Source: an uncultured Lachnospiraceae bacterium (GTDB lineage: Bacteria > Bacillota > Clostridia > Lachnospirales > Lachnospiraceae). From it: a DNA stretch of 64,000 bases. The stretch is taken from NCBI GenBank assembly GCA_947628955.1, contig CANRBX010000004.1, positions 1-64,000 of the forward strand. Reading direction: 5' to 3'. The position numbers and the translations under genes were made by a program. The stretch's first letter is position 1, and each line of letters opens with the position of its first letter. A model generated the notes under the pieces. It searched no databases and was not told where the DNA came from. It was given only the letters and a program-made list of their open reading frames with translations. Positions 1 through 64,000 of this stretch are shown piece after piece.

Positions 1-426
1 ATCCGCAGGGAGCTTTCCTATGGGAAGGTTGAGACGCCGATGAAAATGCCGGAAAAATACCGGGTACCGGAAATGGCAAGGACTGGCGTGGCCCATCCAG
101 ATGAGAACACAGGCTTCGATAACGGATCTTCCCCGAATGGAGCGGAGGGCACTGCCAGGACTGGCAATGAAAAGTCCCTGCCTGTCGGAACAGGATTTTC
201 TCAGGGAGAAGGCCGGCAGGGGAGCTTGCAGGATATGCCGGAGGATATGGTATGGTGTCTGCCAGAGTTTGCCCCGGGGGATACTGTGAGCGTATCGGAA
301 GGGGGCCTTGCCGGACTTCCGGCGGTCGTCTGCAGGGTAGAAAAGCAGAAAGCAAGGATCAGAGTATATCTGTTTGGACGGGATCTGGAGATGGAGGTAC
401 CGCTCGGCAGCCTGAGGAAGGTTTAG
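1..426 (+). CDS. loaP: LoaP-type transcription antiterminator, 3' end (5' truncated by window)
   Basis: The reading frame is open from the first base and ends at TAG 424-426, giving 141 C-terminal codons. After a low-complexity linker, the last ~55 residues look like the KOW domain of a NusG paralogue (FAPGDTVSV, then GLPAVVCRVE and LFGRDLEMEVPLGSL). A second gene with the same C-terminus (VCKV, LFGRDLEM, SSLKKI) heads the opposite operon at 63894-64000. LoaP proteins are specialised NusG paralogues that bind an RNA hairpin in the leader and let RNA polymerase read through terminators in long operons; that is family knowledge. The position, directly upstream of a ~21 kb glycan operon, fits that role. 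The N-terminal NGN domain lies outside the window, so the family call rests on the KOW end and on context. Confidence 0.72.
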   Translation: MRRELSYGKVETPMKMPEKYRVPEMARTGVAHPDENTGFDNGSSPNGAEGTARTGNEKSLPVGTGFSQGEGRQGSLQDMPEDMVWCLPEFAPGDTVSVSEGGLAGLPAVVCRVEKQKARIRVYLFGRDLEMEVPLGSLRKV

Positions 427-458
427 GGAAGTGCGTTTCACGAACGGCTTCCCTTTTT
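426..458 (+). promoter_or_regulatory. Structured hairpin plus U-run at the loaP stop codon (terminator and/or LoaP target)
   Basis: The 7-bp stem pairs 426-432 with 447-453, followed by a 2x1 internal loop (433-434 against 446), a 4-bp upper stem (435-438 with 442-445) and the loop CAC. Five T follow at 454-458, then ATATATGG. The stem begins at the last base of the loaP stop codon. The same fold, with compensatory changes, follows the second loaP gene at 63862-63894. It can act as an intrinsic terminator. Because LoaP is known to recognise leader hairpins, it may also be the element through which LoaP sets read-through. That second role is inferred. Confidence 0.7.
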
Positions 459-604
459 ATATATGGGGAGAAGTGTGAAATAAGGGCTGGGTCTGCCTGT
501 GCGGCCAAACTGCCTTGCCCCATAGGCCTCACAGTTTCGCGTTATAGAGTATTTTACCTCAGATTACTACAAAATGCAGAACATACTGCAGGGTGATATT
601 AAAC

Positions 605-700
605 ATGGGACGCATAAAACATAGCGCAGGTAAAAGACATAAGTTAATTAAGCGGTCTGAAGGACACAGTCTAAAGAACATCAGATCTGAGATAAAGTAA
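605..700 (+). CDS. Possible 31-residue basic small peptide
   Basis: ATG at 605 opens a short frame ending TAA 698-700. The product is strongly basic (Lys, Arg and His rich: GKRHKLIKR). I see no good ribosome binding site before it, and I recognise no family. Its stop lies directly before AGGAG at 701-705, which could serve the next small frame at 719. It may be chance, or a leader peptide. Confidence 0.15.
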   Translation: MGRIKHSAGKRHKLIKRSEGHSLKNIRSEIK

Positions 701-718
701 AGGAGTTTCCCGCACGAT

Positions 719-877
719 ATGGATGAAAGGGGAAAAGTAAAACTTGATCCAAACGGATCACTTAGAGAAAGCGAAAATGACGGAAAGAAGCAGATCCCAC
801 CTCCGGCTTACAGAGGGGATGAGGAATGGGTTCAGGAATATATTAGGCAGTTCGGGGAAAACCCCAGTTTCTTTTGA
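719..877 (+). CDS. Possible small acidic protein, 52 residues
   Basis: ATG at 719 follows AGGAG at 701-705, a spacing of 13 that is rather long. The frame ends TGA 875-877. The protein begins charged and Gly-rich, then has IPPPAYRGDEEWVQEYIRQ and ends in FF. I do not recognise it. The codon pattern and the composed C-terminus make it more believable than a random frame, but no homologue is apparent. It sits between loaP and the initiating transferase, so it could be a small regulatory or accessory protein of the operon. Confidence 0.35.
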   Translation: MDERGKVKLDPNGSLRESENDGKKQIPPPAYRGDEEWVQEYIRQFGENPSFF

Positions 878-997
878 AACATAAATAGTTACTAAATAAG
901 ACAGCTGCTGAAAAGCTTATCCGGGACAGGTTTGCAGAGACTGCTGCAGACTCCGCTTTAAATGCAGTTTTTAATAAGGCAGACAGAGGCTGAGCCA

Positions 998-1627
998 ATG
1001 TACAAAAGACACATGAAAAGAGTTTTAGATTTAGCCCTTTCTTTGGGCGGGCTGATTATCCTTGCGATACCTATGCTTATAATTTCTCTGATCATTTTCA
1101 TAGACGACCCGGGCCCGGTCATATTCAGGCAAAAAAGGATAGGTATCAGGCGGACGGTTTTTAACTGCTACAAATTCAGGAGCATGAAAATGTCAACACC
1201 TCATGACGTGCCGACACATATGTTGGAAAATCCTGAGCAGTACATAACAAGATGGGGAAGGTTTATGCGGAAGATGAGCATAGACGAGCTGCCCCAGATA
1301 TTCAATATAGTCAAGGGCGATATGGCAATAGTCGGCCCGCGCCCTGCCCTTTGGAACCAGGATGATCTGGCGGACGAACGCGACAAGTATGGGGCAAACG
1401 ACGTAAGGCCGGGGCTCACAGGCTGGGCGCAGATAAACGGGAGGGATGAGCTTGAAATCCCCGTAAAGGCGAAGCTTGACGGCGATTATGTCAAAGCGCT
1501 GAACGAAGGAAAGATTAAGGGATTTGCAATGGACCTGAGGTGCTTTTTCGGGACTTTTATCTCCGTCCTCAGACACGATGGGGTGGTCGAAGGCGGAACG
1601 GGAAGCATTAAGGCCAGGAAACTGTGA
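998..1627 (+). CDS. Initiating phosphoglycosyl transferase (PglC/WcaJ C-terminal type)
   Basis: The 209-residue protein should move a sugar-1-phosphate from a UDP-sugar to undecaprenyl phosphate at the membrane and so start the repeat unit. It is the short monotopic form: a basic N-terminus (YKRHMKRVLDLAL), one hydrophobic re-entrant helix around residues 12-37, then FRQKRIG, YKFRSM, the catalytic Asp-Glu in SIDELPQ, GPRPAL and RPGLTGWAQINGR. I chose ATG 998 (preceded by AGAGG, continuing MYKRHMKR) rather than ATG 962, which has no ribosome binding site. It is the first biosynthetic gene of the + operon. A second enzyme of this class is at 58208-58924 in the - operon. The sugar specificity cannot be read from sequence. 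Confidence 0.9.
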   Translation: MYKRHMKRVLDLALSLGGLIILAIPMLIISLIIFIDDPGPVIFRQKRIGIRRTVFNCYKFRSMKMSTPHDVPTHMLENPEQYITRWGRFMRKMSIDELPQIFNIVKGDMAIVGPRPALWNQDDLADERDKYGANDVRPGLTGWAQINGRDELEIPVKAKLDGDYVKALNEGKIKGFAMDLRCFFGTFISVLRHDGVVEGGTGSIKARKL

Positions 1628-1643
1628 AAGGGACGGCTGCGAA

Positions 1644-2474
1644 ATGAAGAGGATACTTATCACCGGTGCGAACAGCTATATTGGCACATCGGTGGAGACA
1701 TACCTGAACCGCCCGGAGTATGCAGGGATATACCAGGTGGACACAGTAGATATGGTCGGGGACGGCTGGAAAGAAAAGGACTTCTCCGGGTATGACACAG
1801 TATTCCATGTGGCGGGGATCGCGCATGCGGATATCAGCCGGGTCACAGAGGAACAGAAGAAGCTTTATTACCAGGTCAACCGCGACCTGGCGGTGAGCAC
1901 GGCGAAGAAAGCCAAAAAGGAAGGGGTCCTGCAGTTCATCTACATGAGTTCCATCATTGTATATGGGGAAGCGACATCAATCCGTAAGGAGAGGGTCATA
2001 ACGAAAGATACAAAACCGCATCCGACCAGCTTTTACGGGGACAGCAAGTGGAAAGCGGAGCAGAAGCTGGTTCCATTAGGAGATGAGAACTTCCATGTGG
2101 CGATCCTGCGTCCGCCGATGATTTATGGGGAAGGCTGCAAGGGGAACTACCAGACGCTGAAGAAAATAGCAATGAAGGTTCCGGTATTCCCGGACTTTCC
2201 CAACCGGAGAAGCATGCTGGCGGTGGGGAACCTGTGCGAATATGTCCGGCAGCTGATAGAGGAAGGAAAGGGAGGGCTGTTCTTCCCGCAGGATCCGGCG
2301 TATGTAAGAACATCGGAGATGGTAAGGAAGATTGCCGCAGAGAATGGAAAGACGGTCCGCCTGGTAAAGGGCTTCAACTGGGGCATCCGTTTGGCAGGGC
2401 ATATGCCAGGGAAAGCCGGGGGAATGGTAAATAAAGCTTTTGGGAGCCTTATATACGATTATTCGTTGAAATGA
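1644..2474 (+). CDS. NAD-dependent epimerase/dehydratase (extended SDR)
   Basis: The 276-residue protein starts with the Rossmann motif ITGANSYIG and carries the YxxxK signature as YGDSK near residue 135, with an S-S-I-I-V-Y-G-E strand before it. It belongs to the WbgU/GalE-like epimerase group and probably epimerises or reduces a nucleotide sugar used by this operon. ATG 1644 is chosen because the glycine-rich loop follows at once; the frame is open further upstream to 1578 inside the preceding gene, with no N-terminal homology. It lies 16 bases after the initiating transferase. The exact substrate is unknown; UDP-GlcNAc or a 4-keto-sugar are the likely classes. Confidence 0.75.
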   Translation: MKRILITGANSYIGTSVETYLNRPEYAGIYQVDTVDMVGDGWKEKDFSGYDTVFHVAGIAHADISRVTEEQKKLYYQVNRDLAVSTAKKAKKEGVLQFIYMSSIIVYGEATSIRKERVITKDTKPHPTSFYGDSKWKAEQKLVPLGDENFHVAILRPPMIYGEGCKGNYQTLKKIAMKVPVFPDFPNRRSMLAVGNLCEYVRQLIEEGKGGLFFPQDPAYVRTSEMVRKIAAENGKTVRLVKGFNWGIRLAGHMPGKAGGMVNKAFGSLIYDYSLK

Positions 2475-2522
2475 CACCGAATAATTGGACCAGATAAAAA
2501 GGAAAGACATGAAGAATGGTTT

Positions 2523-3707
2523 ATGACAGAAAAGAAGCACATTTTGGTGATCTCGCAATATTTCTATCCGGAACAGTTCCGGATCAATGATATCTGTCAG
2601 GAATGGGTAAAAAGGGGGTACCAGGTGACAGCCGTTACGGGAATCCCGAATTATCCCCAGGGAAAATTTTATGACAGTTATGGAATCTGCAGGAGGCGGA
2701 AAGAGCGGTATCAGGGAATCGATATCATCCGTTTACCGATAGTCCCAAGAGGAAACAGCAGCCTGATGCTGGTGCTGAATTATCTGTCCTTTGTTCTCAC
2801 CGCTGGGATATGGAGCCGGTTTACAGGATTGAGGGCGGATAAGGTATTTATATTTGAAGTTTCACCGATGACACAGGCCCTTCCGGGCGTCTGGTATGCC
2901 AGGAGGCGCAGGATACCGTGCTTTTTGTATGTACAGGATCTCTGGCCGGATAATGTGGAAATGGTTACAGGGATCCATAACAGACATATACTGGGTTTCT
3001 TGGACAGGATGGTCAGCTACATTTATAAAAAATGCAGCCGGATATTTGTGACATCACCCAGTTTTAAGCAGGTCCTGATCCGGCGCCACGTCGCGGAAAA
3101 AAAAGTGACCTACTGGCCCCAGTATGCGGAGGATTTCTACCAACCGGTTAAAAAGGATACAGGGCCGAGACCGTTTACGATCATATTTACAGGGAATATA
3201 GGGTATGCGCAGGGGCTGGAGATCCTCCCGCGTACTGCCCATTCACTGCGGGATGACGGTGTACAGTTCCTGATCGTTGGAGATGGAAGGTACAGGCAGG
3301 AGATGGAAGAAGAAATAAAAAAATACAAGGTATCTGATATGTTTGCGTTTACCGGACGTGTCCTTCCGGAAGATGTCCCGGCCTATTTTGCCAAAAGTGA
3401 TGCCGCGTTTATCTCGTTTAAGGATATACCGCTGTTTGCAAGCACGATCCCGGCAAAGCTGCAGTCCTATATGGCGTGCGGAATGCCGATCCTGGCCGTT
3501 GCGGAGGGTGAGACAGAACGTATCATAAGAGAAGCAGAGTGCGGTTTCTGTAGCCTGCCAGGTGATGCGGATGGCTTGGTATCGAATATCCGAAGGATGC
3601 AGAATTGTGACCGGGAGACCCTGGGGAAGAATGCCAGGGCATATTCAGAAAAGTTCTTTAGAAAAGAAGCACTTCTGAATGAAATGGATAAATACTTGGA
3701 GGAGTGA
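2523..3707 (+). CDS. wbuB: GT4 glycosyltransferase, WbuB-like (probable L-fucosamine transferase)
   Basis: The 394-residue GT-B protein opens with ISQYFYPEQFRINDI, the typical start of WbuB/WcaI-type GT4 enzymes. It contains VQDLWPDN and IFTGNIGYAQG, and the C-domain donor-binding stretch IPAKLQSYMACGMPIL with AEGE. It should add an N-acetyl-L-fucosamine (or its acetamidino form) to the lipid-linked sugar on the cytoplasmic face. Support comes from the next three genes, fnlA-fnlB-fnlC, which make UDP-L-FucNAc; in E. coli O26 and O145 wbuB sits next to fnlABC. ATG 2523 is used because an ATG at 2509 in another frame closes after four codons. Only 3 bases separate it from fnlA. Confidence 0.82.
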   Translation: MTEKKHILVISQYFYPEQFRINDICQEWVKRGYQVTAVTGIPNYPQGKFYDSYGICRRRKERYQGIDIIRLPIVPRGNSSLMLVLNYLSFVLTAGIWSRFTGLRADKVFIFEVSPMTQALPGVWYARRRRIPCFLYVQDLWPDNVEMVTGIHNRHILGFLDRMVSYIYKKCSRIFVTSPSFKQVLIRRHVAEKKVTYWPQYAEDFYQPVKKDTGPRPFTIIFTGNIGYAQGLEILPRTAHSLRDDGVQFLIVGDGRYRQEMEEEIKKYKVSDMFAFTGRVLPEDVPAYFAKSDAAFISFKDIPLFASTIPAKLQSYMACGMPILAVAEGETERIIREAECGFCSLPGDADGLVSNIRRMQNCDRETLGKNARAYSEKFFRKEALLNEMDKYLEE

Positions 3708-3710
3708 GAT

Positions 3711-4757
3711 ATGTTTAAGGACAAGACACTTATGATTACTGGCGGAACCGGGTCCTTTGGGAATGCAGTGTTGAACCGCTTTTTAGGGTCGGATTTGAAA
3801 GAAATTAGGATATTTTCCCGTGATGAATTGAAGCAGGATGATATGCGCCACTTATACCAACAGAAGTATCCTAATTTAAGCGATAAACTGAAATTCTACA
3901 TAGGAGATGTCCGGGACATCAATAGTATCCGGAACGCTATGCACGGTGTGGATTTTATCTTCCATGCAGCAGCATTGAAGCAGGTGCCATCCTGCGAATT
4001 CTTCCCCATTGAGGCAGTCCGCACCAATGTACTGGGGACAGAAAATGTCCTGACGGCGGCCATTGAAGAAGGCGTAAAAAAGGTCATCTGCCTGTCCACC
4101 GATAAAGCGGCCTATCCTGTGAACGCCATGGGCACCAGCAAGGCCATGATGGAGAAGGTGATTGTGGCCAAATCCAGGACGGTTTCACCGGATAAGACGA
4201 CCATCTGCTGTACACGCTACGGGAATGTACTCTGCTCCAGGGGATCCGTAGTGCCGTTGTTCATCAAACAGATCAAAGAGGGAAAGCCTCTGACTGTTAC
4301 GGAGCCTGCGATGACCCGGTTCATCATGAGTCTGGAAGAAGCGGTGGAACTAGTGGTGTTTGCTTTCCAGAACGCGGAATCCGGGGACATCATGGTACAG
4401 AAAGCGCCTGCCTGTACGATTGGTGTGCTGACGCAGGCGGTGAAGGAATTGTTCCACGCGGACAATAAAGTGAAAGTGATCGGTATCCGCCACGGGGAGA
4501 AGATGTATGAGACCCTTCTGACCAATGAAGAATGCGCCCATGCCATTGATATTGGGAACTTCTACCGGGTGCCCGCGGACAAGCGGGATCTGAATTATGA
4601 CAAATATTATATTACTGGAAACAGTGAGAGGAATACCTTAAGCGAGTTTAATTCCAATAATACAGACCTTCTGGATATAAAACAGGTGAAAGAAAAACTC
4701 CTTCAGTTGGAATATATCCGTAATGAGATTGCCGAGTGGGAGGAACTGCACGGATGA
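3711..4757 (+). CDS. fnlA: UDP-GlcNAc 4,6-dehydratase / 5-epimerase (FnlA/CapE)
   Basis: The 348-residue SDR begins with the motif ITGGTGSFG. It has the conserved STDKA active-site strand and then PVNAMGTSK, in which the usual catalytic Tyr of YxxxK is Met; this MxxxK form is typical of the CapE/FnlA branch and separates it from PseB. The enzyme removes water from UDP-GlcNAc and inverts C5, and then C3, to give a 4-keto-6-deoxy-L-hexose for FnlB. Its early intermediate (the L-arabino 4-hexulose) is the same compound PseB makes. PseB is missing from this operon although PseC, F, G, H and I are present, so FnlA may feed both branches. It overlaps fnlB by ATGA. Confidence 0.92.
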   Translation: MFKDKTLMITGGTGSFGNAVLNRFLGSDLKEIRIFSRDELKQDDMRHLYQQKYPNLSDKLKFYIGDVRDINSIRNAMHGVDFIFHAAALKQVPSCEFFPIEAVRTNVLGTENVLTAAIEEGVKKVICLSTDKAAYPVNAMGTSKAMMEKVIVAKSRTVSPDKTTICCTRYGNVLCSRGSVVPLFIKQIKEGKPLTVTEPAMTRFIMSLEEAVELVVFAFQNAESGDIMVQKAPACTIGVLTQAVKELFHADNKVKVIGIRHGEKMYETLLTNEECAHAIDIGNFYRVPADKRDLNYDKYYITGNSERNTLSEFNSNNTDLLDIKQVKEKLLQLEYIRNEIAEWEELHG

Positions 4758-5884
4758 AGATTCTAGTGACAGGAGCGAAAGGCTTTATCGGACGAAACCT
4801 GACGGAACGGCTCAGGAACATCGGGGCTGGGGATATCTATGAATATGATAAGGACAGTCCCGCGGGAAACTTGGAGGACTTCTGCCGGGACTGCGATTTT
4901 GTATTCCACCTGGCCGGGGTCAACCGTCCAGAACATGTAGATGAGTTTCAGGAGGGGAACTTCGGATTTACATCGGAACTTTTGAAACTGTTGGAGAAAA
5001 ACCACAACCGTTGCCCGGTGATGCTGTCATCTTCAACACAGGCAGAGTTGGACACCCCTTACGGAAAGAGCAAGCTGGCAGGAGAGGAATTACTGCTGGA
5101 ATACGGCAGAAGGATCGGAGCGAAGGTCCTGACCTACCGTTTTTCAAATGTGTTTGGGAAATGGTGCCGCCCCAACTACAACAGTGCCGTAGCCACGTTT
5201 TGTTACAACACAGCCCATGGCCTGCCGCTGCAGGTGAACGGGAGAGATACGAAGCTCAGACTGGTCTATATTGACGATGTGGTAGATGAACTGGTGCAGG
5301 CATTAAATGGCCGGGAGAACAGGGGTAGTGATGGTCGGTGCCAAGTAGAACCAGTGCACGAGACGACCCTTGGGGAGATCGTGGATTTGTTGGAATCTTT
5401 CCGCGATTCAAGGAAGACGCTGTTGGTGCCGGACATGACGGAAGGGAGCTTCAGCAAGAAGCTGTACAGCACCTACTTAAGTTACCTGCCGGAAAACGCA
5501 TTTGCGTATCCACTGAACGTGCATATAGACCAGAGGGGTTCCTTCACGGAGATTCTGCGGACTGCAGACCGGGGACAGTTCTCGGTGAATATCTCGAAAC
5601 CGGGAATCGAGAGGGGGAACCACTGGCATGATACAAAGAATGAGAAGTTCCTGGTGGTGAGCGGAAAAGCACTGATTCAGTTCCGGAGGCCGGATTCGGA
5701 TGAGATATATAGTTACCATGTATCTGGAGAGAAGCTGGAAGTGGTGGATATTCCTTGTGGATATACCCACAGCATCACTAATGAGGGAGATACGGATTTG
5801 GTAACATTTATGTGGTGCAACGAGTGTTTTGATCCGGATAGGTTGGATACATACCCGCTGCGGGTGAACACGATACAGGTATAG
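4754..5884 (+). CDS. fnlB: UDP-2-acetamido-2,6-dideoxy-hexulose reductase with cupin domain (FnlB/CapF)
   Basis: The 376-residue two-domain protein has an N-terminal SDR domain (ILVTGAKGFIGRN, YGKSK near residue 105) and a C-terminal cupin from about residue 245 (HIDQRGSF, GNHWHD with metal-ligand histidines, CGYTHSI). This domain order is diagnostic for CapF. It reduces the C4 keto group of the FnlA product to give UDP-N-acetyl-L-talosamine; in CapF the cupin domain takes part in C3 epimerisation. ATG 4754 overlaps the fnlA stop (ATGA), which supports this start over the in-frame ATG at 4736. fnlC follows after a 54-base gap. Confidence 0.92.
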   Translation: MKILVTGAKGFIGRNLTERLRNIGAGDIYEYDKDSPAGNLEDFCRDCDFVFHLAGVNRPEHVDEFQEGNFGFTSELLKLLEKNHNRCPVMLSSSTQAELDTPYGKSKLAGEELLLEYGRRIGAKVLTYRFSNVFGKWCRPNYNSAVATFCYNTAHGLPLQVNGRDTKLRLVYIDDVVDELVQALNGRENRGSDGRCQVEPVHETTLGEIVDLLESFRDSRKTLLVPDMTEGSFSKKLYSTYLSYLPENAFAYPLNVHIDQRGSFTEILRTADRGQFSVNISKPGIERGNHWHDTKNEKFLVVSGKALIQFRRPDSDEIYSYHVSGEKLEVVDIPCGYTHSITNEGDTDLVTFMWCNECFDPDRLDTYPLRVNTIQV

Positions 5885-5938
5885 GGGATATGAGGCCGGT
5901 CGCTGCCGGTACATTGGGACAGGGAGAGAAAAGAATCC

Positions 5939-7081
5939 ATGGAGAAACTGAAACTGATGACAGTACTGGGTACACGCCCGGAGATTATACGGCTGTCGGA
6001 AGTTATTAAGAAATGTGATACATACTTTGACCACAGGCTAGTCCATACCGGACAGAATTACGACTACACACTGAACCAGATCTTCTTTGAGAATCTGGGG
6101 TTGAGGAATCCAAATATCTATCTGGATGCTGTGGGAAAGAACCTGGGTGAGACCATTGGCAATATCATCGCGAAGAGCTACCAGGAGATGCTGGCATGGA
6201 AGCCGGACGCAGTGCTCATTCTGGGAGACACCAATTCAGCTTTGTCAGCAATCCCGGCCAAGCGTCTCAAGATCCCGATCTTCCATATGGAGGCCGGGAA
6301 CCGTTGCTTTGACGAAAACCTGCCGGAGGAAACCAACCGGAGGATCGTGGATCATATCGCGGATGTGAATCTGTGTTACAGCGAGCACGCCCGGAGGTAC
6401 CTGAACGCGGAAGGCAGGCCGAAGGAAAGAACCTATGTAACCGGCTCCCCAATGGCGGAGGTCTTAAGTACCCATCTGGATCGAATCCTCAGGAGTGATG
6501 TGCTGGAGCGTTTGGAACTTGAAAAAGACGGATATATTCTTCTGTCTGCCCACCGGGAAGAGAACATTGACAACGAGCAGAGTTTTATGGCGCTGATGAA
6601 TGCGGTGAATGCCATGGCGGAGACCTATCAGAAGCCTGTGATCTACAGCACCCATCCGAGGAGCAGGAAGTTCATCGAGGCGAGGTATTTCCAGTTTCAT
6701 CCGCTGGTGAGGAGCCTGCAGCCGTTCAGCTTCACGGACTATAACCACCTGCAGCTGAACGCCTTCTGCGTGGTGTCCGACAGCGGGACGCTGCCGGAGG
6801 AATCGGCATATTTTAACGCCAAGGGGATGCCGTTTGCAGCGGTGTGTGTAAGGACATCGACGGAGCGGCCGGAGGCTTTGGACAAAGGAAACTTTATCCT
6901 AGGGAGCACTACTGCGAAGCAGGTGCTGCAGGCTGTGGATATGGCAGTGCAGATGAAAAATAACGGAGACTTGGCGGCTAAAGTATCGGATTATGCAGAT
7001 GAAAATGTCAGTATGAAGGTAGTGCGGCTGATCCAGAGCTATACAGGGATTGTAGACAAGATGGTATGGAGGAAAGAGTGA
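5939..7081 (+). CDS. fnlC: UDP-N-acetyl-L-talosamine 2-epimerase (FnlC/CapG)
   Basis: The 380-residue protein of the non-hydrolysing UDP-GlcNAc 2-epimerase family opens with VLGTRPEIIRL, has VHTGQNYDYTLN, the strand LILGDTNSAL, HMEAGNRCFDENLPEE, and SAHREENID and SDSGTLPEE in the C-domain. It converts UDP-L-TalNAc to UDP-L-FucNAc, the last step of the FnlABC pathway. The order fnlA-fnlB-fnlC matches capE-capF-capG of Staphylococcus aureus. The stop TGA (7079-7081) shares one base with the ATG of the next gene, so translation is probably coupled. Confidence 0.93.
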   Translation: MEKLKLMTVLGTRPEIIRLSEVIKKCDTYFDHRLVHTGQNYDYTLNQIFFENLGLRNPNIYLDAVGKNLGETIGNIIAKSYQEMLAWKPDAVLILGDTNSALSAIPAKRLKIPIFHMEAGNRCFDENLPEETNRRIVDHIADVNLCYSEHARRYLNAEGRPKERTYVTGSPMAEVLSTHLDRILRSDVLERLELEKDGYILLSAHREENIDNEQSFMALMNAVNAMAETYQKPVIYSTHPRSRKFIEARYFQFHPLVRSLQPFSFTDYNHLQLNAFCVVSDSGTLPEESAYFNAKGMPFAAVCVRTSTERPEALDKGNFILGSTTAKQVLQAVDMAVQMKNNGDLAAKVSDYADENVSMKVVRLIQSYTGIVDKMVWRKE

Positions 7082-8232
7082 TGAGGGAAGATTCTGGGCA
7101 GCAGAGAGAATACCAGCGGTGCAGCAATTGCGTGATGGACACGTCTGATTCGAAGATCCGGTTTGATGAGAATGGCATGTGCGACCACTGCCACAATTAT
7201 TATGAGAACATCCTGCCCAACTGGCATCCGGATGAACAGGGACAGAAAGAATTGGAAAAGATCGTAGAGAAGATCAAGAAGGATGGTCAAGGGAAGAAAT
7301 ATGACTGCATCATAGGGCTCAGTGGTGGGGTAGACAGTTCTTACCTAGCTTATTACGCGGTCAGGGTATTGGGACTGCGGCCGCTGCTGTTCGGTTGCGA
7401 TACCGGCTGGAATTTGAATGTGGCGGTAAACAATATCGAGAAGATCACGAAGGGCCTGGGACTTCCACTGTATACGGAGATCGTAAACTGGAATGAGATG
7501 AAGGACCTGCAGCTGGCGTTCTTCAGGTCACAGGTTCCCTACCAAGATCTTCCGCAGGATCATGTGATCTTTGCTTCTCTTTATAATTTTGCAGCGAAGA
7601 ATGGCATCAAGTATGTCCTGACCGGCGGCAATAATTCCACAGAATGTGTCCGTGAGCCGATCGAATGGGTCTATCAGAACGATATCCGCATGATCCGGGA
7701 CATTCATAAAAAATATGGGAAAAGGCCTCTCAAGACACTTCCCATGTGTGGAATGTTCAAGGCCCATATCTATTACCGTTATCTGAAGTGCATGAAAGTG
7801 GTAAAGATACTGGACATGATTCCCTATACCAAGAAAGACGCCATAGTCACCCTGCAGAGGGAGTTTGACTGGGAACCGTATGCGAACAAGCATTTTGAGA
7901 GTATCTTTACCCGATTTTATGAGGGTTACTGGCTGATCAGGAAGTTTGGATATGATAAGAGAAAATGCCATTTCTCCAGCCTTGTCCTGACCGGACAGCT
8001 GGATAGGGAAGAGGCGATAAGAATCTTGGAACAGCCGCCCTATGACCCAGGACAGGCGATGCAGGATTTGGAATATGTCGCTAAGAAGCTGGGGATCACG
8101 AAAGAAGAGTTCACCGAAATGATGGAACAGCCCAATAAGACCTATAAGGATTATAAGAATACCTCCTGGATGATTGAACTGGCCGTGAAGGTATCTAGAA
8201 TGCTGGGAATGGAGAGGCGGCAGTACCGCTGA
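7081..8232 (+). CDS. wbuX: N-acetyl sugar amidotransferase (WbuX/PseA/WbpG type)
   Basis: The 383-residue protein has an N-terminal Cys-rich segment (CSNCVMDTSD and CDHCHNYY) followed by the ATP-pyrophosphatase loop IGLSGGVDSSYLAY near residue 82. This layout is typical of N-acetyl sugar amidotransferases, which activate an N-acetyl group and accept ammonia to give an acetamidino group. Two HisH/HisF-like genes follow directly and should supply the ammonia, as in wbuX-wbuY-wbuZ of E. coli O145 and wbpG-hisH2-hisF2 of Pseudomonas. With FnlABC upstream, the expected product is a FucNAm sugar. ATG 7081 is preceded by GGAGG at good spacing and overlaps the fnlC stop by one base. Confidence 0.9.
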   Translation: MREDSGQQREYQRCSNCVMDTSDSKIRFDENGMCDHCHNYYENILPNWHPDEQGQKELEKIVEKIKKDGQGKKYDCIIGLSGGVDSSYLAYYAVRVLGLRPLLFGCDTGWNLNVAVNNIEKITKGLGLPLYTEIVNWNEMKDLQLAFFRSQVPYQDLPQDHVIFASLYNFAAKNGIKYVLTGGNNSTECVREPIEWVYQNDIRMIRDIHKKYGKRPLKTLPMCGMFKAHIYYRYLKCMKVVKILDMIPYTKKDAIVTLQREFDWEPYANKHFESIFTRFYEGYWLIRKFGYDKRKCHFSSLVLTGQLDREEAIRILEQPPYDPGQAMQDLEYVAKKLGITKEEFTEMMEQPNKTYKDYKNTSWMIELAVKVSRMLGMERRQYR

Positions 8233-8241
8233 GAAGACATA

Positions 8242-8856
8242 ATGATAGCAGTGATCAATTACGGAATGGGGAATACCGGTTCCATCATAAACATGCTGCA
8301 CCGGATCGGAACGGAAGCGGAAGTGGCAGAGCGGTCGGAAGACCTGGCTTTTGCGGACAAGATCATACTCCCAGGCGTAGGGACATTCGATACAGGGATG
8401 GGAAACCTTGAGGAGTTGGGATTTGCGGAAGTGATCCGGGAAGAGGTTCTGGGAAAAGGGAAACCGATCCTGGGGATCTGCCTGGGAATGCAGCTTTTGG
8501 GAAACCGGAGTGAGGAAGGAGAGAAAGAAGGCCTGGCCCTGATTGATTTTGACAACGTCAGGTTTTCGTTCGCTGCGGAGACAGAGCTTAAGATCCCGCA
8601 CATGGGATGGGATATCGTGGATATCAGGAAAACGGTCCCGTTAGTGGAAGGCATTATGGAAAGGCCGAGATATTATTTCGTACATTCCTACCATGCAGTA
8701 TGCAGGGATTCCACGGATATTCTGATGAGCTGCAGTTACGGATATGAGTTTACGGCGGCCGTTAACAGGGGGAATATCTATGGGACACAGTTCCATCCGG
8801 AGAAAAGCCACCGTTTCGGAATGAAGATCATGGAGAATTTTGTGAGGTGTGTCTGA
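8242..8856 (+). CDS. wbuY: HisH-like glutaminase subunit (WbuY)
   Basis: The 204-residue class I glutamine amidotransferase opens with INYGMGNTGSI, has PGVGTF, the nucleophile elbow GICLGMQLL (Cys near residue 80) and the His-Glu pair in QFHPEKS near residue 185. It releases ammonia from glutamine for the sugar amidotransferase, through the HisF-like partner. No other histidine genes occur nearby, and the pair sits between a sugar amidotransferase and glycan genes, so a histidine-pathway role is unlikely. Its stop TGA 8854-8856 shares a base with the ATG of the next gene. Confidence 0.9.
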   Translation: MIAVINYGMGNTGSIINMLHRIGTEAEVAERSEDLAFADKIILPGVGTFDTGMGNLEELGFAEVIREEVLGKGKPILGICLGMQLLGNRSEEGEKEGLALIDFDNVRFSFAAETELKIPHMGWDIVDIRKTVPLVEGIMERPRYYFVHSYHAVCRDSTDILMSCSYGYEFTAAVNRGNIYGTQFHPEKSHRFGMKIMENFVRCV

Positions 8857-9629
8857 TGTTTCAAAGACCAAGGATCATACCATGCCTGTCGATCATAGAT
8901 ACAGATCTGGTAAAGACAACACAGTTCAAGGAGCCGAGATATCTGGGAGACCCGATCAACGCTGTGAAGATATTCAATGACAAAGGCGTCGATGAGCTGT
9001 GTGTACTGGATATAAGAGCCAGTGTGAATCATGAGAGGCCCAGAATGGATTATCTGAAGGATATCGCCAGTGAGGCATTCATGCCGCTGAGCTACGGCGG
9101 AGGGATCACCACACTGGATGAGATCAAGGAGATCTTCCATGTCGGATATGAGAAAGTTATCTTAAATACATCCGCATTTCAGGATAACGGATTGATAGAA
9201 AAAGCGGCGCAGGCGGCCGGTTCCCAGAGCATTGTGGTGTCCATTGATTATAAGACGGAGATGTTCGGCAAGAGAAGTTGTTACATCAGTAGTGGGACAA
9301 GGAAGGTGAAGCTTACACCGGTCCAAGCGGCGAAGATGGCGGAAAGCCTGGGGGCGGGTGAACTTCTGCTGAACGCCATCTCCCGTGACGGTATGATGGA
9401 TGGGTATGACCTGAACACGATCCGTGAAGTAGCGGACATGGTAAGCATCCCTGTGATCGCTTCCTGCGGGGCAGGAAAAATCAGGGATATCAAAGCCGCT
9501 CTGGAGGAAGGACACGCCCATGCAGTAGCGGCTGGGAGTTTGTTCGTGTATTACGGGGAGGAGAAAGCGGTCCTGATTAATTTTCCGCAGGAGAAAGAAT
9601 TTGTGGGGGAAGGAATATCTAGGTTTTGA
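8856..9629 (+). CDS. wbuZ: HisF-like cyclase subunit (WbuZ)
   Basis: The 257-residue (beta/alpha)8-barrel protein has RIIPCLSIID at the start, FMPLSYGGGI, SIDYKTEMFG, and the second phosphate-binding half with VIASCGAGKI. The HisF catalytic Asp of the first strand is replaced within PCLSIID (HisF normally reads PCLDVxxG), which fits a paralogue that only channels ammonia. It should form a HisH/HisF-type complex with WbuY and pass ammonia to WbuX. ATG 8856 overlaps the wbuY stop and has GAGG upstream; an in-frame GTG at 8847 is less likely. It ends 40 bases before the permuted glycosyltransferase. Confidence 0.9.
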   Translation: MFQRPRIIPCLSIIDTDLVKTTQFKEPRYLGDPINAVKIFNDKGVDELCVLDIRASVNHERPRMDYLKDIASEAFMPLSYGGGITTLDEIKEIFHVGYEKVILNTSAFQDNGLIEKAAQAAGSQSIVVSIDYKTEMFGKRSCYISSGTRKVKLTPVQAAKMAESLGAGELLLNAISRDGMMDGYDLNTIREVADMVSIPVIASCGAGKIRDIKAALEEGHAHAVAAGSLFVYYGEEKAVLINFPQEKEFVGEGISRF

Positions 9630-9668
9630 TTGTAGGCAATTCAGGGATAAAGATGAGGAGAACTATTA

Positions 9669-10880
9669 ATGACGGATAATACAATATTGTTGCCGCAGAC
9701 GTCAGATCAGGGACTGCTGGCAAGATATTATTCGCTGGCTGATACTTTTGTTATCTGCAGTAAAAGAGAGAATTTCCCGACTACTTGTCTGGAAGCGCAA
9801 TGTTGTGGAACACCAGTAGCGGGATTCGATGTTGGGGGAATAAAGGAGACATCCATAGGTGGAACAATGAATTTTGTCCCATTTGGGGATTTAGATGGAT
9901 TGAGAGCAAGCGTGGGTCGGGCGATGGAAGAAGACGGGGAACTGACGGCATCAGAAGCACGGAGGTTGTTTTCGAAAGAAACAATGATAGAGAATTATCT
10001 TCGCGAATATGATAGGGGTGGAAGAAAAGAAAGAATCCTTCTGATTGATGTAAACTGTAAGCATTCTTCGACCGGAAAAATAGTATATGATCTTTTTCAA
10101 GGAATAAAGAAAAATGGCCGGGATGCCAGAATTTGTTATGGACGAGGCGAAAATATTAATGAGAAGGGAATCTACAAGTTTGGCTTAGATTGGGAAACAA
10201 ATATTCATGCAGGGCTTGCCAGGGTCACAGGGTATAATGGATATTTTTCCCCAATATCAACGTATCGTTTGATCCATTCAATTGAAGAGTATAAACCGGA
10301 TCTGATCCATATCCATGAGTTACATGCCTATTTTGTGAATATTAAACCCTTAATTGAGTATATAAAAAAGAAAAAAATACCGGTTGTATATACTTTTCAT
10401 TGTGAGTACACATATACAGGTAAATGCGGATATGCAAATGAATGTTCTAATTTTATGAACGAATGTGGCAATTGTCCAGAGCTGCATGAATATCCGAAAA
10501 GCTTGCTTTTTGACAGGACAAGACAGATGCTAAAAATGAAGAAACAGGAATTTGGAAATCTTGATATGACGATTGTTGCTCCTTCGAAGTGGCTAGCGGA
10601 TCGAGTAAAACTGTCTTTTTTAAAGAATAAGCAGATCGATGTTATATATAACGGAATTGATACAAATGTATTCCATCCAGTGGATGCCTCTGACCTTCGT
10701 GTTGAGCTGAAAATTCCTGCTGACCATAAAATTATATTATCTGTTGCACCGGATATTATGAGCGAGAGAAAAGGCGGGAAGTGGGTATTGAAACTGGCGG
10801 AGATGATAAAGAAAGATAAAGTTACATTTATTTTGGTTGGCGTTAAAAATATATGTGATATCAACATATTAGCGAATTAA
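9669..10880 (+). CDS. Circularly permuted GT4 glycosyltransferase (WcaC-like)
   Basis: The 403-residue frame holds the two halves of one GT4 enzyme in swapped order. Residues 1-115 are the end of the family's C-domain: SLADTFVICSKRENFPTTC, EAQCCGTPV, GFDVGGIKET, closing with MIENYLREY. Residues 123-403 are the N-domain and linker: LLIDVNCKHSSTGK, HIHELHAYF, FHCEYTYTGKCGYA, PSKWLADRVK, NGIDTNVF, MSERKGGKW, FILVGVKN, then stop. The last residues of the N half (DINILAN) and the first of the C half (DNTILLPQTSDQG) would join without loss into one ordinary enzyme. The composition turns AT-rich at about the junction (10.03 kb). It may be a working permuted enzyme, since GT-B termini lie close together, or a rearrangement product. 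Confidence 0.75.
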   Translation: MTDNTILLPQTSDQGLLARYYSLADTFVICSKRENFPTTCLEAQCCGTPVAGFDVGGIKETSIGGTMNFVPFGDLDGLRASVGRAMEEDGELTASEARRLFSKETMIENYLREYDRGGRKERILLIDVNCKHSSTGKIVYDLFQGIKKNGRDARICYGRGENINEKGIYKFGLDWETNIHAGLARVTGYNGYFSPISTYRLIHSIEEYKPDLIHIHELHAYFVNIKPLIEYIKKKKIPVVYTFHCEYTYTGKCGYANECSNFMNECGNCPELHEYPKSLLFDRTRQMLKMKKQEFGNLDMTIVAPSKWLADRVKLSFLKNKQIDVIYNGIDTNVFHPVDASDLRVELKIPADHKIILSVAPDIMSERKGGKWVLKLAEMIKKDKVTFILVGVKNICDINILAN

Positions 10881-10914
10881 ATATAGAATGCTACAAAGGT
10901 TTATAGGAGAAAGC

Positions 10915-12243
10915 ATGAAAAAGATAACTATACATCAATTGTATTATGTAAAGTGTCCCGTTAATCATCTTCTGGTAATCATGCTGATAAGTGTATTTAG
11001 TTTGCCGATATATATTCTTTTTGAATATATGATAAATGCACCATATAATGTCATAAATCTTATGCTTGTTTTTTCGACGGTTATTATGATCAGTTGTGGA
11101 ATATATGATGTCAAGAAGAAAGGGATTAACTTAAGCAATGTATTTGCAATTTTCTATTTTGGTGTTTTACTAATGAATAATTTAAATATATCTGCTTTGC
11201 AAAAAGAAAAAACAATAGTAGATGCATATTACTTTTTATCTGGACCGATAATATATTTCCTCATTTTGAGGTTTTATAATAAAATAGGGAAAAAACGTTT
11301 AAAAAAAAGGATATCTATTAATGCAGATATTATAGGGATAATAATTATTATTCTTTGTTTAATATTAAAGATATATATTTATAATGTTAAAGGAATACGT
11401 TTTTTTTCCACATTATGGCGAACAGAAGAGGCAATGGCGTTCACTATTCCAGGTGCGACGGGAATGGCAGATATATTTCTGTGGTTATCATTGATGATGG
11501 TACCCGTAATAAGGAAAAAGTGGTTAAAAGTATTAGCTATTTTAGTTCCAACGGTATGTATAGTCTTATCTGCTAGTAGACAGGATTTTATTATACTGGG
11601 AGTTTATATTGGATTGGCTTGGGGTATGCGATATGGGAAACAATTTTTTTCAAAAAAGAATACCATAAGATGTTTAGCGATGCTGATGATAATGTTGGTT
11701 ATTTTCTCTGTATGGGGAAATTACCGTCAAAAAAAAATAGGGTGGACAAATGTAGGGGCATCAATTGCGTTTTTTATGGAAAGTAGAACAGATAATTTTA
11801 TAGTTAATTGGGTTTATGGGTATACAGGTATTAACTTTGATGTGTTAAAACAAGAAGTTATTGAAAAGGAAAAAACAGAAGAATTTAGAGCATTAGTGCT
11901 TCCTATAATGAGAATATTTGGAGGAACTGAAGCAGTTTTGGAATATGAGAACGAAGTGAGAACATATGGTTTAAACGGATATAACGCCTCATCGTTTCTA
12001 GGACGGTATATTAGGGAATTTGGAGTATTTTATCTTGTTGATATTATGTTGCTTGCAGTATTAGTTATTATACTGGATTATTTGTGCTGTTTGGCAGATT
12101 TTAGGGGTGGTCAGGTATTTTTATTGACGATGACAGCGTTAACTTTTTTTGGTGATTATTATATGGGCGTTGTAAGTATGTTTTTTGCCATCGTTATTGG
12201 AATAATTATACATTTTATGGTGAATACTACCAGAAACCGATAA
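10915..12243 (+). CDS. wzy: Polysaccharide polymerase (Wzy-like)
   Basis: The 442-residue, AT-rich integral membrane protein has about 10-12 hydrophobic segments and one larger polar stretch (about residues 285-355), as in Wzy polymerases. The motif LSASRQDFI near residue 220 resembles the SxSR strand seen in oligosaccharide-repeat polymerases (O-Ag polymerase type). It should join lipid-linked repeat units on the outer face of the membrane. ATG 10915 is preceded by a strong AGGAG; the in-frame ATG at 10888 is not. It lies between glycosyltransferase genes and upstream of Wzx at 13670. Sequence identity in this class is low, so the call rests on topology and place. Confidence 0.7.
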   Translation: MKKITIHQLYYVKCPVNHLLVIMLISVFSLPIYILFEYMINAPYNVINLMLVFSTVIMISCGIYDVKKKGINLSNVFAIFYFGVLLMNNLNISALQKEKTIVDAYYFLSGPIIYFLILRFYNKIGKKRLKKRISINADIIGIIIIILCLILKIYIYNVKGIRFFSTLWRTEEAMAFTIPGATGMADIFLWLSLMMVPVIRKKWLKVLAILVPTVCIVLSASRQDFIILGVYIGLAWGMRYGKQFFSKKNTIRCLAMLMIMLVIFSVWGNYRQKKIGWTNVGASIAFFMESRTDNFIVNWVYGYTGINFDVLKQEVIEKEKTEEFRALVLPIMRIFGGTEAVLEYENEVRTYGLNGYNASSFLGRYIREFGVFYLVDIMLLAVLVIILDYLCCLADFRGGQVFLLTMTALTFFGDYYMGVVSMFFAIVIGIIIHFMVNTTRNR

Positions 12244-12352
12244 CTAATTACGCTATATGGTTTCTATTGATATTATAATCAGGAAACAGGCAACGTATTT
12301 GAACTAGAAAAAATGAAAAATGAAAATAGCGTACTGTCAGGAGAAAAATAAA

Positions 12353-13663
12353 ATGTTAGATTTTTTAATTGTTTACGAGCATAAGGCGAGAGAGTTGGAC
12401 AATGTTTGTCTTTTGAAAGCTGAGTTAGAATTACGGGGTTATTCTGTAGAAATAATTCAAAGTGCAGAATTGTATACGTATCAATATAGAACGAAAAAGA
12501 AACCTGCGGTTTTAGTAACATTTGCGTTATACGACGATGAATCATTTGAAGGCCATGTAACAGGTGTTGTAGGCTGCATTGATAAGGTTGTTAATCTTCA
12601 ATGGGAACAGGTACTTTCTGGAGATTTAACTAGTGTGAAGTTTCATACTCCTAAGGGAAAAGCAGCATGGGCGACGCATGTGTGCTGGGGACAGGAGAGC
12701 TTTGAACGATTGAAAAAATCCGGTGTAAAGAATGTAGTTCTTACCGGAGCGATTCAAATGGATTTTTTAATAGGGAATTTAAGAAATTATTATATGTCGC
12801 GCCAAGAAATGAATGTAAAGTACAAATTACCTCAAGGAAAGCTGGTTTTATATATTTCTTCTTTTGTTGGTACAACAGCAACAAAAAAGGAACAGGAGTT
12901 GACACGAGCTAAAATTGGAAATGTTGTTGATACCAGTAAGAATATAGGGATTGAATCCAAAAAAAAGACGCTGGAAATATTTGACTTGCTGATGGAGAAG
13001 AATAGTGAATATTTCATAGTTTATCGTCCGCATCCGGGCGAACTTATAGATGAGACATTAGAACTGATGATGAAAAAACATCGTAATAAATTTCAGGTTA
13101 TATCGGAAGATTCTGTTAAACAATGGATATTAATTGCCGATCATATTATTACTTGGATTTCTACTTCAATTGCTGAAGCGTATTTTGCTGGTCGAAACTG
13201 TATTGTGTTACGGCCTGTTCCGGTGCCGATGGCATGTGATAGCGTGCTATTCACAGATGCTAACATCATTTCTGATGTCGACGGACTGGAAAAAGTATTA
13301 AAAGTAGAAAGGGCAGGATTTCCTATACCATCAAAAAACATGGATTATTATTATGGTTCATATAATGATGGAAAAGCTTATGTTCGCGTTGTAAATTTGC
13401 TGGAACAGGTTTATAGCACTACAGATTATAATATTATAGGCATTCCTAAAAGATTGTATTTAGGAGTCCCGATAAAGAATTTAATTAAAAGAATGATACT
13501 TTTTTTCCATATAACCAGCAGAACATGGCCCATTATATATATACGTCGCATTCGGGAGTGGCTGGAATTTTTTGAACATTATCGAAAAAAAACTGTTTGT
13601 GAACAGGTTACTCCAGAGCAGATTGAAAAGATAACTATGAAATTGAAGCAAATTATACAGTGA
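12353..13663 (+). CDS. Surface carbohydrate biosynthesis protein (GT-B-like, possible glycosyltransferase)
   Basis: The 436-residue soluble protein starts LDFLIVYEHKARELDNVCLL, a pattern I associate with the 'surface carbohydrate biosynthesis protein' family. It has a Rossmann-like C-half with IVYRPHPGE near residue 230 and TWISTSIAEAYFAGR near residue 270, as in the CDP-glycerol transferase and UDP-GlcNAc 2-epimerase-like GT-B fold. It probably transfers a sugar or sugar-phosphate. In this operon a transferase for the pseudaminic-type sugar is otherwise not obvious, so this protein is one candidate; that is inference. ATG 12353 has AGGAG at 12339; ATG 12320 is less suitable. AT-rich, like its neighbours. 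Confidence 0.6.
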   Translation: MLDFLIVYEHKARELDNVCLLKAELELRGYSVEIIQSAELYTYQYRTKKKPAVLVTFALYDDESFEGHVTGVVGCIDKVVNLQWEQVLSGDLTSVKFHTPKGKAAWATHVCWGQESFERLKKSGVKNVVLTGAIQMDFLIGNLRNYYMSRQEMNVKYKLPQGKLVLYISSFVGTTATKKEQELTRAKIGNVVDTSKNIGIESKKKTLEIFDLLMEKNSEYFIVYRPHPGELIDETLELMMKKHRNKFQVISEDSVKQWILIADHIITWISTSIAEAYFAGRNCIVLRPVPVPMACDSVLFTDANIISDVDGLEKVLKVERAGFPIPSKNMDYYYGSYNDGKAYVRVVNLLEQVYSTTDYNIIGIPKRLYLGVPIKNLIKRMILFFHITSRTWPIIYIRRIREWLEFFEHYRKKTVCEQVTPEQIEKITMKLKQIIQ

Positions 13664-13669
13664 TCGCTT

Positions 13670-15085
13670 ATGGATAGTCGTTTGTTTATAAAGAATATGT
13701 TTAGATATTGCATTCCTACAATTGTATCGGCCATTGTTGCGGTTATGGTGTTGCCTTTGATTTCTAGAATGTATCCCGAAGATGAATATGGATATATTAA
13801 TAACTTTTATACCATTGGAAACATGTTAATGGGGATTGTCTTTTTGGGTTTGGATAGCGCCTACATACGCTATTTTAATGAACCGCCAGAAGGGGCTTCT
13901 CGAAATGGCCTTTTTTTCTTTGCGCTAAAAGTAGGAATAGTGGTTACTGTGTGTGGATTCACCTTTGTTTTGCTATTTACTCCGGCGCAGGCCTCTGGTC
14001 TATTATTTAATGAAAATGGGGTTATAGGGCTCACTTTTCTGGGAGTGTATGTTATTGAATTAGTTTTTTTTCGATTATTGAATATTAATTTTCGCTTTTC
14101 TGAACAGGCAAGAGCATACAATATTCAACAGATTAGTTTTACTGTTTGTAATAGATGTCTGTTTCTATTAGCTGTTATTTATACGACAAGATATATTTTC
14201 TCTGTAGGAATCATTGTTGCTGGTATGTTGGGAATTGTATTGATAAGCCTGTGGATACAAAGATTTGTATTTGATGATGTTAAAATCAATGTGATGGTAA
14301 AAAAGGAAATGCTTCTTTTTGCTATTCCTGTAATGCCAGCAACGATTATAACAATGTTGAATAATACTATTGCTAATCTGTTCCTAGGTGGTTTTGGATT
14401 GCGCAGTGAAGCAGGACGGTTGGCTATAGCTATGAGTTTGTCAAATATTTTTGCTGTAATTCCAAATGCGTTTTCGGTTTATTGGGGACCGTTTATGTAT
14501 AAATATTATCATCAAGAGCAGGAAAGAATAAAAAATATACACGATATGATAATGATGTTTAGTATGCTGATGCTAATTTGCATAATAATTTTTCAGGATG
14601 TGCTGTATATGCTATTGGGGAAAAGCTATCGAACATCCCAATCGTATTTTCTCATAATTATGCTTGTACCTATTTCTAATATTATAGCAGAAACAACAAC
14701 TTATGGAATTGGAATAGCTAAAAAAACGAAATATATGTTGCTCGCAGCAATGGTCGGATGTCTGATCAATATTATTGCATGCTGTTTGTTTATTCCTCGT
14801 TTAGGCGCGTGCGGGGCAGCGATAGGGATTGCGCTTTCAGCAACAATAACTTTCATGTTGAAGAGTATTATAGGACAACATTTTTATTCAAGCGTTCGAA
14901 ATAGAACTAAATCAATATTGAGCATGTTACTAATATGGATAGTGTGTATCAGTAATTCATTTCTGTACAAGAAATTACCACTTCGTATAATGCTATGCTT
15001 GGTTATAGCAGGTACAGCGATTTTCTTATATTGGAGTTATATAGAAAAAATTATTGCATATTTAAAACGTTTTAATAAAGGATAG
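13670..15085 (+). CDS. wzx: Repeat-unit flippase (Wzx-like)
   Basis: The 471-residue protein with about 12-14 membrane segments starts FIKNMFRYCIPTIVSAIVAV and has the MATE/PST flippase pattern, including LPLISRMYPEDEYGYIN near residue 25, where polysaccharide transporters carry a similar conserved segment. It should move the finished lipid-linked repeat from the inner to the outer leaflet. It starts 6 bases after the previous gene and is strongly AT-rich. It pairs with the Wzy at 10915; the - operon has its own Wzx at 35574, so each operon carries its own export pair. Confidence 0.85.
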   Translation: MDSRLFIKNMFRYCIPTIVSAIVAVMVLPLISRMYPEDEYGYINNFYTIGNMLMGIVFLGLDSAYIRYFNEPPEGASRNGLFFFALKVGIVVTVCGFTFVLLFTPAQASGLLFNENGVIGLTFLGVYVIELVFFRLLNINFRFSEQARAYNIQQISFTVCNRCLFLLAVIYTTRYIFSVGIIVAGMLGIVLISLWIQRFVFDDVKINVMVKKEMLLFAIPVMPATIITMLNNTIANLFLGGFGLRSEAGRLAIAMSLSNIFAVIPNAFSVYWGPFMYKYYHQEQERIKNIHDMIMMFSMLMLICIIIFQDVLYMLLGKSYRTSQSYFLIIMLVPISNIIAETTTYGIGIAKKTKYMLLAAMVGCLINIIACCLFIPRLGACGAAIGIALSATITFMLKSIIGQHFYSSVRNRTKSILSMLLIWIVCISNSFLYKKLPLRIMLCLVIAGTAIFLYWSYIEKIIAYLKRFNKG

Positions 15086-15099
15086 GGAGGATTAGGGTA

Positions 15100-16299
15100 A
15101 TGGAGAAACTTGCGCTTCAAGGAGGAAATCCAGTAAGGGGTGAGAAAATATTTTATGGGAGGCAATGGATAGATAAAGAAGATATAAAAAGCGTTCAAGA
15201 TGTGTTACTTAGCAATTTAATTACAAGTGGCCCAAAGGTAGAAGAATTGGAATTTAAGTTGACAAGATATACAGGTGCTAAATATGCTGTAGCTGTGTCT
15301 AATGGCACGGCGGCACTTCATTGTGCATGTCTAGCGGCTGGCGTGGGTTCGGGGGATGAGGTGATCACGACACCTCTTACTTTCGTGGCCAGCGCTAATT
15401 GCGCGTTGTATTGCGGTGCGAGACCGGTATTCGCGGATGTGGATCCGGAGACTTATAATATTGACCCTGCGAGTATAGAAGCCCGTATCACAGATAAAAC
15501 AAAGGCAGTTGTGGCGGTAGACTTCACTGGTCAGGCAGTGAAGATAAAGGAAATCCGGGAAATCTGTGATAGGCATGGCCTAATATTCATTGAAGACGCC
15601 GCCCATTCTATTGGCACGAAATATAATGGAAAGATGGTCGGCAGTTTAGCGGATATCACTACTTTTAGTTTTCATCCAGTAAAGACTGTGACATCAGGGG
15701 AAGGCGGGGCGGTTCTCACGAATGATGATGAGTTGTATAAGAAGATAGTTCTTGCCCATACACATGGTATTACCCATGATGAAGCACTAATGGAGGAAGC
15801 TCCACATGAAGGGATGTGGTATTATGAGCAAGTGAATCTTGGATACAATTACAGACTTACAGATTTTCAGGCAGCCCTGCTTATTAGTCAGTTGGGAAAA
15901 ATTGAAAAGTTTAAGGCAAGAAGGCAGAAGATAGTAAAGCGATATAATGAGGCGTTTGCAGAAGTTCCGGAAATTATTGTACAGAAGGAAATTTCAGAAT
16001 CAGATACATGTCGACATCTATATATTATTCGGTTGGATTTTGGGAAATTATCTTGTACGAGGCGGCAATTTTTTGATGCAATGAGTGCTGAAAATGTTCA
16101 GTGCCAGGTCCATTATGTGCCGGTTTACTGGTTCCCGTATTACCGGCATCTAGGGTATGAGAGGAGACTTTGCCCGGTGGCAGAGGAGATCTATAAGGGA
16201 ATTCTGAGCATACCTCTCTATCCCAGGTTGACGGATCAGGATGTAGAGGATGTGATCCATGCGGTGAAAAAAGTAGTTGAGAATTACAGAAAAAGATAA
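15100..16299 (+). CDS. pseC: UDP-4-amino-4,6-dideoxy-N-acetyl-beta-L-altrosamine transaminase (PseC)
   Basis: The 399-residue DegT/DnrJ-type aminotransferase begins LALQGGNPVRGEKIFYGRQW, typical of PseC. The PLP lysine lies in FSFHPVKTVTSGEGG near residue 193, with VAVDFTGQ and IEDAAHSIG before it. It transaminates C4 of the 6-deoxy-L-4-hexulose formed from UDP-GlcNAc, the second step towards pseudaminic acid. GGGAGG lies upstream of the ATG. It starts a run of pseudaminic acid genes (pseC, pseF, pseI, pseH, pseG). No pseB is present in the window, so its substrate must come from FnlA or from elsewhere. Base composition returns from AT-rich towards moderate within this gene. Confidence 0.93.
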   Translation: MEKLALQGGNPVRGEKIFYGRQWIDKEDIKSVQDVLLSNLITSGPKVEELEFKLTRYTGAKYAVAVSNGTAALHCACLAAGVGSGDEVITTPLTFVASANCALYCGARPVFADVDPETYNIDPASIEARITDKTKAVVAVDFTGQAVKIKEIREICDRHGLIFIEDAAHSIGTKYNGKMVGSLADITTFSFHPVKTVTSGEGGAVLTNDDELYKKIVLAHTHGITHDEALMEEAPHEGMWYYEQVNLGYNYRLTDFQAALLISQLGKIEKFKARRQKIVKRYNEAFAEVPEIIVQKEISESDTCRHLYIIRLDFGKLSCTRRQFFDAMSAENVQCQVHYVPVYWFPYYRHLGYERRLCPVAEEIYKGILSIPLYPRLTDQDVEDVIHAVKKVVENYRKR

Positions 16300-16331
16300 A
16301 TCCTGTTGTTTTATACGAAGGAGCCTAGAAG

Positions 16332-17033
16332 ATGGATAATGCAATAGCTGTTATAACGGCCCGGGGAGGAAGCAAACGGATACCCCGGAAGAATATAAAG
16401 GAATTCTGTGGAAAGCCAATCATGGAATACTCCATTCAGGCGGCACTGGGGGCAGGCATTTTTGATGAGGTCATGGTGTCCACGGATGATTCGGAGATTG
16501 CGGACATCGCAAGAAGGGCCGGGGCCAGTGTCCCTTTCATGCGTTCAGAAAAAATGGCAAACGATTATGCAACGACGGCAGATGTATTGGCAGAAGTTTT
16601 GGAACAGTATGAAAAAGTTGGAAAACAGTTTGCTTTGATCTGCTGTATCTATCCTACGGCACCGTTTGTTACGGCAGAAAAGATTAAGAAGGCAGGAGAA
16701 ACCCTGCTTCAGTCGGATGCGGATACGCTTATTCCCGTTGTAAGATACAGTTTCCCTCCCCAGAGGGCTTTGTTGATTCGGGACGGTTTTGTCTCGTACC
16801 AGTACCCGCAATATGCCCTAACCCGGAGTCAGGATCTGGAGCCAATCTACCATGACTGTGGTCAATTCTATTTTTGCAGAATGGAACCATTCCTCTCTTC
16901 AAGGTCTTTGGTCTGCGGGAAGACTCTTCCGTATATCATTCCGGAGGAAGAGGTACAGGATATAGATACCATAGCGGACTGGCATCTTGCGGAACTGAAA
17001 TATGAGTGTCTGAAAAGGTTGGGTAGGGTATAA
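16332..17033 (+). CDS. pseF: Pseudaminic acid cytidylyltransferase (PseF)
   Basis: The 233-residue CMP-nonulosonate synthetase has AVITARGGSKRIPRKN at the N-terminus (CTP-binding loop), STDDSEIADIA, and IYPTAPFV. The DxD-type end QDIDTIADW near residue 210 is usual for NeuA/PseF enzymes. It couples CTP to the nonulosonic acid to give the CMP-activated donor. Place between pseC and pseI points to pseudaminic rather than sialic acid. The start ATG 16332 has AAGGAG 11 bases upstream. Confidence 0.93.
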   Translation: MDNAIAVITARGGSKRIPRKNIKEFCGKPIMEYSIQAALGAGIFDEVMVSTDDSEIADIARRAGASVPFMRSEKMANDYATTADVLAEVLEQYEKVGKQFALICCIYPTAPFVTAEKIKKAGETLLQSDADTLIPVVRYSFPPQRALLIRDGFVSYQYPQYALTRSQDLEPIYHDCGQFYFCRMEPFLSSRSLVCGKTLPYIIPEEEVQDIDTIADWHLAELKYECLKRLGRV

Positions 17034-17110
17034 CCGGCAGTATGGCTTAATGGGTTCTATGGGGTTCTATGGAATACGAGGTATTTTTGAAAGGTAATTG
17101 GGAGAACAGC

Positions 17111-18142
17111 ATGAAGCGGTTCCATGAAAAGATGAACAATGGAGAGGTATATTTTATCGCGGAAATGAGCGCTAACCACGGCGGAAGCATTGACAATGCA
17201 TTGAAGATTGTAAGGGAAGCTGCCCAGGCCGGCGCTGACTGTGTAAAGATCCAGACCTACACGGCTGATTCTATGACGATTGATTGCGACAACGAATACT
17301 TCCAGATCAAAGGCGGTCTATGGGATGGATATAAGCTGTATGATCTCTATCAGGATGCTGGGACGCCGTATGAATGGCAGGCGCGGATAAAGGAAGAATG
17401 TGACCGGTGCGGGGTGGATTTTTTATCTACACCGTTTGACAGGGCAGCAGTCGATTTCCTGGAAAGCATCGGGGCAGAGGCATATAAGATTGCAAGTTTT
17501 GAGCTGGTTGATATCCCACTTATTGAGTATGCAGCATTAAAAGGAAAGCCAATGATCATATCAACGGGAATGGGGAGCCTGAAAGAGATACAGGATGCGG
17601 TGGAAGCATGCCGCAGAGCTGGGAATGATAGGATCGTGCTCCTGAAATGCTGCAGTGAGTACCCGGCATCATGGGAGGACATGCACCTGGGCAATATACC
17701 GGATATGGCGGAACGTTTTGGGGTTCCTGTCGGTTTGTCAGACCATAGCGCGGGAAGCCTGGGGGCAGTGGCAGGCGCGGTTCTCGGGGCATGTGTGATC
17801 GAAAAACATGTTAAGCTGGAAGGGGTGGAAAGCCCAGATAGCAAATTCAGTATGACGATGGATGGGTTTGCACGGATGGTCCGGGATGTCAAAAATGCGA
17901 AAGCGATAACCCGGGGCCCGGTATATGACCTGACTGACGGCGAGAAAAGTTCGACGGTATTCCGTCGGAGCGTCTTTGCGGTAAAGGATATCGCAGCGGG
18001 AGAGTGTTTTACGGAGGAAAACCTGCGTGTCATCCGTCCGGGTTATGGGATAGCCCCGAAGCATCTGCCTGCATTACTTGGAAGAAAAAGCAGGCGGGAC
18101 ATCCACAGGGGAGAACCGATTGTTCCAGATGATCTGGAATGA
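17111..18142 (+). CDS. pseI: Pseudaminic acid synthase (PseI, NeuB family with SAF domain)
   Basis: The 343-residue protein has an N-terminal NeuB TIM-barrel with FIAEMSANHGGS, GADCVKIQTYT, DFLSTPFD, YKIASFELVDIPLI and LLKCCSEYPA. A C-terminal SAF antifreeze-like domain runs from about residue 285 (SSTVFRRSVFAVKDI, VIRPGYGIAPKH). It condenses the 6-deoxy-2,4-diacylamino-L-altrose with phosphoenolpyruvate to the nine-carbon acid. ATG 17111 is used because GGGAGA precedes it and the barrel starts soon after; the frame is open up to ATG 17069. It sits between the CMP-transferase and the GNAT gene. Confidence 0.94.
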   Translation: MKRFHEKMNNGEVYFIAEMSANHGGSIDNALKIVREAAQAGADCVKIQTYTADSMTIDCDNEYFQIKGGLWDGYKLYDLYQDAGTPYEWQARIKEECDRCGVDFLSTPFDRAAVDFLESIGAEAYKIASFELVDIPLIEYAALKGKPMIISTGMGSLKEIQDAVEACRRAGNDRIVLLKCCSEYPASWEDMHLGNIPDMAERFGVPVGLSDHSAGSLGAVAGAVLGACVIEKHVKLEGVESPDSKFSMTMDGFARMVRDVKNAKAITRGPVYDLTDGEKSSTVFRRSVFAVKDIAAGECFTEENLRVIRPGYGIAPKHLPALLGRKSRRDIHRGEPIVPDDLE

Positions 18143-18166
18143 AAACAGCTGGCGGAGGACGTTAGA

Positions 18167-18730
18167 ATGCAAAAGGAAGAATTATATTTGCGGGAAGCTA
18201 TGCTGTCAGACATAGATATGTTGTTTAAGCTGGCAAATGATGAGACTGTAAGGAAAAACGCGTTCCATATGGCTCCCATTTCTTATGGTGAGCATAAGGA
18301 ATGGTTCGGAAGGATGATAGAAGACGATTCCCAGTTGCAGTTTATCCTGATGTCAGGCAGTTTGCGTGTTGGACAGATTCGGTTGACGCTGAACGGGGAC
18401 AGTGCGGAAATTGATTACAGTATTGTTTCCGAGAAGAGGGGAATGGGTTATGGGAAAAAGATGGTACAGCTTATAAAAGGGTTATTACACACGCGATATC
18501 CGTCCATACAAAAGCTGACTGCCAAAGTGAAACCGTCAAATGCGGCATCCATTTATTGTTTTGAGGAAAATGGATTTCAGGAGACTTATGAACAGTATGA
18601 ATTTAATATGGCAGCGTACCAGGAAGAAGTAGAATTGATAGACGATAATTACTCGGGGGGGGGTATTCCTGTACTTGACGAACAACAAAAACGCCCTTCC
18701 CCTTTTCCGATGGATTTCGGAGAGGTGTGA
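18167..18730 (+). CDS. pseH: GNAT acetyltransferase (PseH-like); frame altered at a poly-G tract
   Basis: The first ~165 residues form a complete GNAT domain: LREAMLSDIDMLFKLAND, GQIRLTLNG, the acetyl-CoA loop SEKRGMGYGKKM (near residue 90), AKVKPSNAASIYCFEENGF. It should N-acetylate C4 of the amino sugar before hydrolysis by PseG. After SGG the frame crosses nine G (18655-18663), then runs into a tail of about 20 residues without family likeness and stops at 18730. With eight G the frame would instead continue into the formyltransferase domain downstream, giving one fusion of about 364 residues. As sequenced, the GNAT domain is intact and the formyltransferase is detached. Confidence 0.85.
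   Translation: MQKEELYLREAMLSDIDMLFKLANDETVRKNAFHMAPISYGEHKEWFGRMIEDDSQLQFILMSGSLRVGQIRLTLNGDSAEIDYSIVSEKRGMGYGKKMVQLIKGLLHTRYPSIQKLTAKVKPSNAASIYCFEENGFQETYEQYEFNMAAYQEEVELIDDNYSGGGIPVLDEQQKRPSPFPMDFGEV
18655..18663 (+). repeat. Poly-G tract (9 G) between GNAT and formyltransferase domains
   Basis: Nine G in a row on the coding strand, followed by TATTCC. In the present length the upstream GNAT frame leaves the formyltransferase frame. A length of 8 (or 11) G joins both domains in one frame through S-G-G-V-F-L-Y. Runs of this length are prone to slipped-strand mispairing. Three similar tracts occur in this window, all followed by TA on the coding strand. Confidence 0.85.
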
Positions 18731-19262
18731 AGCTGCAGTATTTAGCGACAGGCTGACAGTTGATGTATTGGGGCGGCTGAAACCAAGACTAGTTATCAGT
18801 TATAACTACATGTACCTGATCCCCACGGAATGTATAAGCTATATGAACGGGAATATTGTAAATCTGCACATTGCCTTGTTGCCTTGGAATCGTGGTTTCA
18901 GTCCCAATATTTGGAGTTTTATTAACGGCACACCCAAAGGTGTCACAATCCATAAGGTCTCGACCAGATTAGACGAAGGGGATATCCTGTATCAAAAGAA
19001 AGTATGGTTTGAGCCGTCAGATGAAACATTTGAAACAACCTATAAGAAACTAAATGAGGTAATTGTAGAATTGTTTCAGAAAAACTGGGATGATATATAC
19101 AGTGGAGAATGGCGTAATCATATTTACAGACAGCAGGGAGAGGGAACATATCATTCCATTAGCGATCTGAAGGAATTACGCAGGAAGTTGGATTTTAACT
19201 GGACGGATAATATTGCTGCGTTTCTGGAACGCTATAATGTCTTAAAGACGGGAGAGGACTGA
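18675..19262 (+). CDS. Formyltransferase domain (N10-formyl-THF dependent), start lost by poly-G shift
   Basis: The 195 residues read from TTG 18675 contain the formyltransferase core: VISYNYMYLIP, then VNLHIALLPWNRGFSPNIW with the Asn and His of the catalytic triad, and LDEGDILYQ with the Asp. It should formylate an amino group of the pseudaminic-type sugar. The first beta strand (VFLYLTNN) begins before TTG 18675, and no ATG, GTG or TTG lies upstream between the nearest stops and the G-tract, so the present frame lacks a good start. With 8 G it would be the C-terminal half of a GNAT-formyltransferase fusion. The paralogue at 20727 has the same core and its own ATG. The next gene starts one base after the stop. 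Confidence 0.8.
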   Translation: MTNNKNALPLFRWISERCEAAVFSDRLTVDVLGRLKPRLVISYNYMYLIPTECISYMNGNIVNLHIALLPWNRGFSPNIWSFINGTPKGVTIHKVSTRLDEGDILYQKKVWFEPSDETFETTYKKLNEVIVELFQKNWDDIYSGEWRNHIYRQQGEGTYHSISDLKELRRKLDFNWTDNIAAFLERYNVLKTGED

Positions 19263-19263
19263 A

Positions 19264-19947
19264 ATGACCAGTTATGTGATAGCAACGGTAAAATCTTGGA
19301 ATATGCAAAACTTCTATTTTTTGAAAGAAAAATTCCCGGAATATGATTTCATATTGATTACGGATAAGAAGGATCTGACATACGAAAGACTGGAAGAAAT
19401 TAATCCGCGTTTTGTTTTTTTCCCCCACTGGTCATGGATTATCCCGGAGAAAATATACAGCCGCTTCAATTGTGTTGTCTTCCATATGACCGACCTTCCG
19501 TTTGGGAGGGGAGGGAGCCCGCTCCAGAACCTGCTCGTCCGAGGAATCTATGACACAAAGGTATCCGCCATTAGAGTCAAGAGGGGAATGGATACAGGGC
19601 CTGTATATCTTAAGAAACCGTTGGATATATCCTGCGGGAACGCCGATGATATTCTTAAGAGGGTATCGTCTATCGTATTTAATGAAATGATACCGGCTTT
19701 TTTACAAAGTGATATCGCCTGCCAGGAGCAGGAAGGCAAGCCGGTTGCGTTTAAACGAAGGCTGCCGGAACAGAGCGAGATCCCATCCGGGCTTTCCCAG
19801 CGTCAGATATACGATTATATCCGCATGCTGGACGGTGAGGGATATCCGGCAGCATTTGTAAAGGCCGGACAGAACCGGATCTATTTCAGAAACGCAAGAT
19901 ATGAAGGTGGAAAGGTTTCAGCAGAAGCTTTTTTCGGAGGAGGGTAA
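19264..19947 (+). CDS. Formyltransferase family protein, second paralogue
   Basis: The 227-residue protein has the sequence FHMTDLPFGRGGSPLQNL in its formyltransferase core and MDTGPVYLKKPL with the Asp near residue 118, followed by a ~60-residue C-terminal domain (SQRQIYDYIRMLDGEGYPAA) like the small domain of methionyl-tRNA formyltransferase relatives. This layout is common for sugar N-formyltransferases in nonulosonic acid loci. It likely formylates an amino sugar, perhaps after deacetylation by the PIG-L enzyme encoded next. It starts one base after the previous stop. Which of the three formyltransferases acts on which position is unknown. Confidence 0.82.
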   Translation: MTSYVIATVKSWNMQNFYFLKEKFPEYDFILITDKKDLTYERLEEINPRFVFFPHWSWIIPEKIYSRFNCVVFHMTDLPFGRGGSPLQNLLVRGIYDTKVSAIRVKRGMDTGPVYLKKPLDISCGNADDILKRVSSIVFNEMIPAFLQSDIACQEQEGKPVAFKRRLPEQSEIPSGLSQRQIYDYIRMLDGEGYPAAFVKAGQNRIYFRNARYEGGKVSAEAFFGGG

Positions 19948-19952
19948 TAACC

Positions 19953-20696
19953 ATGAGAAACGTGCTTATTGTAGCAGCTCATCCGGATGATGAGATACTG
20001 GGCGTCGGGGGAACGGTCAAAGTCCTTGCTGACGCAGGCGTTGTGGTCAGGGCGCTGATACTGGCGGAAGGGCAGACATCCCGCACAGAGAAAAGGGAGG
20101 ACACGCCTCTGGACGTTATTATCCGCCTGAGGGAAAACGCAGCAGCAGCTGCTGAAATTATGGGATTTACGAGCATTGATTTCTGCGATTTTCCCGATAA
20201 CCGGATGGACGGCGTGAACCTTCTGGATATTATAAAAGTAGTATCACAGTATATAGAAAAGTACAGTCCAGATACGATTTTCACGCACCATCATGGAGAC
20301 TTAAATATAGACCACAGGCGAGTCTGCGAAGCTGTGCTGACAGCATGCCGTCCAACCGGAAAGGATGCAGTCAAGCGGATATATGCTTTTGAGACCCCAT
20401 CGTCTACGGAATGGAATTATACATACGAGAACAGCTTCCGGCCGAACGTTTACGTTGATATCAGCGGAGCGATAGAAGTGAAAGCGAAAGGAATGAACTG
20501 TTATGAAAGCGAACGGACGGAATTTCCGCACCCGCGCAGCGAAGGGGCCCTCCGTGCTTTGGCCCGGTATAGAGGAAGCAATTCCGGAATGGAGTATGCG
20601 GAAGGGTTTATGCTTTTAAGAGAGACTGTGGAGATTCGGAAGCTCAGAGATTGGCATCCAATAGGAATTGGGGGGGGGTATAAGTCCATGGGCTGA
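19953..20696 (+). CDS. PIG-L/LmbE-family N-deacetylase with poly-G tail
   Basis: The 247-residue protein has the zinc motif AAHPDDEILGVGG at the N-terminus and HHHGDLNIDHRRV near residue 110, both complete. It should remove an N-acetyl group from a sugar, freeing the amine for the formyltransferases around it. The domain normally ends near GFMLLRE (residue 225). The remaining ~20 residues cross nine G (20670-20678) and stop at TGA 20694-20696. With eight G the frame would go on for 12 more codons and end in ATGA exactly over the start codon of the next gene at 20727, the usual coupled arrangement in this operon. Confidence 0.88.
   Translation: MRNVLIVAAHPDDEILGVGGTVKVLADAGVVVRALILAEGQTSRTEKREDTPLDVIIRLRENAAAAAEIMGFTSIDFCDFPDNRMDGVNLLDIIKVVSQYIEKYSPDTIFTHHHGDLNIDHRRVCEAVLTACRPTGKDAVKRIYAFETPSSTEWNYTYENSFRPNVYVDISGAIEVKAKGMNCYESERTEFPHPRSEGALRALARYRGSNSGMEYAEGFMLLRETVEIRKLRDWHPIGIGGGYKSMG
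20670..20678 (+). repeat. Poly-G tract (9 G) in the deacetylase tail
   Basis: Nine G on the coding strand followed by TATAAG. The observed length closes the deacetylase frame 31 bases before the next start codon. Eight G would move the stop to 20728-20730 (present numbering), overlapping ATG 20727 and coupling translation of the third formyltransferase. Ten G would stop at once (GTA TAA). The tract could therefore tune expression of the downstream gene rather than inactivate the deacetylase. Confidence 0.8.
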
Positions 20697-20726
20697 TACT
20701 GGCAGTCAATGCCGGGTGCTGGCGGC

Positions 20727-21308
20727 ATGAAGATCCTATGCTTGTATAACAATATCTGTGCTGAAGAACTTTTTGACTGGCTTCAGAAACAGGGGCATGA
20801 GGTATACTTATGCAGAGAACAGCTAGAAGACGTATGGTGTGTACGGCAGGAGTTTGACCTTGCAGTCAGTTATACTTACCGGTTTATCCTTAAGGAAAGT
20901 ACATTAAAAGCCCTTAGCGGTAATGTGGTGAATCTTCATAATTCCTTCCTGCCATGGAACAGGGGAGCTGACCCCAATATATGGAGCATAGTTGATAGTA
21001 CACCGCGTGGAGTTACCCTTCATTATATGGATTATGAACTGGACAAGGGTTACATTATTGCTCAGAGGTTTGTGCCGATGAACAGGGAGAAAACGCTTGC
21101 GGAAAATTATTATATATTGGATAAAGCAGCAAAAGAATTGTTTAAAGAAGCATTTATATATTACGATTATTGGGAGTCACTAAAGAAGAAAGTGGTGGGT
21201 TCTGGAAACTATCACTCGGTAAAAGATGGAGAAAGAATCAAAAAAAACATTTCTTCTTATGAAATGAGAGCGGATGAGTTGATACATATCTGTAAAGGCT
21301 TCGGATAA
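20727..21308 (+). CDS. Formyltransferase family protein, third paralogue
   Basis: The 193-residue protein starts with MKILCLYNN (the first Rossmann strand) and has the full core VNLHNSFLPWNRGADPNIW and a YELDKGYIIAQ segment with the Asp. It lacks the C-terminal domain of the second paralogue. It is closest to the detached formyltransferase at 18675 and shows what that one's N-terminus should look like. It probably transfers a formyl group from N10-formyl-tetrahydrofolate to an amino sugar. ATG 20727 begins the fold; the frame is open back to ATG 20709, which would add only MPGAGG. No strong ribosome binding site is seen, so coupling to the deacetylase may matter. Confidence 0.83.
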   Translation: MKILCLYNNICAEELFDWLQKQGHEVYLCREQLEDVWCVRQEFDLAVSYTYRFILKESTLKALSGNVVNLHNSFLPWNRGADPNIWSIVDSTPRGVTLHYMDYELDKGYIIAQRFVPMNREKTLAENYYILDKAAKELFKEAFIYYDYWESLKKKVVGSGNYHSVKDGERIKKNISSYEMRADELIHICKGFG

Positions 21309-21333
21309 GGAGCAGAATTGAGGTATAGTTATT

Positions 21334-22374
21334 GTGATTTATATCAGGACAGATGGAAATGGAGAAATAGGAATCGGGCATGTCATGCGCTGTCTCTCCA
21401 TCGCGGAGGAATATAGACACCAGGGCGGCGAGGCCATATTTTTGATGGCAGATGAAAGGGCGGCAGATCTGATTAAAAAGAATGGTTTTTCTTATATATG
21501 TCTGAACTCGGTGTGGAATGATCTTGAGCAGGAACTGGATACCATGATCGAAATCACTGAAGAAAAAAAGATTCCGCTGCTGCTGGTAGATTCCTATTTT
21601 GTTACAGAGAAATACCTTTCTGCGTTAAGAAAACACACGAGGATTGCATATATTGATGATATAGATCAGTTTATCTACCCGGTGGATATTCTAATTAATT
21701 ATAACGTTTATGCGGAGCAGCTAGATTATCCATGGAGGTATAGGGATGCGGGAGTGACGGCAAAGTTTGTACTCGGATGCAGGTATGCGCCTTTGCGTGA
21801 GGAGTTCAGGGGGAGAGTGCGTTCCATTTCTCAACGGGTGCAAAAGGTGCTGATCACAACCGGAGGAACCGATATCTATGATGTGACGGGTCATTTGCTT
21901 GAGCATTTAAGTAAACAACGCTGGTTCCCGGAATTGGAGTTTGAGGTGATTGCAGGAAGGTTTAACAGTCACATTGGTGAACTTGCTGCCAAATGGGAAC
22001 GGTATGATAATATACGTTTCCATTACAATGTCACGGACATGGCAGACTATATGATGGCATGTGATGTGGCTGTAACTGCTGGCGGAAGCACTGTGTATGA
22101 ACTAATGGCCTGTGGGACACCTGCGATTGTTTATACATTAGCAGATAATCAGAGGGACATTGCGAAAACAGTTTCCGAGATGGAGTTAATTCCGTGGGCG
22201 GGAGATGTGAGGAAAGATATTAACTTATGTTGTTGTACAATTATGAATATAATTGAGGAATATATCGGAAATTATAGAAGAAAACAGGTTAGTAGACGGA
22301 TGCAGAAGTTAGTGGATGGGTATGGAGGCAAGAGACTGGCAGCATTGCTAAGGACGTATGATAGTAGGTTTTGA
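21334..22374 (+). CDS. pseG: UDP-2,4-diacetamido-2,4,6-trideoxy-beta-L-altropyranose hydrolase (PseG)
   Basis: The 346-residue GT-B-like hydrolase starts at GTG 21334 with IYIRTDGNGEIGIGHVMRCL, the PseG signature with the catalytic His in GHVMRC. The C-domain has LITTGGTD, and VTAGGSTVYELMACGTP near residue 245. It removes UDP from the diacylated altrose sugar so PseI can condense it with PEP. A GAGG-like site lies about 10 bases before the GTG. It is the last gene of the + operon; 215 bases of non-coding sequence separate it from the insertion sequence. Confidence 0.93.
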   Translation: MIYIRTDGNGEIGIGHVMRCLSIAEEYRHQGGEAIFLMADERAADLIKKNGFSYICLNSVWNDLEQELDTMIEITEEKKIPLLLVDSYFVTEKYLSALRKHTRIAYIDDIDQFIYPVDILINYNVYAEQLDYPWRYRDAGVTAKFVLGCRYAPLREEFRGRVRSISQRVQKVLITTGGTDIYDVTGHLLEHLSKQRWFPELEFEVIAGRFNSHIGELAAKWERYDNIRFHYNVTDMADYMMACDVAVTAGGSTVYELMACGTPAIVYTLADNQRDIAKTVSEMELIPWAGDVRKDINLCCCTIMNIIEEYIGNYRRKQVSRRMQKLVDGYGGKRLAALLRTYDSRF

Positions 22375-22589
22375 TCCCTTTTTAACTTTTTAAAATCCTC
22401 AGAGAATTATTACTATGAAACAAAACCTTCCGGGTAGCCAAGAAAGCACAGACTGCCCCTATTGTTGCTGATCTCCCAAGAAGTCCATAGGTAGAACCCA
22501 ATCAAGCAGAGCAATAAAAAGTCAATTCAACTTATCGACAACACCCCTATCAAACTTAAAAAGGTTGATTCTGAATTGAACTGTCAGGC
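22375..22589. other. Gap between the + operon end and the IS110 gene
   Basis: No gene is seen in these 215 bases. An 8-bp inverted repeat (22522-22529 and 22572-22579, TCAATTCA / TGAATTGA) with a 42-base spacer lies close to the transposase stop. No clear intrinsic terminator with a T-run is visible after pseG, so the end of the + transcript is not defined. Part of this stretch is probably the right end of the insertion sequence. Confidence 0.3.
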
Positions 22590-24150
22590 TTATGCGGCAA
22601 CTGCTGGAGCCTTCCAGCCAAGCGCTTTTAACTTCTTAAGGTACGCATTGATTTTGCGTTCCTTATTGAACTGATTGTAATAATCAGCTCCAAGATCCTT
22701 GAAAACAACTCCATCCTTTAGGATGTGGTATATCGCAATCAGCATGGAATGAGCTACTGCCACACAGGCACGCTTTGACCCACGGTGGGCGCTGATCCTC
22801 ATAAACTGCGCATGAAAGTAGGACTTCTTATTTTTTACAGCTGCATGTGCACAGGTGACCAGTGTCGTCCGCAAGAGGGAGTTCCCTTTTCTTGTTTTAC
22901 CGGACTTCCTTTTCCGGGCACTTTCATTGTCACCAGGGCATAATCCAGCCAGGATGATATGTGCTTATCTGTAGGAAAACGGGCCATATCTGTGCCAATG
23001 ACGGAGATGATGGCCTGGGCACTGGTGTTCCCTATGCCGGTCACATCCTGGATGGCCTGCGAAGCCTGCTTTTCTTCCGGTTTCATAAAGTTGTCGATCT
23101 CATCATCCAGGTTTTTGATGTGAGCATTCAGTTCATCCAAGTGGGCAAGAAGCTCTTTCATCATCCTGCGCTGGAGAGGGGACATCACGCCATTCAGGTC
23201 ATCCATGATCTGCTCCTTTGTGGCTTTGAGGTTATGGGCAATGATTTTCCGCTCATACATCTCATCGTATTTTGCCTCGTCAATGGATTCTCCGGTAAGG
23301 AGATATTCCAGGATACTGCGAGCACTTTTGCCATTGATGTCGGATACAGTTCCGGACAGCTTGATGTTGGCCCTTCCAACATTTTTTGAAGTCGATTCAG
23401 CTCTCTGGTACGTTCCCCCACAAGGCTCTTGCGGTAACGGACTAATTCTCTTAGTTCCCTCTGATCTTTGTCAGGGATGTAACTGGGCTGAAGCAGGTCT
23501 GCGATCCATTCCGCATCTTTTACGTCTGTTTTCCGGCCAGGGACAGCTTTCATATGGCGGGCATTGACCACCATGGCGTTCAGACCGGAAGATTCAAGGA
23601 TGTTATACAGAGGCTTCCAATAAGAGGCTGTGCTCTCCATGGCGACCATTTCACAGCCGCCTTCCCTGAGCCAGTCAGCTAATTCAAGAAGTTCTCTGGT
23701 TGTTGCACCAAAGTCACGTACTTCCTGCTTTCTGCCGCACCGGAAGCAGGCAACGATAAGCTTTTTGTGCACATCAATACCACAACATTTGTCGTAAATT
23801 TTATCCATACTGGCATCTCCTTCGTAAAATTTACGGCACGGTACTCTGTCTCTTATCATTTTACTATACGTCCTTTTGCCTATGAGATGGCTGGACAGGT
23901 GGTGGTGTGAATGAGAGTACCTGAAATCAGTTTAGATAACGAGCTGCAGGCTCAAAATAAACACGATCTTTACCGTTACTATAAATATAAATGGAAATAC
24001 CAACAAACTCAATACCTTACAGCCTGCACAGTTTCATTTATGGTGGTTCCAAGTGTGCGGGCATGGGGGTTTAGATAATATTTCCATCCTCTCTGAATAT
24101 TCCGGTACACCGCACCGGAATATTTACGCCTGGTGCCTGGTCAGATCCGG
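22520..24150 (-). mobile_element. IS110-family insertion sequence (ends not defined)
   Basis: The element consists of the frameshifted IS110 transposase (22590-23808) and non-coding flanks. IS110 elements have no terminal inverted repeats, so the ends given are approximate. In this family the non-coding end upstream of the transposase encodes a guide ('bridge') RNA. Here that end is 23809-~24150, which holds no gene and contains an 11-bp perfect hairpin (24096-24124). It sits exactly between the convergent tails of two glycan operons and breaks no recognisable gene. Confidence 0.6.
22590..23808 (-). pseudogene. IS110-family transposase, two single-base frameshifts
   Basis: Three overlapping frames read together give one transposase of about 405 residues. 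The N-terminal DEDD RuvC-like domain has GIDVHKK, VAMESTASYWKPL and GRKTDVKDAEW. The C-terminal Transposase_20 domain has IQDVTGIGNTSAQAII, and a Lys/Arg-rich segment leads to the end. The first shift is at about 23371, where a run of G on the coding strand is one short after KMLEG; the second is at about 22951, where W-A-G reads out of frame. One G inserted at each site restores a continuous protein. ATG 23808 has GGAGAT upstream. Both shifts are in G-runs, so decay and homopolymer miscalling are both possible. Confidence 0.88.
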
Positions 24151-24250
24151 CAGCAAGCGGAGTGCGCATAACGGCCCTTGGCAGAAATCTTTATGCAAGT
24201 CGATAAGAATTATTACCTACTTACCTTAAAAGTAAATATTCATATATCTC
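23809..24250 (-). other. Gene-free stretch upstream of the IS110 transposase, with a perfect hairpin
   Basis: About 440 bases without a gene lie between the transposase start and the 3' end of the acyltransferase. The most distinct structure is an inverted repeat at 24096-24106 and 24114-24124 (AATATTCCGGT with its exact complement, 7-base loop). No T-run follows on either strand, so it is not a typical terminator. It may belong to the guide-RNA end of the IS110 element or be the end of the - operon's transcript. Confidence 0.45.
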
Positions 24251-25275
24251 TCAATATACGCATCCTTTAATTGGCGTATGCGCGATAAACATAGATAGAA
24301 AATAGCAGATAATATATATTCCGCAGCATCCTAAAAATGATCCCTCTGGCCAACCATACTGTGGCTGTATAAACCAACATAGCAGATTATGGACTCCAAA
24401 ATGCAGACAGTAAATACCCAATGTATAATCGGTTAATCTTATAATCACATTTTTTATTTTGCCTGTGCACCAGTTAAAAGGTAATAGCCAAAAAAAGAAT
24501 ACGAAACACCCTGCTACGATAATCTTTTCTATCCCTGCACAACCATAGCCTTCAGGTACTGTGAACACTGGATATATAATTAAAAAAGAAACAACAAGAA
24601 ACAACCCTGTAATCAGACTTTTTCTTGGTAACATCTCTTTGATCCGTTCGAATACTTTAAAATGCCCTGTAATCAAACCGCATACCGCTGCTATCGGCAG
24701 CATTTCAATCAGGCGTCCTAACGGATATCTTAATTCAAAGCGCATCTTTCCCCAAAGTGATAAATTAATCCCCGAATATTGTAATACTAATGAGAGCAGA
24801 CTCAGCATTCCAAAAACAATCCATTTCCTATCAGATTTCCAGACCTTGACTATAGTTGAAAACAGTATCGTCAACCATATAAGATTCACCTGATACCATA
24901 GCACGCCATCAAGGTTGTGTGAATGTCCCGTTATTAATTGCCAAAACAGATCTTTTATGCTGATATCTAAGGCTACCAACCCGATAATATTGAACAACTT
25001 ATATATAAGATAATAAGCGCATCCCCAAAATATATGCGGAAATATCAACCTTTTCAATCGCTTTTTGAGTTTTACTGTTACCCCCCCTCTCTCAAAAAAG
25101 CATCCGCTGTTAAATACATCGACATGAACATAAATATTGGCACATGATAAGCACGCATTCTAAAAAACAGATAACGAATTCCGGTTCCAGAAACACTAGA
25201 TCTCCAAAAATGAGTCAGGATAACTTCGAAACACATCCATGCTCTCAAAATACATAAACCAACGTTTTTCTTCAT
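24251..25275 (-). CDS. Acyltransferase_3 family membrane protein, out of frame at a poly-G tract (phase OFF)
   Basis: Two frames make one gene. ATG 25275 starts VGLCILRAWMCFEVILTHF, with the conserved His of the Acyltransferase_3 family, and runs to FLREGG and a TAA directly after seven G. The other frame continues with VTVKLKKRLKRLIFPHIFWG and about nine further membrane segments to 24251, ending near FIAHTPIKG. One more G (eight) joins them into a protein of about 340 residues. The family O-acetylates or otherwise O-acylates surface sugars at the membrane. It is the last gene of the - operon. As sequenced it makes only a 65-residue stub, so the gene is OFF. Confidence 0.87.
25081..25087 (-). 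repeat. Poly-G tract (7 G on coding strand) inside the acyltransferase
   Basis: Seven G on the - strand, after GAGA and before TAACAG. Seven G creates an in-frame TAA right after the tract. Eight G gives GGG GGG GTA ACA and restores the acyltransferase frame. It is the only tract of the four that is one short rather than one long of eight, as slippage in both directions would produce. Confidence 0.85.
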
Positions 25276-25420
25276 TTCGTATCCCTGCCACTACATTTGT
25301 ATACTGCAGCATTAAGAAACATGCCCAGATAATCTAGCAGCGCCGTCTTTTCCATATAGCGCACTGCTTTCCCGTGATTATCCCGGCCCTGCCACCCTGT
25401 AGTATCCATTCCTGGCGCCC

Positions 25421-26413
25421 TTAGCAGCCCACCCTCAGCAGCTGCGCTTTCCCATGGAGGCGGCACAAAACGGATGACGCCGGCACAAAGATGCTGTCCC
25501 CTTTGAAGAACGGGATCATCCCACCATTCCAGCAGAGGACCCCGCAGCCATCCGTGCAGAGCAGCACGTTGAACGTGCCCTCCCCGGTCTGCAGACCGGC
25601 CATCCCGCGGACTCGCTCCGTGTTCAGCAGGATCCGCTCCGTCTGGAAGTACCTGCACCTGCACAGTAGCTCCGCCGCGAAGCCCGGCTCATACCTGAGG
25701 ACGCGCATCGGCTGCCTAGGCTGTATCCCTGCCTTCAAATCCGCAACATCCAGGGCCTTCTGTACATGCAGTTCCCGCGCCCTCCCATTCTTATCTGTCC
25801 TCCCGTAATCGTACAGTCGGTAAGTCAGGTTGGAATTCTCCTGCACTTCTGCCACCAGGGCGCCGGCACCCAGTGCATGGACAGTGCCCGCCCTGAGGAA
25901 GAACACATCGTTCTTCTTCACCCTCACATACTGCAGATGCGCTGGCACAGTCCCGTCCGCGGCAGCCCGCTCAAGTGTGCCGGGGTCCATGTCGTGCAGG
26001 AAGCCATATGCCAGCTCCGTCTCTTTCCCGGCATCGAGCACGTACCACATCTCCGTCTTCCCAGGCTGCCCTCCCTCATGTTCGCGGGCATACCCATCCG
26101 AAGGATGCACCTGGACCGACAGCTTCTCCGACGCATCGATCAGCTTCACCAGGACCGGGAGCTGCCCGGGCGGGAAGCCATGGGACAGGGGATGGCTGCC
26201 TACGTATCCCGGGTTCTCCATCATGACCTGTGAAAGCGGCATGCCCCTGTGCCTCCCGCCCGCTACAGTACTCTCCCCGTCCGGGTGTGTCGAGCATTCC
26301 CACGACTCCGCAAGCGGGGAGAGGTCCGTGTCCTTCCCGAAATCATCCTTCAGCCTGCGGCCGCCCCACAAATAGTCCTTATACGCTGGCCTCAGCAGAA
26401 ACGGCTCATGCAT
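25421..26413 (-). CDS. manA: Mannose-6-phosphate isomerase, class I (ManA)
   Basis: The 330-residue protein begins FLLRPAYKDYLWGGRRLKDDFG, a typical type I phosphomannose isomerase start. It has SVQVHPSDGYAREHEGG (zinc-binding Gln/His) near residue 98 and GKTEMWYVLDA, then FLRAGTVHALGAG with a zinc His. It interconverts fructose-6-P and mannose-6-P and feeds ManC directly upstream, 6 bases away. The gene is GC-rich, as is the whole block to gmd. About 145 bases without a clear gene follow before the acyltransferase. Confidence 0.92.
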   Translation of the reverse strand: MHEPFLLRPAYKDYLWGGRRLKDDFGKDTDLSPLAESWECSTHPDGESTVAGGRHRGMPLSQVMMENPGYVGSHPLSHGFPPGQLPVLVKLIDASEKLSVQVHPSDGYAREHEGGQPGKTEMWYVLDAGKETELAYGFLHDMDPGTLERAAADGTVPAHLQYVRVKKNDVFFLRAGTVHALGAGALVAEVQENSNLTYRLYDYGRTDKNGRARELHVQKALDVADLKAGIQPRQPMRVLRYEPGFAAELLCRCRYFQTERILLNTERVRGMAGLQTGEGTFNVLLCTDGCGVLCWNGGMIPFFKGDSIFVPASSVLCRLHGKAQLLRVGC

Positions 26414-26419
26414 CCCGCC

Positions 26420-27739
26420 TCAGTCCTCCAGTCCATATTTCTGTTTGTCATGGACGCTGATATCTTTCCCCAGCTGAACCTCGATCATCTGCAGCTCCGT
26501 GACTGCCCTGACCGTATGGCGGCACCCGGCCTGCATGGTGACCACGTCCCCCGCACGGATCTCCTGCTCCATGCCGTCCACGACAGTCTTTCCGCACCCG
26601 GACGTGACAACCCATACCTCGTCCCGGTTCCGGTGGCTGTGGTAGTTCATGTGCTGCCCTGCCCCCAGCGTGACTTTGATCGTCAGGCTGCCGTCGGAAA
26701 CCTCCAGGACCCGGTAGGTTCCCCACGACTTGTCCGCAAACATCACCGTCTGGTCCAGCTGGTCCACATATGGTTTAATATAGGAACTCTGTTCCTTGTC
26801 TGAGACCAGGATCCCATCCGCGGACGCGCTTATGACCACATCGTGGAGCCCTGTGGCAAGGACCGGGATGTCCAGCTCGTTAATGATATGCGTATTGCTG
26901 CAGGTTGCATCCATCCTGGCGTTGCCGACCGTCTGCTCATCCATTGCCTCCGTGAGCGTGTTCCAGGTCCCCAGGTCCTTCCATCTGCCGGCAAACCGCA
27001 TCACCCGGATATCCGTTTCCTTCTCAACGACTGCGTAGTCAAAGGATATCTTCTCTAATGCCCCATACCGGGCATAGAAATCCCAGTAATCCGTAAAGCC
27101 GGCCAGCTGGTGTGCCTTCTCCAGTATATACCCGATCCGGCAGGCGAAAACGCCGCCGTTCCACAGCGCACCCTGGGAAATGTAACTTTTTGCGGTCTCT
27201 GTATCCGGCTTTTCCTGAAACGTCTTTACCCGGCTTATGCGGTCTTCAGATTCCGGCAGGATGTAGCCGTACTTCTCACTGGGGTAGGTCGGTTCAATCC
27301 CCATCAGGACAAGGCCGGCCTCTTTTTCCCCGGCCAGTTTTCCTAGTTCCTTCAGGGCCTCAAAATAATCGTCATCCACCAGGGGATCGACCGGGCACAC
27401 GACCACCGGCTCCTCCGGACTCACCCCGGAGACATCCCGCAGGCAGGCCGCCGCCAGCGCGATGGCCGGAAAGGTATCCTTGCGGCATGGTTCTACGCTG
27501 ATCCCCACATCCATCCCCAGCTGGTTATGGAGGGACGACACTTGAGCCCTGCCCGTCGCAACGATGACCCGTGCATCCGGGTCGGCCTGTCGGACCTGGC
27601 GGTACACCCGCTGCACCATGGACTCATAGATGCCGTCGTCCCTTTTGAATATCTTTATGAACTGTTTTGACCTGATGTCATTGGAAAGGGGCCACAGGCG
27701 CCTGCCCGAGCCCCCGGAAAGAAGTATGATGTTCATCAC
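26420..27739 (-). CDS. manC: Mannose-1-phosphate guanylyltransferase with cupin domain (ManC)
   Basis: The 439-residue protein has an N-terminal nucleotidyltransferase domain, LLSGGSGRRLWPLSND with RSKQF, VCPVDPLVDD and FQEKPD, and a C-terminal cupin from about residue 345 (GQHMNYHSHRNRDEVWVV). It makes GDP-mannose from mannose-1-P and GTP. The cupin half resembles the isomerase module of type II enzymes but is short, and a separate ManA follows. A phosphomannomutase is not in the window. The donor feeds Gmd at 33682 and, through it, Fcl and the ColD-like enzyme. ManC begins 24 bases after the ColD-like gene. Confidence 0.92.
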   Translation of the reverse strand: MMNIILLSGGSGRRLWPLSNDIRSKQFIKIFKRDDGIYESMVQRVYRQVRQADPDARVIVATGRAQVSSLHNQLGMDVGISVEPCRKDTFPAIALAAACLRDVSGVSPEEPVVVCPVDPLVDDDYFEALKELGKLAGEKEAGLVLMGIEPTYPSEKYGYILPESEDRISRVKTFQEKPDTETAKSYISQGALWNGGVFACRIGYILEKAHQLAGFTDYWDFYARYGALEKISFDYAVVEKETDIRVMRFAGRWKDLGTWNTLTEAMDEQTVGNARMDATCSNTHIINELDIPVLATGLHDVVISASADGILVSDKEQSSYIKPYVDQLDQTVMFADKSWGTYRVLEVSDGSLTIKVTLGAGQHMNYHSHRNRDEVWVVTSGCGKTVVDGMEQEIRAGDVVTMQAGCRHTVRAVTELQMIEVQLGKDISVHDKQKYGLED

Positions 27740-27763
27740 GTACCCCGGCTGTCCCTCTCCTGT

Positions 27764-28918
27764 TTATGCGTTCTCCAGTGTCCGGACCAGGTAGTCGATC
27801 TGGTCCCTCATCTTCCGCGAATGGTTGCCGACAAAGAACCCGTTCTCATGGATATGGTTCGCGTTCCCGAGCGGCCCGCAGACCGTATGGTCCATGTAGT
27901 CCAGGGCTTTCTGCCTCGCGAAGTTCCCGGCAACGATCGGGCGCACCTCGATCTGCGCCTCCCGGAGCGCGTTTATGTAACGGCCCCGCTCCCCTGCTCG
28001 CTCTTCCGGGAGGACCAGGGCGAACCCGAACCACGAGGAACGCCCTGTCTCCGCCTGCGTCCGGAACCCTGTCGTGCCGATCTTTTCCATAAAATAAGCA
28101 GCGTTCTCCCTGCGCTGCTCCACAAACCTGTCCAGTTTTTTCAGCTGTTCCAGCCCGGCCGCCGCCTCGATCTCCAGGGGCCTCACGTTGAACCCCGGCA
28201 TGATGAAATTGAAGCTCTCATAGAACGGGTCCCCCATCTTCGTGTAAACGGACGACCCTGCCGGAAGGTGCCGGGTCCAGCCGTGCGACCGGATGGAGAG
28301 CATGTAGTGGCAGAGCTCCTCATCGTCCGTCAGGCTCATGCCGCCCTCCATCGTGCAGAGGTGGTGCGAATAGTAGGTGGAGTAAGTGCCGATGCACCCG
28401 AACGTCCCCGTATATCTCCCGTCCAGGGAGGCCCCCATGGACTCGCAGTTGTCCTCGATCAGGATCAGGCCGTATCTCCTGCAGATCCCGCAGAGCCGCC
28501 CATAGTCGTTGGGGTTCCCCAGCAGGTTGACGGCCATGACCGCCCTGGTGGCAGGGGTCACCGCCTTCTCCAGCTCCTCCAGGTCCACGTTCAGCGTGCC
28601 GGGGTCGATGTCGACGAACCGGAGCTTCAGCCCCATCTGGGCGAGCGGGAAGTAGGTCGTGCTCCAGGAGACCGCCGTGACGAGGACCTCGTCTCCCTTC
28701 TTCAGCCTCCCGGCATAGACCAGGGCCGCTGCGGCCAGGAGGTTCGCCGAGGAGCCGGAGTTGGACATAACGGCATACCTCGCCCCGAAATGGTCCGCAA
28801 ATGCCTTCTCATACTCACTCACGTTCGTTCCCATGGTGAAATGCCGGGAATCAATCACCCTGTGTGCCGCCTGGAGTTCTTCCTGCCCCCAGGTGTCATC
28901 TGATAAACTGTAGATCAT
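27764..28918 (-). CDS. colD: GDP-4-keto-6-deoxymannose 3-dehydratase (ColD-like)
   Basis: The 384-residue PLP enzyme of the DegT fold has His where aminotransferases carry the PLP lysine: TYYSHHLCTMEGG near residue 185. This replacement defines ColD and the E1/RfbH 3-dehydratases. The start (SLSDDTWGQEELQAAHRVID), AVSWSTTYFPL, VNLLGNPND, EDNCESMGA and the end GLFVGNH-like NGFFVGNHSRKM agree closely with ColD of colitose loci. It removes the C3 hydroxyl of GDP-4-keto-6-deoxymannose, using PLP and glutamate. ManA, ManC and Gmd supply the substrate. The colitose finishing enzyme ColC is not seen; a split transketolase and SDRs stand in its place. Confidence 0.9.
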   Translation of the reverse strand: MIYSLSDDTWGQEELQAAHRVIDSRHFTMGTNVSEYEKAFADHFGARYAVMSNSGSSANLLAAAALVYAGRLKKGDEVLVTAVSWSTTYFPLAQMGLKLRFVDIDPGTLNVDLEELEKAVTPATRAVMAVNLLGNPNDYGRLCGICRRYGLILIEDNCESMGASLDGRYTGTFGCIGTYSTYYSHHLCTMEGGMSLTDDEELCHYMLSIRSHGWTRHLPAGSSVYTKMGDPFYESFNFIMPGFNVRPLEIEAAAGLEQLKKLDRFVEQRRENAAYFMEKIGTTGFRTQAETGRSSWFGFALVLPEERAGERGRYINALREAQIEVRPIVAGNFARQKALDYMDHTVCGPLGNANHIHENGFFVGNHSRKMRDQIDYLVRTLENA

Positions 28919-28940
28919 TTTTCTATCCGCCTTTCGCTGT

Positions 28941-30005
28941 TTATATGCCGGGATCCTTTTCTTCCAGGTAATATCTGACCATGCGTGAAAAGCCTTCCCG
29001 GTTGCTGTAGATCTGTCCCCACCCCAGCCCTTTCAGTTTCTGGTTGGACAGTCTGATGAAGTTGATCCCTTTCCCCTTTCCGAACCTGTAACCCTCATCC
29101 GGCTCCTTCCCGATCAGGGCCGACCGGATGCCAGGGTCGGCGCCCGCCATCCATGCGAGGACGTCATCCATTTTTACGATCTCATCGCCGCCGGCGTTAT
29201 AGGCTTCTCCGCTCTTTCCTTCCAGCAGGACCAGCAGTATGGCAGCCGCCATGTCCGCGATGTAGGTATACTGGATCACGGAATCCGGATCCCTGTAATA
29301 GTCGATATCCGTCCCCTCGAGTATCTGCCTGATGACGCGTGGGATGATCCTCGTATCCCTCTGCAGGTCAAATGTCGGGCCATAGGTATGGCAGATGCGG
29401 ATGATGGAGACCGGCACTTTATACTGCCTCCAGAAGGCCGCCCCCATCTGTTCGGAAAGCTTTTTCGACTCGATATAGCTTGACCTCTCACCCAGGGGAT
29501 CCACGATCCCGTAATCCTCTTCCGTCAGGACCGTCTTGTCCGTCCCACCCTCCCCGTAAATGGAGTTCGAGCTGAACAGGAGGAATTTCCTTACGCCATT
29601 CTTTCTCGCATGCTGCAGAAGATGCCAGGTGCCAATCACGTTCGGGCTGATGACATCCACCGGCGACTCCACAAAGGCTCTCGTACTCGCAGGGCTTGCT
29701 GCATGCAGGATGTAATCAAAATGAATATCTGGTATGTCATTGTTTTCGAAATCGAACCTGACAAGGTGGAGATATGCCTTGTCAAGATGCTGCCGGAACG
29801 CCCTTTCCGCCCTCGCGGTATTCCTGCACTGCAGGTATAGCCGGAGGTCGTACCGTCCCGCGATATACGCGAGGAACCAGGACAGATAAGTCGTGATCAT
29901 CCCGTTCGCACCGGTGATGAGGACCTGGCAGCCCCGCAGCTTTTCTAATCGGCCGCCGTATGTGGACAGCAGTTTTTCAAACTCTTCTGAAAGGATCCTG
30001 TTCAT
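28941..30005 (-). CDS. NAD-dependent epimerase/dehydratase (extended SDR)
   Basis: The 354-residue protein has the nucleotide-binding loop LITGANGMITTYL near residue 29, LHAASPAST, FSSNSIYGEG and YIESKKLSEQ as YxxxK near residue 180. The start ATG 30005 overlaps the stop of the transketolase N-subunit gene (ATGA), so the longer open frame to 30158 is not used. Its neighbours are the ColD-like dehydratase and the split transketolase, so it probably reduces or epimerises a GDP-bound deoxy sugar, perhaps the C2-branched intermediate. GxxGxxG is slightly altered (GANGMIT). No exact function can be given. Confidence 0.75.
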   Translation of the reverse strand: MNRILSEEFEKLLSTYGGRLEKLRGCQVLITGANGMITTYLSWFLAYIAGRYDLRLYLQCRNTARAERAFRQHLDKAYLHLVRFDFENNDIPDIHFDYILHAASPASTRAFVESPVDVISPNVIGTWHLLQHARKNGVRKFLLFSSNSIYGEGGTDKTVLTEEDYGIVDPLGERSSYIESKKLSEQMGAAFWRQYKVPVSIIRICHTYGPTFDLQRDTRIIPRVIRQILEGTDIDYYRDPDSVIQYTYIADMAAAILLVLLEGKSGEAYNAGGDEIVKMDDVLAWMAGADPGIRSALIGKEPDEGYRFGKGKGINFIRLSNQKLKGLGWGQIYSNREGFSRMVRYYLEEKDPGI

Positions 30006-30835
30006 CCTGTCCCCTCCATGGCAGTCCTTATCCGCACCTTCTGCAGTTCCGGCAGAAGTTCCTGTGCCTTTTCCGGATCCGGCATGTACCCATGCATCAG
30101 CGGGATGCCGCTGACGGACGGCAGTCCGGCGCCCTTGACCGTATCGGCGATAATGCACAGCGGTTTCTCCCTTCCGGCCCCTGCAGCTTCAAATGCCCGG
30201 CCCAGCTCCCCGTAATCATGCCCGTCTATCTCCATGACGTCCCAGTTCATGGCCTCCCATTTCAGCCCCAGTGGTTCCAGGCCGAGCATGTGCTCGGTAA
30301 AGTCGGAACAGCCCAGGCGGTTCCGGTCCAGGATCACGGCCAGATTGTCCAGCCTGTTATGTCCGGAAAACATGGCCGCCTCCCAGATGGAGCCTTCATA
30401 GCATTCGGCGTCCCCCACGACACAGTAGACGCGGCCGGCCGCACCCTGCTTCTTCCTGCCGGCCGCCAGCCCCGCCGCAAACCCAAGCCCCATCCCCAGG
30501 GATCCTCCGTAGAAATCAAATCCGGGCAGCACCAGGGCTTTCAGCTCCGATATGTCGCCCCCGATCTTCAGATGCCCGTCCAGGTAATCCCTGCCGATCA
30601 TCCCCAGGTCCTCAAAGATCGGGTAGAACATGCCGGCCCCATGGCCCTTGCTCAGCACGACGGCATCCTTTTCCGGGTCGATCACGTTGTAATACAGGTA
30701 GGAGAGGAACTCGGTCTCTGAAAATGCCGTCGTCAGGTGTCCGAACCCCAGCCTCGGGAAGATCTCCAGGAAACGCCGTCTCAGCTCATAATTCTTTTCA
30801 ATGAAAGCTTCTTCTGTAAGTCGTCTGTTCTTCAT
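30002..30835 (-). CDS. Transketolase-like N-terminal (TPP pyrophosphate) subunit, copy 2
   Basis: The 277-residue protein has the TPP-binding domain: SKGHGAGMFYPIFEDLG, GSLGMGLGFAAGLAAG, VVGDAECYEGSIWEAAMF (GDxxxxEG), and VILDRNRLGCSDFTEHMLG with the Asn-type end. It matches the N-half of a split transketolase and pairs with the C-half encoded directly upstream. Together they would move a two-carbon unit from a ketose donor. Lying between a ColD-like 3-dehydratase and GDP-sugar SDRs, the pair is placed to attach a two-carbon branch to a 4-keto sugar; this is inference. The gene overlaps both neighbours by 4 bases. Confidence 0.83.
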   Translation of the reverse strand: MKNRRLTEEAFIEKNYELRRRFLEIFPRLGFGHLTTAFSETEFLSYLYYNVIDPEKDAVVLSKGHGAGMFYPIFEDLGMIGRDYLDGHLKIGGDISELKALVLPGFDFYGGSLGMGLGFAAGLAAGRKKQGAAGRVYCVVGDAECYEGSIWEAAMFSGHNRLDNLAVILDRNRLGCSDFTEHMLGLEPLGLKWEAMNWDVMEIDGHDYGELGRAFEAAGAGREKPLCIIADTVKGAGLPSVSGIPLMHGYMPDPEKAQELLPELQKVRIRTAMEGTG

Positions 30836-31755
30836 GCCATTCCCTCCAGGTGAAGGATGTCCTGCAGGACCGCCTCAGTGGCCAGCCCATTCCTGTCATG
30901 GATCAGCTGCCAGTCCTGCAGGATACTCCCGTCATACCACCGGATCCCTTTCCGGAGCACCGGGATGGACATCCCATGGTCTGACAGCAGTTCCAGAACC
31001 ATGCTGCCGAACCCTCCCGGCAGGACATTGTCCTCCAGCGTTACGATCTGATGGGCTGGTACCATCTCCTCCATGAGGGCTTCCCGGTCAAACCCGGTGC
31101 TGAAGATGTCGACCACCCGTATGTCTACCCCCATTCTGCCCAGCTGCTCCCGAATCTCGCCTGCCTTCCTGGCCATGAACCCGTATGATGCGAGCACGGT
31201 ATCCCCGGTCCCGGTACTGATATACCCCCTGGAAAAATCGATGCCCGCAGCAGGGTAAACCGCCCCGCTTATCCGCTTGTCAAACCTTACATACACCGGC
31301 CTTCGGACGGACAGTGCATAGTCCAGGCAGCATCTTGCCATCTCCTCACAGGAAACGTCAACCGTCACCAGGCCTTCCAGGCACCTCGTCAGCGTATAAT
31401 CCTCGATCGGCATATGGGTATATCCCGCCTGGGCCGAACAGGTCCCGGCATTCAGCCCGGCAAGGATGACCGGGAACTGATGCGAGGCCAGGAGGTTCCT
31501 GACCTGGTCATAGGCCCTCGTGACTGGGAACGGGTTCAGCCCGTAAGCGACCACGCGTTCCCCGCTGCATGCCAGGCCCGCGGCGACTGCGATCAGGTTC
31601 TGCTCGGCGATCCCGACACTGATGTACCGCTCCGGGTAATCCCTCCGGAAATCGTCCAGGCTTGGGGCCCCTAGGTCCGGTGTCACCACCTTGATATCCA
31701 TGCCGCTGTTTGATTTTTCATAAACGTAATGAAAGAATGCATCCCTGACTGTCAA
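30832..31755 (-). CDS. Transketolase-like C-terminal (pyrimidine-binding) subunit, copy 2
   Basis: The 307-residue protein carries the transketolase Pyr and C-terminal domains: VTPDLGAPSL, ERYISVGIAEQNLIAVAAGL with the catalytic Glu, HMPIEDYTLTR, VRFDKR, and the C-domain RVVDIFSTGFDREAL with VTLEDNVLPGGFGSMV. It completes the N-subunit gene that follows with ATGA overlap. In this operon the C-subunit comes first, the reverse of the other transketolase pair at 46298-48102. The two pairs are thus separate acquisitions, not a recent tandem duplication. Confidence 0.83.
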   Translation of the reverse strand: MTVRDAFFHYVYEKSNSGMDIKVVTPDLGAPSLDDFRRDYPERYISVGIAEQNLIAVAAGLACSGERVVAYGLNPFPVTRAYDQVRNLLASHQFPVILAGLNAGTCSAQAGYTHMPIEDYTLTRCLEGLVTVDVSCEEMARCCLDYALSVRRPVYVRFDKRISGAVYPAAGIDFSRGYISTGTGDTVLASYGFMARKAGEIREQLGRMGVDIRVVDIFSTGFDREALMEEMVPAHQIVTLEDNVLPGGFGSMVLELLSDHGMSIPVLRKGIRWYDGSILQDWQLIHDRNGLATEAVLQDILHLEGMA

Positions 31756-31805
31756 ACTGATTCTCCTTTGAATGCATCATCCCCTTCCTGGTCTCAGATC
31801 ATAAA

Positions 31806-32679
31806 TCACAGATTAATCAGAACGCTTTTTAAAGAAAGCATTGTTTTCAAAACCGTGTTGTCCATCAGTATCGACAACGCGCGCCTAGCTCTGAAGATCC
31901 TGTCATCCTCTGCCATCTTTATGGGAATGATGAGATTTTCCGGTAAGTTATATTTCCGTACAAGTCTCATCCCCACATCATACTTTGACAGCTCCTCATC
32001 CCCGCAGATATTCACGGTTTCCGGCAGGGAATCCGGATGCTCCTCCAGCAGCCGGACCGTAAGGTACGCGGCAGTCCCGAAATCAAGCATACTCCGGAAT
32101 GTATCCGAAAACAGCTCGATAGGAATGCCAGACCGGACATTATCCATGATGGTATCCTGGAAATGTTTGCGGCCAGCCGTAAGACTGGGCCCGGTCAGCA
32201 GTGCGTAGCGGAAGGAATGCCCTCCGTAATGGGCCGCCACAGCTTCCCCGGCCATCTTCTGGACTCCATACATGCTCACAGGGACCGGTCTGTCGGTCTC
32301 CGTATAACGGTATCCTGCCTGACTGTCCCCATACACTGCCTCTGATGAAGTAAATATGAAAACCACATCCCTGCTGATCCTGCTGATCAGATAATCAAGG
32401 CCTACCACATTCGTATTCCACGACATCCATGGGTCCGCCTCTATCTGTTCGGGACTGGCACAGGCAGAGAGATAGATGATCTTGCACGGTTCCCGGACGG
32501 AATTGACAAAGCTTATCAAACCATCCAGGTCTGTTTTACTGCTTACATCGCATTTTATGTGCTTTGTATTACCCCCCCCCAGTGCGGGACACGGTTACGA
32601 CTTCCTCTTTTGTCTTTCTTTTTAACTCCGAAACAATATAAGAACCCAGGAACCCGGTTCCTCCTGTGATAATGTACAT
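31806..32679 (-). CDS. NAD-dependent epimerase/dehydratase, out of frame at a poly-G tract (phase OFF)
   Basis: ATG 32679 opens a perfect SDR start, MYIITGGTGFLGSYIVSEL, and runs 33 codons to VSRTGGG. There nine G (32572-32580) put it onto TAA. The second frame carries on with TKHIKCDVSSKTDLDGLISF, YLSACASPEQIEA, FTSSEAVYGDS and MYGVQKMAGE (YxxxK) to the stop at 31806. Eight G give GGG GGG GGT AAT and one intact protein of about 290 residues. It probably reduces or epimerises a GDP-deoxyhexose, as it lies between Fcl and the transketolase pair. In the sequenced state only a stub is made. Confidence 0.87.
32572..32580 (-). repeat. Poly-G tract (9 G on coding strand) inside the SDR gene
   Basis: Nine G on the - strand after CGCACT and before TAATAC. 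Present length: stop codon TAA at once. Eight G restores the Rossmann-fold SDR. The tract lies 33 codons after the start, a common place for translational phase switches in surface-glycan genes. Confidence 0.87.
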
Positions 32680-32692
32680 AAACATTCCTCCG

Positions 32693-33619
32693 CTAAAATG
32701 TCCTAAGATACCACGCGTACAGTTCCTTTAACCCGGTCTCCAGATTTATCCCGGGTTTCCAACCCATTCCCCGGATCCGGCTGCTGTCGCAGAGCCTCCG
32801 CATCATGCCGTCCGGCCTGCTCTCATCCAGGACGATACGGCCATTGTATCCGGTGGCCCTTTTGACCATCTCAGCCAGTTCCAGCATCGACACTTCTTCC
32901 CCTGTCCCCACATTGACCGGTTCGTCTCCGGAGTAATTCTGCAGGAGGAAGATCCCGGCATCCGCGATATCATCCGTATTGATGAACTCCCGCAGCGGCC
33001 TGCCCGTTCCCCATAAAGTCACCTCTTCCTGCCCGTTCTCCTTCGCCTCATGGTACTTCCGGATAAGGGCCGGGATCACGTGGCTGTGCTCCGGGTCAAA
33101 GGTGTCCCCGATCCCGTAGGCATTCGCCGGTATCGCAGTGATGAAGTCCGCGCCGTACTGCCGGCGCAGGTAGCTGCACAGCCTGGCGCCGCAGATCTTC
33201 GCGAGGGCATAGCCCTCGTTGGTCGGCTCCGGCAGCCCCGTGAGCAGTTCGGATTCCGCCATCGGCTGGCAGCATTCCTTCGGATACATGCAGGCGGACC
33301 CAAGGAACAGGAATTTCTTCAACCCGTGGCGGAACGCTGACCAGATCAGGTTCTGTTCGATTTGCATATTGATGTAAAAAAAATCGGCCGGAGCATCCGA
33401 ATTCGCTTTGATCCCCCCGACCTTTGCCGCGGCGTCGATCACGATGTCCGGCCGCTCCTGCCGAAAGAACTCCTCTGCCGCCGCCTGGTCCGTCAGTTCC
33501 AGATCCTCATGCGCCCGTGTGAGGATATTCCGGTATCCCTGCTGTTTTAACGCGCGTACAAAGGCGCTCCCGACCAGCCCGGTGTGCCCGGCGACATATA
33601 TCCTGTCATCTTTTTCCAT
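32693..33619 (-). CDS. fcl: GDP-L-fucose synthase (Fcl/WcaG)
   Basis: The 308-residue SDR has IYVAGHTGLVGSAF at the start, AAKVGGIKANSD, FLFLGSACMYPK, YALAK as YxxxK near residue 137, and TGRPLREFINTDD. It epimerises C3 and C5 of GDP-4-keto-6-deoxymannose and reduces C4 to give GDP-L-fucose. With Gmd just upstream the fucose branch is complete. Gmd's product can also go to the ColD-like enzyme, so this locus may make two GDP-sugars from one intermediate. A six-G run lies in the KVGGIK codons (33413-33418), in frame. Confidence 0.95.
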   Translation of the reverse strand: MEKDDRIYVAGHTGLVGSAFVRALKQQGYRNILTRAHEDLELTDQAAAEEFFRQERPDIVIDAAAKVGGIKANSDAPADFFYINMQIEQNLIWSAFRHGLKKFLFLGSACMYPKECCQPMAESELLTGLPEPTNEGYALAKICGARLCSYLRRQYGADFITAIPANAYGIGDTFDPEHSHVIPALIRKYHEAKENGQEEVTLWGTGRPLREFINTDDIADAGIFLLQNYSGDEPVNVGTGEEVSMLELAEMVKRATGYNGRIVLDESRPDGMMRRLCDSSRIRGMGWKPGINLETGLKELYAWYLRTF

Positions 33620-33681
33620 ATATATCCCTCCGTCAATCTGCTGTCTGGCCTAAACCAGTATGGCCTTATTTTCCCTTCGCG

Positions 33682-34710
33682 TCATTCTCCTGCGACATGT
33701 TCCATGTCATGTTCTACCATGATCCTTACCAGTTCCTTAAATGTCGTTTTTGCAGGGTTCCATCCCAGCTCGCGTTTTGCCTTGCCGGGATCTCCCCATA
33801 AGTTAACAACATCCGTCGGACGGTAGAATTTCGGGGATACCTCGACTATGGTCTTTCCTGTCTCCTTATCAATACCGATTTCCTGCTCTTCTGCCCCCTT
33901 AAATTCCAGTTCGATCCCTGCATACCGGAACGCCAGCTCACAGAATTCCCGAACCGTATGCTGCTCCCCGGTCGCCACGACATAGTCCTCCGCTTTCTCC
34001 TGCTGGAGCATCAGCCACATACATTCCACGTAGTCCTTCGCATAGCCCCAGTCACGTTTCGCGGACAGGTTCCCCAGGAACAGTTTTTCCTGTTTCCCCT
34101 GCGCGATCCGGGCCGCGGCCAGCGTGATCTTCCGGGTGACAAACGTCTCACCCCTGCGCTCCGATTCGTGGTTGAACAGGATCCCTGAGCAGCAGTACAT
34201 CCCATACGCCTCCCGGTACTCCTTTACGATCCAGTAACCATACTGCTTCGCCACTGCGTATGGGCTGTAGGGGTGGAACGGTGTCTTTTCGGACTGCGGC
34301 ACCTCTTTCACCCTCCCATACAGCTCCGAAGTGGATGCCTGGTAGATCCTGCAGCTGTTCGCCAGGCCACAGATCCTCACCGCCTCCAGGATCCTCAGTA
34401 CCCCGGTCGCCACAACATCCGCCGTGTACTCCGGCACCTCAAAGGATACCTGCACATGGCTCTGGGCGGCCAGGTTGTAGATCTCATCCGGCCGGACCTT
34501 CCCGATGGCCGACACGAGGCTTATGGAATCGCCCAGATCCCCATAGTGAAGATGGAAATGCGGATCCCCCTCCAGATGCGCGATCCTCGGCCGGAACTCG
34601 ACTGAAGATCGGCGGATGATGCCGTGTACCTCGTATCCTTTTTCCAGTAAAAACTCAGATAAAAAAGAGCCATCCTGTCCGGTGACTCCTGTGATCAGTG
34701 CCTTTTTCAT
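33682..34710 (-). CDS. gmd: GDP-mannose 4,6-dehydratase (Gmd)
   Basis: The 342-residue SDR begins [19 protein letters not shown] and has [49 protein letters not shown] (YxxxK), [16 protein letters not shown] and [11 protein letters not shown]. It oxidises and dehydrates GDP-mannose to GDP-4-keto-6-deoxymannose. It is the first gene of the GC-rich block; the AT-rich glycosyltransferase upstream ends just 32 bases away, so a composition boundary lies here. Confidence 0.96.
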
Positions 34711-34742
34711 GTTAAGTATCTCCTTGTATCATATCCAGTATT

Positions 34743-35486
34743 CTATCTGCGAATCAGACAGTACTTCGCAAATTCTTGGAACACACATTCAAATAAATAG
34801 AGTTTTGAATATCCATTATCCCGATATGTCGAATATCGGTATTTCATCTTTACAAACGCATTATGCAAGGACTTTTGTGTACTGACGCCTCCTACAGAAA
34901 AGTCAACAAGGACATCCCGAATATATAAAATCTTCTTTTTTCTTCTCAGCGCCCTCAAATACCAGTCAAAATCCCCAAACATTCTCTGATCATTAATATA
35001 AAGTCCTATCTCTTTATAACACTCTTTTTTAACAAACATAGCCAGTTGATTAAAATTACGGCTAGTAATAATAAAACTTTTATGAGATGTTTTTGTAATA
35101 ATTTTACCGCGATTATGTATATAGGCAGCACCCATAACAATATCAGTATTCATATTTTCTTTGAACTTTTCTAATACGATAGATACTGTATTTGGTTCAT
35201 ACCAATCATCACTGTTTAAAAAACCCACAGCCATACCTGTTGATAATCCGATGCCTTTATTCATCGCATCATAAATACCCTCATCCTTTTCACTGATTAC
35301 AGCCATTTTTATACCGTTTTCTTCATATCTTTTTCGATAGCTTTCAATAATAGAAACCGTTTTATCTGTAGATTTTCCATCAACAAAAATATGCTCTATT
35401 TGATTTACGGATTGGCTTAATACAGATTCTATTGTGCGTTTAATAGTTTTTTCGCTGTTGTAGCAAACAGTAATGATTGATATCAT
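34743..35486 (-). CDS. GT2 family glycosyltransferase
   Basis: The 247-residue GT-A protein starts ISIITVCYNSEKTIKRTIES, with HIFVDGKSTDKTV, ISEKDEGIYDAMNKGI, and the metal-binding FLNSDDWYEP near residue 95 (DxD-like), then FGDFDWYLRA. This is the WcaA-like group within GT2. It should add a sugar to the lipid-linked repeat in the - operon. It is AT-rich, like the flippase and polymerase upstream, and unlike the GC-rich gmd downstream. No transmembrane segment is obvious. The sugar is unknown; GDP-fucose or the 3,6-dideoxy sugar are options because their genes follow. Confidence 0.85.
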   Translation of the reverse strand: MISIITVCYNSEKTIKRTIESVLSQSVNQIEHIFVDGKSTDKTVSIIESYRKRYEENGIKMAVISEKDEGIYDAMNKGIGLSTGMAVGFLNSDDWYEPNTVSIVLEKFKENMNTDIVMGAAYIHNRGKIITKTSHKSFIITSRNFNQLAMFVKKECYKEIGLYINDQRMFGDFDWYLRALRRKKKILYIRDVLVDFSVGGVSTQKSLHNAFVKMKYRYSTYRDNGYSKLYLFECVFQEFAKYCLIRR

Positions 35487-35573
35487 TTTGTGTCTCCTTT
35501 CGCATGCAGATTTTATCAGATTTTTAACCTATATATCTGCTTTTTCATGTACTCCTTAGTTTTCTGATATTTA

Positions 35574-37127
35574 CTATTTTCTTTTTAAGAAAGAGTTCAT
35601 TGTTTTTTTCGTAATACGTGTGATTAATTCTTTAAAGAAAATAAATTCCTCACTGTTACGAAATAAAATATAAAAAAAGATATTAGGTATATGTAAGCAT
35701 AACATCATCTTGACTATGAAATTAAGATAAGCATTATTAAGTCTAACACATGAAGTAATTCCACCAGTAAGCATACACGATATAATTGTTATTATCGTAT
35801 AAGAAATCCATCGACAAGCATATTTTTTTGCCCTCTTTTTAAACACATGCTTATATAATACATGTGGCTCGACCCAAAGACATATCGATACTGTACTTAT
35901 GATTGTTCCCAGAAAAACCCCTGCTGCACCAATACGTTGTGCAAGCCATATAGACGTAACTAAGTTAATCGTAATCTCAACGAGTGGTTTATAACGATCA
36001 TAATAAAATGTAGCTGTAGCCTCCCAGAATGTCAAAACCGCTTTTCGCATACCAGTCAAATAAAAATTAGCTATAATAATTAATACTGTAAATTTATCAA
36101 ATAAAAGGGAATCTCCCAACCATATAGATATAAAAGGATTAAACAATGCCAGTAAACAACATGTAGCAAAACCATAAATCCAAAAGTTTGCAAATAGAAC
36201 CTTTTCGAAAGTACGCTCCAGTTTTTCTTGATCTTCCGGAAGTTCTGAAGCATTTAGATTTCCCACACTTGCCGTTAATGACGTAAATATCTGGCTAAAA
36301 ATCTTATTAAGCGCGTCTGTAATTAAATAATAATTAGAGTATATCCCCACTGTTGCCAAACCAACATATCTAGAAAGTATCAGATTATCACTAGAAAAAA
36401 CGACCATACCACCAATTTTATGTATCAACATTGCACTGATATTTTTCTTAATCTCGCGCCTTGTCTTCTGGAGAATTGGAGAAATGTCTTTTCCCCGCAG
36501 ATAGGGATACATTTTATCCGCTTTTATAGATATTCCCACATTCTCAGCAAATGTAAACACTACTTGGAGAACCAGATACAGAATATAATTTCGGGCAAGA
36601 AGAAGGCATATAATTTGTGCCAAGTTCACTAAGATATAAAATATATAGTGATAAGCTGTCGCAATATACCGTTTTTCATCACAAATAATCAACGCTCTTT
36701 TATAGGAGAAAAAATATGAGATTACAGTATTGGCAATAAACAGCCAATAAATGAGCGTTAATTGTGGAATGTCTGGTACTGTATCCATGAATACAGTATA
36801 GAAAGGCGTAAACAACAGACCAATAATGCCGATAAGACTTCCAATAAAAATGTATGCTTTTTGATATAATGACATCAGACTCTTTATTTGCTCAATATCT
36901 CTCCTTGCAAGCGGCTTATAAAGGCTAAAATTCATCGCAGGGCCAACGCCAAGTTCCACAAGTGAAAATATTGTTAGGATATTAGTGAATAGACCATTTA
37001 GTCCAAGGTACTGTTCATTTAAACACTGTAGGAAAATGATTCGAGCAACAAAACTGATTATTATAGCTATTACTTGACCAATCCAAGCCGTGAAAAGATT
37101 TTTCAATGAACTATCTGTGCGTGACAT
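35574..37127 (-). CDS. wzx: Repeat-unit flippase (Wzx/PST type)
   Basis: The 517-residue protein has about 12-14 membrane segments and begins SSLKNLFTAWIGQVIAIIISFV. It includes ARIIFLQCLNEQYLGLNGLFTNIL, ELGVGPAMNFSLYKPLARRD and SRYVGLATVGIYSNYYLI, all typical of the large Gram-positive lipopolysaccharide/PST flippases. It should flip the second repeat unit. ATG 37127 is preceded by GGAGAG; an in-frame ATG at 37157 starts 3 bases after the polymerase gene's stop and is possible. It differs clearly from the 471-residue Wzx of the + operon. Confidence 0.87.
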   Translation of the reverse strand: MSRTDSSLKNLFTAWIGQVIAIIISFVARIIFLQCLNEQYLGLNGLFTNILTIFSLVELGVGPAMNFSLYKPLARRDIEQIKSLMSLYQKAYIFIGSLIGIIGLLFTPFYTVFMDTVPDIPQLTLIYWLFIANTVISYFFSYKRALIICDEKRYIATAYHYIFYILVNLAQIICLLLARNYILYLVLQVVFTFAENVGISIKADKMYPYLRGKDISPILQKTRREIKKNISAMLIHKIGGMVVFSSDNLILSRYVGLATVGIYSNYYLITDALNKIFSQIFTSLTASVGNLNASELPEDQEKLERTFEKVLFANFWIYGFATCCLLALFNPFISIWLGDSLLFDKFTVLIIIANFYLTGMRKAVLTFWEATATFYYDRYKPLVEITINLVTSIWLAQRIGAAGVFLGTIISTVSICLWVEPHVLYKHVFKKRAKKYACRWISYTIITIISCMLTGGITSCVRLNNAYLNFIVKMMLCLHIPNIFFYILFRNSEEFIFFKELITRITKKTMNSFLKRK

Positions 37128-37159
37128 GACTCTCCATTCAGGACAACTCTTTTTCATTT

Positions 37160-38362
37160 CTAGCTTCTATTTCTTACAAGCTGGCACTCTCGCTGATGCA
37201 TAATAATCTTATCCGAATTGTACGCAAGCGCGTAAATCAAAAACCATATACCAGATTGGTATATCTCCATCTGATTCATGATAAGCATACTGAAAATCAT
37301 AACAGAAAAAAAACAAGTTATCACATTATGTTTATTCTTCATCAATTTTTTCATTGTCAAAATATGAAAATACAAAAAGAATACTAATTGTAATATTCCG
37401 CCTGAAAAAAGCATTTGCAAAATAATATTATGTGCATGTACATGTCCAAGATATCCCCATGCAGTCTTCGAATCATATACGCCCCACCCCAATAAAGGCT
37501 TCGCTGAAATCGCAGACATCGCCTGATTCCATATTGGAGTTCTCCCTGAAAAAGTCAAATCTTTATGTAAAAATCCCTGAATCAGGAATCCCAAATAATT
37601 TTGAGTGCGGAATATAACAACTGCAAAAAAGAAAACCTCTGCCACAATCATATACGTCACAATGTTTAGCCACTTCCTTTTCGCAAACAATTTTGGCATA
37701 AAGATCACTGGGAATATTATAATCATCCCTACTACAGCAGTAGCTGGCCACCGGATAAATACTGTCATGTAACAAGCTACTATTAAGCACCAACTTCTGA
37801 ACGATATCTTTGCTTTACCATACTGATAGTAGTCTCTAACTATTGCGATAGTCATACCTGCAATAAGGTATGGAACGTGGCCATTATCCGTACCTAATAT
37901 CCAATTAGTGGATCTATAGTAATTAACACCGACCATATCTGTATACATGCCATTCGGAAATAAAATGATTGAAATCAGATTTGCATATATCAATACTTTT
38001 AGTAATGGAAGAAATACATCAAAGCAGAGCATTGGATCTTCTTCTAACAATATTTTAACAAATAATATCATTGAAACAACAATTGTCATCTGAACCGCAG
38101 CACCATATAACCATCCCCTATGAAGTATTGTAGAGATTATACCTGTAAAATAGCAGGATAAGACTGTCAATGAAAATATATCTATTTTTCTACGTTTCCC
38201 GATATATAATAAAAAAATTGAAACATATGAAATCAATTTCAATAGGTTGAATGTTAAGTCGATAATACGTATCTGTTCGAAACTTCCTGGTTCAATCATG
38301 GGAAACAGCAGAATCATATATCCAATCTTCTGAATTGATAAAGTTTTCCGCTTTATATACAT
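37160..38362 (-). CDS. wzy: O-antigen polymerase/ligase family protein (Wzy-like)
   Basis: The 400-residue membrane protein has about 10 hydrophobic segments and the Wzy_C-type loop FSGRTPIWNQAMSAI, PLLGWGVYDSK and VHAHNIILQMLFSGGILQL near residues 290-345. This loop marks the O-antigen ligase/polymerase family and places it more firmly than the + operon Wzy. It should polymerise the second repeat unit at the outer face. It overlaps the 3' end of the preceding glycosyltransferase gene by 10 bases, and the flippase follows. Confidence 0.85.
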   Translation of the reverse strand: MYIKRKTLSIQKIGYMILLFPMIEPGSFEQIRIIDLTFNLLKLISYVSIFLLYIGKRRKIDIFSLTVLSCYFTGIISTILHRGWLYGAAVQMTIVVSMILFVKILLEEDPMLCFDVFLPLLKVLIYANLISIILFPNGMYTDMVGVNYYRSTNWILGTDNGHVPYLIAGMTIAIVRDYYQYGKAKISFRSWCLIVACYMTVFIRWPATAVVGMIIIFPVIFMPKLFAKRKWLNIVTYMIVAEVFFFAVVIFRTQNYLGFLIQGFLHKDLTFSGRTPIWNQAMSAISAKPLLGWGVYDSKTAWGYLGHVHAHNIILQMLFSGGILQLVFFLYFHILTMKKLMKNKHNVITCFFSVMIFSMLIMNQMEIYQSGIWFLIYALAYNSDKIIMHQRECQLVRNRS

Positions 38363-39339
38363 CCTTTATATCCCTCAACATTCATATGCATAATATCTGC
38401 AATTTGCTGAATCACTACCTGATCGTTATTCTCATACTCTATCGTAAAACAGTCAGGATTCACTTCCCATTTTTCCAATTGGAAAAAATCTTTAGCTCCA
38501 TAGTCCTTGTCCACAATAGATATTATCTTGCAATGAGCAAATACCATAAGGTCTAAAAAGCCACTGCGTAGCGCAATAATTGTTCCACAATATTCTGCCA
38601 ACCAATATGCTTCAACTAAATCACACTGTAATGACTGGGTTCCCTTGATTCCTAATTCCCTTTCGCTGGAGGTTAATGTAAAAACTCTAAATCCATCTTT
38701 TTTCAATATTTCTGCTATCTTTTCAAACAAACCAAAAATATCACATCTGACAGAATTAGCATACGGATTTAATAAAACAGATTTGTTTTTTGTAATGTTG
38801 TACTTTTCAATAATACTCTGAATATCTTCATGGGGAATCCTTGGATATTGAATCTCTGAATCTGATGCAATCTGAAACACAAAATCCCTAATAAACTGAT
38901 TCATACTATACACCTTATTCCAGTAGCTCCGTAGTATTGTATTACACCGAGGAGGTACAAATGTAATCCGGTCTCTATGAGCAAAGGAATATAGTTGCTG
39001 CCCCCATATTGTACGTGGCACTTCCTGCAGCCCTCTGATTACTCTTGGATCTATGCAGATAATATCCTCAAAAGTATCTTTCCAAAAACTACATATTCTT
39101 TCTACGCTCTTCGAGCAAACTATGGTCACGTGCTTATACCCATGCTGTTTTCTATATTCTCTTAAATAGGAGAATGCATATACGGAATCTCCCAATGCAT
39201 GCCCCATCATCAGATAATGAGTATCTTCTTTACGCATAAGTAAGCGAATATACACTATTGCTCCAACCAGCAGCTTTATTTGTCTTTTACAAATCATACG
39301 GAAAAAGCTTATTCGGTCATGATCATCATATTGCCTCAT
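38353..39339 (-). CDS. Glycosyltransferase, GT9-like (heptosyltransferase-like fold)
   Basis: The 328-residue protein has a GT-B-like pattern: YLMMGHALGDSVYAFSYLREY (resembling the GALGD start of GT9 enzymes), VTIVCSKSVER, SVLLNPYANSV, FRVFTLTSSERELG and EYCGTIIALRSGFLDLMVFA near residue 265, where GT9 enzymes bind the nucleotide. It probably transfers a sugar built by the SIS isomerase, kinase-nucleotidyltransferase and HAD phosphatase encoded directly upstream, an arrangement like heptose loci. ATG 39339 is used; it overlaps the HAD gene by 14 bases. The family call is moderate because identity is low. Confidence 0.6.
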   Translation of the reverse strand: MRQYDDHDRISFFRMICKRQIKLLVGAIVYIRLLMRKEDTHYLMMGHALGDSVYAFSYLREYRKQHGYKHVTIVCSKSVERICSFWKDTFEDIICIDPRVIRGLQEVPRTIWGQQLYSFAHRDRITFVPPRCNTILRSYWNKVYSMNQFIRDFVFQIASDSEIQYPRIPHEDIQSIIEKYNITKNKSVLLNPYANSVRCDIFGLFEKIAEILKKDGFRVFTLTSSERELGIKGTQSLQCDLVEAYWLAEYCGTIIALRSGFLDLMVFAHCKIISIVDKDYGAKDFFQLEKWEVNPDCFTIEYENNDQVVIQQIADIMHMNVEGYKGCI

Positions 39340-39718
39340 CTTCAACCACCTGCAACTCAAATTTGGAATCTCTTTCTCGCTCTACAGCAATCGCCATTCT
39401 CAGACCAGACGGCTTACTGTCATTGATAAGAATTCGTTCCCCATATGGAACATTGTACAAGATTGCGTCAAAATGAACATGATGATCTTTTAGGAATTGT
39501 TCCGTCCGTTCTTTTGTCTCATTCGTCCTAGAAGTCAAGAAGATGACCATATCATCCTTGTCAATATTCTTCAGGAATTCCTCTGCTCCTTCCAGAAAGC
39601 TGTCATATCCATCTAACCTATATCCATTGTGTTTAACAATTGTCCCATCAAGATCCAGTATCCAAGTATGTCGCAAAGTTGAAAGAATCAATATTTCTTC
39701 TCCATTCTCATATTTCAT
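39326..39718 (-). CDS. HAD-family phosphatase (sugar-phosphate phosphatase-like)
   Basis: The small, 130-residue HAD protein has WILDLDGTIVKHNGY (DxDGT nucleophile) near residue 21, IFLTSRTNETKER as motif II, and ILINDSKPSG in the place of motif IV, with a matching Asp. It has no cap domain. It likely removes a phosphate from a sugar or polyol phosphate. The gene lies between a SIS isomerase and a glycosyltransferase and overlaps both, like GmhB in heptose pathways, but the short form also resembles capsule HAD proteins of Campylobacter. The substrate is not known. Confidence 0.78.
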   Translation of the reverse strand: MKYENGEEILILSTLRHTWILDLDGTIVKHNGYRLDGYDSFLEGAEEFLKNIDKDDMVIFLTSRTNETKERTEQFLKDHHVHFDAILYNVPYGERILINDSKPSGLRMAIAVERERDSKFELQVVEDEAI

Positions 39719-40304
39719 TTATTATTCCTTTCAATTCTTCTCCAATCGCGCCGCCAGGATGGTTCGGTTGAAAATCTTTCAGGCTTATTCCTCTTCGTTT
39801 AGAAAGCTCCATTGCAAGCGTCTGCAACACAATCAGGTTTAGAATAGTGGAATTGTTGGGCACGATGTTCCACGCATCTCCCTCATGCTCTAGTTTGACT
39901 GCTATATAGTTTCCCAATTCTTGTGCCAGCGGACAATTCCTATCAAATGTCAGGAGCCATATCTTACAACCACGTTGTTTTAAAAAACCCGCCAAATAAA
40001 CGGTTTCCGTCGTAGTTCCACTCTTGCTCAAAAGTATGACCAAATCTTTTTTCCGAACCATTCCAAGATCCCCATGGACAGCTGAATTGGTATGCATAAA
40101 ATTAGCTTCCAAACCTAACGATACCATCGTTCCCACAAACTTTTCACATACCGGCACATTCTTTCCCAATCCAGAAGCGATAATCTTACCTCCGTTTTCA
40201 AGAATATTTTCACAATCCCAGACTAGTCGTTCAAAAGCATCCAGATCAATACTGTGAATGGAATGATCTAATATTCTTATTATATTTTCAAAGTATTGTC
40301 TCAT
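39708..40304 (-). CDS. SIS-domain phosphosugar isomerase (GmhA/KdsD-like)
   Basis: The 198-residue protein is a single SIS domain: ENGGKIIASGLGKNVPVCEKF, MHTNSAVHGDLGMV with the loop His-Gly-Asp typical of KpsF/GutQ-like isomerases, LLSKSGTTTETVYLAG, and NHPGGAIGE at the end, the usual KdsD finish before CBS domains. No CBS domains are present. It interconverts an aldose and ketose phosphate, such as arabinose-5-P/ribulose-5-P or similar. It sits next to a nucleotidyltransferase-kinase fusion and a HAD phosphatase, so a phosphosugar is isomerised, trimmed and activated here. Confidence 0.85.
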   Translation of the reverse strand: MRQYFENIIRILDHSIHSIDLDAFERLVWDCENILENGGKIIASGLGKNVPVCEKFVGTMVSLGLEANFMHTNSAVHGDLGMVRKKDLVILLSKSGTTTETVYLAGFLKQRGCKIWLLTFDRNCPLAQELGNYIAVKLEHEGDAWNIVPNNSTILNLIVLQTLAMELSKRRGISLKDFQPNHPGGAIGEELKGIINEI

Positions 40305-40312
40305 ACGGCCTC

Positions 40313-41827
40313 CTAGTATAATACTTCCTCTAGGTAATAAATCCCATTATAGAACGCCCCGCAAACAGAATCATAATCCTCCCAAGTATATGTAGTGAGG
40401 GATAACCAGATAATCGCATGAATCATGCGAATAGAATCTCTGTCTGCTTCCCCTTCCAACAGGTGAAAGAATTCTTCTTCCGTCTGTTCCCAGCCGTTAG
40501 AATGTATATCCAAGTGTACATCGTTTTTACCGATAGTGAGCACGAACTGTTTTCTATTGAACTGATCATAGTTTCCTACAATAGAATAATATAGTTTAGC
40601 CCAGTCGTAGGCCGGATCTCCGTAAATTTCCGTCTTCCCAAAATATCCTCGCGGGTCAATCAGAACCGGTTCCATATCGCTGTCCAACATCATATTAGAA
40701 AATGTATTATCTCCATGCAGAAGGACAAAGCATTTACAGTCATAATGGGTAAACCAGTTCTCCAATTCTGATTTATGAAAAAACACATTTCGGCATTCTC
40801 TACCATTGACCATGATGCTTTCTCTGTCAGCAAATGGAATCAAATCTCTTACTTGATTCAGGCGTTTCCAAGTCTTCCTTATGTAGGCATCATAGATGCT
40901 GAAATAATCCGCTGGCATTTTCTCAAGACTATGCAATTCGCGCAAGCAACGGATCAGTTTCTTTAAAATTTCTTTCTGTTGCCACTTGTCTAACTGATAC
41001 TCAAATATATTCTTTCCATTAACAGCCTGCATGACAAATGGTTCATAGCTATAGATTCTGGGAATATTGGTGAACCCTCTTTCTTTCACCGATTGATACC
41101 AGACTTTCTCCCTCACAGCCAGTTCTCTTCCTTGTTCATCTATTCCTGACTTGATAAGTTTTCCATCATCAGTCTTTTCAATCTTGTTAAAAGAGCGACA
41201 TTGAAATTCCGGTCGTCCAAAATTCTGTTCTTCTATGCGCGACAGCAACCCAAACTCTTCCGTTTGTTTTAATGATATGATTCTGAATTTTTTCTCTTCC
41301 TGCTGTAGCCACCGGACAAACTCCCCTTCTGCCGGCACTCCTCTTACTGCTTCTTTACTTTTGAAAAGAAATAAGCCCGCTACACCAGTTTCACTAGACG
41401 GAATTTCTTCAAATCGATCCTCCTGATATCTCCATCGACATGAAAAACCATTGGACAAGCCGACATAGTCTCCTTCCTCTTCAGGGAAAGAGAAGGTCTC
41501 TGAAAGCACCAAATCTGACCAAATCAACATAAACGGTTCTTCTCTCGGTATCTTTTTCAATGCCTCATCAATCCCCGCGCATGTTCCTTGACCACATGCA
41601 TTCACAATCAAATACTGAACATCAGCAAAAACACTCAAATATCTGTGCATCACATCCGCTTTGTAATCCGCAATAATGACAAATTTAGAATCGGGAAACT
41701 GTCGAAACAAATGAAACAACATAGGCAAGTTGTTTATCGGCACAAGGGCCTTAGGCTTATTTGCCGTAAGATACCCCAACCGGGTACCTTTTCCTCCAGC
41801 TTGGACAATAATATACTCTATTTTCAA
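40313..41827 (-). CDS. Nucleotidyltransferase fused to APH-type kinase
   Basis: The 504-residue two-domain protein opens with a sugar-phosphate nucleotidyltransferase (residues 1-220: VQAGGKGTRLGYLTANKPKA, LIWSDLVLS, GVAGLFLF). Residues 225-504 form an aminoglycoside-phosphotransferase/choline-kinase-like domain, with the catalytic loop VLLHGDNTFSNMMLD near residue 370 and LIDPRGYFG with the metal Asp. Such fusions phosphorylate a small alcohol or sugar and then activate it with a nucleotide, as LicA plus LicC do for choline. The neighbouring SIS isomerase and HAD phosphatase suggest the substrate is a sugar or polyol. Nucleotide and substrate cannot be told from sequence. Confidence 0.82.
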   Translation of the reverse strand: MKIEYIIVQAGGKGTRLGYLTANKPKALVPINNLPMLFHLFRQFPDSKFVIIADYKADVMHRYLSVFADVQYLIVNACGQGTCAGIDEALKKIPREEPFMLIWSDLVLSETFSFPEEEGDYVGLSNGFSCRWRYQEDRFEEIPSSETGVAGLFLFKSKEAVRGVPAEGEFVRWLQQEEKKFRIISLKQTEEFGLLSRIEEQNFGRPEFQCRSFNKIEKTDDGKLIKSGIDEQGRELAVREKVWYQSVKERGFTNIPRIYSYEPFVMQAVNGKNIFEYQLDKWQQKEILKKLIRCLRELHSLEKMPADYFSIYDAYIRKTWKRLNQVRDLIPFADRESIMVNGRECRNVFFHKSELENWFTHYDCKCFVLLHGDNTFSNMMLDSDMEPVLIDPRGYFGKTEIYGDPAYDWAKLYYSIVGNYDQFNRKQFVLTIGKNDVHLDIHSNGWEQTEEEFFHLLEGEADRDSIRMIHAIIWLSLTTYTWEDYDSVCGAFYNGIYYLEEVLY

Positions 41828-41842
41828 GCTTCCTTCCTCCCA

Positions 41843-43045
41843 TTACACCTGCGCTACAATCCTTGACATCATCAAAATCAACTCTCCCCCATCCCAGACC
41901 ACTCCAAAATCTGCTGTCTTCCCAACAGGCACGACCCGGTCAATACCCTTCAATCCATTTTCTATAATCGCTCGTCTAATCTGCTTGGGATCCAATCCAA
42001 AATAGCTCAAGGTCTGATACCTCTCGTCCACAACTTCAAAAAGATCATCCAGGTTCTCAGAAGCATACTCAAGATAGCTCCCTCCGGCACAGCGGTAATC
42101 CGGCAGCCTGTCCATCAGATTCGAAATCTCAGTCCGGTCAATGCGTCTGTCAGGCATCTTAACCGTGTTTACTCCGTCCAGATCAATTGCAGCACGGCAG
42201 AATGCCATATACTTATCCACCGAAGTGACCGGCTCCATAATATATTTGTCTTTTATCTCCTCATATACTGCATTCCAAAACCGTTCCTGTGCCCGTTTAA
42301 CGCACTCCGCTTCCCCGATCCAATAAATCAGCCGCGGGGAGGAGCATGCATTCTGATCGTACAGATACGTATCATTGTAAAAATCATGTGCCAGGCCGGA
42401 CAGGTCTGTTTCTTTTTCAACCTCAGATGCATTGATCACGCAGATGGAATACCGGTCAGCAAAAGTAATATCAAAAGAGCGCGGTGGGATCTCACTTTTC
42501 CGCACTTCTGCGATCGTCCGGTCTCCACCCCAGATAACCCGGACATTGCACTTGGAAGAAAAATACCCGGTAAGATCCTGTCTGTCGCGTGGGTAAATTA
42601 CAATCTTAATGTATGGAACGAGCCAGTCATGATCCTTCTCAGAAAGAACACGATTGAAAACGTCGGCAATGATCCTCGTCTGTGCAAAGTCCTTGCTGCT
42701 TGCTTTCACAACACATGTATTTCCGGCCAGCAGTCCCGTTACAAGCGTATATGCAAAATTGATCGGTACATTGCTCGGCGCAATGTGAAAAGTTGTCCCC
42801 CTACCCAGACGACTCTCTATCTTCCCCCGGTATTCATCACTGAGTTCTGTGAGATTCGCCCTCCTGCAGAAAAAAGCAAACGTTGTGATATCCGGATATT
42901 CTCTCACTGCCGGAAGGTGCAGCAGGCGCGCAGACACTTCATTCAGGAACGCACAGACCCTTTTGTCAAATGGTGACAATGGCAATGCGCTGAAATCATA
43001 GATATCCCCGCATAAAACTTCAAGTTCTTGAAAATTTGTCTGCAT
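41843..43045 (-). CDS. luxC-like: LuxC-like acyl-CoA/acyl-protein reductase
   Basis: The 400-residue protein of the LuxC family is an aldehyde-dehydrogenase-like fold: HIAPSNVPINFAYTLVTGLLAGN (cofactor loop), VKASSKDFAQTRII, IWGGDRTIAEVR, and the catalytic Cys in DQNACSSPRLIYW near residue 245. It reduces a thioester-bound acyl group to an aldehyde with NADPH. The luxE-like gene is directly upstream and overlaps it by 26 bases, as functional partners often do. There are no luciferase genes. In this operon the acyl chain probably comes from the ACP/FabH set or the AMP-ligase. Confidence 0.9.
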   Translation of the reverse strand: MQTNFQELEVLCGDIYDFSALPLSPFDKRVCAFLNEVSARLLHLPAVREYPDITTFAFFCRRANLTELSDEYRGKIESRLGRGTTFHIAPSNVPINFAYTLVTGLLAGNTCVVKASSKDFAQTRIIADVFNRVLSEKDHDWLVPYIKIVIYPRDRQDLTGYFSSKCNVRVIWGGDRTIAEVRKSEIPPRSFDITFADRYSICVINASEVEKETDLSGLAHDFYNDTYLYDQNACSSPRLIYWIGEAECVKRAQERFWNAVYEEIKDKYIMEPVTSVDKYMAFCRAAIDLDGVNTVKMPDRRIDRTEISNLMDRLPDYRCAGGSYLEYASENLDDLFEVVDERYQTLSYFGLDPKQIRRAIIENGLKGIDRVVPVGKTADFGVVWDGGELILMMSRIVAQV

Positions 43046-44111
43046 AGGTATCGCTGCACCCCCTGATCTCTGCTTTTTTTATGCGTCCTAAGATCTTAAA
43101 ATACTTTCCCTTCCTTCCGCATGGGCAGTCATCCTCCCCCAGGATGATCCCCTCATCTTCTGTAAGGATTGCATGCCCCGGGTAGGACCGCGGGATTGTC
43201 GAAACCAGTTCGATCAGCCCTTTCTCTCCAGTCGGCTGCACTGAAAAATCCATCGGATTCCGGATGATAATATCAGAAAAGCTGCTTGCATGCATATGAC
43301 CCTGCTCGCATTCGACATAAACAGAGCCGAGCTGTTCCGCCATACCATAATAGTTATATACTCTCCGGATACCACATGTCTCCAGCAACGCCTTTTTATA
43401 TTTTTCATTATCAACCGCAAGGTCGCTCAGTTTTTTCCAACCCCCGATGTGGAAAAGAACTGCATCCGGGCCAAAGTCCAGCTGCACCCCGCTTTCCTTC
43501 AGGCCCATATATACATGCTGCCAGATGATGAAAGTGTACCCAAACAACAGTTTCGGCCTGCCTTTGTTCTTATCCAGAAATTCTCTGATGCCCTCCAGAT
43601 TCAGATTCATGTCATTGTCCAGGGCATACGTAACATTTCTGCCCAGGATGCTGAAGCCCAGAATGCCGGCCCCCCTGGCTCCAAACAGCCTGCGGTCATG
43701 CAGTGTGCTGGGCGAGTCCAGAATCAGCAGCGGAAGCCGCTGCTTTCCAATATACGATGTGATGATATGGGACAGAACCCGTTTCTGATTGCGGGAAGTC
43801 TCACTGTCCAGCGCGATCCGGCTTACCTGCTGCCCTGTAGTCCCGCTGCTTGTCATAGTCAGTGATATCTGATCCTTGGGCAGGCTGTGGAGGTAGTACT
43901 CCTTAAACAGGCGGACCGGAATAAACGGTATGTCTTCCAATGACGATACCTGGTCCTCCCGGTACCCTAAGGCTGCCAGTATTTTCGCATACTCCGGGCA
44001 GTGTTCCCGGTGATACTCCGTTAATGCTTTCAGCAAAACCGTGAGACAGTTGGATTTACTGTTTCTGTCAAGCTCGTATGGTGGAATGTTCAATAAATCC
44101 TCAAAATCCAT
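43020..44111 (-). CDS. luxE-like: LuxE-like acyl-protein synthetase
   Basis: The 363-residue protein of the LuxE/acyl-protein synthetase family is an ANL-type fold: FEDLLNIPPYELDRNSKSN, IPFIPVRLFKEYYL, LTMTSSGTTGQQVSRIALD (phosphate loop near residue 90), and YNYYGMAEQLGSVYVEC, where the LuxE acyl-carrier residue lies in bioluminescent systems. It activates a fatty acid with ATP and hands it to LuxC. ATG 44111 with AGGAG upstream is used; the frame opens at TTG 44120. It follows the GNAT gene after two bases. A shared role with LuxC in making an aldehyde for sugar decoration is inferred. Confidence 0.88.
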   Translation of the reverse strand: MDFEDLLNIPPYELDRNSKSNCLTVLLKALTEYHREHCPEYAKILAALGYREDQVSSLEDIPFIPVRLFKEYYLHSLPKDQISLTMTSSGTTGQQVSRIALDSETSRNQKRVLSHIITSYIGKQRLPLLILDSPSTLHDRRLFGARGAGILGFSILGRNVTYALDNDMNLNLEGIREFLDKNKGRPKLLFGYTFIIWQHVYMGLKESGVQLDFGPDAVLFHIGGWKKLSDLAVDNEKYKKALLETCGIRRVYNYYGMAEQLGSVYVECEQGHMHASSFSDIIIRNPMDFSVQPTGEKGLIELVSTIPRSYPGHAILTEDEGIILGEDDCPCGRKGKYFKILGRIKKAEIRGCSDTYADKFSRT

Positions 44112-44113
44112 AA

Positions 44114-44794
44114 TCACCAATCTCCTTTATCCAAAATATAAAGATCCCTGGGATTAAAAAAAGAAGCATTCAGCATGCCGTACAGATTCATCACCCCTGT
44201 ATTGGCAGCTGATATCCTTCCTGTCAGCTGGAGCCCTCCATGTTCTTTACAGTAGTCCGCAGAGGCACGGTATAATTCAACCGCAGCCCCTGTCCCCTGA
44301 TACCGTGGTCTTACGCCCGCCAGGTAGATGAAAAACCCCTTCTCTGTCTCCTGAAGGAAAAGACTGCCGATACTCTCGCCTTTATATCTGCACAGGAGCA
44401 GCACCATGCCCTGATCATGCGCATCCTGTATGTATTGCTCAATGACCTGATCCGCCAAAGCCTGGTCGTAATCCTGCCTCAAGTGAAAACGTCTGTCCTC
44501 TGTATATGCTTCCCTGTAGATTCTGCGCAGCACTCCGATATCCTCTTCCCCGGCACAGATGTCATATCTGTTTTTACGGCTGTCCTGCGGCAGCGTTCTC
44601 ATGGAGACGGATGCTTCCAGCCACCGCTCCACAAAATAAAAGCCATGCCCGGTCAGCCATTTTTTCGCAGTGATATCGTTTACTGTAACCTCGCACTGGA
44701 TAAAACGGCAGTCGACCGTCAGCAATTTGTCCGGATCATCGGGAAGTCCGTCCTGAACCAGACAAAGGATACCGTTCCTGTTCACAATCTGCAT
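44114..44794 (-). CDS. GNAT-family acyltransferase
   Basis: The 226-residue protein has a GNAT domain in its C-terminal two-thirds: YIQDAHDQGMVLLLCRYKGE, LAGVRPRYQGTGAAVELY (acetyl-CoA loop near residue 165) and RISAANTGVMNLYGMLNASF. The N-terminal 70 residues form an extra alpha/beta part, as in WecD-like dTDP-amino-sugar acetyltransferases. It could acylate an amino sugar or a chain amine. It lies between the AMP-ligase and the LuxE-like gene, and so belongs to the acyl-chain module. The donor (acetyl-CoA or an unusual acyl thioester) is not known. Confidence 0.75.
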   Translation of the reverse strand: MQIVNRNGILCLVQDGLPDDPDKLLTVDCRFIQCEVTVNDITAKKWLTGHGFYFVERWLEASVSMRTLPQDSRKNRYDICAGEEDIGVLRRIYREAYTEDRRFHLRQDYDQALADQVIEQYIQDAHDQGMVLLLCRYKGESIGSLFLQETEKGFFIYLAGVRPRYQGTGAAVELYRASADYCKEHGGLQLTGRISAANTGVMNLYGMLNASFFNPRDLYILDKGDW

Positions 44795-44820
44795 AAATCC
44801 ATGACCTTTCTGCTGTTGTA

Positions 44821-46239
44821 TCAGACATAGTATTTCTCCAATTCCTTATATAGTGTTTTCCCGGCCTCATTATGCGGGATCGCACTGACTTTCACAGTGT
44901 AAAACGCAGCTCCGTTCAGGCCGGTCTTTTTACTTAAAAAAGATTTCATATCCATAAGATGCGTATCGTCTGCCGCAAAAATATACAGCCTGTCATCGAT
45001 GCCGCCACAGGCAATCTCATCGCTCGGGAAAGCGTTCTTGAGCATCCGTTCCGTCTCATCCAGGTTGACCCGATTGCCATATATCTTAAGAAAACGTTTT
45101 TTTCGTCCGACAATATAGTAGAACCCGTCCTGGTCTCTCCTGGCCATATCGCCCGTCTGCAGTCTTCCATGCCTCTCATCGCCAAGCCTCAGGTCAGCTT
45201 CGCACTGTGCATATCCCATAGTTACATTTTTCCCATAATAAACCAGTTCCCCTGTTGTATCTGCATCTTCGATCAGATGTCCGTCCGCATCGATCAGTTC
45301 GAACCTTCCTCCCGGGATCGCGATGCCCATGCTGCCGCATTTTTCGAGGGCCTTTGAAGGAGGAAGGTAGCCCATACGGGCTGTCGCTTCGCACTGGCCA
45401 TACATGACAACAAATTCCCTCCCCGTATTCTCCGCATATTCCGCAAATTCTCTGTGCAGCTCCGGAAGCAGCTTGCCCCCGGCCTGCGTCATCGTGTGCA
45501 GAGATGGCAGCTCCATTCGGAACATCCTCAGGCGTTTTAAAATTTCGTAAGTGTACGGAACTCCGCCAAAGCTGGTCGCCCCGTTTTCTTTGAAGAATTT
45601 CCAAAAATCTTTTTCCATCAGCGAATGGTCTGTCAAAAGGATCTGTGCGCCTGCCGCAAGATGGGAATTAATAATACTGATCCCATAAGTATAGTTCATT
45701 GGCAGCGTGGTGATAGCCCGCTCATTCTGATCCAGATGCAGGTATTCCACGATGCTGTCTGTATTCGCGCGGATATTTTCATAACTCTGGCGGACAAATT
45801 TCGGGCTCCCGGTAGAACCGCTGGTCGTCAGCAGCAATGCAAGATCAGGGAATATATCTTTCCCCTTTGGAAACGGCGTCCGCAGGAGTTCATAGCCGTG
45901 GCTTGCATAAACAGGCCTGCAGCCTTCGAAACTATACTTTGATACACTAGCGGCAGGCGCCCAGATGCACGCTGGCCGGTATTCTTCATACAGGCCAGCC
46001 AGCAGTTCCCTGTCCATATCCTCCCTGAGCATGACCGGGACGATGGAGCCGTTCAGCAATCCGGTATATCCGATCAGGCTTCCGGGCACATTGGCACACA
46101 TGACAAATACCAGCGAACGGCCACCAATCTGATCACAGAGCTCTCTCCCGGCTGAATCCAGCTGTCCATAGGTCAGCCTGTTCCCCTGATCGTCGACGAC
46201 TGCTGTGCGATCCGTATATTTACTAAAATTCCATATCAT
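44821..46239 (-). CDS. AMP-forming acyl-CoA/acyl-ACP ligase (ANL family)
   Basis: The 472-residue protein has the phosphate-binding loop LLLTTSGSTGSPKFVRQSY near residue 140, YGQCEATARMGYLPPS, GELVYYGKNVTMGY, and LQTGDMARRDQDGFYYIVGRKKRFLKIYGNRV, with a late Lys region (NEAGKTLYKEL) near the C-terminus. It activates a carboxylic acid as an acyl-adenylate and loads it on CoA or one of the two ACPs. The start ATG 46239 has AGGAGGG upstream. It may supply the starter for the FabH enzymes, or take free acid to LuxE/LuxC. A comparable ligase sits with ACP and FabH genes in the Campylobacter flagellar glycan locus. Confidence 0.85.
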   Translation of the reverse strand: MIWNFSKYTDRTAVVDDQGNRLTYGQLDSAGRELCDQIGGRSLVFVMCANVPGSLIGYTGLLNGSIVPVMLREDMDRELLAGLYEEYRPACIWAPAASVSKYSFEGCRPVYASHGYELLRTPFPKGKDIFPDLALLLTTSGSTGSPKFVRQSYENIRANTDSIVEYLHLDQNERAITTLPMNYTYGISIINSHLAAGAQILLTDHSLMEKDFWKFFKENGATSFGGVPYTYEILKRLRMFRMELPSLHTMTQAGGKLLPELHREFAEYAENTGREFVVMYGQCEATARMGYLPPSKALEKCGSMGIAIPGGRFELIDADGHLIEDADTTGELVYYGKNVTMGYAQCEADLRLGDERHGRLQTGDMARRDQDGFYYIVGRKKRFLKIYGNRVNLDETERMLKNAFPSDEIACGGIDDRLYIFAADDTHLMDMKSFLSKKTGLNGAAFYTVKVSAIPHNEAGKTLYKELEKYYV

Positions 46240-46297
46240 AGTGCTTTCCCTCCTGCAGTCCGGCCTCTTATCATCAGTCCGGATTCCCATAGTCAAT

Positions 46298-47278
46298 CTA
46301 ATCCTGAAGATCAGAACCACCTAAACGCTTCCGAATACTTTCTGCGATTCCAACAGCCGTTAATCCATATTCTTCCATTGCAAATGCCCTTGTACCAGTC
46401 TTTTTGTAGGAATCATCAATCCCAAGGAGGATCTGTCGCGGCGCATTAGCAAACTGTGCCTTATGTTCCGCAATAGCACTGCCCAGGCCGCCAATCACAT
46501 TGTGCTCTTCCACTGTTGCGATAAATCTGAACTTTTTATAGACTGCCTCCAGCAGCTCCGTGTCCAGGGGCTTGATCGTATGCATGTCATATACTGCACA
46601 GGAAATCCCTTCTTTTTCCAGCAGCACTGCGGCTTCAAGGGAATCTTTTACCAGCAGGCCGGTCGCGATGATCGCTACGTCCGTCCCATTCCGCAGAGCA
46701 ACCGCCTTCCCGATCTGAAAATCATAGTCCTCATCATAAATGATCGGAGTATTTTTATTACCGCATAACCGGATATAAACCGGCCGCTCTGTCTTTGCAA
46801 CTGCTTCGCACATTTTTACGGCTTCCATTGCATCCGCCGGGGACAGAACTGTCATATTGGGTATGGATCTCATAAGAGCGATATCGTCAATTGCCCAGTG
46901 GGCTACGCCTGATGTTCCCGCAGAGATACCTGCATTGAAGCCAACTAATTTAACATTATACCGAAGATATCCCAGATCCTGCCGTATAAACTCATGTGCC
47001 CTGCTTGTCAAAAAGGACGCATATGTTATCGCAAAAACACAGTTCCCCTCTGATGCTAATCCGGACGATATCCCGATCATGTTCTGCTCTGTAATCCCAA
47101 CATTACAGCTTGATTCCGGATAAGTATTGAAGAACCTGTCGAGTCCGTATATGTCAGCTGAAACCAAAAAGACATCCGGCTGATCCTTCCTCAAATCAGG
47201 AAGGCTTATAGCCCCGAATGCCCCCATCAGTCCCAGCCTGGACCAAGTCCTCGCGTTCCTTTTATTAAATTCCTGCAT
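46298..47278 (-). CDS. Transketolase-like C-terminal subunit, copy 1
   Basis: The 326-residue protein holds the Pyr and C-terminal transketolase domains: VFLVSADIYGLDRFFNTYPES, VGITEQNMIGISSGLASEG with the catalytic Glu, HWAIDDIALMRSIPN, VYIRLCGNK, and YDMHTIKPLDTELLEA with TVEEHNVIGGLGSAI. It follows the N-subunit gene after two bases. Split transketolases in glycan operons supply or attach two-carbon units. Here the neighbours are FabG and an AMP-ligase, so it may lengthen an aldehyde made by LuxC. That link is inferred. Confidence 0.83.
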   Translation of the reverse strand: MQEFNKRNARTWSRLGLMGAFGAISLPDLRKDQPDVFLVSADIYGLDRFFNTYPESSCNVGITEQNMIGISSGLASEGNCVFAITYASFLTSRAHEFIRQDLGYLRYNVKLVGFNAGISAGTSGVAHWAIDDIALMRSIPNMTVLSPADAMEAVKMCEAVAKTERPVYIRLCGNKNTPIIYDEDYDFQIGKAVALRNGTDVAIIATGLLVKDSLEAAVLLEKEGISCAVYDMHTIKPLDTELLEAVYKKFRFIATVEEHNVIGGLGSAIAEHKAQFANAPRQILLGIDDSYKKTGTRAFAMEEYGLTAVGIAESIRKRLGGSDLQD

Positions 47279-47280
47279 TT

Positions 47281-48102
47281 CTATTCCCCTCTCAGCTCTT
47301 TCAGCGCGGTCTCATATTCCGATTCTTTCAGCAGGTATTGGTGACTCTCTTTTCGATTCTCCAGAAATGAAATTCCTTTCCCTTTTACTGTTCTTGCAAT
47401 GACAGCGTAAGGTTTCCCTATGTGCTCTTTACTAAAAGCCTGAAGCAATTCGGCCGTATCATGTCCGTCCACGCAGGAGGTCTGCCAGCCAAATGCCTGA
47501 AGCTTAGCCTCCATATCTCCCATCCCCGATATTTCTTCGGTTGTTCCTGCAAGCTGCAGACAGTTCCTGTCAATGACCACAGTCATATTGTCCAGACGGT
47601 GATGCGCTGCAAACATAAACGCCTCCCAGTGAAGGCCTTCTTCGCATTCGCCGTCTCCTAACAGAACATACACATTATTGTCCTTTTTCTTATTTTTCAG
47701 CGCAAACGCTACACCCTCAGCGAACGAGAATGCCATCCCAAGGCTTCCACCAGAATATTCAAGGCCTCTGGAAAGATCCTGAGGATAACCCATAAGCGGG
47801 CTTCCATTTTTCATATAAGAATCCAATTCATCATCCGCAATAATCCCCGCCTCAGCCATTGCCGTATACTGTGCCAATGTACAATGTGCCTTGCTCACAA
47901 AAAAACGGTCTCTGCCCGCGCTCTCCATATCTTTTGGATCAAACCTCAGGACACTGCCGAACAATACAGCAAATATCTCCATCGCCGAAAACGATCCGCC
48001 CAAGTGAGCTGCTACCCCGTCTCTGGCCGCCGTTATTGCCATTTCCAATGCCCGTATCCGCATCCGGTTTGCCATCCGCTCCAATTCCTGACTTGTCAGC
48101 AT
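47281..48102 (-). CDS. Transketolase-like N-terminal subunit, copy 1
   Basis: The 273-residue TPP-binding subunit has GVAAHLGGSFSAMEIFAVLFG, SKAHCTLAQYTAMAEAG, GSLGMAFSFAEGVAFALKN, LLGDGECEEGLHWEAFMFAAHH (GDG...N-type TPP motif) and VIDRNCLQLAGTTEEI. It forms a heteromer with the C-subunit encoded next. Its start shares a base with the end of the FabG gene upstream (48102). The order N then C is opposite to copy 2. Confidence 0.85.
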   Translation of the reverse strand: MLTSQELERMANRMRIRALEMAITAARDGVAAHLGGSFSAMEIFAVLFGSVLRFDPKDMESAGRDRFFVSKAHCTLAQYTAMAEAGIIADDELDSYMKNGSPLMGYPQDLSRGLEYSGGSLGMAFSFAEGVAFALKNKKKDNNVYVLLGDGECEEGLHWEAFMFAAHHRLDNMTVVIDRNCLQLAGTTEEISGMGDMEAKLQAFGWQTSCVDGHDTAELLQAFSKEHIGKPYAVIARTVKGKGISFLENRKESHQYLLKESEYETALKELRGE

Positions 48103-48845
48103 TATGTCCGTCCTCCATCTACTTTAAGAATATCTCCGGTGATAAAAGAAGCTTTTGGAGATGCAAGAAACACTGCTGCTTCTGCTATCTCGGCTGACTT
48201 TGCCAAGCGTCCCAGTGGTGTATCCTCAATCACCTTTTTCAATTCTTCCTCATTCCTGTAATGTCCCATATCCGTATCCACAGTTGCTGGTGCAATCCCA
48301 TTAACCCTTATCCCATATATCCCAAGCTCCTTGGCTGCCATTCTCGTAGTCCATATCAATGCCGCCTTGCTTGACCCGTAGGCCAGATACCCCTGTCGAT
48401 GTTCAATTCCACCCACTGATACCATGTTGATAATGCAACCATTCTTCTGACGAATCATCTTTTTTGCAACAAGTTGCATTAGGAAAACCTGAGCGAAAAA
48501 ATTTACTTCAAAAACATCCTTCAAAACACTGACTGGCGTCATTGTCAGTAAACCGGAAGCAGCAATACCGGCATTATTAACCAAAATATCGATCGGTTTC
48601 TTTTTCGCCAAGATTTGCTTTATACCGCTGACAATTTCCTGTTCACTTTTCAAATCAAAATAGACCGGTTGAATAAAAACTCCATATTGTTTAGATAGGA
48701 GTTTCATGTCTTCCTCAAATTCCTGTGTGCATTTACGTGCGCAAGCCCATATACAAGCTCCCTCTGCCGCAAACTTTTCTGTGATTGCTCGTCCAATACC
48801 CCGATTTGCTCCAGTAATAATCGCATATTTTCCCTTTAATTGCAT
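48102..48845 (-). CDS. FabG-like short-chain reductase (copy 2)
   Basis: The 247-residue classical SDR has AIITGANRGIGRAI (TGxxxGIG), DILVNNAGIAASG (NNAG), a Ser in NMVSVGG, YGSSK as YxxxK near residue 155 and ATVDTDMG. It is a likely NADPH-dependent 3-oxoacyl-ACP reductase. The operon has a second one at 52252. With two FabH enzymes and no dehydratase, two ketoreductions that leave hydroxyl groups in the chain are plausible. It starts two bases after the beta-lactamase-fold gene's stop. Confidence 0.85.
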   Translation of the reverse strand: MQLKGKYAIITGANRGIGRAITEKFAAEGACIWACARKCTQEFEEDMKLLSKQYGVFIQPVYFDLKSEQEIVSGIKQILAKKKPIDILVNNAGIAASGLLTMTPVSVLKDVFEVNFFAQVFLMQLVAKKMIRQKNGCIINMVSVGGIEHRQGYLAYGSSKAALIWTTRMAAKELGIYGIRVNGIAPATVDTDMGHYRNEEELKKVIEDTPLGRLAKSAEIAEAAVFLASPKASFITGDILKVDGGRT

Positions 48846-48847
48846 TT

Positions 48848-49546
48848 TTATCCCTTTCCATCCGGATATAGGTATTTATTTTCTCCCAAAAAAAAGGAAG
48901 AACCATGTCCAGGATACACCTGAATATCTCCCGAAAGGTTCAACAAATATGGCTTGGTTATATTCTGATAATCTTTTCTGCTTCCAGCCGGAAACTTTGT
49001 TATGATCGGAGTATCCCGAAGCAGTGAATCGCCTGTAAAAATATTATTTTCCATCTGGATACAGATACTGCCCGGAGAATGTCCCGGAGTTTCCGTCAGT
49101 GTAAACAGTATATCCCTCCATAGAAATTTCTCCTGTCGTTCAAAAACAAAGTCCACACTATCAACAGAATAAAACGGAACCCGTTCCGCACTGGCCGTCC
49201 CATGCAGTTCCAGCAATGCATCATAATATGCCGACATATTTTTCCTGGGATCCTTTATGCGTTCCGCACATATACGGGAAGAAGCGGTCTTGCAATGGTA
49301 CTTCCCTGTCAGCTGGTTTACCGCACCGATATGGTCATAATGTTCATGCGTCAGCAGGATCCACTCGGGATTTCCAAGGCCACAAAGCGCTTTTTCCACT
49401 GTTTCCATGTCGAAAGGATCAATCAATACACATCCCGGCGCATTCTTTTCATAAATAATATAGGTCACTTCATCGATCGGCGGATTGTGTACTGCTTTTA
49501 CAGAAACCTGTCTGTAATCTCTCAGATTAATTGATTCGTTCTTCAT
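48848..49546 (-). CDS. Metallo-beta-lactamase-fold hydrolase
   Basis: The 232-residue protein has the zinc motif LLTHEHYDHIGAVNQL (HxHxDH) near residue 67, TPGHSPGSICI, FTGDSLLRD with the bridging Asp, and VYPGHGSSFFL. This is the glyoxalase II-like branch. It probably cleaves a thioester or another ester, and could release the finished acyl chain from an ACP. That role is inferred from its place between FabH and FabG. It overlaps the FabH gene by four bases (ATGA). Confidence 0.83.
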   Translation of the reverse strand: MKNESINLRDYRQVSVKAVHNPPIDEVTYIIYEKNAPGCVLIDPFDMETVEKALCGLGNPEWILLTHEHYDHIGAVNQLTGKYHCKTASSRICAERIKDPRKNMSAYYDALLELHGTASAERVPFYSVDSVDFVFERQEKFLWRDILFTLTETPGHSPGSICIQMENNIFTGDSLLRDTPIITKFPAGSRKDYQNITKPYLLNLSGDIQVYPGHGSSFFLGENKYLYPDGKG

Positions 49547-50640
49547 CTTGGACGGATCTCCCCTTCCGCATAATAGTCATCACTGAACATCATGGGCAGC
49601 ACTACGCTCGGGCAGAGTTCAAGAGAGACAATTCCCCATGATAAACCGACGCCAAACCCGCATAGCAGCAATTTCCGTGGAACGTCAGAGTCATTATCCC
49701 CCAGGTTATCGACCAGCGTCACAGGAATAGAACCACAGTTTGTATTTCCATATCTCGGTAAAGATAACGGGACTTTAGCCATATCCAGTTTTAAATGTTT
49801 CGCAATCCGTTCCACAATCATCTTATTTGCCTGATGAAAATATATCTCCTCATATAGTTCCAGGCTCTCATTTCGCTCTTTTAAAAAATTTCTCACAAGC
49901 CTTGGGGCATAAGTTGTCGAAAACACAAACACCCCCATCCCGTCCATATAAGGGTCATACAGGGAACGCTCTGTGCCGTCACTCCACACAGTTACATCGT
50001 GCGGAGCATCCGGACAGCGGCAGCGTCCCATGGTATACAGCATCTTGAAATCTGTCCCATCCGCATAGAGGTCCGTTGCAATTTCTTCAGATCCGCCTGT
50101 CTTTTCTACCAAGGTGACTGTGGATGCATCGCCAAACATCATCAGGTAAGAATTATCCGGATTTTTACGTTCTGACATATCCGGTCGTTTCATGACATCT
50201 CCAACCACCAGTAAAACATATTTCTGAACCATTGTCTGGAGAAGAGAACAAGCGATATGAATCCCATATACATAGCCTGTACATCCCAGGTTGACATCAA
50301 AAGCCATGCATGTCTGAGGAAGTTTCAGACGCTTGTGTAATACAAATGCAGTTGAGGGTGCAATATAATCCGGTGACTCTGTGACATCAATGATTGCCCC
50401 GATTTCTGAACGGTCAATGCTTTTTTCTGTGAGTAGCTTTTCTGCCGCCGTGTAAGCGAGATCGCTGGCTGTCTGGCATCGTGCGGATTTATGATACTGT
50501 TCGATCCCCGTAACTGTGATCACCCGGTCAACAACGCTTTTGCCCAGTCTCGTCTCGTAGTCCCTGTTCATTATTGTTGACGTAGGCGCTGCCGCAGCTA
50601 TACCTGAAATTTTCATGTTATGAAATACATAACCTGGCAT
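49543..50640 (-). CDS. 3-oxoacyl-ACP synthase III-like (FabH copy 2)
   Basis: The 365-residue thiolase-fold condensing enzyme has the nucleophile in DVNLGCTGYVYGI near residue 115, YFHQANKMIVERI with the His and PRYGNTNCGSIP with the Asn, so the Cys-His-Asn triad is complete. GVGLSWG lies near the end. FabH enzymes join an acyl-CoA starter to malonyl-ACP. The protein is clearly a paralogue of the one at 51162, not a copy. It overlaps the hydrolase gene and follows the second ACP gene. ATG 50640 with AGGGGA upstream is used. Confidence 0.88.
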   Translation of the reverse strand: MPGYVFHNMKISGIAAAAPTSTIMNRDYETRLGKSVVDRVITVTGIEQYHKSARCQTASDLAYTAAEKLLTEKSIDRSEIGAIIDVTESPDYIAPSTAFVLHKRLKLPQTCMAFDVNLGCTGYVYGIHIACSLLQTMVQKYVLLVVGDVMKRPDMSERKNPDNSYLMMFGDASTVTLVEKTGGSEEIATDLYADGTDFKMLYTMGRCRCPDAPHDVTVWSDGTERSLYDPYMDGMGVFVFSTTYAPRLVRNFLKERNESLELYEEIYFHQANKMIVERIAKHLKLDMAKVPLSLPRYGNTNCGSIPVTLVDNLGDNDSDVPRKLLLCGFGVGLSWGIVSLELCPSVVLPMMFSDDYYAEGEIRPR

Positions 50641-50659
50641 ATTTCTATCCCCTGACTAT

Positions 50660-50908
50660 CTATATCTCTACATCATACTTTTTCAAAAGTTCAATGCCCT
50701 TCTCAAAAGAGTTCCAGTCAATGATGTCATCGGTTTCAATCATAATATCAAAAGCGTCCTCTATCTCTGTGATCAGATTCATATGACCCACACTGTCCCA
50801 ATCCGGAATTCCCTGATACTGAAGTGTGGGAACATTTTCCGCATTTACATTGAATGCGTTTACAAAAGCATTGATATACTTTTCTCTGTTTGTCATTGCT
50901 GTCACCAT
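50660..50908 (-). CDS. Acyl carrier protein, copy 2
   Basis: The 82-residue ACP-like protein has the phosphopantetheine serine in IPDWDSVGHMNLITEIED and acidic helices on both sides. The start shares a base with the stop of the other ACP gene (TAATG), and an in-frame ATG at 50896 is also possible. It carries the growing acyl chain. Two different ACPs side by side suggest that two chains or two stages are kept apart, as seen in some polyketide-type glycan loci. Confidence 0.85.
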   Translation of the reverse strand: MVTAMTNREKYINAFVNAFNVNAENVPTLQYQGIPDWDSVGHMNLITEIEDAFDIMIETDDIIDWNSFEKGIELLKKYDVEI

Positions 50909-51129
50909 TACCCTTCCATTTTTTTCAGTATATCGCTCACTGTCATAAATCCTTTAACAGTATCGCTGTCAAGCTTTACGCCAAATTCATCTTCCATCAT
51001 TACAATTAAAGAAAGTTTAGCCATAGAATCATACTCATCCACATCATCAAGCATCGTCTCCGGCATTAAAGTTCCCTCGTCAACCTCTAATGTTTCCTCC
51101 AGAAGCGCAAGTTTCTCTTTTTCTGACAT
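50908..51129 (-). CDS. Acyl carrier protein, copy 1
   Basis: The 73-residue acidic protein has the 4'-phosphopantetheine attachment serine in DDVDEYDSMAKLSLIVMMED and a helical end (VSDILKKMEG). The DSM triad agrees with DSL/DSM of ACPs. A dedicated ACP keeps the specialised acyl chain apart from housekeeping fatty acid synthesis. The start ATG 51129 has GGAGG upstream. It follows FabH copy 1 after 32 bases. Confidence 0.88.
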   Translation of the reverse strand: MSEKEKLALLEETLEVDEGTLMPETMLDDVDEYDSMAKLSLIVMMEDEFGVKLDSDTVKGFMTVSDILKKMEG

Positions 51130-51161
51130 TTTGTTTTCCTCCTTAGTCTTATTTTTATTGT

Positions 51162-52229
51162 TTATCTCTCATCCGGATAACCATCTTTAAAATATTCATC
51201 AGTCCGGATAAGCGGCAGAATCTGGGAGGGTGAAATTTCAATCTCCATCGCCGCCCACGAGAGACCAACCCCAAAGCCACATGTTAAAAATCTCCTTTTT
51301 GTTGTATCATTATTATTGCCATAATCTTTCACTAGCGAAACCGGTATTGATGCACCGCTTGTATTTCCAAATTCATCAATAGAAATCGAGAGCTTTTCCA
51401 GGGGGAAACCTGTACGCTTGGCAATCTGTTTCATAATAAGAAGATTAGCCTGATGCAAAATCAGCTTTTCATAATCAGCTGGAGTACTATTTCTATAAGC
51501 CATATATGCTTTCAACATTTCAGGGGCCTTTTCTATCGCAAAATTAAAAACACTGATGTCATCCATCATGCTGATTCTCCGGTTGAACGGATGACGCCAT
51601 CCCATGCCTGGAACAATAATAGATTTATAACCGTCCCCATCCGTGCAAGAAAAGACTTGCAACTTGCTACCGTTTTCTTTCTCCAATAATACTGCAGCGC
51701 CAGCATCTCCAAACAAAAAACGGGTTGCACTGCTCACCCGTTTATTTTCATTATCTGGATAAAACTGTCTTGCAAAAACATCTCCGACAAGCATTAGTGC
51801 CTTTGTTGTGTTCGAATTAATCAAGACAGAAGATGCGATATTAACACCATATACAAATCCAGAGCAACCCATATTGACATCAAATGCAATACAATCTTCA
51901 GATAGTCTCAGGCGTTTTTGAAGAACACAGGCCGTTGCCGGGGTCCAATAGTCTGGCCCCTGTGTAACAAACACCAGTAATCCGATTTCACTCGGGTCAA
52001 TATTTTTTTCTTTCAACAATTTTTCAGCCGCTGCATAACAAAGGTCAGAAGTCGTCTGATAACGGATTGCTTTATATCTTCCCCTTACTCCGGTCGTCTT
52101 AATAAACTTCTTTAGATTAAATTCTTCTAACTCTTTATTCTTGGAAAATTCTTCCAAAGACTCCCATGTGCTCGGAACTCCTACCGCTATAGCAGATATC
52201 TTAATATCATTATGCGTACTTTGTACCAT
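51162..52229 (-). CDS. 3-oxoacyl-ACP synthase III-like (FabH copy 1)
   Basis: The 355-residue condensing enzyme has the active Cys in DVNMGCSGFVYGVN, LILHQANLLIMKQI (His) and DEFGNTSGASIP (Asn), and FGDAGAAVLLE. It elongates an acyl starter with malonyl-ACP from FabD. The chosen start is ATG 52229; the frame is open to 52283, but that would overlap the FabG gene. Two FabH paralogues (the other at 49543) in one operon suggest that two condensations or two starters are used. Confidence 0.88.
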   Translation of the reverse strand: MVQSTHNDIKISAIAVGVPSTWESLEEFSKNKELEEFNLKKFIKTTGVRGRYKAIRYQTTSDLCYAAAEKLLKEKNIDPSEIGLLVFVTQGPDYWTPATACVLQKRLRLSEDCIAFDVNMGCSGFVYGVNIASSVLINSNTTKALMLVGDVFARQFYPDNENKRVSSATRFLFGDAGAAVLLEKENGSKLQVFSCTDGDGYKSIIVPGMGWRHPFNRRISMMDDISVFNFAIEKAPEMLKAYMAYRNSTPADYEKLILHQANLLIMKQIAKRTGFPLEKLSISIDEFGNTSGASIPVSLVKDYGNNNDTTKRRFLTCGFGVGLSWAAMEIEISPSQILPLIRTDEYFKDGYPDER

Positions 52230-52251
52230 TACTTTCCCTCCAGACCATTCA

Positions 52252-53010
52252 TTAGTGGCAGGTATACCCACCATCGACTGCAATATTAGCGCCCGTTATA
52301 AATCTGGCTTTGGGACTTAACAAATAAACCGCCGCATTAGCAATGTCTTGCACATTTGCTATTCCTAAAATCTGCTTTGTCAGTAAGTATTCTTTTCCTT
52401 CTTCTCCTCTGGCTTTTAAAAAACCTTTATACATGTCCGTATCTGTCATTCCTGCTCTGATTGTATTAATACAAATATCCTTATCTGCAAGCTCCTGTGC
52501 CAGAACATGAACGGTCGCATCCATGGCCGCTTTTGAAGCGCTATAAGCGCTTTGCCCTTTTCCGCCCATAGGAGAGGCCGTAGAAGACAAACCAACTATC
52601 CTCATTCCTTTATTATAATTCCCTTTTTTTGTTGCAGACCTCACCATTTCATAAAACGAAAAAAAGTTAATCTTCATCATATTTTCCAAAGCTTCTGGAC
52701 TCACAACCCGTAAAGGACGTGGACGGCTAATCCCTGCGCAATAAGCCAGTCCATCTATCGATCCCACGTCAACAACTACTTTTTTAATTAATGCATCAAT
52801 CTCATCTACATTGTTCAAATCTGCAGGGTAATACAAATGATTATTCCCTTCCATCATTGCTATTGTTTCCTTTAACTGCTCCTCTCTCCTTGCGATGAGA
52901 ACAACTCTTCCATCCAAGCGACTTAACGTAATGGCTATCTGCCGTCCTATTCCAGATGATGCTCCAGCAACCACAACTGTTTTTTTCGTGAAATCTAAAA
53001 AATTGTACAT
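52252..53010 (-). CDS. FabG-like short-chain reductase (copy 1)
   Basis: The 252-residue SDR has VVVAGASSGIGRQI (GxxxGIG), GLAYCAGISRP in the NNAG position, LSSTASPMGG and YSASKAAMD as YxxxK near residue 160. It likely reduces a 3-oxoacyl-ACP. Start ATG 53010 lies one base after the FabD stop with GGAGGAGA upstream. It shares little beyond the fold with FabG copy 2, so the two enzymes may work on different chain lengths or stereochemistry. Confidence 0.85.
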   Translation of the reverse strand: MYNFLDFTKKTVVVAGASSGIGRQIAITLSRLDGRVVLIARREEQLKETIAMMEGNNHLYYPADLNNVDEIDALIKKVVVDVGSIDGLAYCAGISRPRPLRVVSPEALENMMKINFFSFYEMVRSATKKGNYNKGMRIVGLSSTASPMGGKGQSAYSASKAAMDATVHVLAQELADKDICINTIRAGMTDTDMYKGFLKARGEEGKEYLLTKQILGIANVQDIANAAVYLLSPKARFITGANIAVDGGYTCH

Positions 53011-53011
53011 T

Positions 53012-53962
53012 TCATTCTCCTCCATATGTTTCATGCGTATGCCCCAAAATCGCTGTTAATGTTTTATTCAACGTCTTCATGTTTTCGACATGAAATACTT
53101 TGACGTCTTTTAATGTCTTCTTTACAAGTCCGAATAAAACCTTGCCTGGTCCGCATTCAATGTATGTATCTATTCCGTCTTTTTGCATGTTTTCAAGCGT
53201 CTGTTTCCAAAGAACAGGATTGTATGCCTGTTTATATAGGAACTCAGCCACATCATTCTTTTCAAGCGGTCTTGCGGTATAATTCATGTAAATCGGAATT
53301 CTTGCTTCCTGAAAATTGATATTCTCAAAGCTTTTCTTCAATCTCTCCGCCGCAGGTTTCATAAGTTCACAATGAAAAGGTGCACTGACCGGCAACTGCA
53401 ATGTGTGAATTTTTCTTGTTTTTGCGAGGCTTATAAAACTATGTATTCCTTCTGAGGATCCAGATACTACTGTCTGCAAGGGGCTGTTATAATTTGCCGG
53501 TTCAACATACCCATTTTTAACCTCCCGACAAAGTTGTTCAACCTCAATACTGCTCATTCCTATTACAGCAACCATCGCGCCATCTCCCAACGGGACAGCT
53601 TGTTGCATTGCATCCGCTCTGACTTGTATAAGTGGAAATACTTCTGTTTCTGGCAAAACACCTGCCACCGCTAAGGCTGCATATTCTCCAAGAGAGAATC
53701 CAGCTACCGCGTCTGGAACAATACCCGCTTTTATTAACGCCATTCCAACCGCCAAATCAACAGCTAATACACATGGTTGGGTATTCTGTGTGATATCCAA
53801 CTCTGCCTGTGAACCTTCAAAACATATTTTTGAAATAGATCTTTCTAAAGATTCATCAGCTAACTTCATTATGCGTTTTACAGTAGAATTACATTTGTAC
53901 AAATCTTTTAACATCCCTGGATATTGAGAACCCTGACCAGAAAATAAAAATGCAATTTTCAT
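53012..53962 (-). CDS. fabD: Malonyl-CoA:ACP transacylase (FabD)
   Basis: The 316-residue protein starts IAFLFSGQGSQYPGML and has AGFSLGEYAALAVAG with the active Ser near residue 89, QTVVSGSSEGI, VSAPFHCELMKPA with the His, and YIECGPGKVLFGL. It loads malonyl (or a related extender) from CoA onto an ACP. A carboxyltransferase that could make the extender lies upstream in the operon. Its presence in a glycan operon shows that a dedicated acyl chain is built here. Confidence 0.93.
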   Translation of the reverse strand: MKIAFLFSGQGSQYPGMLKDLYKCNSTVKRIMKLADESLERSISKICFEGSQAELDITQNTQPCVLAVDLAVGMALIKAGIVPDAVAGFSLGEYAALAVAGVLPETEVFPLIQVRADAMQQAVPLGDGAMVAVIGMSSIEVEQLCREVKNGYVEPANYNSPLQTVVSGSSEGIHSFISLAKTRKIHTLQLPVSAPFHCELMKPAAERLKKSFENINFQEARIPIYMNYTARPLEKNDVAEFLYKQAYNPVLWKQTLENMQKDGIDTYIECGPGKVLFGLVKKTLKDVKVFHVENMKTLNKTLTAILGHTHETYGGE

Positions 53963-53968
53963 ATATAA

Positions 53969-54616
53969 TCACTTCTCCAATGCTCGAATTCTTTTTGCTG
54001 GATTGCCCAATACAGTGGTACCAGTTCTTACATTCGTAAAAACAATACTTCCAGCCGCGACTACAGATCGATCTCCAATCTTTTTCCCAGGTACGATAAA
54101 TGCATGCCCACCTATAGCTACTTTTTCCCCTATCATACATCCCCCGCTGATTCCCGTTCCTGTCATAATACTCGTATACTTTCCTATATTAACATCATGG
54201 CCTATAAGTGTTCCCGTATTGAGAAGAACTCCATCAGCTACTGTTACATTTACAGAAACTTTCACATCAGGATATAGAACACATCCTTTTCCTATCACGG
54301 AAGAATTAGGAATATGATTGTTTGCTGATACTATTGTTTCAAAAGTGATTCCATTCCTCGACAAATCATCTTGTATCCGAGCCCTCGTATTCACGTCGGC
54401 TATTGTACATGTACATAATACATCTGAATGTTTCAATATCCATTCCCGTCCTCCAAGCACAGGATAGCCATTTATTGTGTCATTCTTTTTATTAACTCTT
54501 TCATCCAAAAAACCCAATATTTCATAGGTCGGGGTCAATCGATTAATTCCCTCAATCAAATTAGCTACTTCTCTTCCAAATCCACCTGCACCAAACAATA
54601 CTATTCTTTTCACCAC
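53969..54616 (-). CDS. NeuD/PglD-like sugar O/N-acyltransferase, copy 2
   Basis: The 215-residue protein starts with IVLFGAGGFGREVANLIEG, the PglD-type N-terminal Rossmann domain, and continues from residue ~95 with hexapeptide repeats of a left-handed beta helix (SSVIGKGCVLYPDVKVS, NIGKYTSIMTGTGIS, VAIGGHAFIVPGKKI), ending VLGNPAKRI. Members acetylate or acylate the amine of a UDP-4-amino sugar or sialic acid. Here the acyl group may come from the ACPs. It is 6 bases upstream of FabD. Confidence 0.83.
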   Translation of the reverse strand: MVKRIVLFGAGGFGREVANLIEGINRLTPTYEILGFLDERVNKKNDTINGYPVLGGREWILKHSDVLCTCTIADVNTRARIQDDLSRNGITFETIVSANNHIPNSSVIGKGCVLYPDVKVSVNVTVADGVLLNTGTLIGHDVNIGKYTSIMTGTGISGGCMIGEKVAIGGHAFIVPGKKIGDRSVVAAGSIVFTNVRTGTTVLGNPAKRIRALEK

Positions 54617-54659
54617 TGCACTCCTTTACACATCAGATACGTATTATATCCATATACCC

Positions 54660-55304
54660 TCAACGGAATAATCCCAGTCCAAACCATTCATTTGTTACAG
54701 CGGATCCATCCTTTATATCTTTCAATACACTGCTTCCCACTCCGACGCGAACGCGATTCCCCACGTTCTTATGCGGTGCTACAAAAGAATGCGCTGCGAA
54801 AAAGCTTTCCTGCCCGATTACTGAGTGTTCCCCTATCGATGAATTTGACATCACCGAAGTAAAATCTCCAAATACACAGTCATTCCCAATTGTCGATGAT
54901 AAATAAAAAATACAGTGTCGTCCGACCACTGTATCTACAGAAACCGTCACATTGGCGCAGATGATCGTACCCTGTCCAATCTTTACCGTATCCGATATCA
55001 CTGCTGTCGGATGGATGAGCCTCTCCCATGAGCCGAATCCCTCCAGACGATCAACAACCTGTTTCCGTGCTGTTCCGTCCTGCATAGCGATCACTGCCGA
55101 TACCGGACATCGTTTCTGAAGTTCCATCAGGTATTCAATCTTTCCTAAAACCCGGTATCCCTGATATTCCAGGCCCTGCTTTTTCTCATCATCGTCAACA
55201 TAGCCCAAAATGACATACTGCGGCGAAACTTTATTGATATCCTCAAGGAGCCAGATCACTTCTCTTCCAAAATCTCCTGCCCCAATAATCACAATGTTTT
55301 TCAT
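54660..55304 (-). CDS. NeuD/PglD-like sugar O/N-acyltransferase, copy 1
   Basis: The 214-residue protein has IVIIGAGDFGREVIWLLEDIN, then a left-handed beta-helix part (SDTVKIGQGTIICANVTVS, VFGDFTSVMSNSSIGEHS, FFAAHSFVAPHKNVG). Unlike copy 2 it ends EWFGLGLFR, without the GNPAK end. ATG 55304 follows AAGGCGG. The side-by-side pair suggests two acylations, for example of a diamino sugar, or one sugar in alternative forms. It follows the carboxyltransferase gene after 11 bases. Confidence 0.82.
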   Translation of the reverse strand: MKNIVIIGAGDFGREVIWLLEDINKVSPQYVILGYVDDDEKKQGLEYQGYRVLGKIEYLMELQKRCPVSAVIAMQDGTARKQVVDRLEGFGSWERLIHPTAVISDTVKIGQGTIICANVTVSVDTVVGRHCIFYLSSTIGNDCVFGDFTSVMSNSSIGEHSVIGQESFFAAHSFVAPHKNVGNRVRVGVGSSVLKDIKDGSAVTNEWFGLGLFR

Positions 55305-55315
55305 ACTTACCGCCT

Positions 55316-56860
55316 TTACAGTGGGATGTTCCCATGTTTTTTCCACGGGAATACCTGTTCTTTCGCCTTAAGCACTTCCAGCGCTGCGCGAATCTTGCTC
55401 CGTGTCTCTTCCGGATAGATCACTTCATCGATATATCCGCGTGCAGCTGCGATGTAGGGTGTCACAAAGTTTTCATTATATTCTCTCACAAATTTTTCTT
55501 TCAGCCTCTCCGGATCTTCCGTTTCCTGAAGCTGCTTTTTGTATATAATATCAACTGCTCCTTCCGCTCCCATCACAGCGATCTGAGCAATTGGCCATGC
55601 ATAGACGATGTCGGCGCCCATTCCTCTGCTGTTCATTGCGATATAAGCTCCGCCGTACGCTTTGCGCATGATCAGTGTTATCTTTGGTACTGTCGCTTCC
55701 GAATAAGCATACAGAAGCTTTGCTCCCCTACGGATGATTCCGCCCCATTCCTGCTTTGTCCCAGGCAGGAACCCCGGAACATCAACCAATGTCAGGATCG
55801 GAATATTGAAGCAATCACAGAACCGTACAAATCTCGCCGCTTTCTCACTGGCATCGATGTCGAGTGAACCTCCCATGTAAAGAGGCTGGTTTGCTACGAT
55901 TCCAAGCACTTCCGTATCCATCCTTCCAAACCCGACCACGATGCTCTTTCCAAAATCTTTCTGTATCTCCAGAAATGTGTCCTCATCCAGAAATGTTTCA
56001 ACAACACGATGGACATCATAGGTATGCCGCTGATTATCCGGTACTATCTCCTGAAGCTGATAGGAGCAGTCACGGGATTTCCCGATTTTTCTGGGAATCT
56101 CCGCATTATTATTCTGAGGCAGATATGAGAGGAGCTTTTTCACTCCGGCCAGGCATTCTCTTTCGGAGTGATATGAAAAATGGGCCACCCCGCTTTTCTG
56201 CATATGGACTGACGCACTCCCCAGATCCTCCGGGGTTACCTTCTCCCCCAGGACTGTGTTCACCACGCCGGGGCCGGTAATGAACATGCGGCTGTTTATA
56301 TCGCACATAAAAATAAAATCGCAGAGGGCAGGGGAATAACAGGCCCCTCCTGCGCACGGGCCAAGAATCACCGCAATCTGCGGGATCACACCCGAAGCTT
56401 TTGTATTTCGGTAAAAGATACCGCTGTAGCCGTCCAGAGAGGAGATTCCTTCCTCAATCCGGGCTCCACCACTATCGTTGATGGAGATATACGGAGCTCT
56501 GGCATTTAATGCCATATCCATGATATTGCAGATCTTTTTTGAGTGGTATTCCCCAAGTGTACCTCCCATGACCGTAAAGTCCTCTGAAGAAGCGAACACC
56601 ATGCGTCCGTTGATCATCCCATACCCTGTGATGACCCCGTCGCCCGGCACTTTCTTTTTATCCAGATCGAATTCAGAAATCCGGGATTCTACCAGAGTTC
56701 CTATTTCAACAAACGTCCCCTCATCAAAAAGAAACTCAAGCCTTTCCCGGGCTGTCAGCTTCTGAGTCATATGTTGCTTCTGGATCCTTTTCTCTCCACC
56801 AGCCTCATATGCCCGATTTCTTTTTTGTCCTAATTCTTCACTGTACTTTCTATCCCACAT
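55316..56860 (-). CDS. Acyl-CoA carboxylase carboxyltransferase subunit (PccB/MmdA-like)
   Basis: The 514-residue crotonase-fold carboxyltransferase has LTARERLEFLFDEGTFVEIG, FASSEDFTVMGGTLGEYHSKKI, ISINDSGGARIEEGI, ILGPCAGGACYSPALCDF, and LVDVPGFLPGTKQEWGGIIRRGAKLLYAYSEA, with GAEGAVDIIYKKQL. Such subunits make malonyl- or methylmalonyl-CoA with a biotin carrier. No carrier or carboxylase is in the window, so it must borrow the housekeeping ones or act as a decarboxylase. As a neighbour of FabD, extender supply is the simplest reading, but this is inferred. Confidence 0.88.
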   Translation of the reverse strand: MWDRKYSEELGQKRNRAYEAGGEKRIQKQHMTQKLTARERLEFLFDEGTFVEIGTLVESRISEFDLDKKKVPGDGVITGYGMINGRMVFASSEDFTVMGGTLGEYHSKKICNIMDMALNARAPYISINDSGGARIEEGISSLDGYSGIFYRNTKASGVIPQIAVILGPCAGGACYSPALCDFIFMCDINSRMFITGPGVVNTVLGEKVTPEDLGSASVHMQKSGVAHFSYHSERECLAGVKKLLSYLPQNNNAEIPRKIGKSRDCSYQLQEIVPDNQRHTYDVHRVVETFLDEDTFLEIQKDFGKSIVVGFGRMDTEVLGIVANQPLYMGGSLDIDASEKAARFVRFCDCFNIPILTLVDVPGFLPGTKQEWGGIIRRGAKLLYAYSEATVPKITLIMRKAYGGAYIAMNSRGMGADIVYAWPIAQIAVMGAEGAVDIIYKKQLQETEDPERLKEKFVREYNENFVTPYIAAARGYIDEVIYPEETRSKIRAALEVLKAKEQVFPWKKHGNIPL

Positions 56861-56899
56861 GGAATCGTTCCTTTGCTAAATTGTCCGTCTTGCACACTC

Positions 56900-57556
56900 T
56901 CAACTCCCGATTATCTTACGAATCAGCATAAATGCCTCTGCGCTTCGATAACCAACTGTGCTTCCCCGAAGCTTTGCTAACGTCTTGATCGCCTCTAGTG
57001 AACGTGGATGGGGGAACTCATATAGCTGAGTCTGAAAACATGACATTGCATCCAGTTTTTTCTGAAGATACCCGGAAATATTACTATAGGTATTCGGAAG
57101 GAACGCATTTTCAGCAGATGGGATATTCCATTCTGTCTCCGATAAAGTCTCATAACTATATATCTCATTCAGCTGTGGATTTTCTATTGGCCGAAGTGCA
57201 ACCATCGCTGCCCTGACCGTCTCCTGATGGTCGATATGGATATCGCCTTTATGTGGCAGGAAAGCGATATCCGGCCTGACAGACTGGACTACTTCCCTGA
57301 ATTTCTTATTGACTATGTATGTCTGTGTATCCTTCAAGGCAACAACCGGAAGCTCCAAAAAGATTGTTTCTTTTACACCTAAAATGCGGTGTGCCTCCAA
57401 CGCTTCATCTTTTATCCGGTTAGTCAGATCCTTGTCCGGGCCGCTCGTCACTTCGCAAACATATACTTCGTGCCCTTTTTCCGAATACTTTGCAATCGTT
57501 CCGCCCACGCCAAGTACTTCATCGTCATTGTGAGGAGCAAAGACCAATATTTTCAT
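56900..57556 (-). CDS. PIG-L/LmbE-family N-deacetylase
   Basis: The 218-residue protein has the motif FAPHNDDEVLGVGGTIAKY and HKGDIHIDHQETVRAA. The N-terminal zinc motif has N in place of the usual P (PHNDDE), which leaves the ligand residues His, Asp and Asp. It ends GYRSAEAFMLIRKII, the normal family end. It probably de-N-acetylates a lipid-linked or nucleotide sugar and thus opens the amine for the acyltransferases of this operon. A decayed relative lies just upstream (57918-58242). Confidence 0.88.
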   Translation of the reverse strand: MKILVFAPHNDDEVLGVGGTIAKYSEKGHEVYVCEVTSGPDKDLTNRIKDEALEAHRILGVKETIFLELPVVALKDTQTYIVNKKFREVVQSVRPDIAFLPHKGDIHIDHQETVRAAMVALRPIENPQLNEIYSYETLSETEWNIPSAENAFLPNTYSNISGYLQKKLDAMSCFQTQLYEFPHPRSLEAIKTLAKLRGSTVGYRSAEAFMLIRKIIGS

Positions 57557-57917
57557 TTTCTTTCATTCTCCTGTTCGTATTTCCATTTTTCTCTATGACA
57601 ACTCAATATGGATGGTTTTTTATTCAATCGATATTTCTTCGTAGCATTTCCCTGATAACAATAGATACCTGCTCCACATCCACAGCAAAACTGGTATGCC
57701 TAACATACTAGATGCAACCTTCAAACCAATCACTCTATATCCGAAATGCTATAAAATTTAAAAAGAAGCAGGCTAGATTGTGCCAAATATTATGTCCCTT
57801 CTTGCATCTTTCTGTATAGTATAGAAAATGTTCTGGGAGCAACAATCTCAGTTCAGCAATTGACACCTTAAATGCAAAATCATTCCAGAATTTCACCATT
57901 ATTATTCTTTATGATTG
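57557..57917 (-). other. AT-rich gene-free stretch with decayed coding remnants
   Basis: These 361 bases contain no complete gene. The coding strand keeps short open stretches, for instance one reading NDFAFKVSIAELRLLLPEHF and another reading VIGLKVASSMLGIPVLLWMW, which look like fragments of a lost protein I cannot name. It separates the intact PIG-L gene from the decayed copy. The end close to 57556 carries CAGGAG, the ribosome binding site for the intact gene. Confidence 0.4.
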
Positions 57918-58242
57918 TCATATTACAAGGCCCTTGGTCAATATTTCATATAAAAATATTTTTCTCTGGATATGTTTGTATTTAGTCATATAAGTAATCA
58001 TTGCAGCATCCACAACCAACTTGCGATTTATTTGCATATCGCCTTGATCATAGGTATGGACATCAGTGGGTTTTACCTCTTAGACAAAATTAACAAATAC
58101 CTCATTAAATTTATATCTCGATACATCCTTTTATAACAATTACAACTTGGGTATCATCATCCCGAGACGCATATTTTGCAATTGTTCCGCCAACTCCCAG
58201 TACCTCATCATCTGGATGAGGTGCTATTACCAGCACTCGCAT
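57918..58242 (-). pseudogene. Decayed PIG-L/LmbE N-deacetylase copy
   Basis: ATG 58242, inside the end of the initiating-transferase gene, opens a PIG-L start (VLVIAPHPDDEVLGVGGTIA) that stops at TAA 58111 after 43 codons. In a different frame from about 58075, the conserved second motif is still readable (TYDQGDMQINRK, VVDAAMITY, IFLYEIL) to TGA 57918. The metal-binding HxDH has become QINR. The gene therefore has a frameshift, a deletion and a damaged active site. It was likely replaced by the intact gene at 56900, whose start is closely alike (VLGVGGTIAKY). Confidence 0.8.
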
Positions 58243-58924
58243 GTGTCTTCACTTCCTTAGCATTTGAGTGTAAATTTCGTCCATTAAACTCTTCTCGTGT
58301 ATCATTCACACGGTACTCTGATCCAGCCAGCGTTTCCCTGGCGATTTCAAATATCATTTTTACATCTACGCTGAAACTGCAGTTCTCTATGTACCAGATA
58401 TCATTTTCAAACTGATCATTCCATGTCCAAGTTTTTGTCGGTTTAAGGGGTATACATGCCAGCCCTGGTCTCATCTCATGCCGCCTCATGTGGCGGTCAG
58501 TATAGTATGGTAAGTACTTTGGAAGCAATGGCCTCGGGCCGATAATACTCATTTTTCCTGTAAATATGCAGAACAGCTCTGGCAATTCATCTATTGAAAA
58601 TCTGCGGATAAACCTCCCGAATGATGTCAGCCGTTCCTCGCCCGGAAGCAGGTCACCATTTTCGTCTTTTTCGTTAGTCATTGAGCGGAATTTATATAAT
58701 TTAAATATTTCACCATGCAGCCCCGGCCGTTCCTGAGAAAAGAAAGCAGGCCAGCCATGGAAGATAAGCTCTAGTATGAAGATCCCAAGAATTATAGGGC
58801 TACATATAACGATTGCCAGTCCGCTTATAAGTATGTCAAAAATACGTTTGACTACCAGAGTATAAAAAGTCCTGCGAGCCACAGGTAATTGTCCGTCCCT
58901 GCTTTCAGTCATATTTTTCCCCAT
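58208..58924 (-). CDS. Initiating phosphoglycosyl transferase of the - operon
   Basis: The 238-residue monotopic phosphoglycosyl transferase has a hydrophobic helix near residues 30-50 (VVKRIFDILISGLAIVICSP), FFSQERPGLHGEIFKLYKFRSM, SIDELPELF with the catalytic Asp-Glu, and IGPRPLLPKYLP with MRPGLACIPL. It starts the second repeat unit on undecaprenyl phosphate. The Trp-rich C-terminal part (TWTWNDQFENDIWYIE) is typical of PglC-like enzymes. ATG 58924 overlaps the LpxD-like gene stop (ATGA). Its last 35 bases overlap the decayed PIG-L start. Confidence 0.88.
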   Translation of the reverse strand: MGKNMTESRDGQLPVARRTFYTLVVKRIFDILISGLAIVICSPIILGIFILELIFHGWPAFFSQERPGLHGEIFKLYKFRSMTNEKDENGDLLPGEERLTSFGRFIRRFSIDELPELFCIFTGKMSIIGPRPLLPKYLPYYTDRHMRRHEMRPGLACIPLKPTKTWTWNDQFENDIWYIENCSFSVDVKMIFEIARETLAGSEYRVNDTREEFNGRNLHSNAKEVKTHASAGNSTSSR

Positions 58925-59808
58925 CACTTTGCCGGATTGCCCTTGACACACATATTATTTTCTACATTTTTGACAACGACTGAGCCCATCCCTACAATAG
59001 CTTTGTCTCCGATATGCTTTCCGTTACGGATCGTGCTGTTTCCCGAGATAAATGCCTGCTTTCCCGTTGAGGAGCTGCCGAACATAATACTCTCGCCAAC
59101 TATAAAAGTATCTTCTCCAATAACAACGTTATGGGAAATAAATGAACTATTATCAATTTTTGAACCACGCTTGATTATGGTGTTATCAATAGCACCTCTC
59201 GCGATCACAGTTAAAGCACCAATCTGAACGTCATCCTCAATCACTACTCCGCCAAACTGGGGCATTGTCAATGCTCTTCCGTTTTCACCACGATCTGTGG
59301 ACAATCCGTCGGCACCAATCACAGCATTTTCCCGGATCACAACATTGTTTCCGATATATGCTTCTCCCACGATCCTTACCCCGCTGCCAATAAACACATT
59401 ATCGCCAATCGTTACCTCGCCGCCAATGTACGCACCGGGGAAAATAGTACAATTATTCCTGATTTTAGCTGTTTTGCAGATATAAGCTCCGTTCACTACG
59501 TCAAATTCTTCGATCAAAGGATAATGTATAATTCTGTTATCACGGAAAAAGCCGCAATACCCGCTGCGCGGATCATCGCATTTGATAATCGCATGCTTCT
59601 CTTCCACATTTCTTGGGACACCATACGATTCAGGCCAAAAAACAAGGCAATTATTGCATTTCAAAAAAGCATTGGTTTGTTCCATATAACCATCAGAAAT
59701 GAACATCACCGCATTATCTTTCGGATTACTCAGAGAAGCCGGCCGAACAACCGTAAAATCTTTTCCCTTGGCATACTTTGATACATTAACCTTGAAATAT
59801 TCTTTCAT
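58924..59808 (-). CDS. LpxD-like acyltransferase (left-handed beta helix)
   Basis: The 294-residue protein has an N-terminal alpha/beta part (about residues 1-95) like the uridine-binding region of LpxD and a long hexapeptide-repeat beta helix (ICKTAKIRNNCTIFPGAYIG, VFIGSGVRIVGEAYIG, ISHNVVIGEDTFIVG), ending VVKNVENNMCVKGNPAK. LpxD enzymes put a 3-hydroxyacyl chain from ACP on the amine of a UDP-sugar. The thiolase and 3-hydroxyacyl-CoA dehydrogenase genes next to it could supply a 3-hydroxybutyryl donor. Its start shares a base with the thiolase stop. Confidence 0.83.
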   Translation of the reverse strand: MKEYFKVNVSKYAKGKDFTVVRPASLSNPKDNAVMFISDGYMEQTNAFLKCNNCLVFWPESYGVPRNVEEKHAIIKCDDPRSGYCGFFRDNRIIHYPLIEEFDVVNGAYICKTAKIRNNCTIFPGAYIGGEVTIGDNVFIGSGVRIVGEAYIGNNVVIRENAVIGADGLSTDRGENGRALTMPQFGGVVIEDDVQIGALTVIARGAIDNTIIKRGSKIDNSSFISHNVVIGEDTFIVGESIMFGSSSTGKQAFISGNSTIRNGKHIGDKAIVGMGSVVVKNVENNMCVKGNPAK

Positions 59809-61055
59809 TATTTAACCCCTATCACAAATACATAATTTGTCGTCGCGCTGCCTCCAATATTAAGCATCATCCCATTGCGCACCCCTTCAACCTGGTACTT
59901 TCCTGCCATACCTGTAACCTGCTTATACAAGTCTAAAAACATTCTGACCCCGGATGCTCCAACCGGATGCCCGCAGCCAATCAGACCGCCGCTAGGGTTG
60001 ATGGGTTTCTTTCCATCAAAATCAATCAGTCCGCCCTCGATTGCCTTATATTCTTCTCCCGGTTCCGTCAGTCCAAAAGCTGAGATTGCGGTATACTCGC
60101 TCGATGAAAAGCAATCATGAGTTTCAAATACATCTATGTCCTCAACTGTCAGACCGCTTCGCCTGTATGCATCTAGTACTGTCTGTCTTGTCCATGGTAA
60201 AACATATTTTGAATTTTTGTTATCGCTTATCTTTTCGTCGAACAGCATAGGTGCAACCCTGTGTCCATATCCCTTGATAACCGGTTTGTTTTTTATTCCC
60301 CTCTCTTTTACAAACCTTCCGGAAGACAGGACGATTACCGCTGCGCCGTCTGTAACCTGGGAACAGTCGGAGACAGCAAGTCGGCCTCCTACTATAGGAT
60401 TCGTATCGGTGCCGCGTGTACTTGCCTGCTCATAGCTCATAAACCACTTCCTTGTCTGGGCGAAAGGATTTCTTTTTGCATTCGAATAATTAATTACAGA
60501 AATCTTTGTCAACGCGTCCATATAGCGTTTTTCATCGATCCCGTACTTCTTTATCGTCTCATCTGCAAGCCGGCCAAACAGTTTCGGAAAAGGGAAATCG
60601 ATCCCCCTGCTCTCTTTTTCATAATAAGCAGCCCTGCCCAAAATATCTCCGCCCGTCTTGCTGTCAACTGTCTTCATCAGCTCCCAGCCTACTACTATTG
60701 CAACATCATATTCCCCGCACTGGATCTTTGTCTGAGCAGCGTCAATCGCGGCGGATCCGGATGCACAGGCTGCCTCATATCTTGCCGAGGGAACACCATA
60801 AAAAACAGGATCAACTTCCGTTAAGAGTGCGCCGAGATGACCCTGTTCCGTATATTTCTCCGCTATAAAATTGCCGACAAAACAAGCCACCCTGTTTTCT
60901 TTGTTGAGTTCCCTGACATCATCAAGGGAAAGTCCAGCAGCTAAAAGTCCGTCAGCAATCACCTCTTTTAAAAGTGCTATAGAATTTTTCCCTTCTTTTG
61001 TCCAGTTGCGTTCAAAATCCGTCTGTGCTCCGCCGAGTATATATACCTTATCCAT
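59808..61055 (-). CDS. Thiolase family acetyl-CoA acetyltransferase
   Basis: The 415-residue thiolase of the SCP-x/acetoacetyl type has [32 protein letters not shown] with the nucleophilic Cys, [16 protein letters not shown], and [17 protein letters not shown] with the catalytic Cys-His near the C-terminus. It condenses two acetyl-CoA to acetoacetyl-CoA, or cleaves the reverse. It follows the dehydrogenase gene after ten bases, so the pair probably makes 3-hydroxyacyl-CoA for the LpxD-like acyltransferase or for FabH. Confidence 0.87.
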
Positions 61056-61065
61056 CCTTTACTCC

Positions 61066-62373
61066 TTACCGCCCGGATTTGAAATATGGCCTATAATCAT
61101 ATTTCGAAGGAATAGCATCTTTTAAAAGCAGCTCAATATCTATACTTCTGTATATATTGGGAAAGCGTTCTTCTATTAAGCTTCCTACGTCTGCAACGCC
61201 TGATATCGCCTGATACATTGCAAGAGGCGGGCACCAGTTAAAACCGGTAGCCATAACATCGTCTGCTGACCTGACCGAATGGGCGACCTCACGGGCAACA
61301 TATAATGAATAGATAATATATTTCAAAAGAAAATGCAGGCAAATTTCCGCTTCGAGTGAATGATTCTTAACAAGCTGATCAAATGCCTTAAGATAATCTC
61401 CTTCTGAAATGTTTTTCCTCATTCTATCTGCAAATGGGAACACATACGGTATCACGTCGCGGTATGTCCCAGTGTTTATATCGTATACTGTCTGCCTTTT
61501 CAGGCCATTGTCATAGCATATTGATCGATATAATCCCCCTCCTGACTTTCGGCCGAATTTCGTCTCAGTAATAAATTTCTGAGCGAATCCAGGCAGGATA
61601 AAAGTCTCTCGTGCAAAATCGTTCGTATTCTTATATACATTATCAACTATTGCTTTATGAACATCGAGCCCTACAAAGTCAGAAGTTATGAGCGGGGGCA
61701 TGGCACGTCCTGTAAATGTTCCAAGAATGGCATCTATATAATCAATTCCGCCATTGTCTTTATATTTGTCTGCATACTGAAGCGCCTCGTTTATAAATTG
61801 AAATCCTATTCTGTTTCCTAAAAATGCAGGTGAGTCTTTAACCTCAACCACCGTTCTGTATAAAACGTATTTAAGATAACCCTGCAGTTCATCTTTAAGA
61901 GCTTCGTCAGAATATCTGCTCGGCACAAACTCGCAAAGTGTCATATTATATGGGGGATTGAACATATGGACACCGAAGAACCTGCTTTTCAGGTTATCTG
62001 GATAGCACTCTGCCAAAGCGTTGATTGAGAGCCCGGATGTGCCAGTACAGGATACGGCAGTTTCTCTAAGCGCTGTCCCTACCTGCGTTGCAATATCTTT
62101 TTTTACAGAAAAATCCTCAGCAGAACTTTCAAATACTAAGTCAGATCTTGATACACAGGAGCGCAGCATAGAAAAGTCTGCCGGAATGAGATTTTTCGCA
62201 ATGCTGTCGGCTCTTACTGATTTAACTATGCGAGGGATCGTTTTCTTTACTTTCTCGATGTCACGGCCAAGACAATATACTGTTGCATCACCAAATGAAG
62301 CAAATATTCCCGCAACATTGGCTCCCATTGTACCTGTCACACCAATTACAGTAACTGTTTTGATATCTAACAT
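61066..62373 (-). CDS. 3-hydroxyacyl-CoA dehydrogenase (HAD family, NAD-binding)
   Basis: The 435-residue protein starts VTVIGVTGTMGANVAGIFAS (GxxGxMG dinucleotide fold), has SDLVFESSAEDFSVKKDI, TGTSGLSINALAE and FGVHMFNPPYNMTLCEFV with the catalytic His, and KDSPAFLGNRIGFQFINEA. The C-terminal domain is longer than in the usual FadB/PaaH module. It reduces an acetoacetyl-type thioester to the 3-hydroxyacyl-CoA. This redox step and the thiolase give a short 3-hydroxyacyl group. It follows the aminotransferase gene after 18 bases. Confidence 0.87.
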   Translation of the reverse strand: MLDIKTVTVIGVTGTMGANVAGIFASFGDATVYCLGRDIEKVKKTIPRIVKSVRADSIAKNLIPADFSMLRSCVSRSDLVFESSAEDFSVKKDIATQVGTALRETAVSCTGTSGLSINALAECYPDNLKSRFFGVHMFNPPYNMTLCEFVPSRYSDEALKDELQGYLKYVLYRTVVEVKDSPAFLGNRIGFQFINEALQYADKYKDNGGIDYIDAILGTFTGRAMPPLITSDFVGLDVHKAIVDNVYKNTNDFARETFILPGFAQKFITETKFGRKSGGGLYRSICYDNGLKRQTVYDINTGTYRDVIPYVFPFADRMRKNISEGDYLKAFDQLVKNHSLEAEICLHFLLKYIIYSLYVAREVAHSVRSADDVMATGFNWCPPLAMYQAISGVADVGSLIEERFPNIYRSIDIELLLKDAIPSKYDYRPYFKSGR

Positions 62374-62391
62374 CCAATTCTCCGTTCGAGT

Positions 62392-63702
62392 CTATTTAAA
62401 ACAACTGTGTATGATCTTGATAATTATATCTTGTTCTTCTGCTGTCATCTTATTATCTGAAGGTAAACAAATCCCTCTCTGGAATATATCCGCTCCAATA
62501 TCGACCCCCAAACCTTCTATATAAGCGTTTGTACGCGCTCTTCCGTTTCCTTCCCTTGTCACAAACCCATTCAAGCGGAACAACGGCTGCATATGCATGG
62601 GTTTCCAAATAGGACGGCCTTCTGCATTAAACGCACCGATTGAATCCAATATCTCCTGTGGACAGCTCTTGCCAGACTCACTTATATACATGTAATCTTT
62701 CTCTCCCCGTACCTGTTGACACATAGCATCCTCATTGATCAGCAAACAGCTCAGCCAATAGTTCGGTCTACTTTCATCTGCAAATGGGTTGACTGTCACC
62801 AGAAGATCTTTCAGTCCCTCCTGGTATCGCTCGTATATCTCTCTTTTCTGCTTGACGTGCTCGTCGATGTGAAGCATATTTCCCCGAATCACACCAGCAA
62901 TGATATTACTCATGCGGTAGTTGTAACCGAGCTCTTCATGCTGATACCACGGTGCAGCCTCCCTGCTCTGGGTAGACCATTTGCGGACTTTATCTGCATC
63001 AGCCTTATCATTGGTTACAAACATCCCTCCACAACTGCCCGTACATATTTTATTGCCGTTAAAACTTATAGCTCCAAAATCTCCAAAACTGCCACACATG
63101 CCTGACACGACCTGGCCGTCGTACCTCGCTCCCAGTGCCTCTGAGGCATCTTCTATGATCAGCGCACCATGTTTCCTGCAGATCGACACAATCTCATCCA
63201 GCTTTGCTGGCACCCCATATAGATGCGCTAACACCACAAGCTTTATATTCGGATACATCTCAAAAGCGTTCTCAAGTGCTACCGGATCCATGTTCCAGGT
63301 ATCAGCTTCCGTATCAATGAAAACTGGCTCCCCACCTTCGTAAACGACAGGATTTACTGCCGCACTAAAAGTCATATCCGAGCAAAAGACTTTCTGTCCC
63401 GCCAGGCTATTCCCAGGTTTCGAATCCGGGTTGATCCGCTCTGCAGCCAGTTTCATACACAAATGCAAAGCTGCCGTTCCGCAGGACAACCCTACAGCAT
63501 ATTTCATCCCGAGATACTTGGCAACCATTTTCTCGAGTTCATTGATGTTCTCTCCGACCGTGCTCACCCAGTTGGTCTCAATTGCTTCCTTCACATATTC
63601 AAGCTCATCCCCATGCATAGTTGGAGAGGCAAGCCAGATTCTTTTTTCAAATGGCACTATTCCCTCAAAACGAGGATCCTGTAATATCCTTTTTTTATCC
63701 AT
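62392..63702 (-). CDS. DegT/DnrJ/EryC1 aminotransferase (PglE/LegC-like UDP-sugar transaminase)
   Basis: The 436-residue aminotransferase starts FEKRIWLASPTMHGDELEYV with EAIETNWVSTVGENI, AVGLSCGTAALHLCMK, VLAHLYGVPAKLDEI, IEDASEALGARYDGQ, and the PLP lysine in FGAISFNGNKICTGSCGG near residue 215. The longer N-terminal start and SFNGNK site are typical of LegC/PglE-like enzymes that make 4-amino-4,6-dideoxy sugars from 4-keto-UDP-sugars. A 4,6-dehydratase for it is not in this operon within the window. It is the first gene after the - operon leader; AAGGA precedes the ATG. Confidence 0.87.
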   Translation of the reverse strand: MDKKRILQDPRFEGIVPFEKRIWLASPTMHGDELEYVKEAIETNWVSTVGENINELEKMVAKYLGMKYAVGLSCGTAALHLCMKLAAERINPDSKPGNSLAGQKVFCSDMTFSAAVNPVVYEGGEPVFIDTEADTWNMDPVALENAFEMYPNIKLVVLAHLYGVPAKLDEIVSICRKHGALIIEDASEALGARYDGQVVSGMCGSFGDFGAISFNGNKICTGSCGGMFVTNDKADADKVRKWSTQSREAAPWYQHEELGYNYRMSNIIAGVIRGNMLHIDEHVKQKREIYERYQEGLKDLLVTVNPFADESRPNYWLSCLLINEDAMCQQVRGEKDYMYISESGKSCPQEILDSIGAFNAEGRPIWKPMHMQPLFRLNGFVTREGNGRARTNAYIEGLGVDIGADIFQRGICLPSDNKMTAEEQDIIIKIIHSCFK

Positions 63703-63866
63703 TACTTACAAATTCCTTAGTATTAATTTAGTAACAACTTTCACTTTATTGCAAAGCCCTCATGCCTTCTCAAGCCCATATCCTTTTGTTTTAACTATAT
63801 GGTATCCTCTATATCCGCTTCAACAACAATCATGTTATTGGGTTATACACTTTTCCATATATAAAA
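63703..63866 (-). other. Leader of the - operon
   Basis: This gene-free leader of about 165 bases lies between the second loaP hairpin and the aminotransferase start. It begins with the shared U-run and ATATATGG sequence and has no further strong stem-loop that I can see. It is much shorter than the leader of the + operon and carries no small frame with a ribosome binding site. Confidence 0.4.
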
Positions 63867-63894
63867 AGGAAGCTGTTCGTAGAACGCGCTTCCT
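63862..63894 (-). promoter_or_regulatory. Structured hairpin plus U-run at the second loaP stop codon
   Basis: On the - strand, a 7-bp stem (63894-63888 with 63873-63867), a 2x1 internal loop, a 4-bp stem (63885-63882 with 63878-63875) and the loop TAC, then five U. It has the same geometry as the hairpin at 426-458, and three pairs differ by compensatory changes (G-C to A-U, and two U-G to C-G). The following TTTTTATATATGG is identical at both loci. It is probably a terminator that LoaP overrides, or the LoaP binding site itself. Confidence 0.7.
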
Positions 63895-64000
63895 CAAATC
63901 TTCTTCAAGCTGCTGGATCGTACCTTCATCTCCAAGTCCCGCCCGAATAGTTTTACTTTTATTGTTGCTTGCTGCTTCTCCCTATCCACCTTGCAAACAA
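63894..64000 (-). CDS. loaP: LoaP-type transcription antiterminator, 3' end (5' outside window)
   Basis: The last 34 residues and stop TGA (63896-63894) are present: VCKVDREKQQATIKVKLF, then GRDLEMKV, SSLKKI. This matches the KOW end of the first loaP gene at 1-426 (VCRVEKQKARIRVYLFGRDL). Only the C-terminal part is in the window. It lies 191 bases upstream of the aminotransferase gene that begins the - operon. The two loaP genes point inward from the two ends of the window. Confidence 0.68.
   Translation of the reverse strand, partial: VCKVDREKQQATIKVKLFGRDLEMKVRSSSLKKI

Follow-up and report, generated by a model that had tools for sequence, protein, structure and literature searches.

Slipped-strand on/off switches are known mainly from pathogens. 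In Campylobacter jejuni, flagellin-glycosylation genes such as Cj1295 contain poly-G runs of 8–10 that set the frame of pseudaminic-acid-modifying genes, with several tracts in one glycan locus (PMC3068675). In the gut commensal Bifidobacterium breve (Actinobacteria), G-tracts of sortase-pilus genes join or part two ORFs, the second of which lacks active initiation of its own, and mixtures of tract lengths were measured (PMC9187656). Phase variation also occurs within the Clostridia, in Clostridioides difficile, but by recombinase promoter inversion and not homopolymer slippage; the same 2025 review does not accept a locus as evolved phase variation unless it reverts spontaneously (PMC11868660). 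In the GeneTack survey, neighbouring genes with a stop/start overlap and a weak downstream ribosome site are described, and coupling and phase variation stand as separate classes (PMC3711429). No report of such tracts in the Lachnospiraceae was found in the open-access literature, which was searched for this family, its class and its phylum, subscription papers and preprints lying mostly outside this search.

The stretch of 64,000 nucleotides analysed here (the window), from an uncultured, probably gut-dwelling Lachnospiraceae bacterium, holds four G-runs that are probably slipped-strand contingency tracts switching surface-sugar enzymes on and off:

Tract 1: 18655–18663, plus strand, nine G, at the GNAT/formyltransferase joint
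Tract 2: 20670–20678, plus strand, nine G, 48 nt 5′ of the likely next start
Tract 3: 25081–25087, minus strand, seven G (C7 on the plus strand), within an acyltransferase gene
Tract 4: 32572–32580, minus strand, nine G (C9 on the plus strand), within an SDR gene

A run scan of both strands confirmed these positions, the coding-strand location and the TA following each run, all reported in an earlier note; these are the only G or C runs of at least seven in the window. The same note had also placed both IS110 frameshifts in G-runs, a remark that did not hold up: one IS110 copy and not two was encountered, though not in a window-wide search, and positions 22801–23900 contain just one GGGG and one CCCCC as G or C runs of at least four.

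The tracts lie in two operons, one on each strand, with the following genes:

15100–16299, plus strand: PseC-type aminotransferase (NCBIfam TIGR03588, 470.6 bits against a cut-off of 423.5)
16332–17033, plus strand: PseF-type cytidylyltransferase (TIGR03584, above cut-off)
17069–18142, plus strand: PseI-type pseudaminic acid synthase (TIGR03586, above cut-off)
18167–18730, plus strand: GNAT acetyltransferase (Pfam PF13302), ending at the assembled length 64 nt past tract 1 (frame arithmetic)
18664–19262, plus strand: formyltransferase 1 (Pfam PF00551, translation, relatives)
19264–19947, plus strand: formyltransferase 2 with a C-terminal domain (Pfam)
19953–20696, plus strand: PIG-L-family deacetylase (Pfam PF02585), with its stop at the assembled length 15 nt past tract 2
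20727–21308, plus strand: formyltransferase 3 (Pfam), likely start ATG 20727 from comparison with the relative L053
21334–22374, plus strand: PseG-type hydrolase (TIGR03590, above cut-off)
24251–25057, minus strand: remainder of the acyltransferase in a different frame (partial Pfam PF01757, full-length relatives)
25078–25275, minus strand: N-terminal part of the acyltransferase up to tract 3 (partial Pfam PF01757, alignment)
31806–32571, minus strand: remainder of the SDR in a different frame (listed ORF 31806–32519; Pfam PF04321/PF01370, relatives)
32569–32685, minus strand: N-terminal part of the SDR (translation), with a stop immediately past tract 4 and a start read by eye

The pseudaminic acid pathway is thus represented by PseC, PseF, PseI and PseG, all above curated NCBIfam cut-offs, and the GNAT, compared with Pfam profiles alone, presumably occupies the position expected for PseH. 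Formyltransferase 1 has GTA at the expected start position, and its first usable start is TTG 18675. For formyltransferase 3, a start at 20709 had been suggested; the most likely start is instead ATG 20727, equivalent to the overlapping start of L053.

At their assembled lengths all four tracts are closed, each one base from open. Frame arithmetic agrees with the earlier claim that eight G opens all of them: at this common length the GNAT and formyltransferase are joined, the deacetylase stop forms an ATGA overlap with the next start, and the acyltransferase and SDR are open. A change of one unit shifts each gene between open and closed frames, as at slipped-strand loci. The frames are otherwise open on either side of each tract, and the intragenic tracts are the exact closing points. 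The idea that eight G is the open length in general was rejected, because open lengths in relatives are 8, 9 or 10. In contrast to C. jejuni, a member of a different phylum, the likely commensal studied here carries its tracts among formyltransferase, acyltransferase and SDR genes, and tail and fusion tracts occur beside intragenic ones; switching is proven in C. jejuni, whereas we infer it here (PMC3068675). Compared with B. breve, a G-run joining or parting two ORFs is shared, while glycan genes take the place of pilus genes (PMC9187656).

Long G-runs are depleted in this genome, where 13 runs of at least seven occur in 3.5 Mb against about 420 expected under a dinucleotide model, and four of the 13 fall within the window, which is 1.8% of the genome (binomial 7e-5). 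The earlier estimate of about 0.4 runs of at least nine per window held up well (0.56 under the dinucleotide model, 0.31 from codon-shuffled genes), and three were found. The raw count of long runs is not high, because codon shuffling of the listed genes expects about six runs of at least seven and three are seen, so that no excess of long runs as such was found by this test. Runs of six number two against 12.7 expected while runs of nine remain, which leaves a gap in lengths; the signal is this gap together with the genome-wide depletion, and not a simple excess. The tracts lie within genes or at gene ends and are rare elsewhere in the genome, as expected of slipped-strand loci. Three further runs occur in glycan genes on contig C3 (65455, 73798 and 91239), one cutting another acyltransferase exactly, and profile searches place the tracts of the window and of this contig in cell-surface genes. 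A fourth further tract associated with a gene lies on contig C17 (36463). Among the nine runs of at least eight in the genome, two lie outside recognisable genes and one at the end of a regulator gene. In a scan of the genus, only about 7 of 20 tract ORFs (taken from 30 genus loci) concern the cell surface.

Equivalent sites in relatives differ in length or are open. In L053, the deacetylase/formyltransferase junction is 87% identical in DNA and has eight G against nine in the window; 3102 bases align with four gaps, and the tract gap alone alters the frame. The stop/start overlap is present in L053 and L060 and appears in the window only at another tract frame, and the equivalent stretch of L053 has a weak ribosome site. 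Across different assemblies, tract lengths are 8, 9, 9 and 9 at the deacetylase end and 8 and 10 at an ATP-grasp/GNAT junction, and homologous junctions vary between species, some open and some closed. Natural GNAT-formyltransferase fusions were seen in 11 of 120 relatives among the matches listed (125 found); the joint carries GG or GGG in eight of the 11 and lacks GG in three. The architecture proposed earlier stood as regards tracts and frames, and missed these fusions, the coupling by tail tracts described below and the TA signature. Public relatives open at the tract site exist for both the SDR and the acyltransferase, and close relatives, including P0002 and P0026, are closed or truncated like the window copies, although for truncated copies on short contigs the contig ends or start calling may account for the cut. 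A search for the SDR in 200 genomes of the bacterial family gave three including its own, the other two open (296 and 300 aa) with no G or C run of at least six in the fetched loci. Among 47 genomes of the genus, the acyltransferase search returned its own genome only, and a DNA search of the operon in 41 genomes returned, besides its own, just two 31-base matches (E near 1e-3).

Tract 2 belongs with 'tail' tracts that occur in nucleotide-sugar genes of relatives, mostly 48–67 nt 5′ of the start that follows; there, one length gives an ATGA or GTGA ending and other lengths stop early. Such a tract is predicted to act as a switch of translational coupling. Ten proteins from the relatives' tract neighbourhoods, chosen by hand, were analysed; in one relative three epimerase-family genes are found among four successive genes. 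In 13 of 21 tail tracts one of the frames ended by overlapping the following start, against 26% expected; 11 remain without two doubtful overlaps (p 0.009), in a sample rich in homologues. This count leaves out runs of more than 14 and contexts that recur; one row (L149) was the window tract again (26 to 25), and four rows without a following start were set aside (leaving 21); the L155/L181:6262 tract, classed as intragenic by the script despite its overlap, stands outside the 13 of 21. In an even draw of 30 G9-TA tracts across the family, 19 lacked a long upstream frame and three were tails, none with strict overlap, and the tail architecture was rejected as general in the family. The stop/start overlap and weak downstream ribosome site recall the GeneTack survey, in which coupling and phase variation are separate classes, whereas here the tract would switch coupling itself (PMC3711429). 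It is plausible, though slightly less likely than not, that gut Lachnospiraceae and near relatives possess a multi-locus contingency system whose element, 8–11 G plus TA, often stands in nucleotide-sugar gene tails 48–67 nt ahead of the following start, gates the overlapping start by its G-count as a phase-variable switch of translational coupling, and is repeated in series to combine sugar decorations.

Phase variation by poly-G slippage remains the best reading, as the earlier note had proposed, given the glycan genes, the frames closed at the tract, the other lengths and open forms in relatives, and the genomic clustering; the runs are likely on/off switches for surface sugars because relatives have other lengths or open versions. 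Replication slippage would alter tract lengths within the population, so that tracts 3 and 4 would break a gene inside its reading frame, tract 1 would fuse or part the GNAT and formyltransferase domains, and tract 2 would make or lose translational coupling to formyltransferase 3, which may depend on it. The outcome would be a pseudaminic-acid-type polysaccharide whose N-formylation varies and a second polysaccharide with varying O-acylation or sugar type. If this is true, a family of gut commensals has a multi-locus contingency set, the surface glycans of commensal Clostridia, seen by host immunity and phages, can vary by a route besides promoter inversion, and an architecture is added in which a 3′-terminal tract in one gene controls the next.

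Sequencing error and gene decay are both unlikely, because the corresponding sites of relatives differ in tract length or are open. Miscounting of homopolymers in genes that are open in the cell, raised in the earlier note, would suit the position of every window tract just one base from open, and Bifidobacterium database G-tract lengths do differ from careful counts (PMC9187656); it is nonetheless very improbable, since 35 of 36 A/T runs of 7–9 lie inside listed open frames, leaving those genes unbroken, separate assemblies share tract sites at equivalent junctions (open in some, closed in others), P0002 and P0026 are likewise closed or truncated, and miscounting makes neither a TA signature nor a depletion of intermediate runs. 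Hardly more probable is a fixed loss of function by ordinary frameshifts in decaying genes: G-runs are mutation hot spots and close SDR and acyltransferase relatives also look truncated, but the frames are open on both sides of every tract, and distant species retain tracts at equivalent junctions, whereas other G-runs are depleted.

Two further explanations, equally probable, are somewhat less improbable than these but still unlikely. Slippage by RNA polymerase or the ribosome could yield both products from one DNA length, long G-runs being slippery and one of the three frames meeting TAA or TAG at once in 21 of 45 TA cases; against this, lengths vary (8–11) between relatives, some of which are already open and need no recoding, and the fixed-length slippery sequence and product requiring a frame change that mark programmed frameshifting were not found at these tracts. 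Alternatively, the G-TA element could be a DNA or RNA signal, a target of a protein or small RNA whose length tunes expression with secondary frame effects. Helicobacter RepG targets a variable G-repeat (PMC8295292), frame effects alone do not explain the TA excess after runs of at least eight with TAT as common as TAA, and many tracts of the even family draw lack a long upstream frame; yet the stop/start overlaps and natural fusions each depend on a particular frame, and the intragenic tracts close their frames exactly.

TA comes next in 45 of 83 runs of at least eight and in 46 of 826 runs of five, counts that skip runs less than 30 bases from the sequence end (less than 40 bases downstream for counts of downstream positions). 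A −10 box past the tract was rejected, position 6 being T in just 15 of 44, and so was the idea that TA arises solely because an immediate stop is selected for, TAT being as frequent as TAA and TGA occurring in three cases. Across 149 genomes of the wider phylum, where the mirrored control is an imperfect null for TA, the excess is weak at 41 against 23 (summed by hand), and it becomes 36 against 23 without the genome studied here (one-sided p 0.06).

A run scan of the window returned the four coding-strand G-tracts described in the earlier note, with lengths of 9, 9, 7 and 9 and TA following in 4/4, and no other G or C run of at least 7:

18655-18663, plus strand: tract 1, nine G, at the GNAT/formyltransferase joint
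20670-20678, plus strand: tract 2, nine G, at the deacetylase end
25081-25087, minus strand (G on the coding strand): tract 3, seven G, in the acyltransferase
32572-32580, minus strand (G on the coding strand): tract 4, nine G, in the SDR

The plus operon encodes a pseudaminic-acid pathway (PseC, PseF, PseI, and PseG above NCBIfam cut-offs), and domain searches place three formyltransferases, a PIG-L deacetylase, and a GNAT among these genes, which are preceded by polymerase-like and Wzx-like genes. The minus operon is most likely a second polysaccharide locus because of its sugar genes (GDP-mannose 4,6-dehydratase-like protein, DegT aminotransferase, epimerases, transketolase halves) and its Wzx/Wzy-like genes. 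The transketolase of this nucleotide-sugar operon is a two-gene enzyme (30002-31755, minus strand), whose N- and C-terminal parts are ORFs sharing 4 nt. The operons are separated by an IS110-type transposase of two overlapping ORFs (22835-23859, minus strand), a region in which no long G-run was found. A glycosyltransferase ORF at 9669-10880 (plus strand) carries a C-terminal-type domain, Glycos_transf_1 (residues 3-79), before an N-terminal-type domain, Glyco_transf_4 (138-333), and is in this reversed order either a fusion of two genes' halves or a permuted enzyme.

The tracts belong to the slipped-strand class by anatomy rather than by demonstrated switching, and we infer that their lengths switch. 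They would work like those of the Campylobacter jejuni flagellin-glycan locus, where tracts of 8-10 G set the frame of pseudaminic-acid-modifying genes (PMC3068675), and like the G-tract switch of Bifidobacterium pili (PMC9187656). Tracts 3 and 4 are probably classic intragenic switches. The acyltransferase cut falls in a loop where full-length relatives read on in the alignment; its closest relative, P0002 (83%), is present only from a start beyond the tract site, and P0003 and P0004, both on short contigs, are shorter still. The SDR is cut at a point that we take to lie after its second strand. Open SDR relatives carry GGG (P0025, 73%) or GGGGG (P0031) at the tract site or are without such a run (P0032, P0033, P0035), while P0026 (86%) shares the late Met start of the window copy and the N-terminus of P0028 looks out of frame.

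Tract 1 would act as a fusion switch, joining or parting GNAT and formyltransferase. In the assembled length the GNAT stops 64 nt past the tract, so the two domains are separate; formyltransferase 1 has GTA where its start codon would stand, and the earliest start it could use, a TTG, lies 11 nt past the tract. Both PF13302 (GNAT) and PF00551 (formyltransferase) occur in one protein in 11 of the 120 relatives listed (125 found), despite a search length limit of ~360 residues. The joint reads GG or GGG in eight of these 11 fusions (e.g., P0050, TFGGGVKILFLTNN) and is without GG in the other three. The closest operon, L053, from an isolate named Lapin-014 and rabbit-derived judging by that name, is without formyltransferase 1, and its GNAT ends in the same last codons and stop as the window formyltransferase 1, an arrangement that an in-frame deletion in a fused ancestor would explain.

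Homopolymer sequencing error is unlikely to account for the tracts. Of the window's 36 A/T runs of length 7-9, 35 lie within listed open frames; the alignment with L053 (3102 bases, 87% identity) contains four gaps (3, 2, 3, and 6), and only that at the poly-G (an extra codon and eight rather than nine G) alters the frame; and the tracts recur at corresponding junctions in other assemblies. A deacetylase-end tract is also present in L053 (8) and the further relatives L054 (9) and L060 (9), and an ATP-grasp/GNAT junction tract in L054 (8) and L120 (10), while L067 has a run of 10 directly before the formyltransferase, with no long upstream frame in the stretch retrieved. The tracts are patchy among relatives, since 14 of the 19 other homologous sequences compared have no run of at least 7 near the corresponding genes.

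Relative to codon usage, long runs are not in excess as such: 1000 codon-preserving shuffles of the 63 listed genes gave average counts of ~4.9 (length 7), ~1.0 (length 8), and ~0.3 (length 9), against 1, 0, and 2 observed (the third 9-run lies between listed ORFs, outside this count). Runs of 6 were expected 12.7 times and observed twice; intermediate lengths are avoided and 9s retained. The whole genome (136 contigs, 3.5 Mb) holds 13 runs of at least 7 (four 7s, three 8s, and six 9s), where ~421 would be expected if the dinucleotide model of the window applied throughout, and four of the 13 fall in the window, 1.8% of the genome (binomial 7e-5). Runs of at least 8 on contigs C1 and C2 lie outside any recognised gene, that on C17 lies where a BTAD-type regulator gene ends, and C3 has three further runs of 8 or 9 inside 26 kb:

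C3 run 1: eight G, the precise point at which an Acyl_transf_3 gene is cut
C3 run 2: nine G, towards the C-terminus of an RmlD-type SDR, frame open
C3 run 3: nine G, in a GT2-GtrA protein, frame open

These runs lie in a second surface-sugar region (G000:C3:62000-94500), which also encodes LicD.

The flanking TA argues for a maintained element and not random homopolymers. In the collected DNA, TA follows 974/15778 runs of 3 (6.2%), 46/826 of 5, 8/94 of 6, 3/18 of 7, 18/42 of 8, 22/29 of 9, 4/10 of 10, and 1/2 of 11 (at least 8 versus 5, Fisher 4e-28), and the flanks are A-rich at -6 to -10, with T or C at -1. Across 397 family genomes there are 340 exact G9-TA sites versus 89 mirrored controls (283 versus 61 without the outlier G208), and across 149 phylum genomes 41 versus 23. 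G208 (1.6 Mb, 68% complete) has 57 versus 28, far above other family genomes.

Tract 2 may be a coupling switch to the next gene. The deacetylase frame of L053 and L060 runs through the tract to a stop overlapping the next ATG (ATGA); the stop follows the tract by 15 nt in the window and 9 nt in L054, and one alternative frame of each ends in ATGA or GTGA. The bases ahead of the likely start at 20727 nearly match those of L053, in which GGTG alone looks like a ribosome site. Similar runs in the 3' end of a gene shortly before the next start (tail tracts) occur in the genome of L053 (10, 9, and 11, in three of four consecutive genes, all three of the epimerase family) and in an epimerase pair in that of L054, 65-66 nt ahead of the next start in both, and between a sugar transferase and a PIG-L gene in L044. 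The collected DNA, enriched for homologues, contains 25 unique tails of at least 8, 21 with a following start; in 13/21 one frame ends overlapping that start (seven in the assembled length, six one step off), which lies 48-67 nt past the tract in 10/13. Among 584 tract-free neighbouring pairs the real frame overlaps in 97 (17%), and reading that enters another frame 48-66 nt upstream reaches an overlap in 11% on average. Against the 26% expected, 13/21 gives 6e-4 and 11/21 (leaving out one case with a TTG start and one of 130 nt) 0.009, values that serve as guides only because the sample is rich in homologues. The sampled portion of the open-access literature on phase variation in the family, class, or phylum, or with translational coupling, contained no description of a tail-tract coupling switch or of the G-TA signature. 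Directly upstream of formyltransferase/deacetylase genes, L057, L058, L064, and L121 have ORFs of 505-545 aa, long enough for PseI fused to another domain.

When 30 family genomes were each represented by a single G9-TA tract, 19 of the tracts were without a long upstream frame (several near the 5' end of a downstream frame), eight were intragenic, and three were tails, none with a strict stop/start overlap (in L215 a different kind of overlap is one step off). Among 20 ORFs located at or close to tracts in genus relatives, about seven belong to surface or glycan functions, namely three pilins, Polysacc_synt_2, a UDP-sugar dehydrogenase, and FrhB-type and MptE-like ORFs, the last two presumably from glycan loci; the remainder concern transport, methylase, nuclease, conjugation, and other functions, three being without a domain. 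The Gram-positive pilin genes (L023, L024, and L034) are read in frame through tracts of 8-9 G, which is reminiscent of the pilus switch in Bifidobacterium. L014 and L033 carry genes for DNA methyltransferases (Dam, N6_N4_Mtase) at 8-G tracts followed by TA, and methylation there may be phase-variable.
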